Assembly: GCF_027359575.1 (NCBI RefSeq) | Contig: NZ_CP114784.1 | Coordinates: 496,001-560,000 of the forward strand | Direction of reading: 5' to 3' | Source of the DNA: Prochlorococcus marinus str. MIT 0917 | GTDB taxonomy: Bacteria > Cyanobacteriota > Cyanobacteriia > PCC-6307 > Cyanobiaceae | DNA length: 64,000 bases | Part shown: one piece after another, positions 1 to 64,000 of the stretch | How positions within the stretch are numbered: the first letter of the stretch is position 1 | Layout of the letters: every line of letters begins with the position of its first letter | The notes under the pieces: model-generated | Seen by the model: only the letters and a program-made list of their open reading frames with translations | Told to the model about the DNA's origin: nothing | Database searches by the model: none | Position numbers and translations under genes: made by a program

Positions 1-289
1 TTCATCAGAATAAAATTTTACCGGCAAATGAGAAAGCAGGTTATCGCCGCTCATCAATCAAGCTCCAATTAATTTTCAATCTATTAAACCTAATAATCTA
101 AAAAAACCAATTTCTACAACTATTAAAATGTTTTTTACCTCACTTTAAAATAATCACTGATTTTCCAGAGATATAAGTTTATCAAAATGTACAAATCTTG
201 AAAGACTAACTATTGTTTATCGTAAAGGCATAAATACTTAAGTGTTTATTCTCTAGGTATCATTCACCGCATAGGAGTAGAAATAAATT

Positions 290-496
290 GTGAACATTCG
301 ACATCTTATGTCCTACGGAAATAGCTTTGCTCAATTGACTACAGAGGCTGCAGAAAATGCTGCCCGACTTGTTCTTAGTCAACTATCTAAAAGACTGAGT
401 TTTGCAAAGCATCCATCAAACAACGATGAAGAAATGGAGTGCTTGCAATTTGGTATCTGTTCTTATCAAACTCAACCACAAAGAATAAATTTCTAA
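290..496 (+). CDS. Small hypothetical protein (68 aa)
   Basis: The frame opens with GTG, preceded at a normal distance by an ATAGGAG ribosome site, which decides the start. The product is soluble, has no membrane segment, and is Ala/Leu-rich in its first half (TEAAENAARLVLSQL), suggesting a helix, with two Cys near the end. I do not recognise the family. A 25-codon membrane peptide frame follows 10 nt downstream on the same strand. Confidence 0.5.
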   Translation: MNIRHLMSYGNSFAQLTTEAAENAARLVLSQLSKRLSFAKHPSNNDEEMECLQFGICSYQTQPQRINF

Positions 497-506
497 AAAG
501 GCTCAA

Positions 507-584
507 ATGAAATACACTGAACTAATTTTAATATTTTCTTCATTATCATTGACTTTTTTAGGGTTCTCTTTTCTCGCTATTTAA
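507..584 (+). CDS. Membrane micropeptide (25 aa)
   Basis: ATG frame encoding an almost wholly hydrophobic peptide (core LILIFSSLSLTFLGFSFLAI) that would form one transmembrane helix. It starts 10 nt after the preceding 68-aa frame and may be co-transcribed. Single-helix micropeptides are common in this window, but this one has no paralog here, so chance cannot be excluded. Confidence 0.35.
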   Translation: MKYTELILIFSSLSLTFLGFSFLAI

Positions 585-644
585 GAAAGAATAAACCTTA
601 AAAAATATTAGATTGCATCTTTATTTTGCTAAATAGCTTAATAG

Positions 645-977
645 TCATTGATTATCAGAGTCCTCCAAAAGATCAGAATATTCTGGTGACTTTGCTATCG
701 GCAACTCAGAAGCGCTATTGGTTGACCTGACTAACAAAGCAGTTAATTCTGCTGTCCTTTTATTATTAACAACATTGCTACCATGAGCTGAAACCGCTGC
801 TCCAGCGACAAGGGCAGTGATTGGCTTCCACCACTGCAAAGATTTTAAATCGTTCTTTTCAACTTCCGCCAAGAGAAAACCTATACCAAACAAAATACCA
901 AAGACAGCTCCTGACCATTGGCATATTTCGGCAAAAATAGATTTACTTTTTTCGGCGGCATTAATTTGGTCTTCCAT
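645..977 (-). CDS. Two-helix membrane protein with EYSDLLEDSD tail
   Basis: 110 aa. Two hydrophobic stretches (about residues 20-40 and 50-68, the second containing ALVAGAAVSAHGS) suggest a helical hairpin. The C terminus ends EYSDLLEDSDNQ, the same acidic motif found in the 35-aa peptide just upstream on this strand and twice in the 65-aa protein near 62 kb. Function unknown. The first Met is followed by an amphipathic segment, so the start is plausible. Confidence 0.6.
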   Translation of the reverse strand: MEDQINAAEKSKSIFAEICQWSGAVFGILFGIGFLLAEVEKNDLKSLQWWKPITALVAGAAVSAHGSNVVNNKRTAELTALLVRSTNSASELPIAKSPEYSDLLEDSDNQ

Positions 978-1178
978 TTGGTAAAAAGCGAAAACTAAAA
1001 ATGTGATTTCTTAATTAATATAAAAGCACTTTTTGAATCTAATGAACATAAGTAATTAATCCAATATAAATGATGCATAAACAAAGGTTGAATCATGTCT
1101 AATAAAAAACAAGCAAAGATATTCATAAAAAAGAAAATGACAATGAGAAAAATATCAAAAGTAATTCAGCAGTTTTCA

Positions 1179-1286
1179 TTACCACTCAGAATCTTCCAAA
1201 AGATTTGAATATTGTTCGTAATTGAAGAAAATATCTTCTTCTAAAACTTCTTCTAAAGAAACGCTTTTAAAGTAGGTGATTTTCAT
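1179..1286 (-). CDS. Acidic micropeptide ending YSNLLEDSEW (35 aa)
   Basis: ATG frame with a Glu/Asp-rich helix (SLEEVLEEDIFF) and the C-terminal motif YSNLLEDSEW directly before the TAA. The same ending occurs in two other proteins of the window, which argues that this frame is translated despite its size. No membrane segment. Function unknown. An overlapping basic frame on the plus strand is judged a shadow. Confidence 0.5.
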   Translation of the reverse strand: MKITYFKSVSLEEVLEEDIFFNYEQYSNLLEDSEW

Positions 1287-1365
1287 TTGATGCTTTTTAC
1301 AATCATCTATTGATAGAAACAAAAGCGTGAGTGAGTGATATTCGGTTTACAAGGTTCGGTTTGAT

Positions 1366-1461
1366 TTACTCATGCTTTGCCACTTTCGACCTTAGCGATA
1401 ACCAAGAGATATCTTTGATGAAACTAATTTGCTTATCAACATCATTTTGATCGAATAACAT
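1366..1461 (-). CDS. Possible 31-aa peptide
   Basis: ATG frame of 31 codons with a soluble, mixed-charge sequence (DVDKQISFIKDISWLSLRSK). No paralog or clear ribosome site was seen. It lies in the same orientation as, and upstream of, the 35-aa acidic peptide. Listed because the sequence looks protein-like; it may be chance. Confidence 0.25.
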   Translation of the reverse strand: MLFDQNDVDKQISFIKDISWLSLRSKVAKHE

Positions 1462-1529
1462 TTTTATTATTAAAAGTGTGTTGTGGTAATTTTTTCTTAT
1501 TAATTGATGCAAACTTATTTAAATCATTA

Positions 1530-1798
1530 GCAGATTCATGATCAAGATGCCCACATGAGGGGGGCTGAAATTTTTGCTCAATATGTTGAAAGTGGTTCGA
1601 ATCAGACAAGCTTTAAGGTTTCGAGGTCATCAACAGAGTCCTGAATCCTGATGACGCAAGTGGATGGCGATTGTAAAAGAATTCGATCACAAACCAGTTT
1701 GGAATTATGTCAGCCTTTGTGTAAGGGGTTTGATCATGATATTGAGGTTATTCCTGTTCTTACAGATGATGAATATCTTGATGTTCATAAATAGTTGG
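1530..1798 (+). pseudogene. Decayed DUF3303-like gene
   Basis: Three reading-frame fragments in order resemble one protein: HDQDAHMRGAEIFAQYVESG, then GWR.VKEFDHKPVW, then IEVIPVLTDDEYLDVHK, separated by stops and frameshifts. The pattern GWxLVKxxDxK...PVxTDEE matches the intact DUF3303-like protein near 9.2 kb (GWILVKAEDPKAL...PVFTDEEAG). I infer a dead paralog. A 70-codon frame in this stretch covers the middle part only and is not a gene. Confidence 0.5.
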
Positions 1799-1920
1799 AT
1801 TAGAGACCAAAGATTTAAGTCAGAGGGTTATTTAAACAAACACTCACCAAAATTCATACTAGATGCAAAAAGTTAAAAGACATTTCTAGAAGAAGTAGTT
1901 TTTAATAGACACTAAAAGTC

Positions 1921-2091
1921 TTAACTCAAATGAAATACCTTATCGCTAAGTACAAAAATCAAAAGTCCGATCGAACTCATTGCAAGTAAAATCCCACCAA
2001 AAATAAGAGTATTGTTTTTTTCAGGTTGTTGTTCAACAACTTTTTGAAGATTTTTGGTATTTGTTTTTGTTGTATTCTTTTTTTTACTCAT
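1921..2091 (-). CDS. Single-helix membrane protein (56 aa)
   Basis: Polar N terminus rich in Lys, Thr and Gln (MSKKKNTTKTNTKN) followed by one membrane helix (LIFGGILLAMSSIGLLIFVL) and a short tail. Clean ATG and TAA. It fits the class of small one-helix proteins that fills this region. Function unknown. Confidence 0.6.
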   Translation of the reverse strand: MSKKKNTTKTNTKNLQKVVEQQPEKNNTLIFGGILLAMSSIGLLIFVLSDKVFHLS

Positions 2092-2264
2092 CAGCTTCAG
2101 AGTTATGTATGTGATGGACTGGAACTATATATAAACACAACTTTTCATAGCTCAAACCTTTTCTTCTAATACCAATATTATTCACCAATTAATGGTTTTA
2201 GAAAGATACACTTCACTTCCCAATAATTTTGACTTGCCCATTTTTAGACCACTAATTTAAGCTA

Positions 2265-2763
2265 ATTCCTTTTTTGGTTTTTTGGAAGTTTTCCTTTTAA
2301 GCGTTCTAAAATTTTGAGCAATAGTGCTTCCCTTAGAATTCTGACCAATGACTGAAAATAAAAAGTTGTTCCCTTCCCCTACTTGAGATCCCAATCATCC
2401 TCCTCAACAACACCCCCAAGTAGATTGGTATACGCAGTATTCCTGCACTTGCACCACATACGGCAATACCGACAACTGCTCCTGTGTAAGTACCACCAGC
2501 CGCTCCTGCAACACCGAGGATAAGATTATCTCCTTGCCGAACTGACTACCACTGCTAAATACTATCTTTGGGGATGAAGTCGGTTGGTCTTGAGAACCCC
2601 TTCTCTGAATGAGTTATATGACAATTAGAAACCTCAACACTTGAGTCGTTATTAGATAAATTGATTGACTAACTTCACATAAGGCATTATAAACTTCTGC
2701 CTTTGTAGCGACTGTAGTCAATAATTGAACGATTAGAAAAGAAGAGATTAACAGTTTTGCCAT
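2265..2763 (-). pseudogene. Decayed paralog of the Gly-rich secreted proteins at 43.5/44.1 kb
   Basis: Fragments in three frames align in order with the intact tandem pair near 44 kb: a signal peptide (MAKLLISSFLIVQLL), YNALCE (intact YDALCN), LGVAGAAGGTYTGAVVG (intact LGVAGGAAVSTAGYMG), and GxGNNFLFSVIGQNSKGS (intact GKNVFFTVMGQKDDGS). Several frameshifts and stops separate the parts, so this copy is dead. Confidence 0.7.
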
Positions 2764-3418
2764 TTATAATTTAAGACGAATTCACTATATGTTTTACTTT
2801 TTGATAGTACACAACATATTTAATTGGATCACCTAAAACTTATAAAACTATCAAAGTAATGTTTTTCCTCTCCCACTCTTCAAGAATGGTGATTAGAGTA
2901 TGTCGTTTACACGTAGTGAAATTATTTACTCCTTGCTAATCTCAAATAAAGAGAAGTAGGGATCTATTTTACTAGAAAGCTCACAAAGAGATGATATCTT
3001 ATAGACGTAGAAATATTATTTTTAAAATTATTCGTAGAAAGTGGTTAGATTCAATTATTGCAACACTACGGTTGTCTAACACTGCAGCCATACTGAATGA
3101 AGTGAATAACTATTTTCATGACTATTTATTTATGCCAATCAATTGATGTATCGGTTTATTTCAAAAAAAAATGAATAGACAAGTTGACCAGTTTTGAAAC
3201 TCTCAAGATTTTCAAGCAAATATAGTTAAAAGTATTGAAAAAATTGGGAGAATTTCAAATTCTGCTGATAATTTTGGGAAATATTGAATTTGGTCAATAC
3301 AGGGATATGCGGATGTTATCGATTCCAATAATTCCTTGCTCTATCAATAACTTTTACTAAGCAAAGATTTCAGATTTAATAATCTCATATAAATTTTGGC
3401 TGACCAATAAAAAAAAAG
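2764..3418. other. Gene-poor stretch
   Basis: About 650 bases without a frame I can support. Composition is AT-rich with many stops on both strands. No hairpin, repeat or paralog was recognised. Confidence 0.5.
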
Positions 3419-3589
3419 ATGCAGATCACACCTTTAGCGCTGGCTTTCTCAGAGTGGGGGATTGGTAGGTTCCCATTGGATTTGATTATCTTCCTATCTG
3501 TGGTACTGATTTTTGCTTTGCCGGCGGGTATTAACAGAAAAAAGATTTTTGTTGAAGGTGATGCATTCACTACAAGATTAAAAAGTTAG
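3419..3589 (+). CDS. Single-helix membrane protein (56 aa)
   Basis: ATG frame with one strong helix (LDLIIFLSVVLIFALPAG) followed by a basic segment (INRKK), giving a likely N-out/C-in orientation by the positive-inside rule. It resembles in plan the helix-plus-basic-tail protein at 49.0 kb (INLILLTAIVVLLALPTFF). A minus-strand frame over the same bases is a shadow. Confidence 0.55.
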   Translation: MQITPLALAFSEWGIGRFPLDLIIFLSVVLIFALPAGINRKKIFVEGDAFTTRLKS

Positions 3590-3635
3590 AAAGGAAAAGA
3601 TAATTTTCACTTCAAATCAGTAAGATTATCAAACT

Positions 3636-3797
3636 TTAGATAGAGGTCATGTAAGCAAGAAAGCCAACAGGGACAAAGAGTAAGGCAGCAATAGTAAAAC
3701 GAACGAATTTCCCTGTACCTGAATCTCTTGAAAAATCACTGAAATGCTTGGCATTGTTCCAATCTTTCCAGTTTTTAGGTCTTTTAGATGAGTTCAT
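3636..3797 (-). CDS. Small membrane protein, NWxxWNxxKHF family (53 aa)
   Basis: N-terminal polar part with NWKDWNNAKHFSDFSRDSG, then one helix (FTIAALLFVPVGFLAYMT). It is a clear paralog of the 54-aa protein at 47.8 kb (NWSEWNNTKHFTDYSRDSG, then YTIAALLFVPIGFLAYMT) and of a broken copy at 21.0 kb. It lies downstream of one of the seven conserved promoter boxes. Function unknown. Confidence 0.75.
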   Translation of the reverse strand: MNSSKRPKNWKDWNNAKHFSDFSRDSGTGKFVRFTIAALLFVPVGFLAYMTSI

Positions 3798-3862
3798 TTT
3801 TTTGATGAATAAATTGCTTTAGAAACTACTGATTAGATAGAAAACGCTGATTCAATGGATTT

Positions 3863-3914
3863 AGAATAAAAACAATATTCCCAATTTTGTAATTCGGTCG
3901 AGGTAGTGCTAACC
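3863..3914 (-). promoter_or_regulatory. Conserved GAAC-box promoter, copy 1
   Basis: On the minus strand a degenerate box (TAGCACTACCTCGACCGAAT) is followed after 23 nt by TATTCT, about 65 nt before the ATG of the 53-aa membrane protein. Box and spacing match six other sites in the window. This copy has GAAT where the others have GAAC or, at 47.6 kb, GTCC. Confidence 0.6.
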
Positions 3915-3996
3915 CCAGAGATATATTAGTTTATTAAGATTTTGACATTACTCAGAATGTGTATCAACTAAGTTGACCGGCTATTTATGTCTGTTT

Positions 3997-4083
3997 TTAT
4001 TGACCATGACAAATACATTTACCACCCTTCCAGGCAGAGCATTTTTTCTTTTTGCACTTCTTTTTTTTCTTCTTATCTCCCAT
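3997..4083 (-). CDS. Lys/Cys-rich micropeptide (28 aa)
   Basis: ATG frame of 28 codons: six Lys in a row after MGD, then CKKKKC, then GGKCICHG. Four Cys and one His in 28 residues could bind a metal ion, and the Lys tract is highly basic. No helix or signal is visible. No paralog is seen here, so whether it is translated is open. Confidence 0.45.
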   Translation of the reverse strand: MGDKKKKKKCKKKKCSAWKGGKCICHGQ

Positions 4084-4458
4084 AAGAATTAAAATTTATT
4101 TTTTAATTTTAGTAGAAGGTAATCTGTCTTGTTGGAGTATCAAATTCAAAGTTTTTATCAATAAAATCATTTATCAACTTTATCAGTAATAAACGAAACC
4201 CTTTAATAAATAAGTTGAATTCAATTTTTATTGGTTGTAATACTGAACCAAAAAATTATCCAAAACCCAAAAAATCAGGAGGCTTTCTAGAAAAAAAGCT
4301 AATTGATTGCAAATGCCATAGAAAAGGATTGTCTAATTAAAAATCACTAGCTACTGAAACAACTACGATGTAAAGTCTTACGAGCTAAAAAGTTCAGATT
4401 GTTAAATCAAATACAATCGATTTTAATTCTTTGATACATCCTTCTATGCATTGACCTG
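4084..4458. other. Gene-poor stretch
   Basis: No frame, hairpin or repeat I can support in about 375 bases. Confidence 0.45.
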
Positions 4459-4629
4459 ATGATAATGACCAAAAAACTCACCCATCGGTATGCATTCACT
4501 TTATTGAAGATGAAACATGCTGAAGGTAGAAATGAATATATGGATTTAGCAAAAGAAGCTAATCTGATATGGCATCAGATAGTTAGCAAAAAAACTAAAA
4601 ACACTCCACGAATTAATTGCAGAGCATAG
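4459..4629 (+). CDS. Small basic helical protein (56 aa)
   Basis: Begins MIMTKKLTHRYAFTLLKMK; the second ATG two codons later could also serve. The HRYAFxLxK segment recurs in the 54-aa protein at 12.9 kb (HRYAFELVKAA), which supports both as genes of one family. Soluble and basic, with no membrane segment. Function unknown. Confidence 0.55.
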   Translation: MIMTKKLTHRYAFTLLKMKHAEGRNEYMDLAKEANLIWHQIVSKKTKNTPRINCRA

Positions 4630-4651
4630 TTAATTTAAAAATATTCTTTAA

Positions 4652-4993
4652 TCAAGCGAAAGCAGGATTTTTCAAAACAACTGATTTTTTTACAATTTCA
4701 ATCAACTGAAGAACTTGATTTTTAACAAACGACCCAAGGCCAAGGTCAATAAGGATGTACAAAACAAGTGAAATGCAAAAAACCGCATAAAAAATCAGGT
4801 GACAAATAAAAGTATTTATAAAATCATTTACCTCCTTTTCTTTATTTGCTTCCGTTTCATTCAAATTTGATGAAACGAAATCTGCAAATGAATTTACACT
4901 TGCTGATTCAACCAATCCATGTGGCATCAATTCCTGATCTTTTACTGTTGGAGCAGCAGTAGCAGTCATAACCAAAGCCTTAACTAGATCCAC
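4652..4993 (-). CDS. Membrane protein (113 aa)
   Basis: Polar N-terminal half with an acidic stretch (NETEANKEKEVND), then one long hydrophobic segment (about residues 62-85, IFYAVFCISLVLYILIDL) and a C-terminal amphipathic helix (VLQLIEIVKKSV). Family not recognised. It probably shares a strand and transcript direction with the next membrane protein gene. Confidence 0.55.
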   Translation of the reverse strand: MDLVKALVMTATAAPTVKDQELMPHGLVESASVNSFADFVSSNLNETEANKEKEVNDFINTFICHLIFYAVFCISLVLYILIDLGLGSFVKNQVLQLIEIVKKSVVLKNPAFA

Positions 4994-5230
4994 CCTACTT
5001 TCTTATTTATAAGTTTGGCTTATCCCTTAATTATTTCGTTTTAAATCTTGTTCAAATAAGCCATAGTTTCTAGATCTTTCTGCATCATGATCGGAACTTT
5101 TTGCACATCAAACCTGTTTTTTATTTTAGATATCTTTTTTTTCAAGAAAGCTGTAATGTGCATAAAATCATTTAAATTATTTCTATTAAATCGATAGATC
5201 AAAAAGATTCAATCCGTAATAATTACCACC

Positions 5231-5256
5231 AAAAAGTGGGCTAAGGCCCCCAAAAA
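5231..5256 (-). terminator. Intrinsic terminator of the 83-aa gene
   Basis: On the minus strand GGGC TTAG GCCC is followed by TTTTT. Just upstream is ACAGTCGATTC, a version of the TTGACAGTCGATTTA module that also precedes hairpins at 33.5, 37.9 and 48.9 kb. Confidence 0.65.
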
Positions 5257-5279
5257 GAATCGACTGTAACTTCTAAATT

Positions 5280-5531
5280 CTACTTTGTAAAAAGAGAGCT
5301 CTTCACTCCAGCTTGTTCCCACTTTTTAATTGTTGGTCTTAGGAATGACATAGGTAGGGCTGTCAATATTGCGAAAGAAACAACAAGAATTAAATCAGTA
5401 GTAAAATGATTTATTCCAAGATCTGTTCCAGCAAGCCAGAGCCAAGGAAATGCGGAAGCAAATAAAGTAGCTAGCATAAATTCTCTTAAGTTCAGCCAGA
5501 GCTTATAAGACCATTGTGTTAATTTTTTCAT
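5280..5531 (-). CDS. Two-helix membrane protein (83 aa)
   Basis: Starts MKKLTQWSYKLW, then two hydrophobic segments (about residues 18-36 and 44-64; the second is LILVVSFAILTALP), ending with a basic tail. Followed directly by its own terminator. Family not recognised. Confidence 0.6.
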   Translation of the reverse strand: MKKLTQWSYKLWLNLREFMLATLFASAFPWLWLAGTDLGINHFTTDLILVVSFAILTALPMSFLRPTIKKWEQAGVKSSLFTK

Positions 5532-5624
5532 TGCTTAGTAAAAATTATCACTACCTTTTCTCATTGCTCGGAATGTATTTAAAGGCATAAAAAACGTACA
5601 GACTTCATTTGATCAAAAATTCTT

Positions 5625-6012
5625 ACCTTTCAACAGTGAATAGGTACATAAAAAAGGATTTGCAATTAGAACAATCCAAAACGGTGAGGGTGTAAAAGCA
5701 TCAACAATAATGACTGCATTTATTGTGTTAAAGACAGCAACTATCAATAAGCAAGCCATTAAGACCAACTCACCTAAAAGACTTTACTGGGAGTATGGAA
5801 ATCTGTTATGGAACTCGCAATGATTAATAAAAAGCCAACACCTAAATCAGATGCGGCAACATTACCAGCGAAGCCTCTAACATAGAGTAATGTTTATGCT
5901 GAAACAGAAGGAGCAATCGTTTCCACTGAGAAAAGCAACATGCTTATAAGAAGTAAACCCAGTAGCAAGTGAAGAGATCCAGTGGTTTTTATTTTCTCAA
6001 TCTCGGATTTGC
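5625..6012 (-). pseudogene. Decayed multi-helix membrane protein
   Basis: Read on the minus strand, hydrophobic stretches follow each other across stops and shifts: LHLLLGLLLISMLLFSVETI, then AASDLGVGFLLIIASS, then MACLLIVAVFNTINAVIIVD. They look like helices of one protein of 110-130 aa that has lost its frame at least three times. No intact paralog is present in the window. Confidence 0.5.
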
Positions 6013-6309
6013 CTATTGCCTAATTTTTTTAATCAAAGATATTGTTTCTTCCATATCCAAACAAGGTTGAATAGATATATCCATCAATTTTCTCCAAGGA
6101 TGCCATAGTTTCCATATCGTATCTAAAGAATCTGCCCTAACGACGCAATGACCAGTACCATTTTGAATCATAAAAACCCATGAATGAACCTCATAGGTTT
6201 CTGGTCTATTTTCTACTCCTCCTGTTTCATACCATTTAACCAACATTTCTCCACCTGTTTCTTGATCTTCTCCATCATTAAATTCATAAGAGATCAGATA
6301 ACGCTGCAT
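6013..6309 (-). CDS. DUF3303-like protein (98 aa)
   Basis: Begins MQRYLISYEF and carries MLVKWYETGG, then VVRADSLDTIWKLWHPW and ISIQPCLDMEET. This order matches the DUF3303-like plan of a small alpha/beta protein with GxxxVxAxDxxxLxxW and a closing PVL/TDEE. A second intact member is at 9.2 kb and a decayed one at 1.6 kb. Role unknown. Confidence 0.6.
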   Translation of the reverse strand: MQRYLISYEFNDGEDQETGGEMLVKWYETGGVENRPETYEVHSWVFMIQNGTGHCVVRADSLDTIWKLWHPWRKLMDISIQPCLDMEETISLIKKIRQ

Positions 6310-6445
6310 AACTGAGGGTAAAAACCATTACAACTACTTTGCATAGAGTTATCAAAAAAACAATTAAATATCATCTTTCTAGAACTTTGAATTAACAATT
6401 TTTCACCTGTAAATATAAAGAAATTATTTATATATTTTCAAACAA

Positions 6446-6835
6446 TTAGTATGAACAGCTATTAATAATAGCTTTTTTAATCAACTTGTTATTAATGGGG
6501 TTTACCCAACTTTTTACTTGCTTAAGATCAGCATTTACTGGAAATTTACTAAATAATCTATTCTCACAATCAATAGCCATTAAAAAGGAATCATTATTTA
6601 TAATAGTTTGATCATCTAAATCGATCTCAGAATATTTAGCGAGAACTGAAAGAAAACCTTTGTTATTATATTTGATTGAATCAGGTTTTATAGATAGTAA
6701 TTCATTATTTGTCTTAGATACTTCTAACCAACCTATCCCATCAGCAAATAGGATAAAGGGAGAGAAGAAAAAAATCAGAAAAAAGATGCAGAAGATAAGC
6801 AATCGTTGGTGTATATATTTTCGCAAGGCAATCAT
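6446..6835 (-). CDS. Secreted protein, surface-adhesin-E-like
   Basis: 129 aa with a signal peptide or anchor (RLLIFCIFFLIFFFSPFILF, about residues 12-31). The mature part has W36 in GWLEV, 'LLSIKPDSI', a Tyr/Ser strand region and two Cys (CENR and the C-terminal SCSY) that could form a disulfide. The pattern of a short exported domain with a late Cys resembles surface-adhesin-E-type domains, but this is a weak resemblance. Confidence 0.55.
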   Translation of the reverse strand: MIALRKYIHQRLLIFCIFFLIFFFSPFILFADGIGWLEVSKTNNELLSIKPDSIKYNNKGFLSVLAKYSEIDLDDQTIINNDSFLMAIDCENRLFSKFPVNADLKQVKSWVNPINNKLIKKAIINSCSY

Positions 6836-7071
6836 TATTTATAGCTATTTTTATAATTATCCCTACTTGAGTCGACCGATAAAAGGCAATAATCTATAAC
6901 GTATAGTAAATATACATAAATTATCTTTTCTTAAAAACTTGAAGTCTTCAGTTTCGACTCAATTTTGAAATAGTTCAAATGAACATTAATACCAAATAAA
7001 AATTCTATTTTCTTAAAAACAAATGCTCAATAAGCAGTTTTGCTTATAGGTAATATCAAAAAACTTTATGC

Positions 7072-7275
7072 TTACTTATAAAACTGATTATATGAAAAGT
7101 GTTGTTCCATTTCTCTACCCAAAGAAAAAAGGACTTCATTAACTGTTTTCAACTGCTTCTCCAATTCACTTCTCTTGAATTGCAAATCCACAAATCTTCT
7201 TTGCATCTCTGCTTGAGACCTTTTTAAATAATCATCATTTTGATTAGATGTTTTTTTTGAAGCTTTGTTAGTCAT
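7072..7275 (-). CDS. Coiled-coil protein (67 aa)
   Basis: I chose the internal ATG (MTNKASKKTSNQ) because the 12 residues before it look like untranslated AT-rich sequence. From residue 20 on the protein is a continuous heptad-like helix (RSQAEMQRRFVDLQFKRSEL, then LEKQLKTVNEVLFSLGREME), so it probably dimerises. Soluble. Family not recognised. Confidence 0.6.
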   Translation of the reverse strand: MTNKASKKTSNQNDDYLKRSQAEMQRRFVDLQFKRSELEKQLKTVNEVLFSLGREMEQHFSYNQFYK

Positions 7276-7451
7276 AGTTACTAAATTAATTTTTAACATG
7301 AGAACATTCACTTACTCTCAAAAGCCTTCAGTGGTTCTTATTGTTAATAGTGAATATATATCTGATTAAATAGAAATAAAGACCATGAGTAAATCCGTCT
7401 TAATGCGGGAGTATTATGACCTCCGTTTTACTACCTCAGTATTTACTAGTA

Positions 7452-7598
7452 CTAGAAGACACCAGGAATTATCTGACCCGTAATTGCATATGCACCAATA
7501 CCAGAAATAATTCCAATCATGGCAGCCCAACCATTATATTTTTCAGCTTTGTCTGGATTTAAATTCGATGAGAACCATTTAGATATTGTCCCTATCAT
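7452..7598 (-). CDS. hli: High-light-inducible protein, solitary
   Basis: 48 aa with the one-helix Hli/ELIP plan: AEKYNGWAAMIGIISGIGAY then the family ending TGQIIPGVF. Hli proteins bind chlorophyll and carotenoids in the thylakoid and protect photosystem II. The usual ExxNGRxAM is NGWAAM here, as in the 35-aa Hli at 47.3 kb. It stands alone rather than in an operon. Confidence 0.85.
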   Translation of the reverse strand: MIGTISKWFSSNLNPDKAEKYNGWAAMIGIISGIGAYAITGQIIPGVF

Positions 7599-7752
7599 TG
7601 GTTTTTAAGTGAAATAAATAATTGTATAAATTCAGTTTAAACAGCTACATTCATGAGTCAGTAGGAGTTATTACAACTATAAAAAAATTATATATCTACA
7701 TTATAAAGGTATTCCCTAATACATTATTAAAGTAGACGACTAGGAATCAGGC

Positions 7753-7926
7753 TTAGATTAAAAAAGTAGTTTTTGAAGAGTCATTTATAAATGATTTGCT
7801 CTTGTTATTAATTTTATTAATCGAAATCAAGGCTAAGTCATAAGAAGATAAACCAACCTCATTTTCAAAAGAATATTGATTAGCTATTTTTTTTTGCTTA
7901 GAAATAATTACTTTTGAAATATTCAT
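7753..7926 (-). CDS. Small soluble protein (57 aa)
   Basis: ATG frame of 57 codons, rich in Ser, Asn and Lys (KVIISKQKKIANQYS, ISINKINNKSKSF). No membrane segment, motif or paralog. The length is above chance expectation in such AT-rich DNA, but not decisively. Confidence 0.4.
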   Translation of the reverse strand: MNISKVIISKQKKIANQYSFENEVGLSSYDLALISINKINNKSKSFINDSSKTTFLI

Positions 7927-8088
7927 TCAAATAAGCTAGACGTATATTTACTAAAAGTTACATATATTTCTTTTCAAGGGTCATAAAGACACTTTGACAA
8001 GTGTTCATCATGAGTAATTGTAATTTTATTTGCTAATCATTATTATTTACTACTTAGAATTGATGTATCAAGAAAATAGTGGTTCATC

Positions 8089-8379
8089 TTAAATAAATTT
8101 ATCAGAACTCTCAGATGTCTTTGTTTTTTTTCTCTTTGGTTTTTGAAGCTTATAACCAAAATCAAGAAGTTGATGATAAGTCAATTTAGCTTGTAAAGCA
8201 CTTAAAGATAAACGTTTTTCATCATCTTTTTGAAGATAGAAATTACCTCTATTATCATTATCTGTCTCAATGGTAATAAACTCTTTTCCTTTCTTGAGAA
8301 TCCAAGGCTCTTTAAGATAATTGTCGTCACCATCATTTATTTCCCATGGAACTGGTACTGGTTTTTTCTTTAATGGCAT
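8089..8379 (-). CDS. Hypothetical protein with broken paralog at 28 kb (96 aa)
   Basis: I use the internal start MPLKKKPVPVPWE because the broken paralog at 28 kb starts at the equivalent position. Recognisable blocks are EPWILKKGKEFITIE, then LQAKLTYHQLLDFGYKLQKP and a Lys-rich tail. All beta/alpha mixed, soluble. Function unknown. Conservation between the copies shows this is a real protein family. Confidence 0.7.
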   Translation of the reverse strand: MPLKKKPVPVPWEINDGDDNYLKEPWILKKGKEFITIETDNDNRGNFYLQKDDEKRLSLSALQAKLTYHQLLDFGYKLQKPKRKKTKTSESSDKFI

Positions 8380-8512
8380 TCTAAAAAATACATACCATAA
8401 GTTTAAGTTTACATGCAAATCTTGCGATAATCCAGTTAAGCCTATTAATGTTCAAATTTATTGTGACAATAAGAAGTATCTAGACTATAGAAGTAAAGTT
8501 TTTAACAGCAAT

Positions 8513-8680
8513 TTATTTAGTCTTATCTAGATAGACCTTCTGATTCAAAGCAATTAATTGAGAGGCAATTGGGTTGACCCTGTTCTCATATTTTCTTGAC
8601 CTATAGATTTGAAATTTGCAAATATCGTCACCACTGAGAAAACAATCATCAATAAAATCATCAAGGACTCGTGATGGCAT
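8513..8680 (-). CDS. Small protein (55 aa)
   Basis: ATG frame starting MPSRVLDDFIDDCFLSGDD and ending with a basic stretch (YRSRKYENRVNPIASQL). Soluble. It opposes a longer plus-strand frame that has an unnatural composition and is taken as the shadow. No paralog found. Confidence 0.5.
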   Translation of the reverse strand: MPSRVLDDFIDDCFLSGDDICKFQIYRSRKYENRVNPIASQLIALNQKVYLDKTK

Positions 8681-9217
8681 TTACAAAAAAGATAATTAAA
8701 CAATTAATGCGTCATTAGAATCACTAAACAAGTCCGTCTTAACACCTAATTTTATACTTGTGGCAAAATCTCTTCACGAGAATTGAATCAATCGTAAGGC
8801 TTTTCTAGTATGAGCAAAAGAATTTGTGATTATTTGGCTGATCAAGAATCAGCATCGGAAAAGTCTATTTCCATGGAGTGAATGAAACTATTTTCCACTG
8901 TAATGGCAATACTTAAGACATAATCATGAGTTTTAGAGAACTACATTGAAGAGAATTTAGTTGTCAAAGCTTCACGTCATATTCATCACAGTGAAGAATT
9001 TTTTAATTTCCTGGCATAAAAAGCAAAAATAATACTGATCTAAAAAAAGTGTTACCAACTCTCTTCCCAAGCTAAAGACAAGCAAACTACTCATGTACTT
9101 ACCTTTGGAGTGTTCGTTAGGTGTTGAGAAATTAAAGGTATGTATCTAAATGTGATCATCTTTACGAGCGATAAAAACAAGATTCGTTTATAAAGTACAA
9201 GATTACTCAAACGATTC
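8681..9217. other. Intergenic stretch, possible gene remnant
   Basis: About 540 bases. On the plus strand around 8811-8885 a fragment MSKRICDYLADQESASE and further on VVKASRHIHHSEEFFNFLA look protein-like but are separated by stops. I see no complete gene. Confidence 0.35.
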
Positions 9218-9490
9218 ATGCTCTACATACAGCATTGGAAATTCAAGTCTGGTTACCACCAAAAAGGCGCAGAAAGATTTTTAGCCACGGGAGCTCCATA
9301 CGCAGGAGCAGAGATGCTGGGTAGATATCACGCTCCAGGATCACTTGAAGGCTGGATTCTTGTAAAAGCAGAAGATCCAAAAGCACTTTACGAGCATGCC
9401 GCTGAATGGGCTGAATTCCTAGATTGGCAAACCACTCCAGTATTTACAGATGAAGAAGCTGGACCCATTTGCGCAAAAATCTACAGTTAA
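9218..9490 (+). CDS. DUF3303-like protein (90 aa)
   Basis: MLYIQHWKFKSGYHQKGAER, then AEMLGRYHAPG, GWILVKAEDPKALYEHAAEW and TTPVFTDEEAG: this is the full DUF3303-type pattern, a small ferredoxin-like alpha/beta fold of unknown role. Complete length for the family. It ends in a strong terminator and is a single-gene unit. Paralogs at 6.0 kb (intact) and 1.6 kb (decayed). Confidence 0.8.
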   Translation: MLYIQHWKFKSGYHQKGAERFLATGAPYAGAEMLGRYHAPGSLEGWILVKAEDPKALYEHAAEWAEFLDWQTTPVFTDEEAGPICAKIYS

Positions 9491-9519
9491 ATCAAAACCT
9501 GATTAATAGCGAGGTAATT

Positions 9520-9554
9520 GAGATAAAAGACGACATACGTCTGTCTTTTATCTC
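9520..9554 (+). terminator. Strong hairpin after the DUF3303-like gene
   Basis: Twelve-base perfect stem, GAGATAAAAGAC paired with GTCTTTTATCTC, loop of 11. There is no long T-run after it, but it lies 30 nt past the stop codon. Confidence 0.55.
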
Positions 9555-9731
9555 ATCTATTTAAGAGCATTCAACCTCACTCCTTTTATTGAAAAAAAGA
9601 ACGTCTTAAGTAAATAATATCTCTTAAGCACCTGTATAAGTAAAGCTATTAGCTCATATTGACTTCCGTCTTCATAGATTGAGCTTTGTTTTTTATAGGT
9701 AACATAAGTATTAAGAAAACATAATGAGGTT

Positions 9732-10079
9732 ATGAGCCGCTTCTTTGATCTAAAAATTTTATTTAATAATTTTATAAAGAGGAGAGAATCAACAGGAAGA
9801 GAAATGAAGAGGGTTTTCCAATGGAGAAGGTATCTTGAATGGAGAGGTTTAACACCTGAAGAAAAGCTTTCAGCCAAAAGATTTTTATTGATTCCAGTGT
9901 TTGCATATCTGATAATTGAGATTTTCAATCAAAACTTTTCCTTTATTGCTCTATTTCTGATTGGATATGTACTTTATAAAAAATTTGAAAAAGGAACTGT
10001 TGTCAAAAAAAAAAAAAATCGCTTTAGAAGCACTAAAAAAGCCCCTTCCGTAATCACAGACAAGAGGCTTTTAATTTAG
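9732..10079 (+). CDS. Membrane protein, 29.4-kb family (115 aa)
   Basis: Basic N-terminal half (IKRRESTGREMKRVF...WRRYLEWRGL) then two close hydrophobic segments (FLLIPVFAYLIIEIF and FSFIALFLIGYVLYKKFEKG). The helix pair resembles the 63-aa protein at 29.4 kb (FFPLIVYSAYLLL...MVGFVIWLLYN). A run of 13 A inside the Lys stretch could cause slippage, and the last codons overlap the hli terminator, so the true C terminus is uncertain. Confidence 0.5.
   Translation: MSRFFDLKILFNNFIKRRESTGREMKRVFQWRRYLEWRGLTPEEKLSAKRFLLIPVFAYLIIEIFNQNFSFIALFLIGYVLYKKFEKGTVVKKKKNRFRSTKKAPSVITDKRLLI
10034..10072 (-). terminator. Terminator of hli operon 1
   Basis: AAAAAGCC and GGCTTTT pair around a 22-base loop; read on the minus strand the hairpin ends in TTTTTT. 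The equivalent sequence closes hli operon 2 at 46.67-46.72 kb. Confidence 0.6.
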
Positions 10080-10094
10080 AGTTGGAAGTTCGGA

Positions 10095-10220
10095 CTATAC
10101 AATTCCTGGGATAATCCAGCCTGTTATTCCGTAATTAATCACTGCAGCAAAGAAACCCATCATCGCGAGACGGCCATTCATTTGCTCTGCTGTTTTCCAG
10201 TAGTTTGTTTCTTTGTTCAT
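10095..10220 (-). CDS. hli: High-light-inducible protein (41 aa)
   Basis: MNKETNYWKTAEQMNGRLAM begins a canonical Hli with the chlorophyll-binding ExxNGRxAM-type motif and ends GWIIPGIV. Its ATG overlaps the stop of the preceding hli gene (TAATG). The protein is identical to the last Hli of operon 2 at 46.7 kb although the DNA differs, so selection is keeping it. Confidence 0.9.
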   Translation of the reverse strand: MNKETNYWKTAEQMNGRLAMMGFFAAVINYGITGWIIPGIV

Positions 10221-10366
10221 TACACAACACCTGGAATGATTTGACCGGTTGTTAGATATGCACCGATTAGTGCCCAACATCCAACAAATGCTGCGTAGCC
10301 ATTTAGTCTTTCAGCAATAACTTTGCCTTCTTCAACTCTTGGAGTTTCAGTGATTTGGTTTTTCAT
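10220..10366 (-). CDS. hli: High-light-inducible protein (48 aa)
   Basis: Carries AERLNGYAAFVGCWALIGAY and ends TTGQIIPGVV. The Arg of NGR is Tyr (NGY), typical of one Hli subgroup. Overlaps both neighbours by one base (TAATG), so the three genes are translationally coupled. Counterpart in operon 2 is the 48-aa gene at 46.9 kb. Confidence 0.9.
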   Translation of the reverse strand: MKNQITETPRVEEGKVIAERLNGYAAFVGCWALIGAYLTTGQIIPGVV

Positions 10367-10485
10367 TAAACGACACCTGGGATAAGTTGACCAGTTGTCA
10401 GGTAGATACCTGTTAGTAGAACGAATGCCATCATGGCTGGTCTGCCGATGCTTCTTTCTAGGATTGTTTTGTTAGATGGTTGCAT
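10366..10485 (-). CDS. hli: High-light-inducible protein (39 aa)
   Basis: MQPSNKTILERSIGRPAMMA, then LTGIYLTTGQLIPGVV. The ERxxGRxAM motif is the chlorophyll-binding core. The protein is identical to the copy at 47.2 kb in operon 2. Confidence 0.9.
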   Translation of the reverse strand: MQPSNKTILERSIGRPAMMAFVLLTGIYLTTGQLIPGVV

Positions 10486-10505
10486 TGTTATGAGTAGTTA
10501 TTGGT

Positions 10506-10712
10506 TTAGAAAATTCCAGGAATGATTTGACCTGTTGCGAAGTATGAAACCAAAAGGCTGAACATTCCGATCATTGCCCAACGGCCATTTGTCTTTTCTG
10601 CTTCCTCTGGATAGCTGGTGTAGTCCTCTACAAGCTGAGGCTGTGTTTCACGGCCAAAGATGTTTTGCTTGCCGTACTCAGTGATTACTTGAGATGGAGA
10701 TGAACTTGTCAT
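10506..10712 (-). CDS. hli: High-light-inducible protein, long form (68 aa)
   Basis: First gene of hli operon 1. The start chosen is MTSSSPSQVITEYGKQNIFG; the open frame extends 40 codons further up, across the conserved leader. It has a 35-residue polar N terminus, then AEKTNGRWAMIGMFSLLVSY and TGQIIPGIF. The extended N terminus is stromal and specific to this Hli type. Confidence 0.9.
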   Translation of the reverse strand: MTSSSPSQVITEYGKQNIFGRETQPQLVEDYTSYPEEAEKTNGRWAMIGMFSLLVSYFATGQIIPGIF

Positions 10713-10910
10713 TGCTGGAATTGCGTTGATGTGAACAAATGTAAAGTATGAATTTTCTAAGTGGAAGATACGGTCGGGTACGGCTTCTTCTAATCCTTGA
10801 TAGAGGTAAACCTTAAAAACTAAATACAGCAACTAATTAGAGAGATATTGATACAATGATTAGATATATTGATCATTCTGATAAGTATAAGTAGCGCGAA
10901 CTGGAAGAAA
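10713..10910 (-). promoter_or_regulatory. Conserved leader/promoter of hli operon 1
   Basis: About 200 bases upstream of the operon match the region upstream of hli operon 2 (47.39-47.58 kb) block by block: TTATACTTAT (a -10-like TATACT), CTCTAATTAGTTGCTGTA, and a coding-like segment reading GLEEAVPDRIF. I infer the promoter and a regulated leader. The rest of the gap to the next gene holds nothing I recognise. Confidence 0.55.
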
Positions 10911-11043
10911 ACTAGGCCCAGCAAAACTCTCCTATAAAGAGGCATTAACTGTTAAGTCCTATTGCTCTGACACTATGAAAAACCTATAAGAGATTTATAA
11001 AGAAATGACTTTTTACCACTGATGTTCCTCATGGTTCCATGAA

Positions 11044-11670
11044 ATGAATATATCTAAATTCCTATTAATTGATGCAGCATTAGTAATTGCAGTAATACCA
11101 CTTCTATTTTCGATTCAAAGTCGTGCAAGAAAAACTTCCCTTTTAAGCAGTTACAATAAGGAAGATCTTTTAAGAAAGACTTCTGTCAAACTCCCAGATA
11201 AAGAAAAGCTTATTGAGCTGGAAAGACTTGCAAAGTATCAAGGTAGTGGAATTGAATTTGATTCGCTTATAGGAAATTGGAAGTTTCTCTCTGTATGGAA
11301 AAAAGACATCAACGAAGAAGAACTTATTTTCAGTTCATTGCTAAGAATCTTCTCTGCAAACATAGAGTTTAAAGAGGACATCTCAAATGAGGATTTACCC
11401 AAATTTTCTGTTATCGCATCCATCCAATTGGGACTCTTCACAATAAAATTTTCAGGCTCTGGCTATTTACAAGGAAAACAACCTTTATTAACATTCTATT
11501 TGAAACTAATTGAACTCAATTCAAATTCAAATACATTATTGAGGAGATCCCTTGAAGAGCCAGAAGAAGAGAAGAAGTCATTTTTTGCTCTGATTGCATT
11601 AGGAGAAGCTTGTGAATGGCTTTCAGCAAGAGGGCAAGGAGGTTCGGTCATAACTTGGCTTAAAGATTGA
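11044..11670 (+). CDS. N-terminally anchored hypothetical protein (208 aa)
   Basis: One N-terminal helix (LLIDAALVIAVIPLLFSI) anchors a soluble domain. The domain has LIGNWKFLSVWKK, a set of beta strands (FSVIASIQLGLFTIKFSGSG, LLTFYLKLIEL), an acidic linker (SLEEPEEEKKS) and a closing ACEWLSARGQGGSVITWL. The beta-rich 'GxW' barrel recalls PAP/fibrillin-like lipid-binding domains, which is a guess from pattern only. Confidence 0.65.
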   Translation: MNISKFLLIDAALVIAVIPLLFSIQSRARKTSLLSSYNKEDLLRKTSVKLPDKEKLIELERLAKYQGSGIEFDSLIGNWKFLSVWKKDINEEELIFSSLLRIFSANIEFKEDISNEDLPKFSVIASIQLGLFTIKFSGSGYLQGKQPLLTFYLKLIELNSNSNTLLRRSLEEPEEEKKSFFALIALGEACEWLSARGQGGSVITWLKD

Positions 11671-11934
11671 ATCCAATGAGTAAAACAGATCAGATTTATA
11701 TTGAAAGTCATTCAATTTTTAATACAGAAAAATTTCATAGCCACCAATCAATAGAGTTATTTTCATAAAAACTTAAAGATATAATTATCATTTAGCAGGG
11801 GTTTTCACGACAATTAATCACGGTTACCTCTCCAGTGGTTCTCAAATTATCTGATTGGAAAAATACACTTAATCTCACAAACCACGGATTCATTCTTAAG
11901 ATTAAGAGTCATACTAAAAAAGCTGTTCATAACT

Positions 11935-12198
11935 TTATTCAACGAGCTCAAGCTTATAAACAATATCTTTGCAATTGTTTGCTTTGTCCCACTCCTTAGC
12001 AAATGGAGTATCAAGTATCTCTATAAAAGCTTCTAAGCTTGTGACGTTATAGAAGGAATGTGATTTATGGTCATTGATTTTGTTTAAGTCATAGTCAATA
12101 ACGACTCCATCACCATATTCCTTAACGAACTTTTCAATCGTCTCTTGATAGTATTCAAAAGAGCAATCAAAAGTACATACAATAAAAAGTTTTTCCAT
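11935..12198 (-). CDS. Small protein, NDHKxHxxxNxT family (87 aa)
   Basis: Paralog of the 87-aa protein at 13.7 kb. Shared blocks: an N-terminal strand, TFxCxFEexxxeI, KxNDHKxHxxxNxT, AKExDKxNNCKDxVYxLxLxE. Equal length and conserved NNCKD indicate a compact alpha/beta fold, perhaps of the dimeric alpha-beta barrel kind. Four bases separate it from the upstream monooxygenase-like gene, so they form an operon. Confidence 0.7.
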   Translation of the reverse strand: MEKLFIVCTFDCSFEYYQETIEKFVKEYGDGVVIDYDLNKINDHKSHSFYNVTSLEAFIEILDTPFAKEWDKANNCKDIVYKLELVE

Positions 12199-12202
12199 TT
12201 AA

Positions 12203-12589
12203 TTAGACCCTGCTGTAGCCAAGTTTGCTCTCAAAGATTTTTAATGGCAATCCTGTTGCTTCCATTGCGGCTTTACATTTTTCTCCAACAGTTCCATAAA
12301 CCTCGACAGTGAAATTATCGCCAAGTTCTGCATGACCCTGTAAATATTCACCTACAGGTGGATTTGACAGATGAGAAAGGAAAGCCTCATCATTTTTATA
12401 AACTTCGGACCAAACAAAACAAAGAGGATTCCCGGGATCTTGATCAAAAGTATGGTGCAACATTCCTGGTTCTGAATCCTCAACGGCCTTATCAGTTTTA
12501 GCTGCAAGTAATAAATATTCTTGAACTTTATCTGGCTTAACTTGAATACGAGCAAGAAGAATAAAGGGTGTTTCGACTCCGAATGACAT
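12203..12589 (-). CDS. Antibiotic-biosynthesis-monooxygenase (ABM) domain protein
   Basis: 128 aa from the internal Met chosen; an ATG nine codons earlier is possible. The core ILLARIQVKPDKVQEYLLLA, EPGMLHHTFDQDP, FVWSEVYKNDEAFLSHL is the ABM ferredoxin-like fold used by small quinone and haem-type monooxygenases. The C-terminal 45 residues extend beyond a single ABM unit. Substrate unknown. Confidence 0.7.
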   Translation of the reverse strand: MSFGVETPFILLARIQVKPDKVQEYLLLAAKTDKAVEDSEPGMLHHTFDQDPGNPLCFVWSEVYKNDEAFLSHLSNPPVGEYLQGHAELGDNFTVEVYGTVGEKCKAAMEATGLPLKIFESKLGYSRV

Positions 12590-12609
12590 TAATTTTTCTG
12601 CGTTAGATC

Positions 12610-12675
12610 TCACCATCGCATATTTCTTTTAAAGTTGCTGTAGTAAGAGGGCAGCTTTTCAGGCTCTTCTGACAT
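12610..12675 (-). CDS. MSEEP micro-ORF upstream of the ABM gene (21 aa)
   Basis: Short frame MSEEPEKLPSYYSNFK that ends inside the start region of the ABM gene. A related frame (MSEEPKEIDIRTEK) precedes the other 87-aa paralog at 14.0 kb. It could be a leader peptide or the stump of a duplicated gene. Confidence 0.3.
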   Translation of the reverse strand: MSEEPEKLPSYYSNFKRNMRW

Positions 12676-12918
12676 AAACATTTTAATTTTTAAGAAGACT
12701 AGATCTTCAAGTGGAGGGCGTTAAAAACAAAAAGAACAAGAACAAGCAGTTCCTGCCTAATAGATATAGCAGAGTAAAGATATCTGATATATACGATTTA
12801 GATCCCTAGATAAGACATTTTTATTACCAACGAACAGCGTTAATACTCAAATTTCTTTTTTACATAGACAAAATCTGTTTTGAGTTGCCAAGATGTTAGA
12901 TAATTCCTTACGTCGACT

Positions 12919-13083
12919 ATGGATTCTTATACAAAAGATACGCATAGGTACGCTTTTGAGCTTGTTAAAGCGGCAAGGTCAATGCCAGTCGATTTAGCCG
13001 AAAAGCTGCAACATATAAAGCAATTGAGATTTAACTATCAACTAAAGGCTTTAAGAAAAAGAATCAATAAAAGAATCACCTAA
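12919..13083 (+). CDS. Small basic helical protein (54 aa)
   Basis: MDSYTKDTHRYAFELVKAAR and a basic C terminus (ALRKRINKRIT). Shares HRYAFxLxK with the 56-aa protein at 4.5 kb. Entirely helical by composition, soluble, Arg/Lys-rich; nucleic acid binding is possible but unproven. Confidence 0.6.
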   Translation: MDSYTKDTHRYAFELVKAARSMPVDLAEKLQHIKQLRFNYQLKALRKRINKRIT

Positions 13084-13125
13084 GCAAAGCTAATAGACTA
13101 TTTTTATTTTTTTGCTGTGAAGGTT

Positions 13126-13485
13126 TTATGAAGTCCTCTCTTTAAATTGATCAGGTATAGGAAAATCTTCTCGTATTTGTTTTAAACGTTTTTTGTGAAT
13201 AGTTTCGTAATCTGGATCACGGCTTTTATATGCATTGTAATTTTGCCCTTCAAAATCTTCCTCTTTAATTAATTCTTCTACTTGCTTAATAAGATCTCTA
13301 TAAATATCTGCCCCTACAATCTGATCTTTTGTGAGTTCGCTCCCTTGAGAATCAGCGTATTGAATAATCCCTTTGTAAGTAAAAAGCCATTGCCTCCTTG
13401 CAAGTGGATCTAATGCGATAACTTCTTTAACTATAAAACTTGTACAAAGCTTGAGCTTTACTTCTAAATCGTTAGCTTGAATCAC
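13126..13485 (-). CDS. Hypothetical soluble protein (119 aa)
   Basis: Helical, charged protein with LARRQWLFTYKGIIQYAD in the middle and an acidic C-terminal half (EELIKEEDFEGQNYNAYKSR). No membrane segment, signal or recognised motif. Start ATG is the only one near the 5' end. Confidence 0.6.
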   Translation of the reverse strand: MIQANDLEVKLKLCTSFIVKEVIALDPLARRQWLFTYKGIIQYADSQGSELTKDQIVGADIYRDLIKQVEELIKEEDFEGQNYNAYKSRDPDYETIHKKRLKQIREDFPIPDQFKERTS

Positions 13486-13596
13486 AAAGGAAGATGCTTA
13501 TCTCTCCTTAATTGTAAATGGAAACTTTAAAATTCATTCATTCGGATTAAATGCCTGAACAGAAATGGTACTGATTTCATTATCGGTTGAGTGATA

Positions 13597-13689
13597 TTAA
13601 TACATTTTTTTCTGCATCTTCGAATTAGTCGCGAAGAAGAAAAACCCAATTGCAGCAATAAATGGAAAAAAAGATTTTATTGTTTTCAT
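13597..13689 (-). CDS. Single-helix micropeptide, FPFIAAIG family (30 aa)
   Basis: MKTIKSFFPFIAAIGFFFFA followed by NSKMQKKM. It matches the 43-aa peptide at 39.0 kb (MKQFKNLFPFIAAIGVFFLA, NSAMWKLM), which supports both. One membrane helix with a Lys tail. Confidence 0.55.
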   Translation of the reverse strand: MKTIKSFFPFIAAIGFFFFATNSKMQKKMY

Positions 13690-13736
13690 TAGTTTTTTTC
13701 AGAAGAAAAGATCTCGTTAACCTCGAGAGAATTTAC

Positions 13737-14000
13737 TTATTCTATAAGATCAAGAGTATAAACAGTATCTTTACAATTATTTCTTTTGTCGAACTCTTTA
13801 GCTTCATCACTTTCTAATGATGCTCCAAATTTATCCATATCGGTGATATTGATTAAGGTATGAGCTTTATGATCGTTGACTTTTACAAACTCAAAGTCAC
13901 TCACATAATCCTTAACCAAGCAACCAAAGAAACTCTCAGTAATTTCCTTTTCAAATTCTTCAAAAGTACAGCTAAAGGTTGAAATGATTAGGGTATTCAT
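13737..14000 (-). CDS. Small protein, NDHKxHxxxNxT family (87 aa)
   Basis: Paralog of the 11.9-kb gene with the same blocks (TFSCTFEEFEKEI, VNDHKAHTLINIT, AKEFDKRNNCKDTVY). Same length and strand. It lacks the ABM-domain neighbour that the other copy has. Function unknown. Confidence 0.7.
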   Translation of the reverse strand: MNTLIISTFSCTFEEFEKEITESFFGCLVKDYVSDFEFVKVNDHKAHTLINITDMDKFGASLESDEAKEFDKRNNCKDTVYTLDLIE

Positions 14001-14039
14001 AAAAAAATGGTCAAAACAATAGTTAGCATTGCATTTCTT

Positions 14040-14087
14040 TTATAGCTTTTCTGTACGAATGTCTATCTCTTTAGGCTCTTCTGACAT
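14040..14087 (-). CDS. MSEEP micro-ORF (15 aa)
   Basis: MSEEPKEIDIRTEKL, 40 nt upstream of the 13.7-kb gene and similar at its start to the 21-aa frame upstream of the ABM gene. Probably a leader or remnant rather than a functional protein. Confidence 0.2.
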   Translation of the reverse strand: MSEEPKEIDIRTEKL

Positions 14088-14138
14088 AACAGGAAATTAA
14101 ATACCTTTATTACTAACAGCATGACAGTCGGGATTTAT

Positions 14139-14465
14139 TTAGCCTTTCATAGCTTCTTCAATAATAGAAATCTCTCTGGTGTTTCTTCTATTAAGTCCAC
14201 GCAGGTCAAATTGAAATCGAATTACTTCCAATGCAAGTTTGTTAAATCGAAAAGTGGCTTGGACATAACCATGTGAGTACTCAGATTCAAAATAGCCAAA
14301 ACCTTTTAAGTCTTTTACGAGTAAATAGCTATCAAAAATTTTGCTGTACCATCTAATCAGCATACTGTTATCCATAATGTCAGCTATAGCGATACGGGAT
14401 ATGGTCTTAGTTCTTACAGCTAAGTAATCATTGAGGTCTTGGTAAATAGGTAATGAGAATTTCAT
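14139..14465 (-). CDS. Hypothetical soluble protein (108 aa)
   Basis: Mixed alpha/beta sequence: ISRIAIADIMDNSMLIRWYS, GFGYFESEYSHGYVQATFRF, and a basic Arg-rich end (DLRGLNRRNTREIS). No membrane segment or known motif. Stand-alone gene. Confidence 0.55.
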   Translation of the reverse strand: MKFSLPIYQDLNDYLAVRTKTISRIAIADIMDNSMLIRWYSKIFDSYLLVKDLKGFGYFESEYSHGYVQATFRFNKLALEVIRFQFDLRGLNRRNTREISIIEEAMKG

Positions 14466-14704
14466 TAACCCTTTCTAGCTGATCTTGCTCAACTCATCTT
14501 CTTAATCTAAGCAAAGTTAATTAAAAAAAAGCAAAAAAAAACCATATGAGTCAAAAACAAATCAAGAGAATTTAAACCATCAGTTGGATCTCCATCCATG
14601 CTGATCTTTATCTCATAACATATGTAATAGGTAATCTCTTTTTTAAGGCTATAAAAAATATAGGAAGCTAATTAGCTGCCACTACTCTTTAGGACTATTG
14701 ATCG

Positions 14705-14887
14705 ATGGTTTCATTTGCTAGAGCAAGAACAAGATCATTGCTATCAAGGCTATGGCCAATAACAGCAAAACCTCTCAACAATCAAAAAGTTGAGTTGCAC
14801 AAGTCCAAAAATTTGATTGAGGATATTGAGGTGCAAAACAAGTGTTTCTTAGAAGCAAGCAAGAATGGTGGGATGTGGTTTTCTTAA
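14705..14887 (+). CDS. Doubtful small ORF (60 aa)
   Basis: Basic N terminus (ARARTRSLLSRLWPITAKP) then a helical, soluble part. No clear ribosome site, paralog or motif, and an equally long frame lies opposite. Kept at low confidence. Confidence 0.25.
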   Translation: MVSFARARTRSLLSRLWPITAKPLNNQKVELHKSKNLIEDIEVQNKCFLEASKNGGMWFS

Positions 14888-15125
14888 AGTGCTTAATTGA
14901 GGACAGAATGGAGCAATATATCTGAATGATTGAGGTGGAAGAAGTAGGACATAAGATCAAGTTCTTCGAAAACAATAGAATATTTATGGGAAAATATCTT
15001 TAATAGGAAATATAAAACAAGAGATAAAACTATTTAGGTGATCCTTTAAATTAAGAAAAGCATTGAAAATTAAAATATTGAAGTCTTTAAAAAAGCAATT
15101 AAATTTTTAAAAATCCATTATTTGT

Positions 15126-15665
15126 TTACTTGGCTTGTTCTTCAATGTATTTTTTAAGGGTATAACCATGACAATCAAATGGATATTCTGCCCTAGTTAT
15201 CTCACTTGCCTGAGTCTTGTCAGCATCATTACCTCTAAATTTTCGACAATCACATATAAAATCCATCTTTCTCCCATCTTTATAATCTTTGACTCTCTCA
15301 TCTAGCCATTCTTTTGCTTCCTCTGGCATCCCATTACAAGCAATCCATGAACCCCAGAACAGTGCATCAAACATTTGTATTGATTCTGCTCTTTTATTTG
15401 GCCCTGCCAAGTCCTCACAAAAATTTCTTACTGGACAGTCTTTTCTACTGATATAAAACTTTTTAGATTGATTCTCATAACCTCTGATATATGTTTTTTT
15501 ATTATTTACTGCGTCCAAAGCAGCGTTTAATTGATCTCCTCCAAATGTATTAGTTATTCTCGCTTTTTCAATTGATATCTTACCAGTCAATTCAGGTTCA
15601 CTTTTAGTAGCGACATCATCTCTTCTGACATCAAATTGTCCAAGCACTTCGATTTGTTCTGTCAT
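15126..15665 (-). CDS. DUF4326-like protein, long paralog (179 aa)
   Basis: Shares with the 17.5-kb gene the order YIRG...YISRKDCPVRN, FDxxxW, W.DERVK, DFICDCRKFRGND and a C-terminal CHGYTLKKYIE. This resembles the DUF4326 plan (WGNPF..., EAIxxYxxWL, LxCWC, CHGDxL), an uncharacterised domain often found in phage and island genes; the match is by pattern, and divergent. Cys-rich near the C terminus. Confidence 0.6.
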   Translation of the reverse strand: MTEQIEVLGQFDVRRDDVATKSEPELTGKISIEKARITNTFGGDQLNAALDAVNNKKTYIRGYENQSKKFYISRKDCPVRNFCEDLAGPNKRAESIQMFDALFWGSWIACNGMPEEAKEWLDERVKDYKDGRKMDFICDCRKFRGNDADKTQASEITRAEYPFDCHGYTLKKYIEEQAK

Positions 15666-15724
15666 CTAGAGCAACTCTTCTTTCATTAGATTGAATAATT
15701 TTATTCTAATTTGTTCAAAACGAT

Positions 15725-16066
15725 CTATGGCTTAAAAAGAAAAGTCCTTTTTATTATTAATTGATGTCTCTTACCAATCATTTCGTTTTTAGAAAGAACT
15801 TTTCCATTTCTAACTTGGTACTCTAATCCAATAAATTTATTGGTTAATTGATCCATTTTACAGACTCTTTTGGACACTCTTTTTATTTTCCATTTCCTTT
15901 GCATTTCACCATCAACTTGTTTCCAATCTTTTTTCCACATGAGGTAAGTTCCTGCTTCATGAACCCATTTATCACATTCTCTTTTAGCCTCTATTTCGTC
16001 AAAAGTATTTGAATTCAAAGGAAGAGAAAGAATCAAAAAAATTACGAGATATAATGGGCGTTTCAT
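15725..16066 (-). CDS. Exported small protein (113 aa)
   Basis: Signal peptide MKRP-LYLVIFLILSLPLNS with cleavage probably after SLPLNS. The mature part is basic and has two Cys (RECDKW, RVCKMD) that may pair, and a Trp-rich middle (WKKDWKQVDGEMQRKWK). Family not recognised. It is the next gene upstream of the DUF4326-like gene on this strand, 59 nt away. Confidence 0.6.
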   Translation of the reverse strand: MKRPLYLVIFLILSLPLNSNTFDEIEAKRECDKWVHEAGTYLMWKKDWKQVDGEMQRKWKIKRVSKRVCKMDQLTNKFIGLEYQVRNGKVLSKNEMIGKRHQLIIKRTFLFKP

Positions 16067-16264
16067 AAATCATTCATAATTCGAAAGTTCATGCCTAAAA
16101 GGAAATTAAGTCATGTAATCCAACTACCAGATAAGAAAAAGAAGAGTTAGCGCAACCATGTATTAACAAGATTCTCAAAATTAAGAAATTTCCTTCAAAA
16201 GGTTATATCAGATAAAGTTTATAAATTTTAGCTGACTGTTGACGCTAAATTACAACTAATAAAG

Positions 16265-16474
16265 CTATAAATAATTGATTTTCACACCATTACAGTTGAA
16301 GCCGCTGCACTGAAGCTTGAATAAGAGAGATAAAACAAAATGATGAAAACTCGGAACCGCCTTATCTAGACCAATGAAAAATATTAATAAAGAAATTAAT
16401 GTCATTGATAGATATTGCATCCAGTGAATACCAAGGCTATCTAACCCATGGTTATTAAAATCTTTGATCTCCAT
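16265..16474 (-). CDS. Possible membrane protein (69 aa)
   Basis: One hydrophobic stretch (YLSMTLISLLIFFIGL) and a C terminus with two Cys (LQCSGFNCNG). No paralog found. Plausible but unsupported beyond composition. Confidence 0.35.
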   Translation of the reverse strand: MEIKDFNNHGLDSLGIHWMQYLSMTLISLLIFFIGLDKAVPSFHHFVLSLLFKLQCSGFNCNGVKINYL

Positions 16475-16508
16475 TGGATTTTTTTGGAAAATCCTAACTT
16501 AAGAAAAA

Positions 16509-16634
16509 TTATGTGGTGGCTTTAGTTAAGCGAAGCTTTAGGTAAAACTTATTTATTGGATCCTTTATTGAAAGGATTTTTACGCAAAATTCATCTAAAT
16601 GCTGAATAAGCGGCTTAAAAGGGTTCATATCCAT
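16509..16634 (-). CDS. MDMNPFKPLIQH family protein (41 aa)
   Basis: Begins MDMNPFKPLIQHLDEF and contains LSIKDPINKFYLKLRLTKA. A close paralog lies at 37.3 kb. Soluble, amphipathic. It follows the 37-aa membrane gene at a 15-nt gap, and the same gene order is seen (with the first gene truncated) at 37.3-37.5 kb, so these form a repeated operon. Confidence 0.7.
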   Translation of the reverse strand: MDMNPFKPLIQHLDEFCVKILSIKDPINKFYLKLRLTKATT

Positions 16635-16649
16635 TGTCTTGCCCTATAA

Positions 16650-16763
16650 CTAAACGATTACTGAAGAACCAACTTGGAATGCACCAGCCAAAAGAAGTAA
16701 AGCAGGTAGGTTCCAAAGCACTAGAACTTTGAGAGCAGTTTTTTTATAGGTTGCAGAAGTCAT
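16650..16763 (-). CDS. Single-helix membrane peptide, NLPALLLLAG family (37 aa)
   Basis: MTSATYKKTALKVLVLWN then LPALLLLAGAFQVGSSVIV. Paralogs at 20.8, 38.5, 45.5 and 47.7 kb share an N-terminal Ala/Lys segment, the LPALLLL helix and usually an FxVxSxVIV end. It is driven by the GAAC-box promoter about 60 nt upstream. Function unknown. Confidence 0.75.
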   Translation of the reverse strand: MTSATYKKTALKVLVLWNLPALLLLAGAFQVGSSVIV

Positions 16764-16819
16764 TTTGATTTAGGAGAAATAATTTCAGAGAAATACAGAC
16801 CTAAATCTCTGATGGAACA

Positions 16820-16871
16820 AAGATAAGAAAGTACTTGGTTTGAGTGAGGTTCGGTCGGGGTAGGGCTAACC
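16820..16871 (-). promoter_or_regulatory. Conserved GAAC-box promoter, copy 2
   Basis: Minus-strand box TTAGCCCTACCCCGACCGAAC, then 23 nt, then TATCTT. It points at the 37-aa NLPALLLLAG gene. This copy extends to a near-perfect GGTTAGC start. Confidence 0.65.
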
Positions 16872-16905
16872 GTGGAATAAATTTTTCTTATGGATCTGAA
16901 ATTCT

Positions 16906-17022
16906 TTAACCCTGCATCATGTAAACGAGAAATCCAGTAAAAATTGCAAGTTTTCCTGCTAAAGAATAAGGAATAAGCTTTTTAATTCTTGTTTCGGCTA
17001 TTGATTTCGTAGTTGAAGTCAT
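16906..17022 (-). CDS. Single-helix membrane peptide (38 aa)
   Basis: MTSTTKSIAETRIKKLIPYS then the helix LAGKLAIFTGFLVYMMQ. Similar in plan to the 43-aa peptides at 38.2 and 45.2 kb (MTSTDKPAF...FVPYLILGKIIF). Its ATG overlaps the stop of the upstream 38-aa gene by four bases, which argues for translational coupling. Confidence 0.6.
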   Translation of the reverse strand: MTSTTKSIAETRIKKLIPYSLAGKLAIFTGFLVYMMQG

Positions 17023-17135
17023 ATGAGACCTAAGCTCCCAAAAGTGAAACCAATTCCGCAGAAGAAAGCAAATTCAGCTAAATCTCTGCATCCTGATGGG
17101 ATTGAATTTAATGCAACGTTAATTCGTTGAGCCAT
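17019..17135 (-). CDS. Membrane peptide (38 aa)
   Basis: MAQRINVALNSIPSGCRDLA, then a short helix (EFAFFCGIGFTFGSLGLI). The four-base overlap with the next gene is the best support. Family not recognised. Confidence 0.55.
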   Translation of the reverse strand: MAQRINVALNSIPSGCRDLAEFAFFCGIGFTFGSLGLI

Positions 17136-17230
17136 TTGACCTTGTACTCGCAGGTGAATGTGGAAAGATACTATAAAAGTAAGAACAAATACCCAGACAC
17201 GTGACAGTTCAAAGGTGGGGTTTTCGAGAA

Positions 17231-17359
17231 TTAGTTAAACTTATGATTCAGAATGCCTTTCACTTCAACGTAGTTGTAAAAAACCAGCAAATAAATTGCT
17301 CCAAAAATAATCACCCATTGAGCAGAATCCTTTAAAAACTCTTTTCCTTTATTTTTCAT
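17231..17359 (-). CDS. Single-helix membrane peptide (42 aa)
   Basis: MKNKGKEFLKDSAQW followed by VIIFGAIYLLVFYNYVEV and a basic tail (KHKFN type). Clean ATG and stop, upstream of two further membrane peptides on the same strand. Function unknown. Confidence 0.6.
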   Translation of the reverse strand: MKNKGKEFLKDSAQWVIIFGAIYLLVFYNYVEVKGILNHKFN

Positions 17360-17511
17360 TGATATATGCAAGCCTAAATGGAAATATCTTTATAAATCCG
17401 ATCATGCAGCTTAAAAGTTTTATTTTTTCTGACTTATGTATAAGCATTTATAAGTCAGACAATAGATCACTTGTAAATGGTAAGTCCCCAAAGAGTTGTA
17501 AGGTGCTGTCT

Positions 17512-17943
17512 TCAATAAATTTCTTTAGCTAAATATTCAATATAATTTTTCAAAGTAAAACCATGAGAATCATCATTACCTTTTACAAAATCAATATCAT
17601 CAATAAGGTCTAAATTATGTCCCGCCATTAGCTCCTTCACTCTGGCATTAAACCAATCCTTGAGGGGTTTCTCTATTGCATCTTTTTGATGTTGAGACCA
17701 TAGATAGGTATCAAAAGCTTTTACAGCATCCTCTCTACTCCACGTTGGTAGACCAAGAAAATGATTTTTAACAGGACAATCTTTTCTATTGATATAGTGC
17801 CTTTTCGCAGTCTTAGACATTCCTCTTACATACCGTTCTTCTGCATGTGTATTTTTAACTAACAACTGACCTGCAGTATTTTCATCTTTAACTTGAACCT
17901 CCCTCCTCCGATCCTTGAGACCTAAAACTTGTATTGGATCCAT
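17512..17943 (-). CDS. DUF4326-like protein, short paralog (143 aa)
   Basis: Same blocks as the 15.1-kb gene: YVRGMSKTAKRHYINRKDCP, AFDTYLW, WFNARVKEL, and C-terminal HGFTLKNYIEYLAK. The Cys of the CDC block is replaced (LIDDIDFVKGND), so any metal or catalytic role of those Cys is not conserved between the paralogs. N terminus has an Arg/Glu-rich helix. Confidence 0.6.
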   Translation of the reverse strand: MDPIQVLGLKDRRREVQVKDENTAGQLLVKNTHAEERYVRGMSKTAKRHYINRKDCPVKNHFLGLPTWSREDAVKAFDTYLWSQHQKDAIEKPLKDWFNARVKELMAGHNLDLIDDIDFVKGNDDSHGFTLKNYIEYLAKEIY

Positions 17944-18049
17944 AACTAGTTGGCTTTTTTAGTATCACTGAATTTCGACCTAAAATTATTGAATACATTT
18001 TTCCAGTAATTAATCACAGAATCAGGGATAGGTTTATCTAGGGGCATTT

Positions 18050-18300
18050 GGTAAAGAGAACTTCAAACATTATTTTTAGCCGCTTTTCATGCTCAGACAG
18101 AATTTGTTTCACTTCCTCACTATGAACAAGTTTGATTTCGCCTTAATCAAGGTTTGTGACTTGAAAAGGTTTGGAGGCAGCTGGGTCTCTAGCTCCTACA
18201 ACAAATGAAAGAACTTTCGCAATCTCATCTTCTCCAACAAGAACAGTATCTCCAAGTTTAACTTTTAGAAATTTAGGCTCACTCAACTTTTTATTTTGTG
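18050..18300 (-). pseudogene. Broken member of the 39.1-kb FLKVxPGD family
   Basis: Minus-strand reading gives EPKFLKVKLGDTVLVGEDEI, then VLSFVVGARDP and FQVTNLD, an in-frame TAA, then GEIKLVHSEEVKQILSE. It aligns end to end with the 99-aa protein at 39.1 kb (FLKVRPGDAVLYEKDQI... VDSGEIRWIHGEEV). The stop replaces the codon for Ser in DSGEI. Confidence 0.7.
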
Positions 18301-18434
18301 CCGTTTCTGATTAATGGTTTCTTTGAAAAAAAGAACGTGACTAATAGATCAAAAAACTTTTCCTAGTAAAACGAATCAACCTCAACCAACATAGATGAGT
18401 AGGTTTGCTTGCTTAGAGACTTCAATGATTGAAA

Positions 18435-18527
18435 TCATTCTTTTTTTAATTTCCTTGCGATCAAGACAAAGGATAGTGCCCCTGAGACAAGGACAATATC
18501 AACAAGCAAGTGATAGTTGATATCCAT
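18435..18527 (-). CDS. Single-helix micropeptide (30 aa)
   Basis: MDINYHLLVDIVLVSGALSF then VLIARKLKKE: one helix with a basic cytoplasmic tail. Two bases separate it from the stop of the upstream 41-aa peptide, so the two are an operon. Confidence 0.55.
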   Translation of the reverse strand: MDINYHLLVDIVLVSGALSFVLIARKLKKE

Positions 18528-18529
18528 TC

Positions 18530-18655
18530 CTATTTAAGAAAAGGAAGAAATTTGCTGAAGGTTGCAGGAAATGATCCAATGATCAGAGCCAACACTCCAA
18601 GGACAACAGCCACAATCGCAGCATCTACTAAAAGATCCTTCCAGTTATATTTCAT
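18530..18655 (-). CDS. Single-helix membrane peptide (41 aa)
   Basis: MKYNWKDLLVDAAIVAVVLG then VLALIIGSFPATFSKFLPF. First gene of a two-peptide unit. The pair (this and the 30-aa peptide) share a VDxxIV/VDIVLV segment, which may reflect duplication or joint assembly. Confidence 0.55.
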   Translation of the reverse strand: MKYNWKDLLVDAAIVAVVLGVLALIIGSFPATFSKFLPFLK

Positions 18656-18775
18656 AAACGCATCATATTTCTTTTCCTGTTGAGTTTTTATGAGATTAAA
18701 GACCAGTTTTACCAGCCGAGATAGATCTTGCCTGACTGTCTAACTCACCCTCAATTCTCAAAGCAATAGTGATTT

Positions 18776-18916
18776 CTAAAGCAAGAACCTATGATGATCC
18801 CCCATACAATCAAGTGGGTAGTCGTTTTCAAACTGTTCAACAACTTTAGTTGAAACATTAAATTTACTAATTAAGTTAGAGATCCTTTTGTTAATCAAAC
18901 GAGAAATGAAAGCCAT
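18776..18916 (-). CDS. Small soluble protein (46 aa)
   Basis: MAFISRLINKRISNLISKFN, then VVEQFENDYPLDC and MGDHHRFLL. No helix strong enough to span a membrane. The sequence looks protein-like and starts with a good ATG, but no paralog is present. Confidence 0.5.
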   Translation of the reverse strand: MAFISRLINKRISNLISKFNVSTKVVEQFENDYPLDCMGDHHRFLL

Positions 18917-19091
18917 AAAACTTTTCAAGTTGTGTTCGTTATAACCACAAGCCCAATACTTTCAAGTGGTTAATACGGAAAAGAAGTTTTATTTAGGTAC
19001 CACAAAATCTGATTAAGGTTCTCCAACCACTGTTATGCAATGGTTTATTTGTTAGACGAGTGTTTAAATATGCGGGCGAGATTCGACACTC

Positions 19092-19295
19092 TTGCATAAT
19101 TTACTTTTTCTCTCTCTGACAGTTTTACTTACAGGATGCATCACTTCTGGAGGTGGAGCTCGAGGAAACTATCCAGCAGGTTGGAATCCATCTTTTCCTT
19201 TTCAGCCAAGAACTTTAACTTGTGATGGTGCTTCTGGCCAATATGCTGAATTCTATTGCGATACAGGTGAACATCCCAACATGTGTGATTGCTAG
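19092..19295 (+). CDS. Small lipoprotein, Cys-rich (67 aa)
   Basis: TTG start, then a signal peptide with a lipobox (LTVLLTGC; Cys16 is the predicted lipidation site). The mature 52 residues are Gly/Pro-rich and carry four more Cys (LTCDG, FYCDTG, NMCDC), so two disulfides are possible. Stand-alone gene. Function unknown. Confidence 0.6.
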   Translation: MHNLLFLSLTVLLTGCITSGGGARGNYPAGWNPSFPFQPRTLTCDGASGQYAEFYCDTGEHPNMCDC

Positions 19296-19303
19296 GGAAT
19301 TAT

Positions 19304-19525
19304 CTATGACTTAATTAATTGATAGCCTTTCACGAGATTATATAGCCCCCATCCAAAAGCTCCAAGTACAAGGCCATAAAAAACAAAAGGAACTATTGGA
19401 TTTTTATACAAAAAAGACCTAACTTTTTTTTGAATATTTTCTTTATCAAGTACGGGCAACTTTAACTCAACTGGTTTTTCTCTTGGGGGGAGTCCCAATT
19501 CTTTTCTTCTTTTAGCTTCTCCCAT
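19304..19525 (-). CDS. MGEAKRR-type cyanobacterial protein (73 aa)
   Basis: N-terminal signature MGEAKRRKELGLPPREKP, conserved in cyanobacterial small proteins (DUF2839-type), then one membrane helix (VPFVFYGLVLGAFGWGLYNL). Basic cytoplasmic head with one helix. A shorter paralog is at 21.9 kb. Function unknown. Confidence 0.75.
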   Translation of the reverse strand: MGEAKRRKELGLPPREKPVELKLPVLDKENIQKKVRSFLYKNPIVPFVFYGLVLGAFGWGLYNLVKGYQLIKS

Positions 19526-19620
19526 AAAAAAAGAGGACGTAATCCTCTAAAGATAAATCGGAGTTGGTCTTTGGCTTATAAAGATTTAGACGGTTTAATA
19601 AAAAAAATCATTCATTAAGC

Positions 19621-19776
19621 ATGACTGAAAAAGTTGACCCAAAAGAATATGAGGCCGCATGGGAATCTGTTTTAGATTGCGTGGATGGGATGAAAGAAGA
19701 GTTCAGTTGGTCAAAAGATGTAATTGCCAAGATGCTTAGAGAACTTGCTGAAAAAGTAGAAAGCGAAGAGGTCTAA
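19621..19776 (+). CDS. Small acidic helical protein (51 aa)
   Basis: MTEKVDPKEYEAAWESVLDC, then MKEEFSWSKDVIAKMLRELA. Strongly acidic and helical, soluble. It ends 75 bases before a good terminator, consistent with a one-gene unit. Confidence 0.65.
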   Translation: MTEKVDPKEYEAAWESVLDCVDGMKEEFSWSKDVIAKMLRELAEKVESEEV

Positions 19777-19850
19777 AAAAGACTACAATAATCTCATCAA
19801 GTTAACGATTTAGCTCTGCTAGCAACTGCTAGCTCAGGTCTAAGAAGTAA

Positions 19851-19880
19851 AAGACCTCCCCTAAAAAGGAGGTTTTTTTT
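19851..19880 (+). terminator. Intrinsic terminator
   Basis: GACCTCC pairs with GGAGGTT around an eight-base loop, followed by eight T. It closes the 51-aa acidic protein gene. Confidence 0.8.
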
Positions 19881-20115
19881 GCAGATACTGCTCTGGTTAC
19901 TGATATGAATTGACAAGCTCTTTGATTTTCGCAAAATGAAACCTATTTCTCCCATATCCAAATTTATTGGTATTAGTTGATTCGTATAGTTTTTTTAGAG
20001 CCACCAGTCTTATTAACTAGCAAATTTGATACATGCAAAATACATTATGTGAATACCCTCTAAGTAAAACAAATAATTAATTCTAGAAAGGGATAATTAA
20101 ATTTATTCTGAGAAA

Positions 20116-20280
20116 ATGGGACAGGAGCTTAATCATCAAGAGATAGCGAGAAATTTAGCAAAGGCTATGGCAGACAAAGCAAATGAGAAGGAACTTAGAA
20201 GGTTGTACGAAGAGACAATGTTTCAGCAGTTCATCTCAATGGGAAAAAGTGAATTATCTGAGCTTTTATGGCATGGATAA
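20116..20280 (+). CDS. Small helical protein (54 aa)
   Basis: MGQELNHQEIARNLAKAMAD then KELRRLYEETMFQQF. Helical, soluble, with an aromatic C terminus (LLWHG). No family recognised. Stop is 57 bases before the next membrane peptide gene on the same strand. Confidence 0.6.
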   Translation: MGQELNHQEIARNLAKAMADKANEKELRRLYEETMFQQFISMGKSELSELLWHG

Positions 20281-20337
20281 TCAAACACACACACTTAGGT
20301 TTTAGAATTTCAATAAAAAATCTTGTATTCACAAATC

Positions 20338-20526
20338 ATGCAATATCTTTTTGGTCTTACTCTTTCAGAAATGGAAATAAGTCCTATATTACTCGCCATA
20401 ATAATTTCCTTTAGCATTTTATTTATCGTTGCCTTTGGTCTTAGCTCAAAGAATATGGATAGTGATGGAATTATGAATTGGATGATGAAAAAACCTGAAG
20501 ACTGGATAGGGAATAAAAAGTCATAA
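20338..20526 (+). CDS. Single-helix membrane protein (62 aa)
   Basis: Start placed at ATG (MQYLFGLTLSEMEIS); an in-frame TTG lies five codons upstream. One helix (ILLAIIISFSILFIVAFGL) and a polar C-terminal half with MMKKPEDWIGNKK. The gene tail overlaps the convergent 69-aa gene by six bases. Confidence 0.6.
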   Translation: MQYLFGLTLSEMEISPILLAIIISFSILFIVAFGLSSKNMDSDGIMNWMMKKPEDWIGNKKS

Positions 20527-20730
20527 CGCATCCTTCAAACTATCTTGTTCAATTTCCTTTAACTTTAGGTTGATGTCTTTCAATCTGTTTACAGCCATAG
20601 AAATATATTCTTCTGCACCGTATCTACCTTCAAAGGTTTTAGTTTCTCCTTGCAGAAAATCCTTGTACATTTTTATATCCCTCTGCCATTGATTTCGGGC
20701 TTCAATTAAAGATTTATATTGACTACTCAT
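20521..20730 (-). CDS. Coiled-coil-like protein (69 aa)
   Basis: Starts MSSQYKSLIEARNQWQRDIK and ends with NRLKDINLKLKEIEQDSLK; both are heptad-like helices, with a Gly turn (EGRYGAEEY) between. Likely a helical hairpin or dimer. Soluble. Family not recognised. Confidence 0.65.
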   Translation of the reverse strand: MSSQYKSLIEARNQWQRDIKMYKDFLQGETKTFEGRYGAEEYISMAVNRLKDINLKLKEIEQDSLKDAL

Positions 20731-20836
20731 TCTAGCTATTCATAAATTAGTTTGATTGACTTTAGAAATAACAAGACATGAAATAAATGAAATTATGTTT
20801 GCTTTATCTTTTTAAACATTTGGATAACGTTTACTC

Positions 20837-20947
20837 ATGCTTGCAATCAACAAAACCACTGCTGCAAAATTAATCGTTTTGTGGAATCTTCCTGAACTAG
20901 TTTTCTTGGCTTGTGCTTATGAAGTTGGTAAGAACATACTTATTTAA
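20837..20947 (+). CDS. NLPALLLLAG-family membrane peptide (36 aa)
   Basis: MLAINKTTAAKLIVLWNLPE then LVFLACAYEVGKNILI. Nearly the same as the 36-aa peptide at 47.7 kb, but the helix has Glu in place of Ala (NLPE for NLPA), which would burden membrane insertion. Unlike its sister it lacks the GAAC-box promoter and its partner gene is broken, so it may itself be decaying. Confidence 0.5.
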   Translation: MLAINKTTAAKLIVLWNLPELVFLACAYEVGKNILI

Positions 20948-20956
20948 TCAACAAGG

Positions 20957-21115
20957 ACATCATCTGATAAAAGTTTAGAGAATTAGTCCGAGTGGATTAG
21001 CACAATGCATTTTACTGTTTATTAATGGGATTCAGGAAAAGGGGAGATTGTCGTTATATGATTCCTGACTTTCTTATCGTTCATGTTGAGTTACTTGCTT
21101 ATATGAATACTATGT
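20957..21115 (+). pseudogene. Broken copy of the NWxxWNxxKHF gene
   Basis: Starts MTSSDKSLEN, matching MTSSDNSPKN of the 47.8-kb gene, and continues SEWISTMHFTVY, WDSGKGE..., with in-frame stops and a frameshift before a recognisable SYLLI end. It sits downstream of the 36-aa peptide exactly as in the intact pair. Confidence 0.75.
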
Positions 21116-21332
21116 CTTTTAAAAACACAGACGGGAACAATAGAGCTTAACCTTGAAATGTTCCTTTAAAAACAACGGCTACGAAGAACACCGATAAGAA
21201 TAGAGATGTTTATAAGTTGTAGAGACTTCTTCCTTTGCAAGAAAGTAATAACAGTTAGGCTTAGCATAGTATCTACAAGCCGTAACAGATAAGATTTAGT
21301 TACTACTGAAAAAAGAATTGTTTTTTCGCTAA

Positions 21333-21689
21333 TTAACTCTCATTATTTGATGTGGTTCCCCATTCGCAAGAAAGTTCACATTCAGTCAAATTTGTTTTCT
21401 CAAGACGACTTAATATCCTAGCCATGTCTATAGAGGAAAGACTTCCGTCCGAATTCCATTTAAGAGTAGTTTTACGTTGAAATGGGATATTATCGTTCTT
21501 TTTTCCAGGAGGGAGAAATTTAATAGTCTTGTTTTCAATAAAGTCTAAATATGATTTTGCACTGTAGAGATCACCAGTGTAAGTACATTGATTTGCAGAA
21601 CAAGCTCTAAAGATTCTTCCTGAAAAACCCTCAATACAATGAATTGATCCACCATGGTTAGTTACGTGGAAAGGCTTTCTAAGAGGCAT
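21333..21689 (-). CDS. Hypothetical Cys-containing protein (118 aa)
   Basis: Begins MPLRKPFHVTNHGGSIHCIE and has five Cys (HCIEG, ACSANQC, ECELSC) plus a basic middle (FLPPGKKNDNIPFQRK). No membrane segment. Cys pairs suggest disulfides or a metal site. Family not recognised. Confidence 0.55.
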   Translation of the reverse strand: MPLRKPFHVTNHGGSIHCIEGFSGRIFRACSANQCTYTGDLYSAKSYLDFIENKTIKFLPPGKKNDNIPFQRKTTLKWNSDGSLSSIDMARILSRLEKTNLTECELSCEWGTTSNNES

Positions 21690-21940
21690 AGTTAATACTC
21701 CATTTCTGGAATGTGGAACATTTTTGTATCAACAGCTACAAAATGACAATAGGTATTAACGCCCAATCCTTGTTCTAATCAACTCCTTTGATCTCTAATA
21801 GCTTTTATTCAAGCTTATTTGCTCTTAAGCATTAACAGTTAACTATTTCATCTTTTCAGAGCTGTGCCTAAAACCTTGAATGCTTTGGATGACGCTAGAT
21901 TAATCCCTTTTAAAACTTATTGAATCTTTCAATTATCTAT

Positions 21941-22123
21941 TTATTTGTAGTAATTCAACAGATCAACAATAAGCACAGTCAAAAGGGTTCCTCCTAGAAT
22001 GAAAGGCAAAAAAGGATATTTGGCTGAGAGATTACTTATAAAACCAGTTTTCTTTTCATCTTTCTTTATCTTCTTTTCTCTAGGAGGCAATCCCAAATCT
22101 TTTCTTCTTTTGGCTTCTCCCAT
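21941..22123 (-). CDS. MGEAKRR-type cyanobacterial protein (60 aa)
   Basis: MGEAKRRKDLGLPPREKKIK, then one helix (FLPFILGGTLLTVLIVDLLN). Paralog of the 19.3-kb gene with a shorter linker. Both are single-gene units on the minus strand. Confidence 0.75.
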   Translation of the reverse strand: MGEAKRRKDLGLPPREKKIKKDEKKTGFISNLSAKYPFLPFILGGTLLTVLIVDLLNYYK

Positions 22124-22273
22124 ATTTAGTGAAAAATGGCTAATGCCTACAAGATAAATCTAAAGTCAACCTAAACTCAACTGTATAAACCTCTAATTTA
22201 TTCATGAATTTCATCAACATACATAATTGTGATATTTGTATCACAATTGAACAAAAATCCAAATAAGTACTGA

Positions 22274-22621
22274 TTGCCACAAATCATTTTTTTTGTAAAA
22301 TTGGATACAAACTTCAAGGAAAATACATTGAAGCTAACAAATAAATTCATTTCAAATTCACCTCAAGTTCCAGTAGGAGCTCAAGAGGCAAGAATAAGAA
22401 ATGACCGCCAAGCAGTTTTTCAGCTTGTACGAGATTTAGTACAGGCTCAATTTGCCCGAGGTGATGAAGAGTTAACGAAGAGACTTTGGCAGGATGTTGC
22501 AGATAGAAAGATTGACCTGGACCGTGTGATAAATCTTATGTATACCTGTTGTTTTCATGACGACGATGAAGAAATGACCAAAGTTGATGAGACTTATCAA
22601 AAGACAGGCTTGGTTCGTTGA
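22274..22621 (+). CDS. Hypothetical acidic/helical protein (115 aa)
   Basis: The first in-frame start is TTG; the conserved-looking part begins near SNSPQVPVGAQEARIRNDRQ and continues through LVQAQFARGDEELTKRLWQD and a Cys pair (YTCCFHDDDEEM). No membrane segment. The real start may be 25-30 codons further in. Confidence 0.55.
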   Translation: MPQIIFFVKLDTNFKENTLKLTNKFISNSPQVPVGAQEARIRNDRQAVFQLVRDLVQAQFARGDEELTKRLWQDVADRKIDLDRVINLMYTCCFHDDDEEMTKVDETYQKTGLVR

Positions 22622-22737
22622 AGTAATTACTATTAACCAGCCTATTGCTATCAAAATCACTGGGCTGATAGGGTAAAAACTTTTTATGTGATCTCTAATT
22701 GAGCCAAATCAGATATTAAGAATTGGTATTATGTGGT

Positions 22738-23165
22738 TTATGCACTATTTCAAATTTTGCACTTGTAGCTGGAATTTCTATCCAAATAATTGCGTGTAGT
22801 CCAAAGGAAGCAAATATAACTTGCACACTTAGTTCTGGAAACTCTTATTAGTTCAAAGGCATATTGGGATAAAGATTCTTGTAAATATCCTAGAGGGAAA
22901 GCAGGCTGAAACTCGAAAAGAATAACTACTCAACCTGGTTTTCAAACAACTCTTATTTAGATCCAGAGGCAGGAATTATTCATGTACAAAGAGGAACTCT
23001 TTTTTGTGACACCATGACGGACTCTCTCTGACAATAGAAGCTTATGAAAGCTTCATTTCTTCAGAGGAAAATGTTCATTACAATCAAATAATTCTCCCAA
23101 AAAAACTAATTCAAAAGTTTAATAACCTTTATCTAACAGATACAGAACATTCAGAAATGCGGAAA
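22738..23165 (+). pseudogene. Broken copy of the cupin lipoprotein gene
   Basis: Fragments in several frames follow the 33.5-kb cupin in order: VAGISIQIIACSPKEA (intact TAGISIPIVACSPKEQ), YPRGKAG, ITTQPGFQTTL (intact ITAKPGFKTPL), IIHVQRGTLFC and later SLTIEAYESFISS. Many stops and shifts. Clearly a dead paralog. Confidence 0.75.
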
Positions 23166-23250
23166 TTCTTAATAATGATAATTAACTCAGTCAAGCAATA
23201 AGGTCTAATCCAAAAGCTTCACTAATTTTGATTCCTTTTTAGTAGTCGAA

Positions 23251-23439
23251 TCAATTCTTAATTGCTACAACACGACAACCAATTTGAATTAGGCCTCTAT
23301 CTAATAGTCGACCAAGTTTCAAAGCTGTTGCTTCTTCAACTCGTGAAAATTTAGTCTGATTTGATGTCACCCATTTCATCTCATCCGAAGTGATAACTCC
23401 AGTTGAAATTGATTCGAGAAAAAGCAATCCAAGGTTCAT
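23251..23439 (-). CDS. Conserved picocyanobacterial-type protein (62 aa)
   Basis: MNLGLLFLESISTGVITSDE, then FSRVEEATALKLGRLLDRGL and a Cys (IGCR). It has the look of a conserved small soluble helical protein. No membrane helix despite the LGLLFL start. Role unknown. Confidence 0.65.
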   Translation of the reverse strand: MNLGLLFLESISTGVITSDEMKWVTSNQTKFSRVEEATALKLGRLLDRGLIQIGCRVVAIKN

Positions 23440-23440
23440 A

Positions 23441-23766
23441 GAATTTATAAAGAATTAAAGGTCAAGCGTTAATTTAAATAAAGAAGCGTGGACCTTTATG
23501 AACAAAAGACTGAGACCCATCACCCAGTCATAGAGACATTAGTAAGAACACATGAACTTTCAAATCCTCATAACACCATATACAGATTTATTTAACAAAA
23601 CTTTATCAAAAGGCCACAAATATGGGGTGAGTGATTCGTCAAAGGGATATAGGTTTAAAAATAAATTTCATAATTCAAGCCCTGTTTCTTTTTGCGAATA
23701 AGTGTAAATTCCGATTCCATTTAGGACCAATATCGCCATATTTAGTGGAAACTTGTACATATACGC
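23441..23766. other. Intergenic stretch
   Basis: Nothing recognised. A 65-codon plus-strand frame at its end covers part of the next gene in another frame and has no good start. Confidence 0.4.
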
Positions 23767-23940
23767 ATGACCTCAACACTATATACGCCTTCTATTTACC
23801 CAGAGATCATCACTCATACTACACTTGACCTTATGACCAAACTGACTGAATACACTTCTCCCGCAAAGCAAGAAGCAAAGATTGAAGCTCAAAGAAGCAA
23901 CGCAGAAATTCAGGTGCTGCAAAAACAACAACGTATTTGA
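23767..23940 (+). CDS. Small soluble protein (57 aa)
   Basis: MTSTLYTPSIYPEIITHTTL, then a helix rich in Gln, Ala and Lys (AKQEAKIEAQRSNAEIQVLQ). An internal ATG (MTKLTEYTS) is possible. No paralog. Confidence 0.5.
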   Translation: MTSTLYTPSIYPEIITHTTLDLMTKLTEYTSPAKQEAKIEAQRSNAEIQVLQKQQRI

Positions 23941-24046
23941 TAAGTAATTGGTTTATCACTATCTAGTAAATAAACAGTAGATCCAAGTCTGTTTATCAAT
24001 TAAAAAAACTTATGTCATTAAAGCCGATTACGGATAATTAAAAAGC

Positions 24047-24118
24047 GCATTAGATCAAAGCCACAGTAAAAATATTGCAGTAGAGCCTACACCGGCACAA
24101 AGATTAATTTATCCATTC
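24047..24118 (+). pseudogene. Fragment of the HTH protein found at 29 kb
   Basis: ALDQSHSKNIAVEPTPAQRL matches ALDQSHTKLIAAAPLAAQRL in the broken gene at 29.0-29.3 kb. Only about 24 codons survive, with no start or end. Confidence 0.55.
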
Positions 24119-24185
24119 ATTTAAAATTTTTCCAAAAGAAAACTATCTCTTAAATGCGTATTAATAATTCGATTACATTAATTGC

Positions 24186-24480
24186 TACACAATCAAATTA
24201 ACTATTCAAAATCAATTTCTACTTCTTCTTTCATATCCCTATCTAGGTCGGGAAGATTTGGCTCTATCCAATGAGATTTATTATCAACACCAGCCGCAGT
24301 TGCATAATTCATAATGTGCTGATCAACTTGTTTATAAATGTCATGTAGATTTAAGTCCTTACTAACACCATGCGCTATTTCCGAAACCTGTTGTTCTGTT
24401 AAACAATGATCAGGATGTAATAAATCACAGCAAGGAATTCTTTTTTCTATCAACTCATTTATGTTGATTTTAATTTCGTA
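24186..24480 (-). repeat. 295-bp inverted duplication, arm A
   Basis: Reverse complement of 25519-25813 with one visible mismatch. It contains the last 92 codons of the 98-aa gene. Weaker similarity continues outward for roughly 90 bases (ATTATTAATACGC in both). It lies directly against the integrase relic and appears to have cut it. Confidence 0.9.
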
Positions 24481-24585
24481 ATTTCTTGCCCACCATTGCG
24501 GGTGTGGATTGTTCGTAGGTCTTCTGCTTTTAGGCCATAAACCGCTATACATTGAAAGCAAACCTCCACTTATTACCAATTTCAT
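24202..24585 (-). pseudogene. Chimeric ORF at the inverted-repeat junction
   Basis: The first 35 codons (MKLVISGGLLSMYSGLWPKS) are an out-of-frame reading of the integrase relic; from YEIKININELIEK on it is the duplicated tail of the 98-aa gene. The long open frame is therefore accidental, unless the junction created a new protein. Confidence 0.6.
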
Positions 24586-25000
24586 CTGCAGGGAAAGAAT
24601 CTAATAATCAGAGAATTTGTGAATCAGTTAATGGATAACAAATTCTTTTTTTAGTGGTAACTAAATCTTTATCTATTACGGCTGGGGGCAACCACGTGGA
24701 TTCTTACAGCTGTTCCTGAGCACAATACCGAAGAAACCCAAAAAGGGCCAGATGCTTGTGTCTTCTCTTTAGTGTTCCTTGTTGCCATTGCTTAAGTGCA
24801 ACCTTGAAAGTGATGGCCCAATTTAAAGGTGCTTTGGAACTTTTGCTAGTGGCCTTAATTACGTTCTTAAAAACAGGGTCATATTTGCTACGCCAAGTTG
24901 AATCTTTTACAAGATCTTTTTAAATTCCCTGTAAGCCTTGATTGACTCTTTCCAGTTAATTTCAGTTTCGCTTGTAACTGCTTGAGCAATATTAAAGCAA
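24481..25000 (-). pseudogene. Tyrosine recombinase (integrase) relic, N-terminal and middle part
   Basis: Pieces read in order: INWKESIKAYREFKK, a frameshift, STWRSKYDPVFKNVIKA, ITFKVALKQWQQGTLKRRHK, HLALFGFLRYCAQEQL, stop, then CYPLTDSQIL, stop, LLDSFPADEIGNKWRFAF, shift, CIAVYGLKAEDLRTIHTR. This is the core-binding domain and the start of the catalytic domain of a picocyanobacterial-type integrase. The catalytic second half is missing at the repeat junction. At least four lesions. Confidence 0.75.
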
Positions 25001-25130
25001 ATTCTTAAATTTAATTTTAGCCCTGAATCTAGACAAGCTTTTCCAGCTGAACACTAGAAGACAAGATTACTGCCGTAAAAAAAGCTTTCCTTTTGTGTAA
25101 CAAATAAGCCATAATAAGCCAAGGTTAGTC

Positions 25131-25445
25131 TTGGCTAAATTGTCTGATCTCTTATTCAAGATAAGTATCGAGATTGATCAAGTTCAGAAAAGTTTTAATT
25201 GCAAGTCAAACCAAACCGTATTGGAGGCTGCCGCAGATGCGAATGTGGAGCTACCGAGTTCTTGCCTTGTAGGAATGTGTTGTACATGTGCCGCCTTTCT
25301 TAAAGAAGGTTCTGTCGATATGGATGCAATGGGGTTGAAGAGTGAATTGCAAGATCAGGGCTATGTCCTTTTATGTCAGGCCTATCCCAAATCAGACTTA
25401 AAAATAGTTGCGAATCAATTTGATGCTGTTTGGGATCAACGATAA
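25131..25445 (+). CDS. Plant-type 2Fe-2S ferredoxin
   Basis: 104 aa; the only start in frame is TTG. The cluster ligands are visible as CLVGMCCTC (C-x4-C-x2-C) and the later LLCQAYP, the canonical ferredoxin arrangement. The double Cys (MCC) is unusual. It would be a soluble one-electron carrier with an unknown partner. It lies between the two arms of the 295-bp inverted repeat, so it may have moved with it. Confidence 0.85.
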   Translation: MAKLSDLLFKISIEIDQVQKSFNCKSNQTVLEAAADANVELPSSCLVGMCCTCAAFLKEGSVDMDAMGLKSELQDQGYVLLCQAYPKSDLKIVANQFDAVWDQR

Positions 25446-25500
25446 ATTTAAAAATAATCATAAAATTGATTTACAAGTATTAAAAAAGTTCTTTCATACC

Positions 25501-25797
25501 ATGACTGTTCATCCAGACTACGAAATTAAAATCAACATAAATGAGTTGATAGAAAAAAGAATTCCTTGCTGTGATTTATTACATCCTGATCATTGTTTAA
25601 CAGAACAACAGGTTTCGGAAATAGCGCATGGTGTTAGTAAGGACTTAAATCTACATGACATTTATAAACAAGTTGATCAGCACATTATGAATTATGCAAC
25701 TGCGGCTGGTGTTGATAATAAATCTCATTGGATAGAGCCAAATCTTCCCGACCTAGATAGGGATATGAAAGAAGAAGTAGAAATTGATTTTGAATAG
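25501..25797 (+). CDS. Hypothetical protein, source copy of the duplication (98 aa)
   Basis: MTVHPDYEIKININELIEKR, then CCDLLHPDHCLTEQQVSEIA and DQHIMNYATAAGVD, ending in an acidic tail (DRDMKEEVEIDFE). Three Cys and four His in the first half (CC..LHPDHC) could bind metal. This is the complete copy; the inverted copy at 24.2 kb lacks the native start. Confidence 0.7.
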   Translation: MTVHPDYEIKININELIEKRIPCCDLLHPDHCLTEQQVSEIAHGVSKDLNLHDIYKQVDQHIMNYATAAGVDNKSHWIEPNLPDLDRDMKEEVEIDFE

Positions 25798-25813
25798 TTA
25801 ATTTAATTGTGTA
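25519..25813 (+). repeat. 295-bp inverted duplication, arm B
   Basis: Pairs with 24186-24480 in inverted orientation, about 1.04 kb apart. The almost complete identity shows a recent duplication or gene conversion. Confidence 0.9.
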
Positions 25814-25858
25814 TTGATTAATGCATTCAAATTATTAATACGCTTATATAAGATAGAG

Positions 25859-26050
25859 ATGTTTTGGAAATTTTTAATGAGTGGAGACAATCAGTATGTT
25901 TCTCAGCCTTTGAAGTTCTATACCGAAGAAATGACAGAAACAAAGAGAATTGCAATAGCTCACTTAGAAAAGAAATTATTTCCTGTCGCTAACTCTGTAA
26001 TTTATTTAGACCAAAAGCGCAACGAATCAAGAGTTATTGAAGCTGCATAG
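25859..26050 (+). CDS. Small protein (63 aa)
   Basis: Start placed at ATG of MFWKFLMSGDNQYVS; the open frame continues 15 codons upstream. Contains EEMTETKRIAIAHLEKKLF and a basic/acidic end (YLDQKRNESRVIEAA). Soluble, helical. It follows the 98-aa gene by 61 bases and may be in the same transcript. Confidence 0.6.
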   Translation: MFWKFLMSGDNQYVSQPLKFYTEEMTETKRIAIAHLEKKLFPVANSVIYLDQKRNESRVIEAA

Positions 26051-26109
26051 AATTACAAAGTAGAAGCATCATTAGGAAATAGAGCTATTTCACTATTGCT
26101 ATTTCTTTT

Positions 26110-26568
26110 TTACGCTTTCTCCTTTTTCATCTCTTCCCTAATTTTTTCTTCGTTCTTAATAACGATTGCTTCAGCTCCTTTTTCTTCGTTTTGAGTTGAG
26201 AGATGTCGAGAGGAATATAAAGAACTTTGTGTATCGTTGTTTTCAATAACCTCAATCTTTTTATTGAAATCTTTCATCAACTCAGAAGAGGCTTTCCTAA
26301 CTTCTCTCTCATTCTTGATTACTATTTCTTGTGCACCTCTCTCATGCTCTGGTGTTGAAGCATGACGAGAAGAATAGGAAGATTCTGTCTTGCCGACTGT
26401 CGTTCCATCTTTAAAGTTGTCTGCAATAGATTTCAATAGTCCTTCTGCAAAACTTCGAGGACAACCAAGATCCTCAACCATTTCTTCTATTTGATCATTT
26501 ATGTCCTTATAAACGGCTGTAATAATGTCTTTCTTTAGCTCATCAGTCGTATTCCAGTCTTCTGTCAT
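26110..26568 (-). CDS. Protein with an internal tandem repeat (152 aa)
   Basis: N-terminal helical domain (ELKKDIITAVYKDINDQIEE, with CPRSFAEGLLKSIADNF), then two copies of a 30-residue unit: SSYSSRHASTPEHERGAQEI/VIKNEREVRK and SSLYSSRHLSTQNEEKGAEA/IVIKNEEKIRE. The repeat is charged and likely helical with a Ser/Arg/His head. Function unknown. Confidence 0.65.
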   Translation of the reverse strand: MTEDWNTTDELKKDIITAVYKDINDQIEEMVEDLGCPRSFAEGLLKSIADNFKDGTTVGKTESSYSSRHASTPEHERGAQEIVIKNEREVRKASSELMKDFNKKIEVIENNDTQSSLYSSRHLSTQNEEKGAEAIVIKNEEKIREEMKKEKA

Positions 26569-27442
26569 TTGTATAAGCTATTCGAAATAGATAAACTTGA
26601 TTTTGAAATCGACCCTACCAAGGTTCTGGGAAATAAAACAATAAATGATACTTCTCAAGGAGATTTGAAAGAATTATTTCCCTATTGACTCTATTTGATT
26701 CAATGATCTTATCTCATTAACAAATTAAGGCGACGGAATCATTCCTTAGAATTGCACTGAAAGTGTTTACATTTCATGATTATTCTTTGTATAATTAGAT
26801 ACTTTTCCACAATTTAAGGTTTTGGCTCTCAACTTTTAAATAAATCAAAAACAAGAAAAAATCCATTAGAAACTCGCAGCATAAAAGTTGAAAGGTCAAT
26901 TGCTTAAAGCCATTTTTTGGTTTTTGATTTAAAAATTACAAGAAAAATTTTTAATTTTATAAATGGAGCTGTTTTCTTATAAATTAAGTGACTCAGGCTG
27001 ATTTAAAGAAAGAATATGCAATGGCAGATCCTTTTGCTGGGCTTATATATTCCTAAAAGATTGAATAAAAAATAAGTCAGCTAATGTTGATTTGTCCTTA
27101 TCAATCTCTTTGATGAGTCTCAAAAGAAATCTAATATCATTCATAAGATAATCTAATCAATCAACTTTTAAGCACTTTCTTAAGAGTAAATCATTTGTTT
27201 TCAACATTTTTTCCACAGGGAAAAAATATTAATGCCTTTGCTGCTGTACTTCAGTGGAAAACCCTCAACTTGATGCTTTATTTGTGAAGATATAGGCAAT
27301 CTAGTCTTTATATTTAATTTTTCTATTGACACCCTTCCCTCCCATAGGATCTCTTGATGAGACCCAATGAGATTTGAGTTTTCTTTTTCCTTGACTTGTC
27401 CTCAAAAACCTTGATACTGGTGTCTCAACAAAGAAATATTTA
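26569..27442. other. Long gene-poor stretch
   Basis: About 870 bases with no convincing gene. A 22-codon frame starting GTG at 26988 (MTQADLKKEYAMADPFAG) is the only protein-like string. No terminator-like hairpin or repeat recognised. Confidence 0.45.
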
Positions 27443-27733
27443 ATGCAAAATTCTGGGCTAGAAACGATTCAATCAAAAAAAATAGATCATCAAAACAGTA
27501 TTTCTATTAATGATCAAAAAGAGTCGATAGTTAGTTTTATAGAAGATGTACCTGCCTATCTAAATGAGGCAATGAGAAAATATATAGATGACCATCCAAA
27601 CTGGGATCAACATCGATTAATGCAAGCGGCGATCTCTGGTTACCTTTTGGAAAAAGGGGTCACATCACTAGAGATGAGACGTTTTTACACTCAAAGTATG
27701 TTTTGCAAAAGATCAATGAGTGGGAGCATATGA
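27443..27733 (+). CDS. DUF2811-like protein (96 aa)
   Basis: Polar 35-residue N terminus, then DVPAYLNEAMRKYIDDHPNW, DQHRLMQAAISGYLLEKG and a C-terminal aromatic stretch (RRFYTQSMF). This matches the cyanobacterial DUF2811 plan (VPxxLxxxMxxFLxxHPxWDQxRxxxxALxxFLxxxG). Its stop overlaps the ATG of the next gene (ATGA), a paralog. Confidence 0.7.
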   Translation: MQNSGLETIQSKKIDHQNSISINDQKESIVSFIEDVPAYLNEAMRKYIDDHPNWDQHRLMQAAISGYLLEKGVTSLEMRRFYTQSMFCKRSMSGSI

Positions 27734-27924
27734 GCTTAGAGACAGAGATCCCTGAGGTTCTTTTCACAGAGATGAAGGATTTCATTGAATCAAGTTCTGA
27801 CCTTGATAGAAAAAAATTTATAAATTCTGCTTTAACAGATTTCCTCTTTCAGAATGGATGTCAAGTCAAACATCTTAGAGAAAGCTATTTGAAATATCTT
27901 CTTAACCATTCTCCTGAACTTTGA
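27730..27924 (+). CDS. DUF2811-like protein, second of tandem pair (64 aa)
   Basis: Start MSLETEIPEVLFTEMKDF overlaps the upstream stop, so the pair is translationally coupled. Same plan as its neighbour (EIPEVLFTEMKDFIESSSDL, then ALTDFLFQNGCQ...YLKYLL), shorter because it lacks the polar N terminus. Tandem duplication with divergence. Confidence 0.7.
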   Translation: MSLETEIPEVLFTEMKDFIESSSDLDRKKFINSALTDFLFQNGCQVKHLRESYLKYLLNHSPEL

Positions 27925-27932
27925 TTGTCAAA

Positions 27933-28187
27933 TTAATTCTTAGGTTTTTGTAGCTTATATCCAAACTAAATCAGTTGATGATATGTCAATCTAGCTTGCG
28001 AAGGGCTAAGAAATAGACGTTTGTCTTCATACTTTTGAAGGAGGAAAAAACCTTTATTAATTTTGTCTTCCTCAATAGTTACATATTCCTTCCCTTTCTT
28101 GATTATCCAAGGCTCTATTTGATAATTCTCATCTCCAATTTAATATTCCCATGGAACTATTCCTTTGTTTTTATTTTTTAATGGCAA
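27933..28187 (-). pseudogene. Broken paralog of the 8.1-kb gene
   Basis: A single 85-codon frame with two in-frame stops: (TTG)PLKNKNKGIVPWEY-stop-IGDENYQIEPWIIKKGKEY ... LSPSQARLTYHQLI-stop-FGYKLQKPKN. The intact gene reads EINDGDDNY and LLDFGYKLQKP at the stop positions. The ATG start has become TTG. Confidence 0.8.
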
Positions 28188-28249
28188 ATTAAAAGACTGA
28201 TCTTCTTATAACTTGACCATAAATATTGTTGACTCCTCCTGAGTTGACT

Positions 28250-28444
28250 TTATTTATCAAGTTCGTTTTGAATTATCTCTGTAGGAATTGCTAAAACTTC
28301 ATTATTAATACTTTCTCCTAGCCATTCCTTGTATTCATGGAATAAACAGCGACGATCAGCAGGACTTCTTACGATTTTCATTCTTGAGATTGCATTCTCT
28401 ACTGCCATGTGCAATATGTCTTTTAGCTCCTTGTCAGCATTCAT
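28250..28444 (-). CDS. Small helical protein (64 aa)
   Basis: MNADKELKDILHMAVENAIS, then SPADRRCLFHEYKEWLGESI and IPTEIIQNELDK. Helical, soluble, one Cys. No family recognised. Confidence 0.55.
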   Translation of the reverse strand: MNADKELKDILHMAVENAISRMKIVRSPADRRCLFHEYKEWLGESINNEVLAIPTEIIQNELDK

Positions 28445-28555
28445 TCGTGTAAGAACTTATCTATTACTTATTCAATAGCTGGTAATCTTGATCTTGAAAC
28501 TGGAGTTAATACTCTTTGTGTCTATACCAGGACCTTGGATAATTTATAAAGTGAT

Positions 28556-28732
28556 TTAGTTTCGTCTTATTCCGCTTGAATTGGTTTCTTTAACAGTAAG
28601 GGGCTCATTGTTAAAAACTTCTGCCATTAAGGGGATTAAGGCTGTTTCTATTTGTTCTTCTGTTTTGAAACCAAGGACTTCTGCAGGTTCATTCCCTAAA
28701 GAGATAACAATTGATTCGACTGAATTAGTCAT
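28556..28732 (-). CDS. Small acidic protein (58 aa)
   Basis: MTNSVESIVISLGNEPAEVL, GFKTEEQIETALIPLMAEVF, ending with a basic stretch (GIRRN). Soluble alpha/beta. It looks like a genuine short protein; no paralog in the window. Confidence 0.55.
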   Translation of the reverse strand: MTNSVESIVISLGNEPAEVLGFKTEEQIETALIPLMAEVFNNEPLTVKETNSSGIRRN

Positions 28733-28823
28733 TAGATAATTAGCTGTCCTTAATAGATTTGTATGGAAATTACTTCTAAAACGTTTGCAAGTAAGAGTTT
28801 TGTGTTGAAGAGAAGTTAATTAA

Positions 28824-28895
28824 TTAACAACACTCATAGCTACTTTTTCCTTCTGGAGGTTGTGCATTAAATGCATATTCAATATCTCTAAGCAT
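28824..28895 (-). CDS. Micropeptide ending SYECC (23 aa)
   Basis: MLRDIEYAFNAQPPEGKSSY then ECC before TAA. The upstream open frame has protein-like residues (LFKGLTDV), so this may be the end of a longer decayed gene. Confidence 0.35.
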   Translation of the reverse strand: MLRDIEYAFNAQPPEGKSSYECC

Positions 28896-28972
28896 TACAT
28901 CAGTTAATCCTTTGAATAGAAATTAAATTTAGGAGCAACTCTGACTAATCGTTCTGTATGTAATCAACCATT

Positions 28973-29347
28973 TTAGATATCAAGAACTCTCCCTCCTTCT
29001 AGAGCATTCAGCGATTCCTTAATTTCTCTTAGTTGCTCAGCGTTCTCTCGATCTGTAAAACCTCGATCAATAATCCTAAATAAACTCTCAACAGCTTGAA
29101 CAACAATATATCCTCTATTGTTCTCGTTATTAATAACATCGATTAATCGTTGAGCTGCTAGAGGAGCAGCTGCAATAAGTTTGGTATGGCTTTGATCTAA
29201 TGCGTCTTGTGTTTGACGCTCCAGGAACTCATTCGCATCAGGATGATCTCATACGTATTTCCTGAGTATCCGATAGTCCATCCCTACTGATTCAGCAGGA
29301 ACTTTCCATGTCGATCCATTGCTCCTTGTTACAAGTGCTCGTTGCAC
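28973..29347 (-). pseudogene. HTH protein gene with a single nonsense codon
   Basis: A 124-codon frame (GTG start) interrupted only by one TGA: STWKVPAESVGMDYRILRKY-V-stop-DHPDANEFLERQTQ, then LDQSHTKLIAAAPLAAQRLI and a helical C terminus ending GGRVLDI. The N-terminal part resembles phage-type HTH proteins such as terminase small subunits (WKxxAxxxGMDYRxLRKYVRDHP). A CGA to TGA change would explain the stop. Confidence 0.65.
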
Positions 29348-29434
29348 GTGAGAAGGCTGTTAAATTTGACTTGAATTCACAAAATTGGAAAGAAGATATT
29401 GAGCAATCGATTAAAGATGGATGTGATTTAAAAA

Positions 29435-29626
29435 ATGAACCGCTTCGTACTTAAACTATTCAAAAAGCTATCTAGAGGTAGACGTTTAAATATAAAACGT
29501 GTCATCTTCTTTCCATTAATCGTCTATTCAGCCTATTTATTACTCGATAGTTTTATGCCTTTGTTTATGGTGGGATTTGTAATTTGGTTGCTATATAACT
29601 GGACTGGTAAAAGGAGACTTTGGTGA
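29435..29626 (+). CDS. Two-helix membrane protein (63 aa)
   Basis: Basic head (KLFKKLSRGRRLNIKRV) then two close hydrophobic segments (FFPLIVYSAYLLL and MPLFMVGFVIWLLYN) and a basic tail. A broken copy lies at 36.2 kb. Its TGA overlaps the ATG of the next gene (TGATG), and an AAGGAG site precedes it. Confidence 0.7.
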   Translation: MNRFVLKLFKKLSRGRRLNIKRVIFFPLIVYSAYLLLDSFMPLFMVGFVIWLLYNWTGKRRLW

Positions 29627-30015
29627 TGAACCGCTTAACTAATAAGAATACACTAAAAGAAATTCTTGCAGCCTATGACAGACAGATAAGAAAAGATATG
29701 GGCTTTTGGATAAAGTATCGACCATCTCGTTGGGGAGATTTGTTACCTGAAAAATTTCTAAGACCTTTACTGACATTTATCAAGACGAAAGGTGGTAAGA
29801 AATTTGTAGTGATTTTGGCTTTTCTTTTTAGCTTGGTATTTGTTGGAGTAATACCAACTTTAAATTTTATCTGGTCAAATATTTTCAGGATGTGGTGGAT
29901 TCTCCTTTTTATTCCATTGGTTTATTGGACATTAGCAATTACTTCCGTCTATTCAAGGGTGCTAGTTCACGGGGCTTTTGAATTTTCACGAGCTGTTTTA
30001 AGAGAATTTAAATGA
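29626..30015 (+). CDS. Membrane protein (129 aa)
   Basis: Start ATG overlaps the upstream stop. Soluble helical first part (LKEILAAYDRQIRKDMGFWI) then two hydrophobic segments (FVVILAFLFSLVFVGVIP and WWILLFIPLVYWTLAI) and a C-terminal helix. It forms an operon with the 63-aa gene. Its own stop overlaps the ATG of a truncated signal-peptide frame. Confidence 0.65.
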   Translation: MNRLTNKNTLKEILAAYDRQIRKDMGFWIKYRPSRWGDLLPEKFLRPLLTFIKTKGGKKFVVILAFLFSLVFVGVIPTLNFIWSNIFRMWWILLFIPLVYWTLAITSVYSRVLVHGAFEFSRAVLREFK

Positions 30016-30065
30016 ACCGCTTCGTACTATTCGCCCTAACCGCTGGGCTTCTCGTAAGTAAGTAA
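30012..30065 (+). pseudogene. Signal-peptide stump
   Basis: MNRFVLFALTAGLLVSK then stop. It matches the start of the secreted proteins at 33.9 kb (MRRFLLLALTAG) and 44 kb (MRRLLFVALTAGLLSP), so it is the remaining 5' end of such a gene. Confidence 0.5.
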
Positions 30066-30247
30066 GACTATAAGTTGGTTTACATTTGTTACGCCACCAG
30101 AACCTTGAGAATAATTGAAAGGGAATAAGTCTGAGGGTGTTGAGAAAGTGTAAATGTAACTATTTTTTTTAGACGCTACCTAGCCAGACTTTGCGATCCG
30201 AAATCAACCATGAATCTCAATCCAAGAAGGACCCGAAAGATTAAAAA

Positions 30248-30967
30248 TTATTCTTTAAGTTCATTCATAATTAATTGCCAACCAAGAGTGGAGGCCTTGG
30301 GGCTGAAACTTGCTCTTTCCTCACACATAAATCCATGATCAGCATCTCCAATTTCTACATAGCTCAATCTGACTTCAGAAGGATCTGCTTTGCTTAAAGC
30401 TTCTTGGATAGAGGTTCTATCAGCTTCAGGTATTAATGGATCACCAGTCCCACAAATACAAGTTAATTTTCCTGAGGTTTGACTCAACAATTCCAAGCTT
30501 GGAGGGCCTCCTCCTGGTCTGGTTGTTGCAATACCAGCACCGTAAAAATCAAAAGTTTTATCGACGTCAGGGAGTGTTGATGTAATTAAAGCAGCATGGC
30601 CACCAAAGCAAAATCCAACAACATTTATTTTTGATTGGTTGTACTGCTGTTTTAACCAATTTAGAGAAGTAGAAGCATCATCAAGAATTTGGTGAGTCGT
30701 CGTTTGTTCTTTATGCCGACGTCCCTCTAATAAGTCATCTTCGCCATATCCAAGGTCTAACTCTGGAGCTGTCCTAGCGAAAAGTGGCATCGCCAAAGCA
30801 GGAATACCTTGTTCTGCGAGCCGATCGACAACGCTTCTTACCCAACTATTAATCCCAAAGACTTCTGGTAGAACAAGAACGATATTCTTACTTTCTTTCT
30901 GAGGATTATTCCACCAGCAACGTAATGGTACTGGACCTTGTTCTATCTGTACCCAACGTCCCTCCAT
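30248..30967 (-). CDS. Dienelactone hydrolase family protein
   Basis: 239 aa, alpha/beta hydrolase fold. The nucleophile motif is GFCFGG (Cys120), with Glu35 in LPEVFGIN, Asp176 in GTGDPLIP and His211 in DADHGF: the full dienelactone hydrolase catalytic set. Cytoplasmic, no signal. Natural substrate unknown; in cyanobacteria these are annotated from homology only. Single-gene unit. Confidence 0.9.
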   Translation of the reverse strand: MEGRWVQIEQGPVPLRCWWNNPQKESKNIVLVLPEVFGINSWVRSVVDRLAEQGIPALAMPLFARTAPELDLGYGEDDLLEGRRHKEQTTTHQILDDASTSLNWLKQQYNQSKINVVGFCFGGHAALITSTLPDVDKTFDFYGAGIATTRPGGGPPSLELLSQTSGKLTCICGTGDPLIPEADRTSIQEALSKADPSEVRLSYVEIGDADHGFMCEERASFSPKASTLGWQLIMNELKE

Positions 30968-30989
30968 ATCTCAATTAAATAAAATTCTT

Positions 30990-31245
30990 ACTTGAGCATG
31001 AATGAAAGTAGAAAAAAAACAAGTAATCAAGAAACAATTTCATCTTGAGTTGACTAACGCTGTCGTTAATTCATACGTAAAAGATTTAGGTGGTGATCGC
31101 AAACAAGAATAGAAAGTACCTAAGCGAGGAGTAATTAGGTATTGATGCTCGAGCTTATTACACGCTTTATGATGTTGGAAGTGATAAAACTCACTTTCTT
31201 AATGTTCTTGATAAGCCTAAATCATCTGCAAGGGGATTTGGGTAA
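30990..31245 (+). pseudogene. Remnant of an unknown gene
   Basis: Protein-like pieces QFHLELTNAVVNSYVKDLGG and, after a frame change, GIDARAYYTLYDVGSDKTHF are separated by stops. No intact paralog in the window, so the parent family is unknown. Confidence 0.35.
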
Positions 31246-31289
31246 TTTAATTTTCAAAAATTCTCTTAGAGAAAAGAGGGGATATTTGA

Positions 31290-32012
31290 TTAGTCAAACG
31301 TTTTTGAAGAGTTTTTGAGTAATCTATTTAATTCTAAGAGTTCTTCTTTGGTAAATTCGCGATATTTTCCTGTTGGTACGTCTAACTTAATATTCATAAT
31401 TCTTACACGCTTTAATGAATGTACTCTGTAGCCTAAGGACTCACACATTCTCCTTACCTGACGGTTAAGTCCTTGAGTGAGTATGATTTTAAATTTTTTT
31501 GCCCCCAATTGTTCTACGAAACAATTCTTAGTTATGGTTTCTAATATTTCAACTCCATTACTCATACTTTGAATAAAGTCTCTATTAATCGGACGATTAA
31601 CGCTTACGATGTATTCTTTTTCATGATTATTTCTTGCTCTTAGTATTTTATTTACGATATCTCCATCGTTAGTTAAAAAAATTAATCCCTCACTGGGCTT
31701 ATCCAATCTTCCAATAGGAAAAATTCTTGAAGGATATTTAATGAAATCTACAATATTGTCGGGTTCTACTCTTCTATCGGTTGTGCAAACAATCCCAACA
31801 GGTTTATTAAAGGCTAAGTATATGTTTTTTTGTTTCGTTGATTTTTCTATTTTTTGACCTTCAACTATTACTTGATCACCTTCCTCGACCTTGGTACCCA
31901 TTTCTGGAATTTTACCATTAATGGTTACTTTCCCATCTTCAATTAATCTATCTGCGACTCTTCTAGAACAGTAACCGACTTCACTTAAATATTTATTTAT
32001 TCTGGTTGCCAT
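31290..32012 (-). CDS. rluF: RluF-type 23S rRNA pseudouridine synthase
   Basis: 240 aa. N-terminal S4 RNA-binding domain (RINKYLSEVGYCSRRVADRL, about residues 4-50), then the RsuA/RluB/E/F catalytic domain with GRLDKPSEGLIFLTNDGD (catalytic Asp104) and LTQGLNRQVRRMCESLGYRV. The HEKEYIVSV and RIMNI blocks are typical of RluF, which modifies U2604 of 23S rRNA in E. coli. Specificity is inferred. Single-gene unit. Confidence 0.85.
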   Translation of the reverse strand: MATRINKYLSEVGYCSRRVADRLIEDGKVTINGKIPEMGTKVEEGDQVIVEGQKIEKSTKQKNIYLAFNKPVGIVCTTDRRVEPDNIVDFIKYPSRIFPIGRLDKPSEGLIFLTNDGDIVNKILRARNNHEKEYIVSVNRPINRDFIQSMSNGVEILETITKNCFVEQLGAKKFKIILTQGLNRQVRRMCESLGYRVHSLKRVRIMNIKLDVPTGKYREFTKEELLELNRLLKNSSKTFD

Positions 32013-32113
32013 TTTGTCAAAGTTAGCTTTTATTTATTTTAAATATGCGGACAAATATTGCTTTATTTGTCATGACAACCTCGGCAAAATTAAGCAAAAA
32101 AATATCTATAGTT

Positions 32114-32200
32114 TTAAAACCAAATGTTACCAATAGCTGTCTCTATAGATAATTTATCTACACATTGCCGTAGACGTTCGATTTCTTTCCCTAGTCTCAT
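32114..32200 (-). CDS. Possible 28-aa peptide
   Basis: MRLGKEIERLRQCVDKLSIE: an amphipathic helix with one Cys. No paralog or clear ribosome site. Could be chance. Confidence 0.25.
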   Translation of the reverse strand: MRLGKEIERLRQCVDKLSIETAIGNIWF

Positions 32201-32527
32201 GGAGTCAATCTTTTTTCCATAGGTATTTTAAGGTTCATTAAGTCATAAAAAGTTCCATATAGTTTCAAAGTCGAACAAGAGAGTAATCAACAGATTATGA
32301 ATTTATACATAACAAGTTTTTATGGTGCATACAGTTCGATTGGTTCTCTTTTCCCTTTTCACTTTTGTCTTTGGAATCCCCTGTGAATTACTTTGTGCTC
32401 GGTGAGAAATAACAAAGGCTATAGCCCTTAGAGATTGTTCGCTGTCGGAGTCCTCTTTAATATTCTTCAGCTTGATTTAACGGCTAAAGAAAAAAGCTCT
32501 TACCATATTGAATATACTTTAAGTTAA
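32201..32527. other. Intergenic stretch
   Basis: No gene I can support. A GTG frame near 32.3 kb reads HTVRLVLFSLFTFVFGIPCE, signal-peptide-like, but stops after 26 codons. Confidence 0.35.
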
Positions 32528-32773
32528 AAGTGAAAAAGGTTATTTCATTGGTTTTGTTTTCTAATTATTGGGAGTGATCTCATGCTTGGGGTTGGGGCTA
32601 AGGTGGTTGTTTTGGTTCAAAAAACAAATAAAACAAAGAAACTAAAACTGAGCAAGTAAAAGAAGCTGACTCTTAAGTTGGAAGACCAAGTAAACCAACC
32701 GGAATTTTTAATTGAATATATTTTGGTATAAAAAAGGGTGATTTTTACGAAGAACCAGTCGAAGGGGAGTATC
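32528..32773 (+). pseudogene. Broken copy of the 42.6-42.9 kb gene pair
   Basis: Begins GTG AAA AAG like the intact gene (MKKVISLVLF), then stops interrupt AWGWG and GGC; the end ETKTEQVKEADS matches ETKTEQVKETDA. The adjoining second gene is also recognisable (LEDQVNQPEFL... KKGDFYEEPVEGEYPDW) with a frameshift. Both genes of the pair are dead here. Confidence 0.8.
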
Positions 32774-32837
32774 CAGACTGGTAAATTAAAAGTTCGGTTG
32801 ACAGTCGATTTATCTTGAGACATTGTCCCCCTTCTTT

Positions 32838-33134
32838 ATGAATCAAATTACTGATTCAACTACCACAGTCTTAGATCCAAAGACAACAAAAAGACTATAT
32901 CCAGAAGCAAGGATAATAGTTCTCGATGACAATTTTAATTCGTTTGAACATGTGGCAAATTGTCTTGTTACAATCATCCCCGGAATGAGTGAAAAAAGGT
33001 CATGGGAACTTGCTTTCGAAGTGGATAGGGAAAGTTCCGCGGAAGTATGGAGAGGACCCCTTGAACAGGCAGAGCTATATCATCAGCAACTAGTCAGCAA
33101 AGGATTAACAATGGCACCAATTGAAAAAACATAA
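32838..33134 (+). CDS. clpS: ClpS2-type ClpP adaptor
   Basis: 98 aa from MNQITDSTTTV; a TTG five codons earlier is less likely. The ClpS core is clear: ARIIVLDDNFNSFEHVANCL, VTIIPGMSEKRSWELAFEVD, then VWRGPLEQAELYHQQLVSKG. The DDNFN and HV positions form the N-degron pocket and ClpC-binding face. The GPLEQAELYHxQL ending is typical of the cyanobacterial ClpS2 branch. It delivers substrates to Clp protease. Confidence 0.9.
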   Translation: MNQITDSTTTVLDPKTTKRLYPEARIIVLDDNFNSFEHVANCLVTIIPGMSEKRSWELAFEVDRESSAEVWRGPLEQAELYHQQLVSKGLTMAPIEKT

Positions 33135-33324
33135 AATAAATGAAAAATAGATAGGAAAACCTACCTCAATCGAAAATCAGTTTTAGAGAACTTCTTTTTG
33201 TGATCTTGTTAAGCAAGAGGAGTAACTTCTACCAAAGACATTTTGATTTCAACTCTAGTCAAAGAATGGGACAGCTGTCGAAATCCTTTCCCTTTCCTCG
33301 TTAAATCCTTTTCTCTAATTAGAA

Positions 33325-33450
33325 ATGAATTCAAGTAATAAGGCTGAAAATCATTGGTTTGATTATTTCAGAGGCTCCAGATTTGGCAAGATAATTGCTT
33401 ATGGTATTGGTGAAAACTCACCATTCTTGCAGGATTTATATTTTATATAA
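33325..33450 (+). pseudogene. Frameshifted single-helix peptide gene
   Basis: MNSSNKAENHWFDYFRGSRF, GKIIAYGIG, then in another frame KLTILAGFIFYIMVN. The second part resembles GKLAIFTGFLVYMM of the 17.0-kb peptide. A one-base change near GGTGAAAAC would restore it. Alternatively the 41-codon frame is used as it stands. Confidence 0.4.
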
Positions 33451-33463
33451 TGGTTAATTAAAA

Positions 33464-33492
33464 TAAAAAGGACTGATCAAAGTCAGCCCCTC
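33464..33492 (-). terminator. Terminator of the cupin gene
   Basis: On the minus strand GGCTGA and TCAGTCC pair imperfectly around TTTGA and are followed by TTTTTATTTT. Upstream lies GGTTGACAGGCGATTA, a variant of the shared 3' module. Confidence 0.6.
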
Positions 33493-33547
33493 TGGTTCAG
33501 ATAGTAATCGCCTGTCAACCTTCTTTATTTAATCAGAAAGCGTTTAT

Positions 33548-33979
33548 TTATTCAGTCGGGACAGTTGTTTTCTTACCTTTAGATCCTGCTGAGGCACTAA
33601 AAACTACCATCTCTTGATCACCAATGTTTTGACAATAATGATCAGTGTCCTGGGATGAAGCGAAGCTTTCACCAGCCCCTACTGTCAGGGATTGTCCGTC
33701 ACTAGTTTCACAATAAAGAGTTCCTCTTTGTACATAAATAATCCCAGGCTGTGGATGAAAATGAAGAGGTGTTTTAAAACCAGGTTTAGCAGTTATTTTC
33801 TCAAGTTTCATTTCTGCTTGCCCTCTTGGATATTTAAATGAATCTCCATTCCACGATTCAGATGCACTAATAAGAGTTTCTAGTACCACAGGTTCAAGGG
33901 ATGTTTGCTCCTTTGGGCTACATGCAACTATTGGAATTGAAATTCCAGCTGTAAGTGCAAGAAGTAAAAAACGGCGCAT
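33548..33979 (-). CDS. Cupin-domain lipoprotein (143 aa)
   Basis: Signal peptide MRRFLLLALTAGISIPIVAC with a lipobox (IVAC; Cys20). The mature part is a single cupin: LEKITAKPGFKTPLHFHPQP has the HxHxxP metal motif, followed by GIIYVQRGTLYCETSDGQSL and HYCQNIGDQEMVVFSAS. It probably binds a metal and sits on the periplasmic side of the membrane. A dead paralog lies at 22.7 kb. Confidence 0.8.
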   Translation of the reverse strand: MRRFLLLALTAGISIPIVACSPKEQTSLEPVVLETLISASESWNGDSFKYPRGQAEMKLEKITAKPGFKTPLHFHPQPGIIYVQRGTLYCETSDGQSLTVGAGESFASSQDTDHYCQNIGDQEMVVFSASAGSKGKKTTVPTE

Positions 33980-34090
33980 TAAAGATATGTAAATACCAGC
34001 TCGTTATAGCTGATCTAGTTTAAGCATACATCGAAAAATATTATTAGTTTCAGCTTTGAATTCTTTGATCCATGTATTTTTAAATCTTGT

Positions 34091-34309
34091 TTAGACCTTG
34101 CGAGTCTTTTGATTGGATGAATTCCTATTTGAAGGATGAAACCTAAGCTGATCTCTAAAATCCTCATCCCCCCAATAATAATCATCGTAAAATGAAAAAG
34201 CTGACATAGCTACACCAGCGGTAAGGAGCGCCCCCACAATCAAAACAATATAAAGAAGGGAATGAGAAGGAACCCAAATACCAGTTCCAGAAATAACCAC
34301 AAAAGGCAT
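34091..34309 (-). CDS. Single-helix membrane protein (72 aa)
   Basis: MPFVVISGTGIWVPSHSLLY then a helix (IVLIVGALLTAGVAMSAFSF) and an acidic/aromatic tail (YDDYYWGDEDFRDQLRF). No paralog. Clear ATG. Confidence 0.65.
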   Translation of the reverse strand: MPFVVISGTGIWVPSHSLLYIVLIVGALLTAGVAMSAFSFYDDYYWGDEDFRDQLRFHPSNRNSSNQKTRKV

Positions 34310-34429
34310 AGTGGAGAGAAAGATTAGATTTCGACATAACTAGATTCGCTAAAGATATTGATTTTTACTACCTGAAAGAAATACCCAATTAAGAAAAACT
34401 TAAAAATCGCTCTAAAAGGATACTTCACT

Positions 34430-34750
34430 TTCTTGATGAATTTGGACAGAATGAACTTATGGATGAGACTCTATTTATAAAAGTCAGACCGGGTGAAGCT
34501 GTTCTTTATGAAACGGATCAGATAGGCAAAGTTCTCACATCTATAGATAGGTGTTTCGCGAGATCCAGACACACCGAGACTCTTTCAAATTGCCAACGTA
34601 GATTCTGGCGAAATCCGTTGGATTCATGGTGAAGAAGTTACTGACATCGTTAGCGAATATCGGACAACAATCAAAAAGCCTTCTACTTTCTACGAGCAAA
34701 TACAGAAGCAAGAACCAACAAGAAACCCCTCTAGAACTTCCAAAAACTAA
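34430..34750 (+). pseudogene. Broken FLKVxPGD-family gene
   Basis: FLDEFGQNELMDETLFIKVR, PGEAVLYETDQIGKVLT, a shift, then RDPDTPRLFQIANVDSGEIR and EEVTDIVSEYRTTIKKPSTF: nearly the same protein as the intact 99-aa gene at 39.1 kb. One frameshift in the middle. Minus-strand and other-frame ORFs here are shadows. Confidence 0.8.
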
Positions 34751-35032
34751 AGGGGTTATTAATCGACTCGTACTATATAAAGTCAATTATGTCTTGATGA
34801 GGTTTGGCCTCAATTACTTATATAGGCGAAAATCAATCCAAAGAACAAACAAAGTTAGAAAGCCCTACCCGAACCGAACATCAGGACCAGAAAAGTTCTT
34901 TTTAAAATAAATTTAAATTTATGGCGTAATACTGAAGCATCATCAAGCCAGACCGAGGGGAAAGCGTCAAATCCATTCCTCTATTAGCAAATTCATTAAA
35001 GTTGATTAGGTATGCACTTCTTTTGAGAACTA
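34727..35032 (+). repeat. About 300-bp repeat, copy A
   Basis: Inverted relative to 37543-37850. The block CTAAAGGGGTTATTAATCGA onward is almost identical for over 70 bases, then similarity continues through a GAAC-box promoter and GGCGTAATAC...AGCATCATCAAG down to TGCACTT. It holds an inverted repeat (TTGATGAGG with CCTCAA). Confidence 0.75.
34860..34908 (+). promoter_or_regulatory. Conserved GAAC-box promoter, copy 6
   Basis: AGCCCTACCCGAACCGAAC, 23 nt, then TAAAAT. It lies inside the 300-bp repeat and drives a unit of about 200 nt that ends in a terminator at 35.1 kb, with no intact reading frame. Confidence 0.65.
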
Positions 35033-35087
35033 GAAGAGTGGGATGTTAAATCTTTTTCCTTCAAAAACATCCTCACACAATTTTGGA

Positions 35088-35115
35088 AAACCCTCTATTT
35101 TGAGGGCTTCTTTTT
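35088..35115 (+). terminator. Terminator of the repeat A transcript
   Basis: CCCTC TATTTT GAGGG followed by CTTCTTTTT. It lies just upstream of the next protein gene. Confidence 0.75.
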
Positions 35116-35137
35116 GCCTAGTATTATTCTTAATCAG

Positions 35138-35443
35138 ATGGCGGAAATGATTAATTTAATTGGGAATTTTATTATTGCTGCTGACGCATGGACTGGGAAT
35201 ATTCAAAACGAGATGGATGCAAGATATGTTGAACAGTCATCACTGACTAACCTTTTTACCGAGCATAAGTTTTGGGGTTGGACTGGACTTCTTGCAATCT
35301 TCTTTGCGATTGCAGCAATATTTTATTTCCAATTTCAAGCATGGGAACAAGAAGATCATAAACAAGAGGAAATTACTCCGAAACAAAAAGAGTTTGTCGA
35401 GTTTCTTGAGAAGTCCTCAAATCAATCAAAAAATAAAGAATGA
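35138..35443 (+). CDS. Single-helix membrane protein (101 aa)
   Basis: ATG chosen (MAEMINLIGNFIIAADAWTG); a TTG eight codons earlier overlaps the terminator tail. One membrane helix (WTGLLAIFFAIAAIFYFQF) and a charged cytoplasmic tail (EITPKQKEFVEFLEKSSN). No paralog. Confidence 0.65.
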   Translation: MAEMINLIGNFIIAADAWTGNIQNEMDARYVEQSSLTNLFTEHKFWGWTGLLAIFFAIAAIFYFQFQAWEQEDHKQEEITPKQKEFVEFLEKSSNQSKNKE

Positions 35444-35562
35444 GTGAAGACCCTACATATTAAATGAATATTTCTCTGGAATAAAATTAAGACTTCTATG
35501 AATAACTAGTTCAAGACGAGTATCCAGATTTGTAATTAAAATTACTTTCCTAGTCCTATGGA

Positions 35563-35839
35563 TTTAGTTAGAAAGTATTTTTAGATGAACCTCTATTTCT
35601 AAAAGTTAACCCAGGGGATACTGTTCTCTATGAAAAGATCAGATAGGAAAAATTCTTACTTTTATTGGGGGCTCAAGAGATCCAGACACACAACTCTCTT
35701 CTAAGTCGCAAATGTAGATTCTGGAGAAATTCGCTGGATCCATGGAGAGGGAGTTACTTAGAAAGTTAGCGAATATCGGACAACAATCAAAAATCCTTTT
35801 TCTTCTTTCGAGCAAATACAACAGCAGCAAAAGCAATAA
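35563..35839 (+). pseudogene. Broken FLKVxPGD-family gene
   Basis: LDEPLFLKVNPGDTVLYEK, a frameshift, QIGKILTFIGGSRDPDTQ, further shifts, then VDSGEIRWIHGEGVT, stop, KVSEYRTTIKNP and EQIQQQQKQ. Third dead copy of the 39.1-kb gene family. Confidence 0.8.
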
Positions 35840-35926
35840 AAGAAACTACTTTGAAAAGGCATTAATGCCGATAGCTTCAAAAGAGAGTTTGGGTTTTTAA
35901 TAGACAAAATTAGCCAATTCAGGGGG

Positions 35927-36145
35927 ATGACAAAGATCTTTACTTTTGTTCTTGGTCTTCTATTGTTTTTCAGCCCTCTAGCAGTACAAGCAGAAGAGAT
36001 TGAACTAATGCCCCAAGAAGAAATATCTCAAGCACCTGCCCTTGATCCAATAACAGAAAAGCAACTAAACGATTTATTTGGAGAGGAAATGTATATTGGA
36101 GAAACTGATTGGCGTGGCAACAAGCTCTCAAGTAAAAGGGATTGA
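35927..36145 (+). CDS. Exported small protein (72 aa)
   Basis: Signal peptide MTKIFTFVLGLLLFFSPLAV with cleavage after VQA. Mature part acidic: EEIELMPQEEISQAPALDPI, then LFGEEMYIGETDWRGNKLSS. Paralog at 42.2 kb (AVQAEQISDAPSPDP...GEDMYQGTLSWQGNKVST). Function unknown. Confidence 0.75.
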   Translation: MTKIFTFVLGLLLFFSPLAVQAEEIELMPQEEISQAPALDPITEKQLNDLFGEEMYIGETDWRGNKLSSKRD

Positions 36146-36189
36146 TTACAGCAAGAAAAAGATAAAAAGATAGTTTTAGGCTAGGCTCA

Positions 36190-36374
36190 AAATATATAGG
36201 TCGAAGCACATTACAGATCAGACTTTCCTCGTTTAAAGATTAAAGGTGTAATCTTCTTCCCATTAATAGTCTATGCAGGCTATTCACTACTCGATAGCTT
36301 TATGCCCTTGTTTATGGTTGGTTTTATAGTTTAGTTGCTATATAACTAGAATGGAAAACGTTGATTTTGGTAAT
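36190..36374 (+). pseudogene. Broken copy of the 63-aa membrane protein
   Basis: FPRLKIKGVIFFPLIVYAGY, SLLDSFMPLFMVGFIV, stop, LLYN, stop, NGKR, stop. The intact 29.4-kb gene reads FVIWLLYNWTGKRRLW: both Trp codons and one Arg codon became stops. Confidence 0.8.
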
Positions 36375-36403
36375 GAACCAATCAGATTTATAGGAACTAA
36401 TAA

Positions 36404-36568
36404 ATGAAGATAATCTTTTTAATTGCTATTATTTGTAGTCTTACTTTCCCTAGTGTACGTATAACCCTTGCAGTCTTATTAGAAGGTGCTTCTGATTATC
36501 TATATGATTCAGCCAATAAGGAAAAAACTTTTATTCCCTATTGGTTGAAGAAAGTACGAGAGGACTGA
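36404..36568 (+). CDS. Exported small protein (54 aa)
   Basis: N-terminal hydrophobic signal (MKIIFLIAIICSLTFPS), then VRITLAVLLEGASDYLYDSA and a basic end (IPYWLKKVRED). Convergent with the next gene. No paralog found. Confidence 0.6.
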   Translation: MKIIFLIAIICSLTFPSVRITLAVLLEGASDYLYDSANKEKTFIPYWLKKVRED

Positions 36569-36586
36569 CTTAGATCAATCCTTTTT

Positions 36587-36775
36587 TTATTTTTTATACT
36601 TCCTCTTTTCTCGGGAAAGTGCATCATTTTCTAATGTTGTATTAATCAAACCTTGGAAGTCACCTACAGCAGAAGCGATACCAAACATCACGACAAAGCT
36701 TAACCCAGCGACAATCGTCACGATCCAAGCACCTGTTCCCATATTGAGTGGTATTGCAAATAATGGGCTAGGCAT
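36587..36775 (-). CDS. Single-helix membrane protein, MPSPLFAIPLNMG family (62 aa)
   Basis: The real start is MPSPLFAIPLNMGTGAWIVT because conservation with the 41.8-kb paralog becomes strong there. One helix (WIVTIVAGLSFVVMFGIASA), then the identical tail GLINTTLENDALSREKRK. Function unknown. Confidence 0.75.
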   Translation of the reverse strand: MPSPLFAIPLNMGTGAWIVTIVAGLSFVVMFGIASAVGDFQGLINTTLENDALSREKRKYKK

Positions 36776-36984
36776 CCAAAAATCAATTACTTTTATAAGC
36801 ACGTTAGAGAGTATCTTTGAAAAAACAAAAACTAATTGGGGTACATATGGTTGCATGAGGTTTCACAGCTGACATTGACATAACAGAGTTTCATTGCTTT
36901 AGAAAGAATTGTTCTCTTTGCTAATGCTCAAATTATTGGTGTAATAGTTCCCAACCTGTTTGCTTTTGGGATATTCCTTGGAGA

Positions 36985-37136
36985 ATGGGATATTTGGCTT
37001 TAACTGGGGAAATGGCTGAGATGTTCGGCTGGAAAAAAATAAATAACAGATATAGAAATTACTGCTGGAGTTGAAAAAAGATTGCCGGAATTTATGAAGT
37101 GAGTCCTACTACTGCCAGGCGTTGGTCTATTGATTA
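36985..37136 (+). pseudogene. HTH-domain relic, copy 1
   Basis: INNRYRNYCWS, TGA stop, KKIAGIYEVSPTTARRWSID. The intact 44.7-kb gene has INRYRSYSWSWKKITDIY. About 140 bases match the relic at 48.3-48.5 kb, including the same TGA at the second Trp. Confidence 0.65.
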
Positions 37137-37232
37137 GTAACAAGCGTAAAGATCAAACAGAATCCCACCAATAAACTCACCTAGTCCGAACCATGATTTC
37201 TTCTTTGGTTGTGCTGGAGTAGATGTGGTCAT
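37134..37232 (-). CDS. Small peptide (32 aa)
   Basis: MTTSTPAQPKKKSWFGLGEF then IGGILFDLYACY. Its ATG overlaps the upstream stop (TAATG). Last gene of a three-gene unit. Amphipathic, possibly membrane-associated through the second half. Confidence 0.55.
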   Translation of the reverse strand: MTTSTPAQPKKKSWFGLGEFIGGILFDLYACY

Positions 37233-37339
37233 TACATACATTGGCGAAGTCTATTAACAAGGATTGTTGAAAAGCCAATAAACAACCCAGCGGGTATAGC
37301 CAAGCTTGCAATAATTGTTACTTCGTTGATTCCGTACAT
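37232..37339 (-). CDS. Single-helix membrane peptide (35 aa)
   Basis: MYGINEVTIIASLAIPAGLF then IGFSTILVNRLRQCM. Start lies five bases after the upstream stop. A longer frame upstream exists but overlaps the conserved 43-aa gene, so this shorter start is preferred. Confidence 0.6.
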   Translation of the reverse strand: MYGINEVTIIASLAIPAGLFIGFSTILVNRLRQCM

Positions 37340-37344
37340 AATTT

Positions 37345-37476
37345 TTAAGCGTTGGCGTTGGCTTTGCTTAGTCGTAGTTTTAAATAAAAATTGTTTAGTG
37401 GCTCTTTTATGGAAAGCATTTTTCCATAGAACTCTTCGCAATGTTGGATTAACGGCTTGAAAGGATTCATGTCCAT
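37345..37476 (-). CDS. MDMNPFKPLIQH family protein (43 aa)
   Basis: MDMNPFKPLIQHCEEFYGKM, then LSIKEPLNNFYLKLRLSKAN. The paralog at 16.5 kb differs at about a third of positions but keeps the same frame, confirming both. Directly upstream is the last few codons (SVIV, stop) of a truncated NLPALLLLAG gene. Confidence 0.7.
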   Translation of the reverse strand: MDMNPFKPLIQHCEEFYGKMLSIKEPLNNFYLKLRLSKANANA

Positions 37477-37500
37477 TTTTTTTAGTCCTAAACGATTACT

Positions 37501-37528
37501 GAAAAAGAAACCCCCGCGTTGGAGGGTT
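37501..37528 (-). terminator. Terminator of the repeat B transcript
   Basis: On the minus strand AACCC and GGGTT pair across TCCAACGCGG, followed by TCTTTTTC. It ends the unit that starts at the promoter at 37.7 kb. Confidence 0.6.
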
Positions 37529-37542
37529 AACTAATGGTTTTG

Positions 37543-37850
37543 ATTACAAAAAAAGTGCAGACCTAGTGAACTTTTAATGAAATAGCGAAGGGAGGACTGG
37601 GATTTCGACGACCGTCCCCCGATCTAGCTTGATGATGCTTCCGTATCACGCCATCAATATGGGACTAATTTAAAAAGGATTTATTGAGTCCTGATGTTCG
37701 GTTTAGGTAGGGCTATCCAATCTTTTCTTGTTTTCTAACTTGATTTCGCCTATATATATAATTGAGGCCAAGCCTCATCAAGACATAATTGACTTTATAT
37801 AGTACGAGTCGATTAATAACCCCTTTAGTTATTGGAATTTCTAAGGGGGT
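37543..37850 (-). repeat. About 300-bp repeat, copy B
   Basis: Inverted counterpart of 34727-35032. On this strand it reads ACTAAAGGGGTTATTAATCG, then the GAAC-box promoter, then GGCGTGATACGGAAGCATCA. The lower half reads as KLDRGTVVEIPVLPSLFH after an early stop, which may be the trace of a small gene. Confidence 0.75.
37667..37717 (-). promoter_or_regulatory. Conserved GAAC-box promoter, copy 7
   Basis: Minus-strand AGCCCTACCTAAACCGAAC, 23 nt, TAAATT. It is inside repeat copy B and points toward the terminator at 37.5 kb, about 160 nt away. Confidence 0.65.
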
Positions 37851-37881
37851 TTCTTGTTTTAACCTGTTTTTACTTTATCCA

Positions 37882-37904
37882 TAAAAATGGGGGCCAATGC
37901 CCCC
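37882..37904 (-). terminator. Terminator with TTGACAGTCGATTTA module
   Basis: Minus strand GGGGGC ATTG GCCCCC then ATTTTTAT. Immediately upstream is TTGACAGTCGATTTA. It terminates the 50-aa gene. Confidence 0.75.
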
Positions 37905-37923
37905 AAGTAAATCGACTGTCAAC

Positions 37924-38076
37924 CTAGTAAGTGTTTAAGTCGAATTTTGATTCAGTAGTTTTAACTGGAATTGTATTATTTGCTAAAGAATCATCTCCTG
38001 AGGACGCTTGAAAAATAACTCCAGCTCCACCTATCAATAAAACTGCGAACATGATTGCGTGATATGCAGTAAACAT
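37924..38076 (-). CDS. Membrane peptide with polar tail (50 aa)
   Basis: MFTAYHAIMFAVLLIGGAGV, helix to IFQASSG, then a polar tail (TIPVKTTESKFDLNTY). ATG is clear. The gene ends 9 bases before the shared 3' module. Confidence 0.6.
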   Translation of the reverse strand: MFTAYHAIMFAVLLIGGAGVIFQASSGDDSLANNTIPVKTTESKFDLNTY

Positions 38077-38154
38077 TTTCTAAAAACTAAACTTTTAAAA
38101 ATCTAATCAGTTGAGATATAGCAGTGATGTAGTAGAAAGCGAATGTTTCTGGGG

Positions 38155-38195
38155 TGTTTCTGCTACTACTGCTAGGAGGTGGTCAATGGCTTGAA
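38155..38195 (+). pseudogene. HTH-domain relic, short fragment
   Basis: GVSATTARRWSMA, stop: the recognition-helix end of the HTH family at 37.1, 44.7 and 48.4 kb. Only 13 codons remain. Confidence 0.4.
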
Positions 38196-38197
38196 AA

Positions 38198-38329
38198 TTA
38201 GAGTTTCACCAAGTAGGAAATAAACCAAGCGGCAAAAATAATTTTTCCCAAAATGAGATATGGAACAAACTTAAAAGCCTTCTTTTCGAATGCTGCTTTG
38301 TCAAATGCTGGTTTATCAGTCGAAAGCAT
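38198..38329 (-). CDS. Single-helix peptide, cassette copy 1 (43 aa)
   Basis: MLSTDKPAFDKAAFEKKAFK then FVPYLILGKIIFAAWFISYL. Third gene of the cassette. The second copy at 45.2 kb starts MTSTDK, so MLS here is a small divergence. The gene overlaps the upstream one by 14 bases in another frame. Function unknown. Confidence 0.7.
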   Translation of the reverse strand: MLSTDKPAFDKAAFEKKAFKFVPYLILGKIIFAAWFISYLVKL

Positions 38330-38450
38330 GAGAAAGAAGCAACTGAATTTCTAGCGGGGTTAAATCACTATTTTCTATTCCCCAAAGCTCACCTTTGTTT
38401 GAGGCTTCAAGGATAGATTCGTAAAACTCAGGTGAGAATTTTGAAAGCAT
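38316..38450 (-). CDS. Small soluble protein, cassette copy 1 (44 aa)
   Basis: MLSKFSPEFYESILEASNKG, then ELWGIENSDLTPLEIQLLL. Acidic, helical. Second gene of the cassette, 8 bases after the membrane peptide. Nearly identical copy at 45.3 kb. Function unknown. Confidence 0.75.
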   Translation of the reverse strand: MLSKFSPEFYESILEASNKGELWGIENSDLTPLEIQLLLSHAFD

Positions 38451-38458
38451 TGTTCTAA

Positions 38459-38569
38459 TTAAACGATTACGAAAGAAGCAACATCAAATGAACCTGATGC
38501 AAGTAAAAGCGCAGGGATACAAAAAAGAGCTAGGAACTTAGCTGCTGAAGAATTATTGATTGAAGTCAT
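38459..38569 (-). CDS. NLPALLLLAG-family peptide, cassette copy 1 (36 aa)
   Basis: MTSINNSSAAKFLALFCIPA, then LLLASGSFDVASFVIV. Protein identical to the copy at 45.5 kb. First gene of the cassette, preceded by the GAAC-box promoter. One membrane helix. Confidence 0.8.
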   Translation of the reverse strand: MTSINNSSAAKFLALFCIPALLLASGSFDVASFVIV

Positions 38570-38634
38570 GGCAGGGAGAGGGTTAAAAATTTTCGGTGAT
38601 ACAGGGGTTGAACATTCCATTCACCGATGCGACA

Positions 38635-38689
38635 AATATAAAAAGTAATCTTGAAGTAATGATGTTCGGTTGGGGTAGTGCTTCCCTAC
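38635..38689 (-). promoter_or_regulatory. Conserved GAAC-box promoter, copy 3
   Basis: Minus strand GCACTACCCCAACCGAAC, 23 nt, TATATT, about 65 nt from the first cassette ATG. The nearby divergent CDLC gene starts 53 bases on the other side of the box. Confidence 0.7.
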
Positions 38690-38741
38690 TTCCATCCAAT
38701 AAAAAGAAGGATTAGACCGAAGGTGTAAGAAAGGAGGCTTT

Positions 38742-38831
38742 ATGAAACTCTTCACTCCCTTCACCATACCCAAAAAAGACAACTGCGATCTTTGCAGGAT
38801 TAAAAGGAATAATCAGAAGAGGGGCAAATAG
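38742..38831 (+). CDS. CDLC micropeptide, cassette copy 1 (29 aa)
   Basis: MKLFTPFTIPKKDNCDLCRI followed by a basic end. Strong ribosome site AAGGAGG eight bases upstream. The second copy at 45.7 kb is 50 aa and has the same NCDLCRI. The CxxC could bind metal with a partner or form a redox pair. Divergent from the membrane-peptide cassette. Confidence 0.65.
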   Translation: MKLFTPFTIPKKDNCDLCRIKRNNQKRGK

Positions 38832-38844
38832 CCTCTCTTTTTTT
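38818..38844 (+). terminator. Intrinsic terminator
   Basis: AGAGG and CCTCT pair around a nine-base loop, then seven T. It overlaps the stop codon of the CDLC micropeptide. Confidence 0.7.
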
Positions 38845-38924
38845 GCTGCTGCAAAAATGTATCCGAGGATGCGGCACATTGAAAATGCGTGCGACACAAA
38901 TAAATCAAGAGTTACCTCTCCACA

Positions 38925-39017
38925 ATGACAAAAGAACTTAAGGTTTCTTCGTCCTTGCTAACGGTTGGAGTGAGTGTACTTCTTTCGCTGGGACAGCCAG
39001 ATTCTTCAACTATTTAA
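38925..39017 (+). CDS. Possible membrane micropeptide (30 aa)
   Basis: MTKELKVSSSLLTVGVSVLL then SLGQPDSSTI. One short hydrophobic run. Its end overlaps the antisense 43-aa gene by eight bases. No paralog. Confidence 0.4.
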   Translation: MTKELKVSSSLLTVGVSVLLSLGQPDSSTI

Positions 39018-39141
39018 ATTCCTTTACAGGGATAGATTTGATTTCGTTTTCGACCATTAGTTTCCACATAGCTGAATTACTAGCCAAGAAGAAAACTCCA
39101 ATAGCAGCAATAAAAGGGAATAGATTTTTAAATTGCTTCAT
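39010..39141 (-). CDS. Single-helix peptide, FPFIAAIG family (43 aa)
   Basis: MKQFKNLFPFIAAIGVFFLA, then NSAMWKLMVENEIKS. Paralog of the 30-aa peptide at 13.6 kb. It starts two bases after the stop of the 99-aa FLKVxPGD gene, so the two are co-transcribed. Confidence 0.65.
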   Translation of the reverse strand: MKQFKNLFPFIAAIGVFFLASNSAMWKLMVENEIKSIPVKEFK

Positions 39142-39143
39142 TT

Positions 39144-39443
39144 CTACTGTTGTTGCTGCTGAATTTGCTCGTAGAAAGTGGAAGGCTTTTTGATTGTTGT
39201 TCGATATTCGCTAACGATGTCAGTAACTTCTTCACCATGAATCCAACGGATTTCGCCAGAATCTACGTTGGCAATTTGAAAGAGTGAGGGTGCATCAGGA
39301 TCACGAGAGCCGCCGACAAAAGTAAGAACTTTTCCGATTTGGTCCTTTTCATATAGAACAGCGTCCCCAGGTCTGACTTTTAAAAATAAAGGTTCATCCA
39401 TAAGTTCATTCTGTCCAAATCCATCAAGCAAGGGAAGTATCAT
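39144..39443 (-). CDS. FLKVxPGD-family protein, only intact copy (99 aa)
   Basis: MILPLLDGFGQNELMDEPLF, LKVRPGDAVLYEKDQIGKVL, FVGGSRDPDAPSLFQIANVD, SGEIRWIHGEEVTDIVSEYR and a Gln tail. Short beta strands with PGDxV and GEI suggest an SH3-like barrel, by inspection only. Broken copies exist at 18.1, 34.4 and 35.6 kb. Function unknown. Confidence 0.75.
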   Translation of the reverse strand: MILPLLDGFGQNELMDEPLFLKVRPGDAVLYEKDQIGKVLTFVGGSRDPDAPSLFQIANVDSGEIRWIHGEEVTDIVSEYRTTIKKPSTFYEQIQQQQQ

Positions 39444-39698
39444 TTTAGACCAAATTTCTAAGTCTGTTAAGTCAAGTAGTTTCAGAAAGTATTTGCCTAA
39501 GAAATTAAGCTATCACTAGCGAGTAAAGACTCAGTAGATCCCGCTGAGATCCCAGTCTCACTTTCTCATTAAAAAACCGAGTTCATAATTAAAGAATTAT
39601 TAGAAGTTTTGCGAATATTGTGCAATCAAAAGCTTTTGGGTAGTGGTTGATCTAGGTTGAGATTTACAAAGTAAGTATCTTTTTCTCCATCAATTGTT

Positions 39699-40253
39699 AT
39701 GCCAGCAAGGCGCAAGCGACTGACTAAACCTGAAGTTGTTGCATTGATAAGTGACTTAACTTCACAAGGAGATATTTCAGAAGAATTGTTATATGGGTTT
39801 GCAGAGAAAATTAATGGTGGACCTTTTACTACTCCTAAATCTAAGAAGCCGAAAACAATGACAATGGCAGCAGCAAGGAAGGCCGTCTTAGCTCAATTTA
39901 ATTGTACAACGGTTCCTCAATTACGAAAAAATAAAACTTTCAGTATGGCGATGACAGGAGAAAAAATTTCATTCAAGTCAAAAGATGACTGGATGAAACT
40001 TTATAGAAAATGGGTTGGCGTACCTACAGAGGAGAGAAGTAAGGAAGGTGCAACTTGTATTAATGGAATCGATGTTCTAGAAAATTTTCGTCCATGGCAT
40101 GTCTTTGGATTAGATAGCTCAACAGCAACAAAAGAAGATGTAAAAAAAGCATATAACTCTCTTGCAATGGTTCATCACCCAGATCATGGCGGAGATGAAA
40201 GAGTCATGGAACGGCTAACAAAAATGAAAGATTCAATTTTAGGGTTGATGTGA
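39699..40253 (+). CDS. J-domain protein of a two-gene module (184 aa)
   Basis: N-terminal basic region (MPARRKRLTKPEVVALISDL), a middle helical part (MTMAAARKAVLAQFNCTTVP), and a C-terminal J-domain: HVFGLDSSTATKEDVKKAYN, SLAMVHHPDHGGDERVMERL, with HPD at residues 160-162. J-domains recruit Hsp70; here the domain is at the C terminus, unlike DnaJ. The stop overlaps the next ATG (TGATG), so both proteins are made together. Island location suggests a defence or phage-related role, unproven. Confidence 0.8.
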   Translation: MPARRKRLTKPEVVALISDLTSQGDISEELLYGFAEKINGGPFTTPKSKKPKTMTMAAARKAVLAQFNCTTVPQLRKNKTFSMAMTGEKISFKSKDDWMKLYRKWVGVPTEERSKEGATCINGIDVLENFRPWHVFGLDSSTATKEDVKKAYNSLAMVHHPDHGGDERVMERLTKMKDSILGLM

Positions 40254-41326
40254 TGACTGATAAGATTTCAAAAAAACTCGGTCCAGCGTTATTAAGTCAT
40301 CATGAAGTGGCGAAAATTCTCAACAAAACTACTACGCAATTAACAAATACAATTAATTTTTTTGATGCTCATGATGATGACGAATGGGAATTACAAGAAG
40401 GAGAACATTTTGAGTTTCTAATTAAGAGTGGTCCGATTCATCTTCGCCCACGACGATTTACTGAAGAAGCTGTTGCTATTTTGGCCCGTTATTATGAAGA
40501 AAAAGGTGAAATAAACTTTGTAAATCGTGTTTTAGATGCCTTGTTAAGAAGGCGCCTTAAAAGAAAGAAAATGCTTGTCTCAAGAAAAATTGTGAAGCAG
40601 TTTGTTTCGTCTGAAGTACCTCTAGAAATAAGAGGAGAGTTCGCATTCGTTACCAAGAAAACTACTATAAATATTCTTGAGACAAATGGAAAAGGGTTTA
40701 ACAATAGCGAACAACGTTTAATTAATTCTGGTTCATTAGATGGTCAAGAAGGGCTTGAAATTGATAAAGATTTTATTCGTTCAGAAGAAACAGAAGAAAG
40801 GATGTGGAGTCAAAGAGGCATTGCTCGGCTTGCAATTGATATGTCTCAAAATTCAAGGATAAAAAAATCTCGTAAAGTTTGGGTAGAGACAGTTGGTGAT
40901 GTCGTAGAGGATTGTTTTAAGCAAGAGATCAAAAGATTGAATGCAGCTTCAAATAGAATTGACAAGATAATTAGTAATGCAAAAAAAGCCACGAATTACA
41001 CATGCCAAGTAAGTGGGAAGAAAAAAAACAATGTTAATTCTGTGCAATTAATAGGACACCATCTGTTTGATAGACATACACGCCCAGACCTTGCTGATCT
41101 TCAAGAAAATATCTTAGTTGTCGAAAATCAAATACATATACAATTTCATGCATGGAAAGGTGGAGAAAGTTGTGAGCCAAAAGATTTTTTAAAGTTTCTA
41201 TTGGACGTAAGATTTGATTTAATAGATCCAGACAATTCAGTAGCCTCAAAGAAAAGGTATCAACACCTTTTGACTTGGTTGGAGAAATTACAGAAAAACT
41301 ATGAAAAAAGTTATCTAAAAAATTGA
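40253..41326 (+). CDS. HNH-like protein of a two-gene module (357 aa)
   Basis: Start is the ATG in TGATG; a GTG one codon earlier is possible. The N terminus has a helix-turn-helix-like stretch (HHEVAKILNKTTTQLTNTIN) and a second possible DNA-binding region (LVSRKIVKQFV). The C-terminal part holds YTCQVSGKKK, LIGHHLFDRHTRPD, ENILVV and IHIQFHAWKGG, which fits an HNH nuclease core (His-His, Asn, His) with only one of the usual Cys. I do not recognise the family as a whole. It probably acts on DNA. Confidence 0.65.
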   Translation: MTDKISKKLGPALLSHHEVAKILNKTTTQLTNTINFFDAHDDDEWELQEGEHFEFLIKSGPIHLRPRRFTEEAVAILARYYEEKGEINFVNRVLDALLRRRLKRKKMLVSRKIVKQFVSSEVPLEIRGEFAFVTKKTTINILETNGKGFNNSEQRLINSGSLDGQEGLEIDKDFIRSEETEERMWSQRGIARLAIDMSQNSRIKKSRKVWVETVGDVVEDCFKQEIKRLNAASNRIDKIISNAKKATNYTCQVSGKKKNNVNSVQLIGHHLFDRHTRPDLADLQENILVVENQIHIQFHAWKGGESCEPKDFLKFLLDVRFDLIDPDNSVASKKRYQHLLTWLEKLQKNYEKSYLKN

Positions 41327-41345
41327 TTTAAAGACAATCTTATTT

Positions 41346-41489
41346 TTAAAAAGCTTCGGGAGGTTTTTTTGATACACGAACTACTTTAACTCCTAAATTT
41401 TTTTCCATATCTTTTAGGACTTCTTCATCCGTTCTTTTGTCTTCAGGATCAACTGAATAGGGAACATTTATATCTGTGAAACGGCTCAT
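41346..41489 (-). CDS. Small soluble protein (47 aa)
   Basis: MSRFTDINVPYSVDPEDKRT, DEEVLKDMEKNLGVKVVRVS. Charged, mixed fold. Its ATG overlaps the stop of the zinc-ribbon gene by four bases. Last gene of the nine-gene unit that runs down from 42.9 kb. Confidence 0.65.
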   Translation of the reverse strand: MSRFTDINVPYSVDPEDKRTDEEVLKDMEKNLGVKVVRVSKKPPEAF

Positions 41490-41752
41490 AGTTCAAACCT
41501 CTCATATCTATATCTCATCTTTGGGGTATCTTTCCAAATAGCAGCATCACAATTATTGCATCCCCAAGTTCGAGGCCAAGGAAGATCTGGAATACATCCA
41601 ACGCAATGAATATTTGGATTCTGGAAATCTTCCTGCGAGGGATAACCATAAATTGATTTTCTTACTGCTTTCTCACCACAACTAGGGCAGATAATTGGCT
41701 TCCTATCAGACCAATATCGGTTCTCTTCATTAGGGATCTTTGTTGTTTTCAT
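41486..41752 (-). CDS. Zinc-ribbon protein (88 aa)
   Basis: Start MKTTKIPNEENRYWSDRKPI. Cys pairs CPSCG, CVGC and CNNC (six Cys plus one His before CVGC) make one or two zinc ribbons; W/P-rich linker between them (DLPWPRTWG). Could bind nucleic acid or protein. Only four bases separate it from the upstream membrane gene. Confidence 0.7.
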   Translation of the reverse strand: MKTTKIPNEENRYWSDRKPIICPSCGEKAVRKSIYGYPSQEDFQNPNIHCVGCIPDLPWPRTWGCNNCDAAIWKDTPKMRYRYERFEL

Positions 41753-41756
41753 GCAA

Positions 41757-41945
41757 CTACTTTTTGCCCTTTCTCTTCTCACGCGCAAGTGCATCATTTT
41801 CAAGCGTTGTATTTATCAAACCTTGATAGTCTCCACCTGCTGAGGCAAGACCAAACATCACAACAAAACCTAGACCAGCAAAAATCGTCACAATCCAAGT
41901 ACCTGTTCCCATATTGAGTGGTATTGCAAATAAAGGACTAGGCAT
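41757..41945 (-). CDS. MPSPLFAIPLNMG family membrane protein (62 aa)
   Basis: Paralog of the 36.6-kb gene: same start, helix (WIVTIFAGLGFVVMFGLASA) and tail (GLINTTLENDALAREKRKGK). Part of the nine-gene unit. Confidence 0.75.
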   Translation of the reverse strand: MPSPLFAIPLNMGTGTWIVTIFAGLGFVVMFGLASAGGDYQGLINTTLENDALAREKRKGKK

Positions 41946-41991
41946 TCGAAAATCAATTACTAATAAAATCACCCTAATGAGTTTTGGATGT

Positions 41992-42216
41992 TTAACGGTT
42001 CCTTCTGTAAATAAAGAAATAAACAATCCAAAAGACAGCTAAGTAAATAAAGAAAACTGCTATTGGGTTTACCCCTGCCACCGATGCGAATTTCAGCCCT
42101 AAAGGTAGTGAGGCAAAAATCAAACCATATCCAAGCATGTGATTAAAAACTTCCCAGCTTCGGAAGTACCAAGACAGGGCAAATCCAATGAGAACTAAAA
42201 CTGCGAATATTGGCAT
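41992..42216 (-). CDS. Two- or three-helix membrane protein (74 aa)
   Basis: Hydrophobic throughout: MPIFAVLVLIGFALSWYFRS, MLGYGLIFASLPLGLKFASV, PIAVFFIYLAVFWIVYFFIY, basic tail. It begins directly after the stop of the exported protein. No paralog. Confidence 0.65.
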   Translation of the reverse strand: MPIFAVLVLIGFALSWYFRSWEVFNHMLGYGLIFASLPLGLKFASVAGVNPIAVFFIYLAVFWIVYFFIYRRNR

Positions 42217-42435
42217 CTATCTTTTTTCCTTTTTCATATCGTAATTAAATTTGGTAGAAACTTTGTTGCCTTGCCAAGAAAGAGTGCCTTGATACATGTC
42301 CTCACCTTGTAAATATCTAATTGCTTCATCCGACATTGGATCAGGTGAAGGTGCATCAGATATTTGTTCTGCTTGAACTGCAAAAGGACAGAAAAACAAA
42401 AGCAGACCAAGAACAAAAGCAAATAGTTTTTTTAT
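42217..42435 (-). CDS. Exported protein with apparent AUA start (72 aa)
   Basis: Aligned with the intact paralog at 35.9 kb (MTKIFTFVLGLLLFF), this gene reads IKKLFAFVLGLLLFFCPFAV: the initiator is ATA, directly behind the TAG of the previous gene. No ATG, GTG or TTG restores a signal peptide; the first TTG would remove most of it. Mature part EQISDAPSPDP, GEDMYQGTLSWQGNKVST. Either AUA is used or the gene is silenced. Confidence 0.55.
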   Translation of the reverse strand: MKKLFAFVLGLLLFFCPFAVQAEQISDAPSPDPMSDEAIRYLQGEDMYQGTLSWQGNKVSTKFNYDMKKEKR

Positions 42436-42552
42436 CTAATCCAACCTATCTGCATAATCTCTGAGAATTTCTGCAATAACATTTGGTGGGATTTCTTCTT
42501 GAGCGTCCTTGCAAAGATCAAAGAACTTATCCATGAACTCTTTCCTGGTCAT
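42436..42552 (-). CDS. Small acidic protein (38 aa)
   Basis: MTRKEFMDKFFDLCKDAQEE, IPPNVIAEILRDYADRLD. Helical, one Cys. The stop touches the next frame with no gap, and the start overlaps the upstream gene by 26 bases. Confidence 0.6.
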   Translation of the reverse strand: MTRKEFMDKFFDLCKDAQEEIPPNVIAEILRDYADRLD

Positions 42553-42625
42553 GTTCCTGAATGAGCCAAATTTTCTCTATTAAAGGATCAAACTCTCTTT
42601 TGTAGCTCTCGGCACTAATACTCAA
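42527..42625 (-). CDS. Small protein, TTG start (32 aa)
   Basis: Read from TTG as MSISAESYKREFDPLIEKIW then LIQEHDQERVHG. Composition is protein-like and no stop breaks it, but the start is weak and the overlap with the next gene long. Confidence 0.4.
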   Translation of the reverse strand: MSISAESYKREFDPLIEKIWLIQEHDQERVHG

Positions 42626-42637
42626 ATTTCATTGCAG

Positions 42638-42745
42638 CTACCAATCTGGATATTCTCCTTCAACTGGTTCTTCATAGAAATCTCCCTTTTTTATACCAGC
42701 AAAATATTCAGTTAAAAATTCTTCCTGGTTGGCTTGGTCTTCCAA
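42638..42745 (-). CDS. Small acidic protein ending EYPDW (35 aa)
   Basis: TTG start one base after the upstream TAA: MEDQANQEEFLTEYFAGIKK, then GDFYEEPVEGEYPDW. The decayed copy at 32.7 kb keeps the same sequence with a frameshift, evidence that it once was a gene. Acidic, soluble. Confidence 0.6.
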   Translation of the reverse strand: MEDQANQEEFLTEYFAGIKKGDFYEEPVEGEYPDW

Positions 42746-42746
42746 C

Positions 42747-42896
42747 TTAAGCGTCAGTTTCTTTTACTTGCTCAGTTTTTGTTTCTTGGCTTTTTTTGTC
42801 TTTTGAATAAGAGCAACCGCCTTCACCCCAACCCCAAGCAAGAGATGGGCCAGCAATAACTGAAAGAGCAAAAACAAATGAAATAACCTTTTTCAC
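42747..42896 (-). CDS. Exported small protein (49 aa)
   Basis: GTG start; signal peptide MKKVISFVFALSVIAGPSLA with cleavage after SLA. Mature 29 residues start WGWGEGGCSYSKDKKS: one Cys and a Lys/Thr/Gln-rich tail. First gene of a nine-gene chain. Broken copy at 32.5 kb. Confidence 0.7.
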   Translation of the reverse strand: MKKVISFVFALSVIAGPSLAWGWGEGGCSYSKDKKSQETKTEQVKETDA

Positions 42897-42946
42897 TTTG
42901 AACTTAAAAGTAGGTTCCATATCTTAAGAGCATTTTCATTGGTCCG

Positions 42947-43084
42947 TTAAATCCCTTTAATTCCTTTTTTAAGAAGACCACTATCAAGATCTTGAATAAC
43001 ATAAACATATCCAGAGCTGTCTGACTCAGAATCTTGCGACCAAGGATCATTTGAATCATGCCATACAGGATCTTTTACATTCAT
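42947..43084 (-). CDS. Small acidic protein (45 aa)
   Basis: Start at internal ATG: MNVKDPVWHDSNDPWSQDSE, SDSSGYVYVIQDLDSGLLKK. The longer frame upstream overlaps the secreted 134-aa gene and is less likely. Acidic/Trp-rich, soluble. Confidence 0.45.
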   Translation of the reverse strand: MNVKDPVWHDSNDPWSQDSESDSSGYVYVIQDLDSGLLKKGIKGI

Positions 43085-43128
43085 CAGAAATGTCTCCCAT
43101 AAGTTGCGAGAAAGAAAAGGCGCTTCAT

Positions 43129-43533
43129 CTAATTCCACCCGAAGCAATACTTTTCCCTTCTTTCTATTCTCTCCTCTTCTGTTCCTTCTGTCCCAACACA
43201 AGTCTTAAAGGCTTTGAGTATTAGTGAGTTCTTTTCTTCTACATCGAGTTTTCGATAGCTGCATACACTAGTGGTACTTGGAAAGTATTTGTATTTTTCG
43301 TCGGAGGCTTCTGGAAATAAATAAGTTATCGGCCATGAGTATTGATCTTCTCCATCTCCCTCTAATTTCAGTCCTCTACCAGACTTAGAAATTTCTACAA
43401 GGTGCTTAGGCTTGCCATCTTTACAACGAACTTCTATCCCATCCTGATAAGAGGGGTAGTAATAGATTCCAGCATTAACAGGTACAGTAATTCCAAATAT
43501 TAACGGTGCAAGTAGTAGGCATTTCATTCTCAT
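43129..43533 (-). CDS. Secreted protein (134 aa)
   Basis: Signal peptide MRMKCLLLAPLIFGITVPVNA. Mature part has four Cys (EVRCKDG, SVCSYRK, KTCVGTE, KYCFGW) compatible with two disulfides, and a strand-rich middle (KHLVEISKSGRGLKLEGDGE). It lies 8 bases downstream of the Gly-rich secreted protein pair. Family not recognised. Confidence 0.7.
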   Translation of the reverse strand: MRMKCLLLAPLIFGITVPVNAGIYYYPSYQDGIEVRCKDGKPKHLVEISKSGRGLKLEGDGEDQYSWPITYLFPEASDEKYKYFPSTTSVCSYRKLDVEEKNSLILKAFKTCVGTEGTEEERIERREKYCFGWN

Positions 43534-43541
43534 ACAGATAG

Positions 43542-44045
43542 CTATCCAGAAGATTTAACTTGTCCCATTTGCAAACCAGTGAATTTAATTAATTCTTTTT
43601 GATGCTTTTTTGCTGTTCTCTTATTTAAAAATCTAAAACTTTGAACGTAATTTGAACCATCATCTTTTTGCCCCATCACAGTAAAAAAGACATTTTTCCC
43701 TTTACCTAATCTTGATCCTAATTTCGCTCCACCTAAGATTCCACCAACCGCTACTACGGGGCATAATACTCCTCCTGACATTACGCATGCAACAGTACCC
43801 ATATATCCAGCTGTACTTACAGCAGCACCTCCAGCAACACCCAAAGCCAGGTTGTATTCATCTCCGCCTGTATACCATTGAATAATGTTATCTTTGTCGA
43901 TAAAGCCCTGAGGACCTTCTAACCCAGACTCATTAATAGTTATTTGACAATCCTTGTTATTGCAGAGTGCATCATAGGTGTCTGCAATCACGGCGGTAGG
44001 TGACAAAAGTCCAGCAGTCAGGGCAACAAATAAAAGGCGGCGCAT
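43542..44045 (-). CDS. Gly-rich secreted/membrane protein, tandem copy 2 (167 aa)
   Basis: Signal peptide MRRLLFVALTAGLLSPTAVI, then TYDALCNNKDCQITINESGL, a glycine-zipper-like hydrophobic centre (LALGVAGGAAVSTAGYMGTV, VGGILGGAKLGSRLG) and a basic C terminus (VMGQKDDGSNYVQSF... KKHQKELIKFTG). The zipper suggests membrane insertion or oligomer formation. About 560 bp, including the upstream bases, are tandemly duplicated. Confidence 0.75.
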   Translation of the reverse strand: MRRLLFVALTAGLLSPTAVIADTYDALCNNKDCQITINESGLEGPQGFIDKDNIIQWYTGGDEYNLALGVAGGAAVSTAGYMGTVACVMSGGVLCPVVAVGGILGGAKLGSRLGKGKNVFFTVMGQKDDGSNYVQSFRFLNKRTAKKHQKELIKFTGLQMGQVKSSG

Positions 44046-44133
44046 AAAATAAACGAGTCGAAGTCGTAGAACTTGTTGGTTCTCCCTTGCTATTCAATCA
44101 TTTATTTATTCAAAAAGCTCGTAATAATAGCTA

Positions 44134-44619
44134 TCAAGAAGATTTAACTTGTCCCATTTTTAAACCAGTCAGTTTAATTACTTCTTTTTGAAACTTCTTA
44201 GTTATTTTCTTATTTGGAAATCTAAAACTTTGAACGTAATTTGATCCATCTTCTTTTTGGCCCATAACAGTAAAAAAGTAATTATTTCCTTTGCCTAATA
44301 TTGAACCTACTTTGTTAGGACCAGCCACTCCAACAGCTACTGCTACAGGACAGAATACTCCTGTTAGACATGCTGCAGTTGCAGCAGCTAATGCAGCAGT
44401 TTCCCCCTTAACACCTCCAGCTGTTCCTAACGCAAGTTTGTATGAATGCCATTGAGTAATTTTTTCTTTGTCGATAAAGCCCTGAGGACCTTCTAACCCA
44501 GATTCATTAATAGTTATTTGACAATCCTTGTTATTGCAGAGTGCATCATAGGTGTCTGCAATCGCGGCGGTAGGTGACAAAAGTCCAGCAGTCAGAGCAA
44601 CAAATAAAAGGCGGCGCAT
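44134..44619 (-). CDS. Gly-rich secreted/membrane protein, tandem copy 1 (161 aa)
   Basis: Start MRRLLFVALTAGLLSPTAAI set by comparison with the neighbour. Same N-terminal 65 residues; the hydrophobic centre differs (GTAGGVKGETAALAAATAAC), and the C terminus is again alike (KKFQKEVIKLTGLKMGQVKS). Divergence is concentrated in the middle, as expected if that part interacts with something variable. Confidence 0.75.
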   Translation of the reverse strand: MRRLLFVALTAGLLSPTAAIADTYDALCNNKDCQITINESGLEGPQGFIDKEKITQWHSYKLALGTAGGVKGETAALAAATAACLTGVFCPVAVAVGVAGPNKVGSILGKGNNYFFTVMGQKEDGSNYVQSFRFPNKKITKKFQKEVIKLTGLKMGQVKSS

Positions 44620-44685
44620 AAAATAAACGAGTCGAAGTCGTAGGGCATGAGTCCTCACTCGACATAAAAGCACTCTTCCAAACTA

Positions 44686-44877
44686 ATGACATCTTTTACA
44701 TGCGTAATAGCATGGCTTTGTGCTGTGCTAATGATTCCACTAATGCTGTTTATCTGGGCATTGGATACCAAAAGAACAAGAATTAACAGATATAGAAGTT
44801 ACAGCTGGAGTTGGAAAAAGATTACTGATATTTATAGCGCAAATCCAACTACTCCTAGGAGGTTGGATTTGGCATGA
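44686..44877 (+). CDS. Membrane-anchored HTH-like protein (63 aa)
   Basis: One N-terminal helix (VIAWLCAVLMIPLMLFIWAL) and then a basic helix-turn-helix-like part: TKRTRINRYRSYSWSWKKIT, DIYSANPTTPRRLDLA. Relics at 37.1 and 48.4 kb read KKIAGIYxVSPTTARRWS, a better HTH; here the recognition helix is altered (PTTPRRL). A DNA-binding peptide tied to the membrane would be unusual. Could also be partly decayed. Confidence 0.6.
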   Translation: MTSFTCVIAWLCAVLMIPLMLFIWALDTKRTRINRYRSYSWSWKKITDIYSANPTTPRRLDLA

Positions 44878-44941
44878 AGCCTCTTGACTTGTATTAAGAA
44901 TTTCTTATTGTTCTTCTATACTTCTTTCTGATTTTTAAAGG

Positions 44942-45163
44942 ATGACTTTTGCAACTACATATAGCTATAGCGATAGAAGTATTTTTGATCTAAAGACTTT
45001 ATTAGCAGCAATTAGATTTATTATTGTTAATTCTATTTTGGCCTTTATTTTATTATTTCTTACTGTTGAGGAATTTGAATGGGCAATATTTTCATCTAGA
45101 AAAGGAATTACAGATAAGGTTATTGACGAAACATCATGGAATATCAAAACATTAACTTATTAG
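44942..45163 (+). CDS. Possible membrane protein (73 aa)
   Basis: MTFATTYSYSDRSIFDLKTL, helix IIVNSILAFILLFLTV, polar tail. An opposing frame of similar length exists. No paralog, no clear ribosome site. Confidence 0.4.
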   Translation: MTFATTYSYSDRSIFDLKTLLAAIRFIIVNSILAFILLFLTVEEFEWAIFSSRKGITDKVIDETSWNIKTLTY

Positions 45164-45195
45164 AAGTTACGGGTAAGCTTGAAAACTAGGCAAAG

Positions 45196-45327
45196 TTAGA
45201 GTTTCACCAAGTAGGAAATAAACCAAGCGGCAAAAATAATTTTTCCCAAAATGAGATATGGAACAAACTTAAAAGCCTTCTTTTCGAATGCTGCTTTGTC
45301 AAATGCTGGTTTATCAGTTGAAGTCAT
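45196..45327 (-). CDS. Single-helix peptide, cassette copy 2 (43 aa)
   Basis: MTSTDKPAFDKAAFEKKAFK, FVPYLILGKIIFAAWFISYL. Same as the 38.2-kb copy except for residues 2-3. Overlaps the upstream gene by 14 bases. Confidence 0.7.
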   Translation of the reverse strand: MTSTDKPAFDKAAFEKKAFKFVPYLILGKIIFAAWFISYLVKL

Positions 45328-45448
45328 GAGAAAGAAGTAACTGAATTTCTAGCGGGGTTAAATCACTATTTTCTATTCCCCAAAGCTCACCTTTGTCTGA
45401 AGCTTCAAGGATAGATTCGTAAAAATCAGGTGAGAATTTTGAAGGCAT
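45314..45448 (-). CDS. Small soluble protein, cassette copy 2 (44 aa)
   Basis: MPSKFSPDFYESILEASDKG, ELWGIENSDLTPLEIQLLL. Five conservative differences from the 38.3-kb copy, all in frame, so both are maintained as proteins. Confidence 0.75.
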   Translation of the reverse strand: MPSKFSPDFYESILEASDKGELWGIENSDLTPLEIQLLLSHDFN

Positions 45449-45456
45449 TGTTCTAA

Positions 45457-45567
45457 TTAAACGATTACGAAAGAAGCAACATCAAATGAACCTGATGCAA
45501 GTAAAAGCGCAGGGATACAAAAAAGAGCTAGGAACTTAGCTGCTGAAGAATTATTGATTGAAGTCAT
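45457..45567 (-). CDS. NLPALLLLAG-family peptide, cassette copy 2 (36 aa)
   Basis: MTSINNSSAAKFLALFCIPA, LLLASGSFDVASFVIV, identical to the 38.5-kb protein. First gene of the cassette behind the GAAC-box promoter. Confidence 0.8.
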   Translation of the reverse strand: MTSINNSSAAKFLALFCIPALLLASGSFDVASFVIV

Positions 45568-45632
45568 GGCAGGGAGAGGGTTGAAAATTTTCGGTGATAC
45601 AGGGGTTGAACATTCCATCCACCGATGTGATA

Positions 45633-45688
45633 AATATAAAAAGTTCTATTGAAGTAATGATGTTCGGTTGGAGTAGTGCTTCCCTACT
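45633..45688 (-). promoter_or_regulatory. Conserved GAAC-box promoter, copy 4
   Basis: Minus strand GCACTACTCCAACCGAAC, 23 nt, TATATT. Differs from copy 3 by one base in the box; position relative to the gene is the same. Confidence 0.7.
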
Positions 45689-45740
45689 CCCTACAAGCCA
45701 AAAGAAGGAGTAGACCAAAGATGTAGCAAGAGGAGGTCTT

Positions 45741-45893
45741 ATGAGACTATTCACTCCCTTCACTATTCCTCAAAAGGAAAACTGCGACCTTTGCAGAATT
45801 GAAAAGAATAAGAAAAAAGCAGTTAAGAATCCATTTTTAGATAACCTTTTTGAAAACCTTTACAGGCAAAGATTTGATTTCGTTTTTGACTGA
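45741..45893 (+). CDS. CDLC protein, cassette copy 2 (50 aa)
   Basis: MRLFTPFTIPQKENCDLCRI, then LDNLFENLYRQRFDFVFD. Strong AGGAGG site. Its tail overlaps the frame leading into the cupin-like gene. The first copy at 38.7 kb stops earlier, and its lost tail is still visible as DNA at 39.0 kb (TTTACAGGGATAGATTTGAT). Confidence 0.65.
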   Translation: MRLFTPFTIPQKENCDLCRIEKNKKKAVKNPFLDNLFENLYRQRFDFVFD

Positions 45894-45924
45894 CCTTGAA
45901 AACAACAGTAAAGGAGGAGTTGCA

Positions 45925-46452
45925 ATGCGTTTAAATTTTGTTCCTACTCACGTTTTCCGTGAAACACCTCAAGTCTCGTTCTTCGATGCAGGAGTAAAAG
46001 GATGTAATGGCTCTGATGTTGTCATTCATCACGGCAATGCAATCTCACCACCAGATGATGGAGATTTTGAACAGTATTACGTACATCGACATCAAATTGA
46101 TCACAATTTAGTCATTGAAGGTAGTCGTATTTTTACGTTGATCAATCCTGAATGGGATGAACCTCATCATATTATTTATTTAAATCGTGCCATGGGCGCA
46201 CTTCAAATTCCTATCGGAACATATCATCGATCAATCTCTAATAAAGAAGGAAGTATTGTTCTAAACCAAGCCGTAAGAGATGAAAAATTTAATCCTGAAA
46301 ATGAATTTATACCAGTTAGTTTAAGAGAAAGAAAAGATCTACAAGAAGCTCAAAAGAAAAATCCTGTTTACTGGGTTTGGGAAAAAGAACAGATTAAAAG
46401 AATGAAGTTAGATCCAATTCAATCTAAGGAAAAAGTTTTAAATAAACTTTAG
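45925..46452 (+). CDS. Cupin-like protein (175 aa)
   Basis: ATG chosen because AAGGAGG lies seven bases upstream; an in-frame TTG 25 codons earlier overlaps the CDLC gene. Core: VIHHGNAISPPDDG, YVHRHQIDHNLVIEGSRIFT, HHIIYLNRAMGALQIPIGTY, a double-stranded beta-helix look with HRHQxDH as possible metal ligands. C terminus basic and helical. I infer a cupin; substrate unknown. Confidence 0.65.
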   Translation: MRLNFVPTHVFRETPQVSFFDAGVKGCNGSDVVIHHGNAISPPDDGDFEQYYVHRHQIDHNLVIEGSRIFTLINPEWDEPHHIIYLNRAMGALQIPIGTYHRSISNKEGSIVLNQAVRDEKFNPENEFIPVSLRERKDLQEAQKKNPVYWVWEKEQIKRMKLDPIQSKEKVLNKL

Positions 46453-46546
46453 GGAAATCTAAGAGCAAATTTAAAATCCAAGATAAGTTCAACACCTATG
46501 AAAGAGATTAACCTTCGTTGATAGCTAATTACCATCTAAACAACTG

Positions 46547-46570
46547 GGGCTGACTAAATCAGCCCTTTTT
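46547..46570 (+). terminator. Intrinsic terminator
   Basis: Perfect GGGCTGA CTAAA TCAGCCC hairpin followed by five T. It ends the CDLC/cupin-like unit. Confidence 0.85.
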
Positions 46571-46733
46571 ATATGACTATTCTGCAGATTTGCTCATTAA
46601 TACAATTTTAAAACCAGTACTTTCCAATCAGAATATCTCCAGTTCTAGTTGCTCATCGTCTTCCGAAGCAATAAAAAAAGCCCCTTCTGTAATGACTGAG
46701 AAGAGGCCTTTTTACTAAATTTGACAGTTAGGA

Positions 46734-46859
46734 TTAAACAATTCCTGGGATGATCCAGCCTGTTATTCCGTAGTTAATGACTGCAGCAAAGAAGCCCATC
46801 ATCGCAAGGCGACCATTCATTTGCTCTGCTGTTTTCCAGTAATTCGTTTCTTTATTCAT
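46734..46859 (-). CDS. hli: High-light-inducible protein (41 aa)
   Basis: MNKETNYWKTAEQMNGRLAM, ending GWIIPGIV; same protein as the last gene of hli operon 1. Last gene of operon 2, one-base TAATG overlap with its neighbour. An imperfect hairpin with an A/T-rich base at 46.67-46.72 kb probably terminates the operon. Confidence 0.9.
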   Translation of the reverse strand: MNKETNYWKTAEQMNGRLAMMGFFAAVINYGITGWIIPGIV

Positions 46860-47005
46860 TACACAAAACCTGGAATGATTTGACCGGTTGTTAGGTATGC
46901 GCCAATGAGAGCTAAACAGCCAACAGAAGCAGCTAGACCATTGAGTCGTTCAGCAAACAATTTGCCTTCTTCTAATCTTGGCGTTTCAGTGGTTTGACTT
47001 TTCAT
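46859..47005 (-). CDS. hli: High-light-inducible protein (48 aa)
   Basis: Start MKSQTTETPRLEEGKLFAER. Hli core ERLNGLAASVGCLALIGAYL and TTGQIIPGFV. NGR is NGL here. The counterpart in operon 1 has NGY. TAATG overlap on both sides. Confidence 0.9.
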   Translation of the reverse strand: MKSQTTETPRLEEGKLFAERLNGLAASVGCLALIGAYLTTGQIIPGFV

Positions 47006-47151
47006 TAAACGAAACCTGGGATGATTTGACCTGTTGTTGCATATGCACCGACTAGAGCGATGCAACCAAATAATGCTGCATAGCCGTTAAGTCTTTCTGC
47101 AGTTACCTTTTCAGGATCAATGTTTCTGTTGTTGTTGTTTTGAGTAGTCAT
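47005..47151 (-). CDS. hli: High-light-inducible protein (48 aa)
   Basis: MTTQNNNNRNIDPEKVTAER, LNGYAALFGCIALVGAYATT, GQIIPGFV. It has no counterpart in operon 1, so operon 2 gained it or operon 1 lost it. It is most like its downstream neighbour, pointing to tandem duplication. Confidence 0.9.
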   Translation of the reverse strand: MTTQNNNNRNIDPEKVTAERLNGYAALFGCIALVGAYATTGQIIPGFV

Positions 47152-47270
47152 TAAACGACACCTGGGATTAGTTGACCGGTTGTTAGGTAGATACCTGTTA
47201 ATAGAACGAATGCCATCATGGCTGGTCTGCCGATGCTTCTTTCTAGGATTGTTTTGTTAGATGGTTGCAT
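47151..47270 (-). CDS. hli: High-light-inducible protein (39 aa)
   Basis: MQPSNKTILERSIGRPAMMA, LTTGQLIPGVV: identical to the 39-aa Hli of operon 1, with almost identical DNA, a sign of recent exchange between the two operons. Confidence 0.9.
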   Translation of the reverse strand: MQPSNKTILERSIGRPAMMAFVLLTGIYLTTGQLIPGVV

Positions 47271-47281
47271 GATTAATTGTT

Positions 47282-47389
47282 TTAAAAGATTCCAGGAATG
47301 ATTTGACCTGTTGTTGCGTATGCACCGAAGGCTGCAACGAAGCCAAGCATTGCTGCCCAACCGTTAAACTTTTCTGCTTCTGGAGTCAT
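47282..47389 (-). CDS. hli: High-light-inducible protein, short form (35 aa)
   Basis: MTPEAEKFNGWAAMLGFVAA, FGAYATTGQIIPGIF. First gene of operon 2. It lacks the long N terminus that the first gene of operon 1 has, while the upstream leader is shared. Confidence 0.9.
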   Translation of the reverse strand: MTPEAEKFNGWAAMLGFVAAFGAYATTGQIIPGIF

Positions 47390-47578
47390 TACTGGAATTG
47401 CGTTTGTGTAAGTGAAGTTAAATTATTAATTTTTCAAACGAAAGATACGGTTGGGTACGGCTTCTTCTAATCCTTAACAGCTATAAGCCTCAAACACTAA
47501 CTACAGCAACTCATTAGAGAGATATTTATAAAATGATTAGATCTATTGATAACCCTCATAAGTATAAATAGCCCGAAC
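47390..47578 (-). promoter_or_regulatory. Conserved leader/promoter of hli operon 2
   Basis: Matches 10713-10910: TTATACTTAT, CTCTAATGAGTTGCTGTA and the coding-like GLEEAVPNRIFRLKN, which ends in a stop here but stays open in operon 1. It lies back to back with the plus-strand GAAC-box promoter. Confidence 0.55.
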
Positions 47579-47630
47579 TGGTTAGCCCTACTTCAACCGT
47601 CCTACAGGAATTGAGAGCTTCTTTTATATT
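47579..47630 (+). promoter_or_regulatory. Conserved GAAC-box promoter, copy 5
   Basis: GGTTAGCCCTACTTCAACCG (the GAAC end is TCC here), 22 nt, TATATT. It drives the 36-aa and 54-aa membrane peptides and is divergent to hli operon 2. Confidence 0.6.
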
Positions 47631-47671
47631 TCACTCATCTTTAAATCCAAACCAGAACCGAACTTTTAGTC

Positions 47672-47782
47672 ATGCTTGCAATCAACAAAACCACTGCTGC
47701 AAAACTAATCGTTCTCTGGAATCTTCCTGCACTACTTTTGTTAGCTGGTGCTTATGAAGTTGGTACTACCCTATTTGCTTAA
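47672..47782 (+). CDS. NLPALLLLAG-family membrane peptide (36 aa)
   Basis: MLAINKTTAAKLIVLWNLPA, LLLLAGAYEVGTTLFA. One helix, basic N terminus. Six bases separate it from the next peptide gene. A near copy is at 20.8 kb. Confidence 0.8.
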   Translation: MLAINKTTAAKLIVLWNLPALLLLAGAYEVGTTLFA

Positions 47783-47788
47783 CTCACA

Positions 47789-47953
47789 ATGACATCATCT
47801 GATAACAGCCCAAAGAATTGGTCTGAGTGGAACAACACAAAGCATTTCACTGATTATTCAAGAGATTCAGGAACAGGCAAATTTGTTCGCTATACGATCG
47901 CTGCATTGCTTTTCGTTCCTATTGGTTTTCTTGCTTATATGACTACTATTTGA
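47789..47953 (+). CDS. NWxxWNxxKHF family membrane protein (54 aa)
   Basis: MTSSDNSPKNWSEWNNTKHF, DYSRDSGTGKFVRYTIAALL, FVPIGFLAYMTTI. Polar aromatic head and one helix. Paralog at 3.7 kb, broken copy at 21.0 kb. Second gene of the unit. Confidence 0.8.
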   Translation: MTSSDNSPKNWSEWNNTKHFTDYSRDSGTGKFVRYTIAALLFVPIGFLAYMTTI

Positions 47954-48068
47954 TAACTAATGATTTCAACGATCAATATTAGAAATAACAACAGAAAAGC
48001 AATAGCTGAATCTAGCGTTAAAGCTAGTATCTGATAGAAAGCTCAAATATAAAAAGTTCTACTGAAAA

Positions 48069-48275
48069 TTAGGCTCTCGGATGTAAATCTGGGTACCTTG
48101 TCGTTTCATCTTTAACTCTGTTTGGATTTTCACGATCAGAGTTTCTGGCTGCGTTAAAAATTATTAGAAATGGAATAGCTATTGCAAAGAAATAAAAATG
48201 CAATAAAAGAAGGTCCCAAGGAACACCTGAACTTCCATAGTCGGGAAAAAACAAGGCAGTCGATAACAGCATCAT
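48069..48275 (-). CDS. Two-helix membrane protein (68 aa)
   Basis: Start MMLLSTALFFPDYGSSGVPW; the 15 codons before look like noise. Helices near residues 1-10 and 20-43 (LLLLHFYFFAIAIPFLIIF), then a polar tail (NSDRENPNRVKDETTRYPDL). No paralog. Confidence 0.6.
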   Translation of the reverse strand: MMLLSTALFFPDYGSSGVPWDLLLLHFYFFAIAIPFLIIFNAARNSDRENPNRVKDETTRYPDLHPRA

Positions 48276-48334
48276 ACGAAGGAACACCTTATTTTTATAG
48301 ACTAAAAGGATTCTGAACAATTCGTGGGATATTT

Positions 48335-48478
48335 AGCTTTAACTGGAAGAATGGCTTAGATGTATGGCTGGAAAAATAATAAATAACAGATATAGAAATT
48401 ACGGATGGAGTTGAAAAAAGATTGCCGGAATTTATGGAGTGAGTCCTACTACTGTCAGGCGGTGGTCAGTTCAGTAAA
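48335..48478 (+). pseudogene. HTH-domain relic, copy 2
   Basis: NNRYRNYGWS, TGA, KKIAGIYGVSPTTVRRWSVQ. Matches the 37.0-kb relic including the TGA at the second Trp, so both descend from one already broken copy or the TGA is tolerated. Confidence 0.65.
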
Positions 48479-48514
48479 AAGCCGATATTCTGCCAATGAT
48501 CTTTAAAAATTCAA

Positions 48515-48895
48515 ATGAAGAAAACTGCGATTGTGGGTGTTGTTGCAGCGGCAATAGGACTTGCTGTTGGTTCTCAACTTCCTAAATCTGGTACTGCGGG
48601 ATATGCCGTAATTACAGGAACCACAAAAGATAGAGAAGCAGCTAAAGAGTATTTTCAAAACGTTAATCAATTCACTAAAGAATGTGGTTTTACAACCTTG
48701 GTATTAGATAGAAATACAGATATACGAGAAGGAAATAAGAGAGGAGATGGTGGTCCTCTAACTGTTATTGCAAGACATCCAAAGGGTAAGGATGCAGTAA
48801 TTAAATGCTACGAATCTGATGAATATCAAAGGCTAAAAGCCATTCGAGCACCTCATACCAATTGGAATTTCCGACTAACAGAAGGAAAACTATAA
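48515..48895 (+). CDS. DUF1330-like protein with N-terminal anchor (126 aa)
   Basis: N-terminal hydrophobic segment MKKTAIVGVVAAAIGLAVGS, then the DUF1330-like domain: GYAVITGTTKDREAAKEYFQ, ECGFTTLVLDRNTDIREG, KDAVIKCYESDEYQRLKAIR. This domain has a dimeric alpha-beta barrel fold and no agreed function. Probably exported or membrane-tethered. Confidence 0.75.
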   Translation: MKKTAIVGVVAAAIGLAVGSQLPKSGTAGYAVITGTTKDREAAKEYFQNVNQFTKECGFTTLVLDRNTDIREGNKRGDGGPLTVIARHPKGKDAVIKCYESDEYQRLKAIRAPHTNWNFRLTEGKL

Positions 48896-48902
48896 ATAAA
48901 AA

Positions 48903-48926
48903 AAGGGGGGGGGCATTTAGCCCCCT
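48903..48926 (-). terminator. Terminator with TTGACAGTCGATTTA module
   Basis: Minus strand GGGGGC TAAAT GCCCCC then a C/T run ending TTTTTTTA; TTGACAGTCGATTTA lies 9 nt upstream. It serves the 68-aa minus-strand gene and may also stop the convergent DUF1330-like gene. Confidence 0.75.
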
Positions 48927-49003
48927 CACATAAATCGACTGTCAACCGAGCTTTCACATTAACTGTTAGGCGATTGTCTGTTTACTTAGTTCTTACACAA
49001 GAT

Positions 49004-49210
49004 TTATTTAGATTCTATTTTTTCAGGTTCTATGTTTTCAACCTCTGTTTTTTCTGCATCTGTTTTTTTCGAAACAGCTGATTTGCCCTGACTTGACTTG
49101 AAAAGGAAGAAAGTTGGCAAAGCTAATAAAACAACAATAGCCGTAAGAAGAATGAGATTAATGGTGAAGCTACTGACTCCTAGCTCAGAAGACGTTAAAG
49201 CTAAAATCAT
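49004..49210 (-). CDS. Single-helix membrane protein (68 aa)
   Basis: MILALTSSELGVSSFTINLI, helix LLTAIVVLLALPTFFLF, then a Lys/Glu-rich tail (KTDAEKTEVENIEPEKIESK). N terminus outside, charged tail inside by the positive-inside rule. Related in plan to the 56-aa protein at 3.4 kb. Confidence 0.6.
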   Translation of the reverse strand: MILALTSSELGVSSFTINLILLTAIVVLLALPTFFLFKSSQGKSAVSKKTDAEKTEVENIEPEKIESK

Positions 49211-49340
49211 TTGAATAAAATAATCTTATTCTTGTATTTATAATCAATAAATAAATATAATCTAAAAAACTGAGACAATTTATAGCAAGAGAATAAAAAA
49301 AGATATTTTTATAAGTATTATTAGACACATGCGTTTGTAG

Positions 49341-49397
49341 TTAATAGACAGGGGAGAGAAGATCAGCAGTTAGGGCGAGGAGTAAAAAGCGTTTCAT
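49341..49397 (-). pseudogene. Signal-peptide stump
   Basis: MKRFLLLALTADLLSPVY then stop: remaining 5' end of a gene with the MRRFLLLALTAG-type signal peptide seen at 33.9 and 44 kb. Confidence 0.45.
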
Positions 49398-49402
49398 TTT
49401 AA

Positions 49403-49759
49403 TTACTTGTCATTATTCGCTTCATAAGCAAGACCATTTTGTTTGGCATATCGATTTGCGAAACGCATGAATCTATTAAAATCTCTTTGTGATCTCCAAC
49501 AGTAAATAGCCTCTATAGCAGTATATTTCCCATTTTTTTTTGAAACAGCGATATTTATTTCTCTAGTAGTTATTTTCCCTTCTTCGTCAATTAAATACAT
49601 TCCCTGTATTTCTTTAAAATTATCTGATAATAATGCGTCAGGACTATTAAATCTGAAGAAAGCTTGTCCTGCTTGACCATCTTTGCTTTTTGTAAGCCTT
49701 ATTTCTGGAATAACTTTTTCGTCGACACCGTTAAAAAATTGTATCGCAACATCCTTCAT
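49403..49759 (-). CDS. psb28: Photosystem II assembly protein Psb28
   Basis: 118 aa, full family length. IQFFNGVDEKVIPEIRLTKS, FRFNSPDALL, IQGMYLIDEEGKITTREINI and RDFNRFMRFANRYAKQNGLA are the Psb28 blocks. Psb28 binds the cytosolic face of PSII assembly intermediates (CP47/RC47). Stand-alone gene here. Confidence 0.9.
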   Translation of the reverse strand: MKDVAIQFFNGVDEKVIPEIRLTKSKDGQAGQAFFRFNSPDALLSDNFKEIQGMYLIDEEGKITTREINIAVSKKNGKYTAIEAIYCWRSQRDFNRFMRFANRYAKQNGLAYEANNDK

Positions 49760-49969
49760 CTACTTTTCTTGATTTCTTTTTTACTTTAAATGCTTTTTTA
49801 GAGAGAACTTTAGAGAATGTCATTGCATACATCGATATGTAGTCGCTATTACTATCAGGGAATCTTCTAAAAGCTTTTTTTTAATAAATTAAGCATTTTT
49901 TAAATTGTAATTAGTTAATAATTACAATGGATTATCAGAATAAATTCGTTTGAGGTCTTGTACTAAATC

Positions 49970-50671
49970 ATGAATAAATATTTTGATCAGCCAATTGTTA
50001 TACTTGGTGGTTTCTTGATTGACGGTAGTGCCTATAAGGAAATGACAGAATATATTAAAAGTAGAATAAAGAACAAAGTAGTAATAGTTCCAGTAAATAA
50101 AATTGAGTGGCTTAGTACTAATTGGTCATTTGGTTGGAAGAATATTCTTGATAAAGTTGAGAAAATAGTGACAGAATTATCGAAAGAATCGTCTACGAAT
50201 AAAGTCACTTTGATAGGTCATAGCTCTGGAGGGATGATCCTCAGATTGTATTTATCAGATCTTTTATTTAGTCGGAAGATCTACAATGGGAAGGATTATG
50301 CAAATTGCTTAATTACACTAGGAAGTCCTAATCAAGCAAAAAGAGCCACCTATCTACGTAATTTTGTAAGCTCTAAATTGCCAGGTAGTTTCTATAGCGC
50401 AGATGTTAGTTATATATCTGTTGCTGGCGAATTAGACTTGAACGGACCTATTGCGACAAAGACATCACTAAAATTAAGCAAGTCATCTTATAGAGCATTG
50501 AATGGAAATGGAGATGTTATTGGAGATGGACTAGTCCCTAGAGATTCAGCATTACTAATTGGCTCAAAACAGGTAGTGATGAAAGAAACAGCACACGGAA
50601 AAGCTTTTGGTAAGGATTGGTATGGTTCAAAAAATAAAGTTGAAGAATGGCTTAATAAATCTTTGATATGA
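49970..50671 (+). CDS. Alpha/beta hydrolase, lipase-like (233 aa)
   Basis: N-terminal strand IVILGGFLIDGSAYKEM, nucleophile elbow LIGHSSGGM (Ser85 in GHSSG), a likely Asp in GDGLVPRDSALL and His in TAHGKAF complete the triad. Resembles triacylglycerol-lipase-like or PGAP1-like esterases of cyanobacteria. No signal peptide. It sits 159 bases before the iron cluster, same strand; whether it belongs to it (for example as an esterase on a siderophore) is open. Confidence 0.7.
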   Translation: MNKYFDQPIVILGGFLIDGSAYKEMTEYIKSRIKNKVVIVPVNKIEWLSTNWSFGWKNILDKVEKIVTELSKESSTNKVTLIGHSSGGMILRLYLSDLLFSRKIYNGKDYANCLITLGSPNQAKRATYLRNFVSSKLPGSFYSADVSYISVAGELDLNGPIATKTSLKLSKSSYRALNGNGDVIGDGLVPRDSALLIGSKQVVMKETAHGKAFGKDWYGSKNKVEEWLNKSLI

Positions 50672-50830
50672 TATAGAAGTAATTTAGAGGTTTGGATTTA
50701 ATTAGATTTTAATTTATTTTGTAGACTTCTTTCTGTAAAAGCCATCCAGCTTTAGTAATCACGTATGTAATATTTGTACATGGCATAAATATTAGAATAA
50801 CTATCGTTAAGTTGAAATAATTTCTTTCAG

Positions 50831-51850
50831 GTGTCCTATCAAAAGTTTTTAAACTTGTTTAGGGAAAAGAATAGATTGAACGCAACGGTTCTTTTAGTAT
50901 TTATTGCTTTAGTCATAGTTTTGTCTTTAAGTAATGGCTCTGTTGAATTAAGTAGTCATGAATTAATCAAAGCATTCATGAGAGAAGGTGATTTAACTAA
51001 TCAAATTATTTTTTGGGAACTTAGACTTCCTAGATTAATTGCTTCTTTACTTGTTGGCTCAGCATTAGGTATGTCTGGGGCTCTCCTGCAAGGAATGCTA
51101 AGAAATGGATTGGCAAGTCCTTACTTGCTCGGCATTTCTGCAGGGTCTGGCTTGGTAATTGTTTTGTTGATAAGCATGGGTTTATGGCTCTCTTGGATTC
51201 CGATTGCTGCATGGATAGGGGCAATTATCACTACGTTAATTGTCTATTGTTTAGCAAAATCTGGGACTTCCATATCAGTTGAAAGATTGATTCTTGCAGG
51301 GGTTGCTTTAAGTAGTCTTTTTGGGTCTATTCAGTCAATGCTTCTCCTACAAACAGAAGATGGAAGAGTTCAAGCTGCTTTGACTTGGTTAATAGGTAGT
51401 CTTAACTCCAGAGGTTGGACTGAAATCAAGTTAGCTGGTCCACCAATCATCTTTGCTTTAGTTGTGGGATTATTACTCTCAAGACAATTGAATTTATTAG
51501 GCTTGGGAGATGAATTATCTGTAGGTTTAGGAAATTCTTTATTTCGTTCAAGATGCTTGATTGGTGCATCTGCAACTCTGTTGGCTGCAAGCTCAGTTAG
51601 CGTTGGTGGCTTGATTGGATTTGTAGGTTTGATTGTCCCCCATGCCGTACGATTTTTATTTGGGACAGACTATAAAGTTGTTCTTCCATTCTCTGCTTTA
51701 TTAGGTGCCTTTACCCTTAGTTCGGCCGATTTGATTGCAAGATCGGGGTCTATTGAATTGCCTGTTGGAATCATCACATCATTATTAGGCGCTCCAATTT
51801 TTATAGTCTTATTGTATAAAAGACAAAAATCCTTAACTAGTATGAGATAG
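50831..51850 (+). CDS. FecCD-type iron-chelate permease
   Basis: 339 aa, GTG start. About nine to ten hydrophobic segments; the family blocks are LRLPRLIASLLVGSALGMSG, LLQGMLRNGLASPYLLGISA, and VGGLIGFVGLIVPHAVRFLF. As a single FecCD protein it would form a homodimer in the inner membrane with the ATPase encoded 5 bases downstream, importing a siderophore-, haem- or corrinoid-type ligand. Confidence 0.9.
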   Translation: MSYQKFLNLFREKNRLNATVLLVFIALVIVLSLSNGSVELSSHELIKAFMREGDLTNQIIFWELRLPRLIASLLVGSALGMSGALLQGMLRNGLASPYLLGISAGSGLVIVLLISMGLWLSWIPIAAWIGAIITTLIVYCLAKSGTSISVERLILAGVALSSLFGSIQSMLLLQTEDGRVQAALTWLIGSLNSRGWTEIKLAGPPIIFALVVGLLLSRQLNLLGLGDELSVGLGNSLFRSRCLIGASATLLAASSVSVGGLIGFVGLIVPHAVRFLFGTDYKVVLPFSALLGAFTLSSADLIARSGSIELPVGIITSLLGAPIFIVLLYKRQKSLTSMR

Positions 51851-51855
51851 ACGTA

Positions 51856-52632
51856 ATGACACTAATAACAAAAGATTTCTCTACCGGTTATGAAGAAAAT
51901 CAAATCATTAAATCGATAAGTCTCTCATTAGAGAAATCTGAGTGGTTAGGAATTGTTGGAGCGAATGGATCAGGTAAATCCACTTTCTTAAAAGGTATAA
52001 GCCGCATACTTGACGCACATACAGGTAATGCCTATTTGGATGGGCAGGATATTCATCATTCTTCTACTAAGGAAATAGCAAAAAAGATTTCTGTATTACC
52101 TCAGCATCAGAGGTCTAATTTAACTCTTACCGTCTATGAATTGGTATGTCTTGGACGGTCTCCTCATAAAAAATGGTGGGAACTCGACCTTGATGAAAAT
52201 GATCATATAAAAGTAGAGAGATCCATCGAATTAACTGATATGACAGTTTTTAAGGATAAACCTGTTGATAAATTATCTGGAGGGCAAAGGCAAAGGGCTT
52301 TCCTTTCTTTAGCTCTTGCGCAAGATGCAAAAACACTTTTATTGGATGAACCAACAACTTTTTTAGATCTTCGCTATCAACTTCAATTCTTAGACCTACT
52401 CAAGAAAATAAATCATGAACAGGAAATTTCAATTGTTACTGTTATTCATGACTTGAACTTGGCTGCGAGATACTGCGATCGGATTGCAGTACTTAAAGAC
52501 GGCGAATTATTAGCTATCGACAAACCAAGAGAAGTTCTAACTCATGAGCTTTTGAAAAATGCTTTTCAAGTTGAGACATGCCAAATAGAAACACCTATTG
52601 GTCTTCAAGTATGTACAATTAAATCTTGCTGA
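51856..52632 (+). CDS. FecE-type ABC transporter ATPase
   Basis: 258 aa. Walker A GANGSGKST (35-43), Q-loop LPQHQ, signature LSGGQRQ (140-146), Walker B LLLDEP (161-166), H-loop VIHDL (His198). YELVCLGRSPH is typical of iron-chelate ATPases. Operon with the permease. Confidence 0.92.
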   Translation: MTLITKDFSTGYEENQIIKSISLSLEKSEWLGIVGANGSGKSTFLKGISRILDAHTGNAYLDGQDIHHSSTKEIAKKISVLPQHQRSNLTLTVYELVCLGRSPHKKWWELDLDENDHIKVERSIELTDMTVFKDKPVDKLSGGQRQRAFLSLALAQDAKTLLLDEPTTFLDLRYQLQFLDLLKKINHEQEISIVTVIHDLNLAARYCDRIAVLKDGELLAIDKPREVLTHELLKNAFQVETCQIETPIGLQVCTIKSC

Positions 52633-52833
52633 AATGGCATAATCAATTTGTATATAGACATAGAAGTATAGCTTTATACCTGTAAGAGGATCTAATAGCA
52701 CCTTTTAGCCTATGGATTACCAGAAAGAATCTTTTTGCTTATTTATATGTATAGAACGATACCTTTTTGAAAAGTTTTTCAATAAATTTATGTCTATAAA
52801 AATAAGTATATTTTCTTGTTGTGTGAGGCAAGG

Positions 52834-55074
52834 GTGAAGCTTTTTCGTAAGCTGCTGGTTATTCCTGCGGCAATCTCTTTTTTAGGTTCTTCTACAGCAA
52901 TTGCATTGCAAGTTGAATCAAATTCTCCTAAAGGATTTGGAGTTAAGACAAATAGAGATGCAACTTTAATTGCTCAGGGAGGACAAGAAGATGCAGCTGG
53001 TAAAATTAAAATTACTGTTACTGGTACTAAAACACCAAGAGCAACTTCTGAATATCCAGGGAGTGTAACTGTTATCGAAGGAGAGGAAATATACTCAAAT
53101 CAGTCTCCTACTTTAAGAAATTTATTACAGGATGTACCTGGTGTTAGTACAAAGAAATTTACTCAAAGTGGAGTAAGGGGAATAACAAGTCAAGAAGACG
53201 TAAATATAAGAGGTATGAATGGCGATAGAGTTTTAATGCAAGTTGATGGAATAAGACTACCTACCTATTCCTATGGAAGTTATTACACTTTTGGCAGAGG
53301 TAGTTATGTAGATTTCAATACGCTCAAATCAGTTGAAGTTCTGAAAGGTCCAGCCTCAACACTTTATGGAAGTGATGCTCTTGGGGGGGCAATTACATTT
53401 AGACAGCTATCCCCATCTGATTTATTAAAAGAAGACGGCACATATGCTGTTGAGTTGCCAACCTATTACGATGGAGCAAATGAAGGGTTAGGAGGAGCGA
53501 TAAAAATTGCGGCACCTCTATCGGAAAGACTCTCAGGATTATTTATTGTTAGTGGGGAGAGAGGGGGAGATCCTGCAACAAATGCAGATGATAAATACAT
53601 AAACGGAGGAGAGAGTTCTGGTAATACATTATTTTCTAATCTTGAGTTAAATATTGATGATTATTCAAAAGCAAATTTTATAGCTGAAAGTATAAATAAA
53701 TCAACAGATGAAGATCCAGTCAAGCCTGACAACTTACCAAGTGGTTATAGCTCTTTAGACTCTGAAAGTGAAACACAAACAAATAGATATTCAATATCAT
53801 ATGTTTATGAAAATCCATCTAATGGTAAGTCGGTACAGTACTCGAAAGTCAAAGCTTATTTTCAAGATATAGAAGCAGATCATAAATATAGTCGTAATGC
53901 GGTTGTTTATGGAAGGCCATCAAATCAGAAAAGAGACCAACCTTTTGAACATTCTTCATATGGAGCAGAGTTACAGTTTAGGAGTGATAGAAGCGTTGGA
54001 AATTCTCTACATCAAATTTCTTATGGCCTAGATTTTTCTGAAAGTGATAATGAAAGAGAAAGAAAGGTTACCAATAACTTGACTGGGGTAACAGAAAGCC
54101 TTAAAGAAACACCTGATTCGACTATTCAACGAACTGGTGTATACATACAAGATGAAATTGCTGTAAATGATAAATTAGATATTATCGCTGGCATTAGATA
54201 TGATAATTTTGATTTAGATGCCGAATCAGATGCAGCATATTTAGCTAATGGAGTAGGTGTTCTAGAACCAGTTGGCTATAATGAAAGTGCTATTAGTCCG
54301 AAATTGTCTGCAATATATAAGGTTAATCCTGAGCTCTCTTTCTATGGTCTATATGCAAGAGGTTTTAGAGCACCAAATTATGTTGATATGAATAGTAGTT
54401 TTACTAATGTCCAGAGAAGATATACAACTTATTCTAATCCTGATTTGAAGCCTGAGACAAGTGATACATTTGAAGTTGGGTTAAGAAAATTTACTGATAA
54501 ATTTGATTGGAATATTTCAGGATTCTTCAGTAAATATGATGATTATATTGAACAACATAGTTATATAGGTCAATCAGCAAGTGGATTCAGTGAATATAAG
54601 TCTGTGAATAAAGATGAGATTGATATTTATGGTACTGAAATTGAGGCTGAATATAGGTTTAATCCTGATTCAACTGGAATAAGTTTGCTAGCATCCTTGG
54701 GCTACCAGCATGGAGAAAATACAAAAACAGATACGGCTCTTGAGTCAATAGAACCACTTAAAGCGATAGCTATTCTTAGATATAAAACCTCAGATAATAA
54801 AATTACTGTTGATTTGAAGAACACTCATGTAGGAGGACCGAGAGTAGAAAGTGGAACAACTACATACGTTCCTGATTCTTATAATAAGGTTGATTTGATT
54901 GGTAGTCTAAAACAATCAGATAGATTAGAAGTTGATTTAGGAGTTTATAATTTGTTTGACGAAAGATATTACTATTACTCCGATGTCAAAGGATTGTCTA
55001 AGACAGCTGCCAATTTAGAGGGATATTCTCAACCCTCTAGGCATATTAAGGCTGGGTTTAATTTCAGATTTTAA
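52834..55074 (+). CDS. TonB-dependent outer-membrane receptor
   Basis: 746 aa from the GTG (MKLFRKLLVIPAAISFLG, signal peptide); TTG codons six and five codons earlier are possible. Plug domain about residues 45-200 with VNIRGMNGDRVLMQVDGIRL and VEVLKGPASTLYGSDALGGA, then a beta-barrel ending in Phe (AGFNFRF). The barrel has FRAPNY and NPDLKPET boxes like haem/haemoglobin receptors, but no His between them, so a siderophore ligand is as likely. A 200-base gap with its own promoter probably separates it from the ATPase. Confidence 0.92.
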   Translation: MKLFRKLLVIPAAISFLGSSTAIALQVESNSPKGFGVKTNRDATLIAQGGQEDAAGKIKITVTGTKTPRATSEYPGSVTVIEGEEIYSNQSPTLRNLLQDVPGVSTKKFTQSGVRGITSQEDVNIRGMNGDRVLMQVDGIRLPTYSYGSYYTFGRGSYVDFNTLKSVEVLKGPASTLYGSDALGGAITFRQLSPSDLLKEDGTYAVELPTYYDGANEGLGGAIKIAAPLSERLSGLFIVSGERGGDPATNADDKYINGGESSGNTLFSNLELNIDDYSKANFIAESINKSTDEDPVKPDNLPSGYSSLDSESETQTNRYSISYVYENPSNGKSVQYSKVKAYFQDIEADHKYSRNAVVYGRPSNQKRDQPFEHSSYGAELQFRSDRSVGNSLHQISYGLDFSESDNERERKVTNNLTGVTESLKETPDSTIQRTGVYIQDEIAVNDKLDIIAGIRYDNFDLDAESDAAYLANGVGVLEPVGYNESAISPKLSAIYKVNPELSFYGLYARGFRAPNYVDMNSSFTNVQRRYTTYSNPDLKPETSDTFEVGLRKFTDKFDWNISGFFSKYDDYIEQHSYIGQSASGFSEYKSVNKDEIDIYGTEIEAEYRFNPDSTGISLLASLGYQHGENTKTDTALESIEPLKAIAILRYKTSDNKITVDLKNTHVGGPRVESGTTTYVPDSYNKVDLIGSLKQSDRLEVDLGVYNLFDERYYYYSDVKGLSKTAANLEGYSQPSRHIKAGFNFRF

Positions 55075-55128
55075 ATTTTATATAGTAAGTATAAATTAAG
55101 TCAAGTTTTTAATTAAACAAAAAAGTTA

Positions 55129-56016
55129 ATGAAGATTCTAAATTATTTCTACTTTTTACCATTTTTGTTATTAAGTTCTTGTTCGTCATTTAATTCTAAT
55201 AATGGAGCAATAAGTGATAGTAATTCAAAGCTCTTACAAGATAAGAGTATTAATAAAGTAATTACTTTAACATCATTAAGTACTGATATTGTTAGTGCTT
55301 TATCAAGGGATAAACTTGTAGCTATTCCTGGAAGTTCACTTTTTAAAGGTAAAATTGACTATCAGAAATTGCCAAGAATAAGTCAGGGCAGAACTCCACC
55401 TAATTTAGAGAAAATTGTTTCTTTGAAGCCAGATTTGGTAATTGGGACAAAGGGTTTTCATGACAAAATACTAGGCAAACTTAAAGATATTAATATTCAA
55501 ACAATTTCGTATGAATTAAATGATTGGAATAGCCTAGAAAATACTATTAATTTAATTTCTACTAAATTAGATATAAATAATTTGAGGACATCTAATGAAA
55601 TAGTTAACACTAAATTGAAAGAATGTGTTGTTGCCAATGAACAAAATGAAAACCCTAGTGTAGTTGTTCTTGCTAGTACAAAACCTATTCTCTCTCCTAA
55701 CTCAAAAAGTTGGGCTGGAAATCTTCTTCAAAGATTTGGTATAAATAGTCTAACTAAAGATCTTGATTCAAAAAGTGAGTTTCGAGGTTACGTAAATTTA
55801 TCACCAGAATGGTTAATAAAAGAAGATCCTGATAACTTAATTATTATCCAAACAAGGCCTGGACAATACGTTGACTTTGAAAAATCTAAGCCATTTTCTA
55901 ATCTAAAAGCAGTTAAATCTGATCAAGTGTATCGTTTTAATTACTATGGGCTAATAAATGCAGGTAGTTTAGAGAGTATTAATAGTGCATGTTTAAAACT
56001 TAGAAAAATATTTTAA
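55129..56016 (+). CDS. Iron-chelate-binding lipoprotein
   Basis: 295 aa. Lipoprotein signal MKILNYFYFLPFLLLSSC (lipobox LSSC). Type III binding-protein plan: VITLTSLSTDIVSALSRDKL, NLEKIVSLKPDLVIG, a linking helix, and WAGNLLQRFGINSL ... EWLIKEDPDNLIII. It delivers the ligand to the FecCD permease. 54 bases after the receptor gene; converges with tonB with a four-base gap. Confidence 0.88.
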   Translation: MKILNYFYFLPFLLLSSCSSFNSNNGAISDSNSKLLQDKSINKVITLTSLSTDIVSALSRDKLVAIPGSSLFKGKIDYQKLPRISQGRTPPNLEKIVSLKPDLVIGTKGFHDKILGKLKDINIQTISYELNDWNSLENTINLISTKLDINNLRTSNEIVNTKLKECVVANEQNENPSVVVLASTKPILSPNSKSWAGNLLQRFGINSLTKDLDSKSEFRGYVNLSPEWLIKEDPDNLIIIQTRPGQYVDFEKSKPFSNLKAVKSDQVYRFNYYGLINAGSLESINSACLKLRKIF

Positions 56017-56020
56017 CTAC

Positions 56021-56707
56021 TTATTTTATTTTTAAATCGTATTCAATATTTATTGAAGTTTCCTCTTCTAAGGGGTAAAAAGTAGAATTAATTGCAGCTT
56101 TTTTAGCAGCTTTATCAATTGATTCATGCCCACTGTGACTTATTAACTCTGCCTTAAAGACTTTTCCCTTTTTGTTAATCCATACTTTTACTATAGGAGT
56201 TCCCTCTGCTCCTCTTCTAAGAGCGATTGGAGGGTATATAGGCCGAACACATTTCAAACAAGTAATTTTTATTGTTCCCTTGCCCATTAAAGATCCCTTT
56301 TCTGGCTCATTATTGTTTATACCTTCACTAGATCCGCTCCCTTTTTCCTCTTTTAATATAGTTTTGTTTACCGAATTACTTTTATTTAACTTCTGTTCAA
56401 TTTGATTCTCATTTATCTTTTTAGTTATTTTTTTATTTTCAAATGATTTTTCTTGATCTAAAGGATTTTTATTATTAATTTTTTCTTTTAATTCTTCTTT
56501 TGTTGAAGGTCTTTTAATTGATTTTTCACTTCTTTTTGTGGCTTCCCCTAATCCTGATTCTTGGAAATTATCAATCAGCTCAATTGGAATAATTTTCTTA
56601 CCTAAACTGATATCTTTTTCTTTTTCTACAAATAAAAAGAAGGAAAGGTGAATCAATACTGACAAGAGGATGTAATAATTGATTCTAATTGTTTTTATCT
56701 TATTCAT
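56021..56707 (-). CDS. tonB: TonB energy-transducing protein
   Basis: 228 aa: one N-terminal helix (YYILLSVLIHLSFFLFV), a long Lys/Glu/Asn-rich linker (residues 45-140) instead of the usual Pro-rich one, and a C-terminal TonB domain (RPIYPPIALRRGAEGTPIVK, VWINKKGKVFKAELISHSGH). It couples the proton gradient to the receptor. Divergent from exbB, with 74 bases between that should hold both promoters. Confidence 0.88.
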   Translation of the reverse strand: MNKIKTIRINYYILLSVLIHLSFFLFVEKEKDISLGKKIIPIELIDNFQESGLGEATKRSEKSIKRPSTKEELKEKINNKNPLDQEKSFENKKITKKINENQIEQKLNKSNSVNKTILKEEKGSGSSEGINNNEPEKGSLMGKGTIKITCLKCVRPIYPPIALRRGAEGTPIVKVWINKKGKVFKAELISHSGHESIDKAAKKAAINSTFYPLEEETSINIEYDLKIK

Positions 56708-56781
56708 TTTTCTAGGTAATTATTAATCCAATTAGCTTTCTTTTATTAGGATTATGATTGTTATATTCATTATAAGTCTTC

Positions 56782-57411
56782 TTGTTTGATCTTTTCAAAT
56801 CAGGCGGCATAGTTATGTGGCCATTATTATTGATTTCAATTACTTCTTTAGCGTGCATATTTGAAAGAATTGCATACTGGATAGATGTAATAAAAAAAAA
56901 TGATAGTAAACTAATGATTACAGTTGAAAAATATTCAACTATTTCTTCTGTGGATTTTACGAAACAAAATGAGATTTCTTCCATTCCATTAGAAAAAGTA
57001 TTGTTAGATTCCTTGAAAATTATAGATAGAAGTCTTCTAACTGATAAAAATTCTATTGATCTAAAATTAGCATTAGAAATATCAATTCAATCAATTCAAT
57101 CTGAATTTGGAAAGTTTAGTAATTTGTTCTCTACAATTATTACTGTCTCTCCTTTGCTTGGACTTTTAGGGACAGTTTTGGGGCTTATAAATTCTTTTTC
57201 ATTTATAAAATTAGGAGAATCTGGTGTTAATGCTCAAGAAGTTACTGGTGGTATAAGTGAGGCATTGATTTCCACAGCAACTGGTTTAATTATTGCTATT
57301 ATTACACTCATCTTTTCTAACTATTTTAATAGTTTATGGAGGAAACAAAATTCTATTCTAAATCAGTATTGTGGTAGATTTGAGATGCTATATAGAGCAA
57401 ATAAATTATAA
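56782..57411 (+). CDS. exbB: ExbB/TolQ-type proton channel subunit
   Basis: 209 aa; TTG start preferred because MFDLFKSGGIVMWPLLLISI is the normal ExbB beginning. Three helices; the core STIITVSPLLGLLGTVLGLI and EVTGGISEALISTATGLIIA are the MotA/TolQ/ExbB signature. Complex with ExbD and TonB in the inner membrane. Confidence 0.9.
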   Translation: MFDLFKSGGIVMWPLLLISITSLACIFERIAYWIDVIKKNDSKLMITVEKYSTISSVDFTKQNEISSIPLEKVLLDSLKIIDRSLLTDKNSIDLKLALEISIQSIQSEFGKFSNLFSTIITVSPLLGLLGTVLGLINSFSFIKLGESGVNAQEVTGGISEALISTATGLIIAIITLIFSNYFNSLWRKQNSILNQYCGRFEMLYRANKL

Positions 57412-57413
57412 TA

Positions 57414-57818
57414 ATGGTCTATTTTAAAGAAGATAATAAGAGCGAGAATAAAATTGATATTTTGCCTATGATAGATATTATATTTTCTATTTTAGCTTTT
57501 CTTATTATTTCTAGTCTTTATTTAACTCGTGTTGAAACTGTATCTGTTGAATTGCCGAAGGCAAGTAACTCGATTACGCAGAATAAGAAGTTTGTGAATA
57601 TATCTATTGATAAAGGTGGTAGTTTATTTATAAATAAAAAAAGAACAAGATTACAGGAAATGAGAGTCAAGGTTGTTAATTTGACTAATAAAAATAAGAA
57701 TTTAGTTGTTCTCAATGCAGATAAAAATGTTTCTCATGGTTATGTAATTAGTGTTCTAGATGTTCTTAGGAGTATTGATGGTTTAAAAATAGCAATTTCG
57801 ACTAAGTCAATAGACTAA
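57414..57818 (+). CDS. exbD: ExbD-type proton channel subunit
   Basis: 134 aa. N-terminal helix IDILPMIDIIFSILAFLIIS carries the conserved Asp (PMID) needed for proton movement; periplasmic domain follows (VNISIDKGGSLFINKK, VLNADKNVSHGYVISVLDVL). ATG two bases after the exbB stop. Confidence 0.9.
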   Translation: MVYFKEDNKSENKIDILPMIDIIFSILAFLIISSLYLTRVETVSVELPKASNSITQNKKFVNISIDKGGSLFINKKRTRLQEMRVKVVNLTNKNKNLVVLNADKNVSHGYVISVLDVLRSIDGLKIAISTKSID

Positions 57819-57895
57819 GAATATCTTAGAAGATAAATTAACATAGTCAAAATTATAATAGTTTGGCCCTGAAGTAATTAATGAATTTGTCTTGG

Positions 57896-58240
57896 CTATG
57901 GTTTCTTCGTGAATAATTCATTTAGTTCTCTTTCTTCATCATTGCTAATAAGGCATTTTCCTCTTATTTGATTGATTAATGGCTTGTACATACCCTTTAA
58001 AACAATCTCATCACTCATCAAACCTATATATTGAAAGTAAGAATATTTAAGAGTCTTCTCATTGTCTAACCCCTCAAAAAAATGATCGGCTTTAGCACTG
58101 CAAAATCTCTCTGCGTATTTATTTGCAATTATTATTTGAGATTTATCTAGGATAGATTCATTTTCATAACTACTAACTTTAGATGAAAGTGCGATAAAGA
58201 TAAAAAGAAATGCTATGGCATAACTAAAAAAACTTTTCAT
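57896..58240 (-). CDS. Exported protein (114 aa)
   Basis: Signal peptide MKSFFSYAIAFLFIFIALSS with cleavage near VSS. Mature part: NKYAERFCSAKADHFFEGLD, YFQYIGLMSD, IRGKCLISNDEERELNELF; two Cys could pair. Convergent with exbD. A cyanobacterial exported protein of unknown role. Confidence 0.65.
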   Translation of the reverse strand: MKSFFSYAIAFLFIFIALSSKVSSYENESILDKSQIIIANKYAERFCSAKADHFFEGLDNEKTLKYSYFQYIGLMSDEIVLKGMYKPLINQIRGKCLISNDEERELNELFTKKP

Positions 58241-58287
58241 ACGTCTATCATGTCAACTTTGATGAGATGTAAACATTAGACCTTTGT

Positions 58288-58434
58288 CTATTCTTTACGA
58301 ACTAATTCTTCATTAACTTCAGGGATTACTTCAGAACCTGTAAACACAGTCCATAAAAACAGAATAGTTACAGGGCATAGGACTATCTGAACTAGAGGAG
58401 CAAAGTATTTGAGCGAGTTGAGTCTTTTTTCCAT
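58288..58434 (-). CDS. Single-helix membrane protein (48 aa)
   Basis: MEKRLNSLKYFAPLVQIVLC, PVTILFLWTVFTGSEVIPEV, acidic tail. Basic N terminus inside, tail outside. It starts two bases after the integrase relic's stop, so it may borrow that promoter. Confidence 0.65.
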   Translation of the reverse strand: MEKRLNSLKYFAPLVQIVLCPVTILFLWTVFTGSEVIPEVNEELVRKE

Positions 58435-58436
58435 AT

Positions 58437-58750
58437 TTATGAGATTCTCGCGTTGCGCTTGGCATACAAATCAACCGTACCGTCTGGAATGAATCTTTCA
58501 TAACTTTGATGAGGCACTTCTGTTGTGTGATCCATAGCAGCCGCGATATTACTTAGTGGAACCCCAGCAGCATGTGAAGCTTTTGCATAACGATGCCTAA
58601 ATGTATAAAGGACTAACACCTCGCCTATCATTTCTTTCTCCTTACATAGAACATTCCATACACTTTTCCTTCTGAGGTGAGTTCTGAGTGCTTCGCCTCA
58701 TTTTTCTATTATTTTCCTAAGGTCTTTAAATTCCCAATCTGCAATGAATA
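58437..58750 (-). pseudogene. Tyrosine recombinase (integrase) relic, C-terminal part
   Basis: DWEFKDLRKIIEK, TGA in place of Trp, GEALRTHLRRKSVWNVLCKE, GEVLVLYTFRHRYAKASHAA, GVPLSNIAAAMDHTTEVPHQ and the end SYERFIPDGTVDLYAK. The HxxR box (FRHRYAK), MxHT and the catalytic Tyr are still readable. It is the half missing from the relic at 24.5 kb, though lineage is unproven. 920 bases from tRNA-Pro. Confidence 0.75.
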
Positions 58751-58850
58751 AATCTTGCATGATAAAAATGTATTTTTGAATAATTCTTAGTTCCAAATTC
58801 CTAATAATGAATCCTTGCTTTAAACGGCAAAGGAAATGTCTTTGATGCAT

Positions 58851-59636
58851 TTACCCTTTTAAAGCAATCGCCCAATTCGGACATTTTGAAGTAACACCAA
58901 GTTTTTGTTTAGTTGCACCAGACGCAACTTTTACGACAATTCCATCAGTAGGAAGGTTCTCAAATAATTCACCAGCAAGCCATTCCTTATGCCATTTCTT
59001 CACTTGCTTTGGATCGGCTGTTCGATTTGTAGGAGGAATTTCAAAAAACCAACTTTCTAGGCGTTTAATATCTTCGATTTCATCTGCAGTACTTCCAAGA
59101 ATTTCATAAGCAACAAATGACAATCCCGCCCCAGTTGGATTTTTCTTTCTTAAATGTCCAGCGGCTAATGCTTGGCTTTTAGTTCTAGAAAGATTTGGCG
59201 CATACAATTCGCCTCTTATTTCAACTGGATCTTCTGAAACTGCTTGTCCATCTTCTGGAAGTTCAACAGGAAGATTGCAAACAGTTCTAGCTGCCTCGGT
59301 AACATCTTTTCCACTTCTGGTGAAGGCTGCAACTAAGGTTCCAGATTGGTATCTCAACCCCAAAGCGCAACCATCAAATTTTGGTTGAACAATCATGGTT
59401 TCATTTCTGGCTTTGTCTGCCCACCATTCTGAAAAGCAATAATTATCCAAACTAAGCAACTTCATTTTTTGCTGGAAATATGAGTTCTGAGGATCTATTT
59501 CCCTAAGCCTATTTTCTAATTGATCAAATTGCTTGTCACTTACTTGAGCATTGCCCGATCTGTAGGCCAAATCTAGCTTTTCAACCAACGCCGAAAGTTC
59601 TTTTGCCCACGTTTTGCCCACGCTATTTTTACCCAT
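58851..59636 (-). CDS. Stand-alone NAD-dependent DNA ligase core (adenylation domain)
   Basis: 261 aa. Domain Ia-like N terminus (LSALVEKLDLAYRSGNAQVS), then the nucleotidyltransferase: VQPKFDGCALGLRYQSGTLV (KxDG; AMP-accepting Lys), FTRSGKDVTEAARTV, VEIRGELYAP, TDGIVVKV and TSKCPNWAIALK. It stops exactly where LigA continues with OB, zinc, HhH and BRCT domains, about 400 residues shorter. Such minimal forms occur in phages and islands. It may be active with a partner, or only adenylate. Confidence 0.85.
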   Translation of the reverse strand: MGKNSVGKTWAKELSALVEKLDLAYRSGNAQVSDKQFDQLENRLREIDPQNSYFQQKMKLLSLDNYCFSEWWADKARNETMIVQPKFDGCALGLRYQSGTLVAAFTRSGKDVTEAARTVCNLPVELPEDGQAVSEDPVEIRGELYAPNLSRTKSQALAAGHLRKKNPTGAGLSFVAYEILGSTADEIEDIKRLESWFFEIPPTNRTADPKQVKKWHKEWLAGELFENLPTDGIVVKVASGATKQKLGVTSKCPNWAIALKG

Positions 59637-59664
59637 TAAAAAAGACAGGCTGGGAAACCTGTCT
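59637..59664 (-). terminator. Terminator of tRNA-Pro
   Basis: On the minus strand AGACAGG and CCTGTCT pair around TTTCCCAG, then TTTTT. It lies between the tRNA and the ligase gene. Confidence 0.8.
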
Positions 59665-59672
59665 CTGACTGA

Positions 59673-59746
59673 TCGGGGCGACAGGATTCGAACCTGCGAC
59701 CTAGTGCTCCCAAAGCACCCGCGCTACCAAGCTGCGCCACGCCCCG
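59673..59746 (-). tRNA. tRNA-Pro (anticodon UGG)
   Basis: 74 nt: acceptor CGGGGCG/CGCCCCG, D-arm GGCGCAGCTTGGTAGCGC, anticodon arm GGGTGCTTTGGGAGCACT with TGG, T-loop GGTTCGAATCC, discriminator A, no encoded CCA. Next to an integrase relic, it is a candidate integration site. Confidence 0.95.
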
Positions 59747-60887
<1,141 letters not shown>

Positions 60888-60980
60888 ATGATTCAAAAGT
60901 ACCCATTACTTCCTTTCCTTATTTTTGCAGGAGCATTAATCAGCACAGCAACAATTGGTTTGCCAGTATTTGCTGGATGA
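60888..60980 (+). CDS. Single-helix micropeptide (30 aa)
   Basis: MIQKYPLLPFLIFAGALIST, ATIGLPVFAG. A short basic start and one helix. Upstream TATGGTATAAT resembles an extended -10. It resembles in style the partial membrane peptide at the window end. Function unknown. Confidence 0.55.
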   Translation: MIQKYPLLPFLIFAGALISTATIGLPVFAG

Positions 60981-61124
60981 TTGGAAAATAAATCCAAGTT
61001 ACTTCAGTTTAAAATTTTTAACTTTAACAATTAAATATATAAATTGCTTTAATTTAATAAATTATAAAATTTAAATATATCATATCTCATGAATAAATTA
61101 ATTATATTTTTTCAGTAAATGGTC

Positions 61125-61235
61125 TTATTTTTCTAAAATTGCCGACCAATAATTGAACAAGAAATAAGAAGAATATAAAAATATTAAGAGGTAAACCCAA
61201 TTAAGCCATGCAGGTCGCTTATTACCATTATTCAT
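61125..61235 (-). CDS. Single-helix membrane peptide (36 aa)
   Basis: MNNGNKRPAWLNWVYLLIFL, YSSYFLFNYWSAILEK. Basic N terminus, aromatic helix. Clean start and stop. No paralog. Confidence 0.55.
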   Translation of the reverse strand: MNNGNKRPAWLNWVYLLIFLYSSYFLFNYWSAILEK

Positions 61236-61365
61236 TTAATTTAATAAATCAATGTTCTATATATATAATATACTTACAAAATCTGATATTGACTTAAAGC
61301 TGCTAAGGCTTAACGTTAATTCTAAAAATTGAAAACCAAAAGTAATTACATAAGAAGAATTATTT

Positions 61366-61866
61366 ATGAAAAGACAATACAAATTTCTAAAAAAACACGT
61401 GAATGAGTTTGCCAAAACATACGAAAGCTTAGGCAGTCAAAAATGGTCTTTGAATTTTCCAGTTTTTCTTTTTAACAGGGATTGGTTCAGGCTTAAAAAA
61501 GTCACAGTCTATGATTTAGCTAAAGAACTTAAACCAGACAACTCACAAGAAGCCCCTGAACTAATTCAATATCAACAATTACTCAAGGAAGGTCACGATC
61601 ATTTACTTGCCATTCAGGAATGCTGGAATGAATTTGGAATTGAAGATTTTCATCGATCTCTTCGAAACTCTTCAGAATCGAACACAAAAGGAAACAATGG
61701 ATGGACTTTTAAAAAATACGTAGAACTCCTAGTTGGATATAGACAAATTATTGAAAACAAAGAAATTCGAATACCAATTATCATTTTAGGAAGAACCCCA
61801 AACGAAGATCACGAAATAGAATGGATAAACGATACATTCATTTCTGAACTAACAATCGCAGATTAA
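61366..61866 (+). CDS. Hypothetical soluble protein (166 aa)
   Basis: MKRQYKFLKKHVNEFAKTYE, FPVFLFNRDWFRLKKVTVYD, HDHLLAIQECWNEFGIEDFH, GWTFKKYVELLVGYRQIIEN, and IPIIILGRTPNEDHEIEWIN. Mixed alpha/beta, no membrane segment. No recognised motif. Confidence 0.65.
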   Translation: MKRQYKFLKKHVNEFAKTYESLGSQKWSLNFPVFLFNRDWFRLKKVTVYDLAKELKPDNSQEAPELIQYQQLLKEGHDHLLAIQECWNEFGIEDFHRSLRNSSESNTKGNNGWTFKKYVELLVGYRQIIENKEIRIPIIILGRTPNEDHEIEWINDTFISELTIAD

Positions 61867-61897
61867 AATATATAAAACCGAATCTATACCAAGAGCT

Positions 61898-62095
61898 TCA
61901 AGCAATAGTTAAATCGTCAGATCTTGTTCCCCACTCAGTATCTTCTAGAAGATCAGAATAACAAGAAGCATTTACCAAGTTATATTTCTGAAATTTCCAT
62001 TCTGAATCTTCAAGGTAATCGGAATACTCGAATGTTTTGGCAAGAAGAGAAAATTCCTTACTAAAAGGGCACATAAATCTTATGTATTTTTTCAA
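61898..62095 (-). CDS. Protein with two YSDxLEDxEW motifs (65 aa)
   Basis: MKKYIRFMCPFSKEFSLLAK, then EYSDYLEDSEW, a 12-residue linker, and YSDLLEDTEW with tail GTRSDDLTIA. Same motif as at 0.65 and 1.18 kb. Two copies in one protein suggest a repeated docking or recognition peptide. Soluble. Confidence 0.6.
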   Translation of the reverse strand: MKKYIRFMCPFSKEFSLLAKTFEYSDYLEDSEWKFQKYNLVNASCYSDLLEDTEWGTRSDDLTIA

Positions 62096-62234
62096 TCATT
62101 CACGCTATTAAGGTTAAAAGCAAGTAAAAATTATAATTACTAAATATTTAGTAAGAAGAATTACGTTCCAAGAAATCAAAGAAGTTCAAAAACATCTGTG
62201 ATGAGATATTGTAATGAAAAAAATTTAAATAATA

Positions 62235-62528
62235 ATGGATTCAATCATAAAGGGGAAAGATGGAGAGTTTGATTTCGAAAACCTTCCTGAAGGTGTTTAT
62301 TTCTTTTCAGGTCAGGAAGGATTTGTAAAAATCAAGGTAGATCAAAACGGTCATCAAAATTGGGATCTTCAAAATTGGTTTGCCTCCTTAGACCCAGATA
62401 CAGATGAGGTTCAACATCAAAAAACAATTGAAGACATCAAAAGAAGACTAAATGCAGATACGGGAATGATTAATCCTCCACAAAATATAGCAAAAAGTTT
62501 TTTTTCAAATCCATTTAAAAATAAGTAA
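62235..62528 (+). CDS. Hypothetical soluble protein (97 aa)
   Basis: MDSIIKGKDGEFDFENLPEG, VYFFSGQEGFVKIKVDQNGH, QNWFASLDPDTDEVQHQKTI. Beta-rich first half, helical second half (EDIKRRLNAD). No motif recognised. Confidence 0.6.
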   Translation: MDSIIKGKDGEFDFENLPEGVYFFSGQEGFVKIKVDQNGHQNWDLQNWFASLDPDTDEVQHQKTIEDIKRRLNADTGMINPPQNIAKSFFSNPFKNK

Positions 62529-62539
62529 ACTTGATAAAA

Positions 62540-62881
62540 CTATTTAAAAATCAAATAAATTTGATTTGCGGCTAATCCAATTAGAGAATATCTTAATAAG
62601 GTACACCATGCATATAAATAAACACATTCATAATCTGACTTAGAGATTTCTTTACCTTTAAGCTTCAACAAAAGATTAAATCGATAATTTGAGTTATTTT
62701 TAATAATAAAAACAACACATAATACTAATAATTGGAATAAATTTATGTTTATCAATAATATGAAAGCTAGAATAAAAGAAATATTTGAAATCAAGTCAAA
62801 GAAAGGAATAAATGTAGCCGGTAAAACAAACAAATTAGACAAAATATAAATAACTCTACTTTGATTAATCCAAGAAAACAT
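62540..62881 (-). CDS. Multi-helix membrane protein (113 aa)
   Basis: Hydrophobic segments near 10-28, 33-45, 46-62 (LFQLLVLCVVFIIKN) and 90-112 (LYAWCTLLRYSLIGLAANQI), with a basic loop (RFNLLLKLKGKEISKSD). Convergent with the previous gene. No family recognised. Confidence 0.6.
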   Translation of the reverse strand: MFSWINQSRVIYILSNLFVLPATFIPFFDLISNISFILAFILLININLFQLLVLCVVFIIKNNSNYRFNLLLKLKGKEISKSDYECVYLYAWCTLLRYSLIGLAANQIYLIFK

Positions 62882-63146
62882 ATTTGAATAATATTATAAA
62901 TATATATATATCTATCTTTAGCAAACAATTACAAAGATGGCAATTATCAAATCAATATTAATTAAAAAAACAAAATTTGAAAAGATCTAAGCAAGAGTGT
63001 TAAAGGTTATGAGAATAAAAGTGATCCAAGGAAACAGCAAAATTCATACTGAAATGAGCTGAAGTATATTTATATATTTTTTTTTTCATCTTCTTCCAAC
63101 ATAGGATTTATAAGAAGTTATGATTAAATAAATAGACATTAGAAAA

Positions 63147-63392
63147 ATGAGAATAGTTCTTCTACTTTCTATATTTATTTTAGCTATTTTCTTCATTGTA
63201 AAAAAGATATTTTATTTGGCAAAAAGGAATCTTTTCAAAGATCAAGCAGCATGGTCTAATAAAGATATAAGAATAAAATATAGAAACTCAAAAGAAATTG
63301 CAGAATCAAAAGGAATTGATAACTATTTAAAAATAATTGCTGATGAATCCGAAGTCTATTTAGAAGAACAGTCTAAGGAAGAGAAAGAATGA
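63147..63392 (+). CDS. Single-helix membrane protein (81 aa)
   Basis: MRIVLLLSIFILAIFFIVKK, then a basic segment and an acidic, helical C terminus (SEVYLEEQSKEEKE). N-out/C-in topology is likely. Confidence 0.6.
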   Translation: MRIVLLLSIFILAIFFIVKKIFYLAKRNLFKDQAAWSNKDIRIKYRNSKEIAESKGIDNYLKIIADESEVYLEEQSKEEKE

Positions 63393-63489
63393 TGCCAAAA
63401 AATAAAAATAGAAAAAAGTAAAAAACCAGAGATTAAATAAAAAATTAATTCACATCTACGATTATAATGATCTTAAACGTTTAACAAAC

Positions 63490-63717
63490 ATGCACTATCA
63501 ATTATTTTTAATAAATAGACTATATTTACTATTAATAAAAACGACTATACTTGATATGACAATAAATAATCCACTTTTTATTTTTTCTTTAATAACAGTC
63601 ATTTGGTTCATTCCAGGAATTATAGTTAGAAGATTTAATGAATTAAAGCAGTTAAAGAAAAAGGAAACAACTCAAGCTGATGCAATTAACAAACTATACC
63701 CTAAGTCCAAAGATTGA
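63490..63717 (+). CDS. Single-helix membrane protein (75 aa)
   Basis: The frame starts MHYQLFLINRLYLLLIKTTI; an internal ATG (MTINNPLFIFSLITVIWFIP) gives a cleaner 53-aa protein. Helix then a basic, Lys-rich tail (LKQLKKKETTQADAINKLYP). Confidence 0.55.
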   Translation: MHYQLFLINRLYLLLIKTTILDMTINNPLFIFSLITVIWFIPGIIVRRFNELKQLKKKETTQADAINKLYPKSKD

Positions 63718-63908
63718 TCAAATTAATACTTATAAATCTATTGGAATTAAAAACCCTATAAAAAATTTACTTATAAGTATAAATCTAGAAAGTAGTCATT
63801 TTTTTCAAACAATACTAACTGTTACTTAAGCTTCACAATAAGTCATCAAATTAATACCTTTTTGTATTAAGAGTAATATTTTAGTTAAAATAAGTTAGTG
63901 ATACAAAA

Positions 63909-64000
63909 ATGACATTTATGATAAAGAAACTGGGGCAATATGGTGGCTACTTACTAAGTGGAATATTAATAGCATGGCTAATAAATCCAATAGCAGCGCT
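63909..64000 (+). CDS. Membrane peptide, cut by the window end
   Basis: MTFMIKKLGQYGGYLLSGIL, IAWLINPIAA and continuing beyond the window. A basic start and a helix or signal peptide ending in an Ala-x-Ala-like PIAA. Partial, so no family assigned. Confidence 0.45.
   Translation, partial: MTFMIKKLGQYGGYLLSGILIAWLINPIAA

What the first reader, a model, noticed from the sequence alone, without database searches (positions are those of the whole stretch)
39699..41326. J-domain protein coupled to an HNH-like protein: candidate two-gene system
The C-terminal J-domain (HPD at 160-162) and the downstream 357-aa protein with HTH-like N-terminal segments and an HHxxN...H nuclease-like C terminus overlap by TGATG and are isolated from other genes on their strand. 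A J-domain with a private nuclease partner is not a standard housekeeping pair; the island setting and flanking direct repeats fit a defence, anti-phage or mobile-element function.
Basis: partly seen in the sequence, partly recalled or inferred. Interest (0 to 1): 0.8.

Follow-up and report, generated by a model that had tools for sequence, protein, structure and literature searches.

The report
Chaperone-linked nuclease pair, copied by phage
A two-gene unit in a marine cyanobacterium joins a dedicated co-chaperone (J-domain) protein to an HNH nuclease-like protein; the same pair recurs across cyanobacteria, and some phages carry a copy of only the co-chaperone half inside a probably injected protein, which suggests an unrecognised phage-bacterium arms race.

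Summary
The 184-aa protein ends in a J-domain (HPD). The 357-aa partner has two tandem copies of one domain plus an HNH-type C-terminus. Both are under purifying selection.

The pair is a patchy but strict operon in Cyanobacteriia: strong partner matches in 73 of 388 class genomes. All 79 have J directly upstream, as do 49 of 49 in a 300-genome sample of the window's family. No intact partner lacked J. HPD and the HNH residues persist at 20-25% identity. Four divergent HNH genes elsewhere also follow other J-domain genes.

Unexpectedly, the J-module without the nuclease is fused to an LPD1 'polyvalent' phage protein in 19 IMG/VR contigs. These copies nest inside the family's J clade. The module is optional cargo: 17 of 26 contigs with that backbone carry it, 9 lack it, two of them keeping a deletion scar.

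Best reading: an anti-phage, toxin-antitoxin-like module in which a J-protein/DnaK controls an HNH effector, with the phage J-module as counter-defence. Nothing was tested at the bench; no defence-island signal or flanking direct repeats were found. PADLOC has no specific model, and nine topical literature searches listed no description.

The parts
39699..40253 (+). J gene: 184-aa protein, family-specific N-terminal region plus C-terminal J-domain
   Evidence: Pfam DnaJ E 1e-5, 26 bits, just under the 27.8 cut-off
39699..40091 (+). Family-specific N-terminal region of the J protein (residues 1-131; in A4 R103, E112, G117, N122, G123 invariant). A profile of this part (A10) hits 8 of 31 genomes of one order, once each, whereas the whole-protein profile A2 hits 388 of 388 class genomes through the generic J-domain
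40092..40250 (+). J-domain (residues 132-184): helix II, HPD (160-162, nt 40176-40184), helix III; chain ends after helix III
40253..41326 (+). Partner gene: 357-aa HNH-type protein
40274..40528 (+). Partner protein, tandem domain copy 1 (residues 8-92); HTH/antirepressor-like by eye only (AntA/Bro-N resemblance recalled; 1 of 78 members matches Bro-N, E 0.002)
40565..40867 (+). Partner protein, tandem domain copy 2 (residues 105-205); HHalign copy 1 vs copy 2 probability 93.6, E 2e-7; each copy against residues 206-320: probability under 1
40958..41212 (+). HNH-type domain (residues 236-320): C251, H269, H270, N286, H295, H299, C307
39576..41372 (.). Block that travels as a unit in related Prochlorococcus (95% identical, in other surroundings, in G007 / AG-402-B05 and in AG-432-D11)
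59673..59746 (-). tRNA-Pro(TGG) in the window; a partial copy of it sits just after the border homologous to 39576 in G002 and G001

Best explanation
A two-gene conflict (most likely anti-phage) module. The partner protein is an effector: two tandem N-terminal recognition domains and a C-terminal HNH nuclease. The J protein is its dedicated co-chaperone: the family-specific N-terminal half recognises the effector (or its trigger), and the HPD J-domain brings in the host's DnaK, which keeps the effector restrained or recycles it in the healthy cell. Infection upsets this control and frees the nuclease, as in a toxin-antitoxin defence module with the J protein in the antitoxin seat. Phages of picocyanobacteria have captured the J-module and carry it as optional cargo in an LPD1 polyvalent protein, probably delivered with the DNA, where it would re-impose control on the nuclease. 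SHOWN: the pairing, the co-inheritance, the conserved HPD and HNH residues, purifying selection, the phage fusion, its nesting in the host clade, its presence/absence. INFERRED: nuclease activity, J-partner binding, DnaK involvement, phage host, injection, defence and counter-defence, and the direction of control.
For: Pairing: 79 of 79 strong partner matches (73 of 388 genomes) and 49 of 49 full-length ones (47 of 300 family genomes) have J just upstream on the same strand; 119 distinct after removing 9 shared (by hand). J and partner distances correlate, r 0.80, n 76. Residues: H160-P161-D162 invariant in 79 of 79 J; C251, H269, H270, N286, H299, C307 invariant and H295 at least 90% in 78 partners. 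HNH: PHROG 144/119/8048 match 47/44/34 of 78 at E <= 0.01, best 2e-9. J-HNH pairing recurs outside the family: in 4 of 9 loci of weak HNH matches that I fetched (G225, G237, G259; G255) another HPD-bearing J ORF abuts or overlaps the HNH ORF on the same strand. Asymmetry: no intact partner without J, whereas J is open with the partner absent or broken in G127, G327, G163 (IS-split), G232:C26 and G566 (apparently frameshifted). Phage: J-module in 19 IMG/VR contigs, 6 distinct sequences, HPD kept, in an LPD1 protein between a portal and a Mu F-like protein; nested in the J clade of the window's family, 100/99, sister to J of G309, G316, G375 and kin, 95/92; present in 17 of 26 backbones, scar in two. 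Precedents: DnaJ with working J-domain residues is needed for bNACHT25 nuclease immunity (PMC12169576); T4 injected proteins block GmrSD restriction enzymes (PMC12373910).
Against: No activity, toxicity or interaction tested. No enrichment of PADLOC families beside the pair against genes 5.5 kb or more away. The asymmetry rests on few broken loci (5 vs 0; the J-domain of G566 was not inspected), and decay of a useless partner would also give it. The window's own partner matches HNH profiles only weakly. The 18 virus records tested are fragments, so absence of the partner is weak. Phage J proteins are elsewhere predicted to recruit host HSP70 for folding and assembly (PMC7824862). One member (L139) has Ser at H295. 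The partner's fold could not be modelled, and no PDB HNH was found by profile. Two further HNH-region matches (G327, G146) had no J ORF next to them; the first is short and truncated at its start, the second a different zinc-ribbon HNH protein.
Confidence: 0.5

Rival explanations
1. Same defence module, opposite polarity: the J protein with DnaK is the sensor/activator (it licenses the nuclease when phage proteins load the chaperone system), and the phage J-module is a decoy or dominant negative that soaks up the partner.
For: bNACHT25, a PD-(D/E)XK DNase immune protein, needs DnaJ with working H33 and D35 to respond to phage (PMC12169576, abstract and passages). Obligate pairing fits equally well. 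The phage copy keeps the family-specific half.
Against: J without an intact partner (5 loci) and phage J-modules with intact HPD fit an antitoxin slightly better; a pure decoy would not need HPD.
Confidence: 0.22
2. The pair does a non-immune job (stress-linked DNA processing or repair), and the phage J-module is a general chaperone recruiter that helps fold or process its large virion protein.
For: Homologues sit beside ordinary chromosomal genes; no defence-island signal; DnaJ proteins in jumbo phages are predicted to aid folding (PMC7824862, passages).
Against: Patchy: 73 of 388 class genomes and full-length in 2 of 37 same-genus genomes, window included (a third, G630). The phage copy is not a generic J-domain but the family-specific module, nested in the host family, and is absent from 9 of 26 related backbones, so it is not needed for folding in those.
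Confidence: 0.17
3. A selfish or addictive gene pair (homing-like HNH or plasmid-style addiction) kept by its own transfer or toxicity, with no benefit against phage.
For: Travels as a compact block; contexts differ between genera; PHROG HNH relatives are phage HNH endonucleases.
Against: No recombinase in the two-gene block; no match in 72,556 plasmid records by tblastn with the L073 pair; does not explain phage capture of J alone.
Confidence: 0.08

Closest known systems
bNACHT25 / DnaJ (E. coli NLR-related nuclease immunity, PMC12169576)
   Same: A nuclease effector whose anti-phage action depends on a J-domain with functional HPD-region residues
   Different: There the J protein is the general host DnaJ and the effector is a PD-(D/E)XK-NACHT protein; here the J protein is dedicated, small, and operon-linked to an HNH protein in which no NTPase domain was matched
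Type II toxin-antitoxin modules
   Same: Two overlapping or abutting genes, small gene first, obligate pairing, patchy, apparent antitoxin capture by phage
   Different: The would-be antitoxin is a J-domain co-chaperone; toxicity and neutralisation untested
Polyvalent proteins (Iyer et al. 2017, PMC5512222)
   Same: The phage carrier has LPD1 (PF18796), an HEWGHALD zincin-like motif (by eye), and lies between portal and Mu F-like genes
   Different: A J-domain is not mentioned in that paper's main text (0 hits for 'DnaJ' and 'J domain')
GmrSD type IV restriction vs T4 internal proteins (PMC12373910)
   Same: Injected phage proteins counter a defence nuclease with an HNH domain
   Different: In the passages seen the T4 proteins are not described as homologues of a host subunit; here the phage module is a homologue of the host partner protein
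HSP70/DnaJ-containing GAP1-N2 conflict systems (PMC7159879)
   Same: A DnaJ domain used inside a predicted conflict system
   Different: GTPase-centred, mostly actinobacteria and firmicutes; no J-HNH pair in the passage seen

Membership tests
J-domain proteins (Pfam DnaJ) | HPD tripeptide between helices II and III | tested here: met
   H160-P161-D162 invariant in 79 of 79; helices 145-159 and 167-183 around it in the model, block pLDDT 69-87 from residue 131 on
J-domain proteins (Pfam DnaJ) | Profile or fold match to J-domains | tested here: met
   A4 profile hits PDB J-domains over positions ~130-186, best 7.7e-8; Foldseek top hits are J-domains, probability up to 1.00, though none at E <= 0.001; Pfam 26.0 vs cut-off 27.8 for the window member
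DnaJ (type I/II Hsp40) | N-terminal J-domain followed by G/F, zinc and CTD domains | tested here: not met
   J-domain is at the C-terminus and the protein ends after it
HNH / His-Me finger nucleases | Conserved His, Asn, His of the motif in sequence | tested here: met
   H269-H270, N286, H299 invariant, H295 at least 90% in 78 members; PHROG HNH families up to 47 of 78 at E <= 0.01, best 2e-9; window member itself only 0.014
HNH / His-Me finger nucleases | beta-beta-alpha-metal fold | tested here: inconclusive
   AlphaFold model useless, pLDDT 34.7 with a 4-row alignment; no PDB HNH by profile
HNH / His-Me finger nucleases | Nucleic-acid cleavage | not testable with these tools
   needs purified protein
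Toxin-antitoxin module | Obligate two-gene operon | tested here: met
   79 of 79 and 49 of 49; of 80 measured gaps 56 are at most 10 nt, 16 of these 0 or less
Toxin-antitoxin module | Toxin never intact without antitoxin; orphan antitoxins occur | tested here: met
   0 intact orphan partners; orphan J in G127, G327; partner broken with J open in G163, G232:C26, G566; small numbers
Toxin-antitoxin module | Toxicity and neutralisation | not testable with these tools
   needs expression
Known PADLOC defence system | Match to a system-specific model | tested here: not met
   0 families for either window protein at E <= 1; 33 of 78 partners match one type II REase model at E <= 0.1, best 5.8e-8, over the HNH region or wider
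Anti-phage defence system | Enrichment in defence islands | tested here: inconclusive
   Near neighbours (150 of 151 picked) vs far (127): both mostly single hits, none enriched in the 25 families shown
Phage polyvalent protein (carrier of the J-module) | LPD domain, several unrelated domains, virion-gene context | tested here: met
   LPD1 E 3e-12 plus DnaJ E 2.4e-6 in L175:3748-6519, between Phage_portal_3 and Phage_Mu_F
Phage polyvalent protein (carrier of the J-module) | Packaged and injected with DNA | not testable with these tools
   inferred from context

The most novel reading that the evidence does not exclude
A previously undescribed immune module, widespread in cyanobacteria, in which an Hsp70 co-chaperone is the dedicated on/off switch of an HNH nuclease, built in several versions with different recognition regions, and matched by phages that inject a captured copy of the switch as an optional part of a polyvalent protein: a chaperone-based antitoxin and its viral mimic.
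Probability: 0.4. Interest if true: 0.9.

Novelty: new variant of a known kind. Interest (0 to 1): 0.78.

Why it matters
If true, it makes Hsp70 recruitment a built-in control of a nuclease immune effector rather than a borrowed host function. It gives cyanobacteria, Prochlorococcus and its kin among them, a common but unlisted defence. It also offers a ready-made genetic test: related phages that differ by presence or absence of one ~150-residue module, against hosts that differ by one two-gene block. And it adds a domain to the known repertoire of phage polyvalent proteins.

Tried and rejected
Flanking direct repeats as mobility marks: none bracket the pair. Defence-island test by PADLOC on near vs far neighbours: no difference visible. 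A conserved third gene: none seen; recurring neighbours reflect genus-level synteny. Partner structure: not interpretable. PDB profile search for an HNH structure: 10 unrelated hits, best E 0.0026 to an interferon, and none with the HNH part alone. Pfam Herpes_ori_bp hit of the window partner (E 0.005, below cut-off) and NCBIfam hits: judged chance. Plasmid and phage collections with the L073 pair: no match; plasmids with the two divergent HNH proteins: no match. Viral-contig scans with the partner: none (short patterns, low sensitivity). A count of the second J-HNH kind: 4 of 319 class genomes, the same four it was built from. Housekeeping: rejected as main reading because of patchiness. Promoter/terminator scan: no more than chance. 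Spread outside Cyanobacteriia: the phylum search (15 of 146 genomes matched, all window or same-class) does not tell how many other-class genomes it held, so no claim is made.

Rows dropped before counts: A3 holds 78 of 83 partner rows (left out L137, L142, L151, L157, L158); A4 79 of 84 J rows (left out L134, L152, L155, L156, L158); the 89-row tree leaves out L155, L156 and uses only the last 200 residues of L134; the correlation uses 76 loci.

Full report
WHAT IS THERE. The window is part of a complete 1.92-Mb genome; the nearest named relatives of the pair are Prochlorococcus single-cell genomes AG-363-A03, AG-402-B05 and AG-432-D11. Protein 1 (184 aa) ends in a J-domain; protein 2 (357 aa) overlaps it by one base. 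The other 11 of 13 ORFs of 60 aa or more in 37.5-43.5 kb are on the other strand. Among the window and three close relatives dN/dS is 0.11-0.34 for J and 0.06-0.20 for the partner over 6 pairs each, so both proteins are maintained.

THE PAIR IS A CONSERVED TWO-GENE UNIT. A first search found the partner in 8 of 60 genomes, window and one fragment included; the five distant ones (L003, L005-L008) each have a J gene directly upstream. Profiles were then run on 388 class genomes of at least 90% completeness. The partner profile A1 matches 87 genomes at E <= 0.001; 79 matches in 73 genomes are strong (E < 1e-60), and all 79 have a strong J match directly upstream on the same strand. At least two of the 79 are incomplete (G163, split by insertion sequences; G180, split between two contigs). 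The J profile A2 hits all 388 genomes through its generic J-domain, but only 85 places in 78 genomes are strong (E < 1e-25). In 300 genomes of the window's family, 49 full-length partners (840 nt or more matched) in 47 genomes all have J upstream. Nine loci are shared between the samples, so 119 distinct partners were seen, all paired (sum by hand). Of 80 measured gaps 56 are at most 10 nt and 16 of these are 0 or less, with starts chosen by a simple rule. J and partner distances correlate, r 0.80, n 76, 0 of 2000 permutations; part of this is shared ancestry.

EXCEPTIONS. J without a strong partner in the class sample: G127 and G327 (J intact, no partner of this family beside it), G223 (J altered near a contig end), G364 (J truncated; neighbours read by eye as dnaK and dnaJ), G232:C26 (partner apparently frameshifted) and G270 (partner matched in two pieces but one 395-aa ORF). 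Family sample: G513 and G500 (partner incomplete; G513 is at a contig end), G566 (partner broken into two matches with a stop), G612:C7 and G467 (short J pieces). Partner pieces of this family without J exist; those seen are fragments, carry stops or, for G294, lie at a contig end. No intact partner without J was seen. This resembles toxin-antitoxin asymmetry, but only 5 loci show J with a missing or broken partner.

OTHER J-HNH PAIRS. On rechecking, I fetched 9 loci of weak partner matches. In four of them the HNH ORF is a different protein, and directly upstream, abutting or overlapping on the same strand, lies another J-domain ORF with HPD near its C-terminus: G225, G237 and G259 (one related set, HNH ORFs of 219-255 aa) and G255 (HNH ORF 354 aa). 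None of these J ORFs matches the family-specific profile A10 at E <= 0.01. G327 has a short HNH ORF of the first set, truncated at its start and without J; G146 has a zinc-ribbon HNH protein without J; the other three loci (G294, G106, G401) are pieces of the window's family. The first set is rare: 4 of 319 class genomes, the four used to build the profile. So a J-domain gene feeding into an HNH gene recurs with different recognition regions, which points to a real functional link between the two domains. About ten further weak HNH-region matches were not examined.

ANATOMY. In 79 J proteins (A4) H160, P161, D162, R103, E112, G117, N122 and G123 are invariant. The N-terminal region is family-specific: profile A10 hits 8 of 31 genomes of one order, once each. 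The J model has mean pLDDT 64, 69-87 by block from residue 131 on, and Foldseek ranks J-domains first, none at E <= 0.001. In 78 partners (A3) C251, H269, H270, N286, H299 and C307 are invariant and H295 at least 90% (L139 has Ser). PHROG HNH endonuclease families match 47, 44 and 34 of 78 at E <= 0.01 (best 2e-9), Pfam HNH_2 5 of 78 at E <= 0.01 (best 3e-5), and a PADLOC type II restriction model 33 of 78 at E <= 0.1 (best 5.8e-8). The window's own partner is a weak case (PHROG HNH 0.014 and 0.036). The N-terminal half is an internal duplication: residues 8-92 against 105-205, HHalign probability 93.6, E 2e-7, while each against 206-320 gives probability under 1. Its resemblance to antirepressor-type DNA-binding domains is my reading by eye. 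The partner could not be modelled.

LOCATION. In Prochlorococcus the pair is a compact block (39576-41372) found in other surroundings in relatives; DNA matches in G001, G002, G007 and G033 stop exactly at 39576, and in G002 and G001 a partial tRNA-Pro follows that border, while the window's own tRNA-Pro lies at 59673-59746. This is a variable island. Elsewhere the pair sits in ordinary chromosomal contexts, with no visible excess of PADLOC families near it (150 near genes; 127 far genes; only the top 25 families of each are displayed).

PHAGES CARRY THE J HALF. A scan of IMG/VR with the J alignment gave 18 contigs and a second scan one more: 19 contigs, 6 distinct module sequences (7 in the tree, two of them identical when trimmed alike), all with HPD, 43-47% identical to the window J. 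In each the module lies near the C-terminal end of a 928-941-aa open frame. In L175 this protein has LPD1 and DnaJ matches and lies between a Phage_portal_3 portal (top-ranked relative Synechococcus phage S-CBS4, 35%) and a Phage_Mu_F protein. In a tree of 89 J sequences the phage modules fall inside the clade of the window's family (13 rows, 100/99); in a focused tree of 39 they are sister to J proteins of G309, G316, G375 and kin (17 rows, 95/92). They have a long stem (1.1-1.4), so their exact place is less sure than their membership. That the phages infect picocyanobacteria is inferred from this and from the portal. A scan with the phage backbone found 26 contigs: 17 have the J-module and 9 do not; two of the 19 J contigs (L178, L180) were not among the 26. 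Five J-less backbones compared are 71-85% identical to four J-bearing ones, and two contigs with the same protein end (L267, L268) keep a short remnant of the module's C-terminus. The module is thus gained or lost as cargo. No partner gene was found in the 18 virus records tested or by pattern scan; both are weak negatives.

MECHANISM. The shared element between host and phage is the J-module, not the nuclease. Together with obligate pairing this suggests that the module acts on the partner (or on what triggers it) and that phages profit from bringing their own. The intact HPD in host and phage copies suggests that DnaK recruitment is part of the act. I favour restraint of the nuclease (antitoxin-like) over activation, with about two to one odds. 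bNACHT25 (PMC12169576; abstract and passages) shows that J-domain function can be needed for nuclease immunity; there DnaJ is required for activation, which is the rival polarity. PMC12373910 (passages) shows injected phage proteins disabling GmrSD restriction enzymes, which carry an HNH nuclease domain. PMC5512222 (passages) describes polyvalent proteins and has no hit for 'DnaJ' or 'J domain' in its main text. PMC7824862 (passages) predicts a folding role for jumbo-phage DnaJ. PMC12619734 and PMC7159879 (passages) discuss DnaJ in phages and in conflict systems. PMC3710099 and PMC5490813 (passages) did not bear on the pair.

NOVELTY. Ten full-text searches were made, nine of them topical (one search was on the islands). 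I saw their listings and passages of the eight papers named; none described a J-HNH pair. Many subscription papers and all bioRxiv preprints are outside that library. PADLOC 2.0.0 has no match to either window protein. I rate it a new variant of a known kind (two-gene nuclease conflict modules), with the chaperone control and the phage J-mimic as the new features. The immune function remains an inference.

Noticed in passing
window 49970-57818: A TonB-dependent metal/siderophore-type uptake cluster: FecCD permease, ABC ATPase, TonB-dependent receptor, periplasmic binding protein, ExbB and ExbD (Pfam).
   Followed up: partly
window 58851-59636 (-): Stand-alone 261-aa NAD-dependent DNA ligase adenylation domain (PF01653, 1.9e-25) right beside tRNA-Pro; it was the only Pfam match in that ORF.
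   Followed up: no
L277:842-2582, L278:2122-3296, L279:629-1913, L280:990-2274: Divergent J-HNH gene pairs (G255, G225, G237, G259) with other N-terminal regions: a wider J-HNH class.
   Followed up: partly
window 37000-39576 and 41350-44000: Small minus-strand ORF blocks recur in shuffled order and orientation in same-genus genomes and at further places in this genome, as if single-gene cassettes are being reshuffled.
   Followed up: partly
L205:3044-3061, L206:2320-2337: Partial tRNA-Pro copies directly after the border homologous to window 39576 in genomes that lack the pair there: likely remnants of an integration site.
   Followed up: partly
L175:3748-6519 and L175:6494-10210: Phage proteins with repeated 'TGYxCGxxCIxxxKxCR' segments, one ahead of the J-module; meaning unknown.
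   Followed up: no
L137:9103-12802: Partner gene in G163 split within the HNH region by inserted transposase-like ORFs while J is intact.
   Followed up: yes
L156:6693-10389: A J remnant of this family that has lost its J-domain lies next to ORFs that look like dnaK and dnaJ in G364 (by eye).
   Followed up: no
L139:3039-4064 (-): Partner homologue with Ser in place of H295, a possible loss of catalysis in one member.
   Followed up: no
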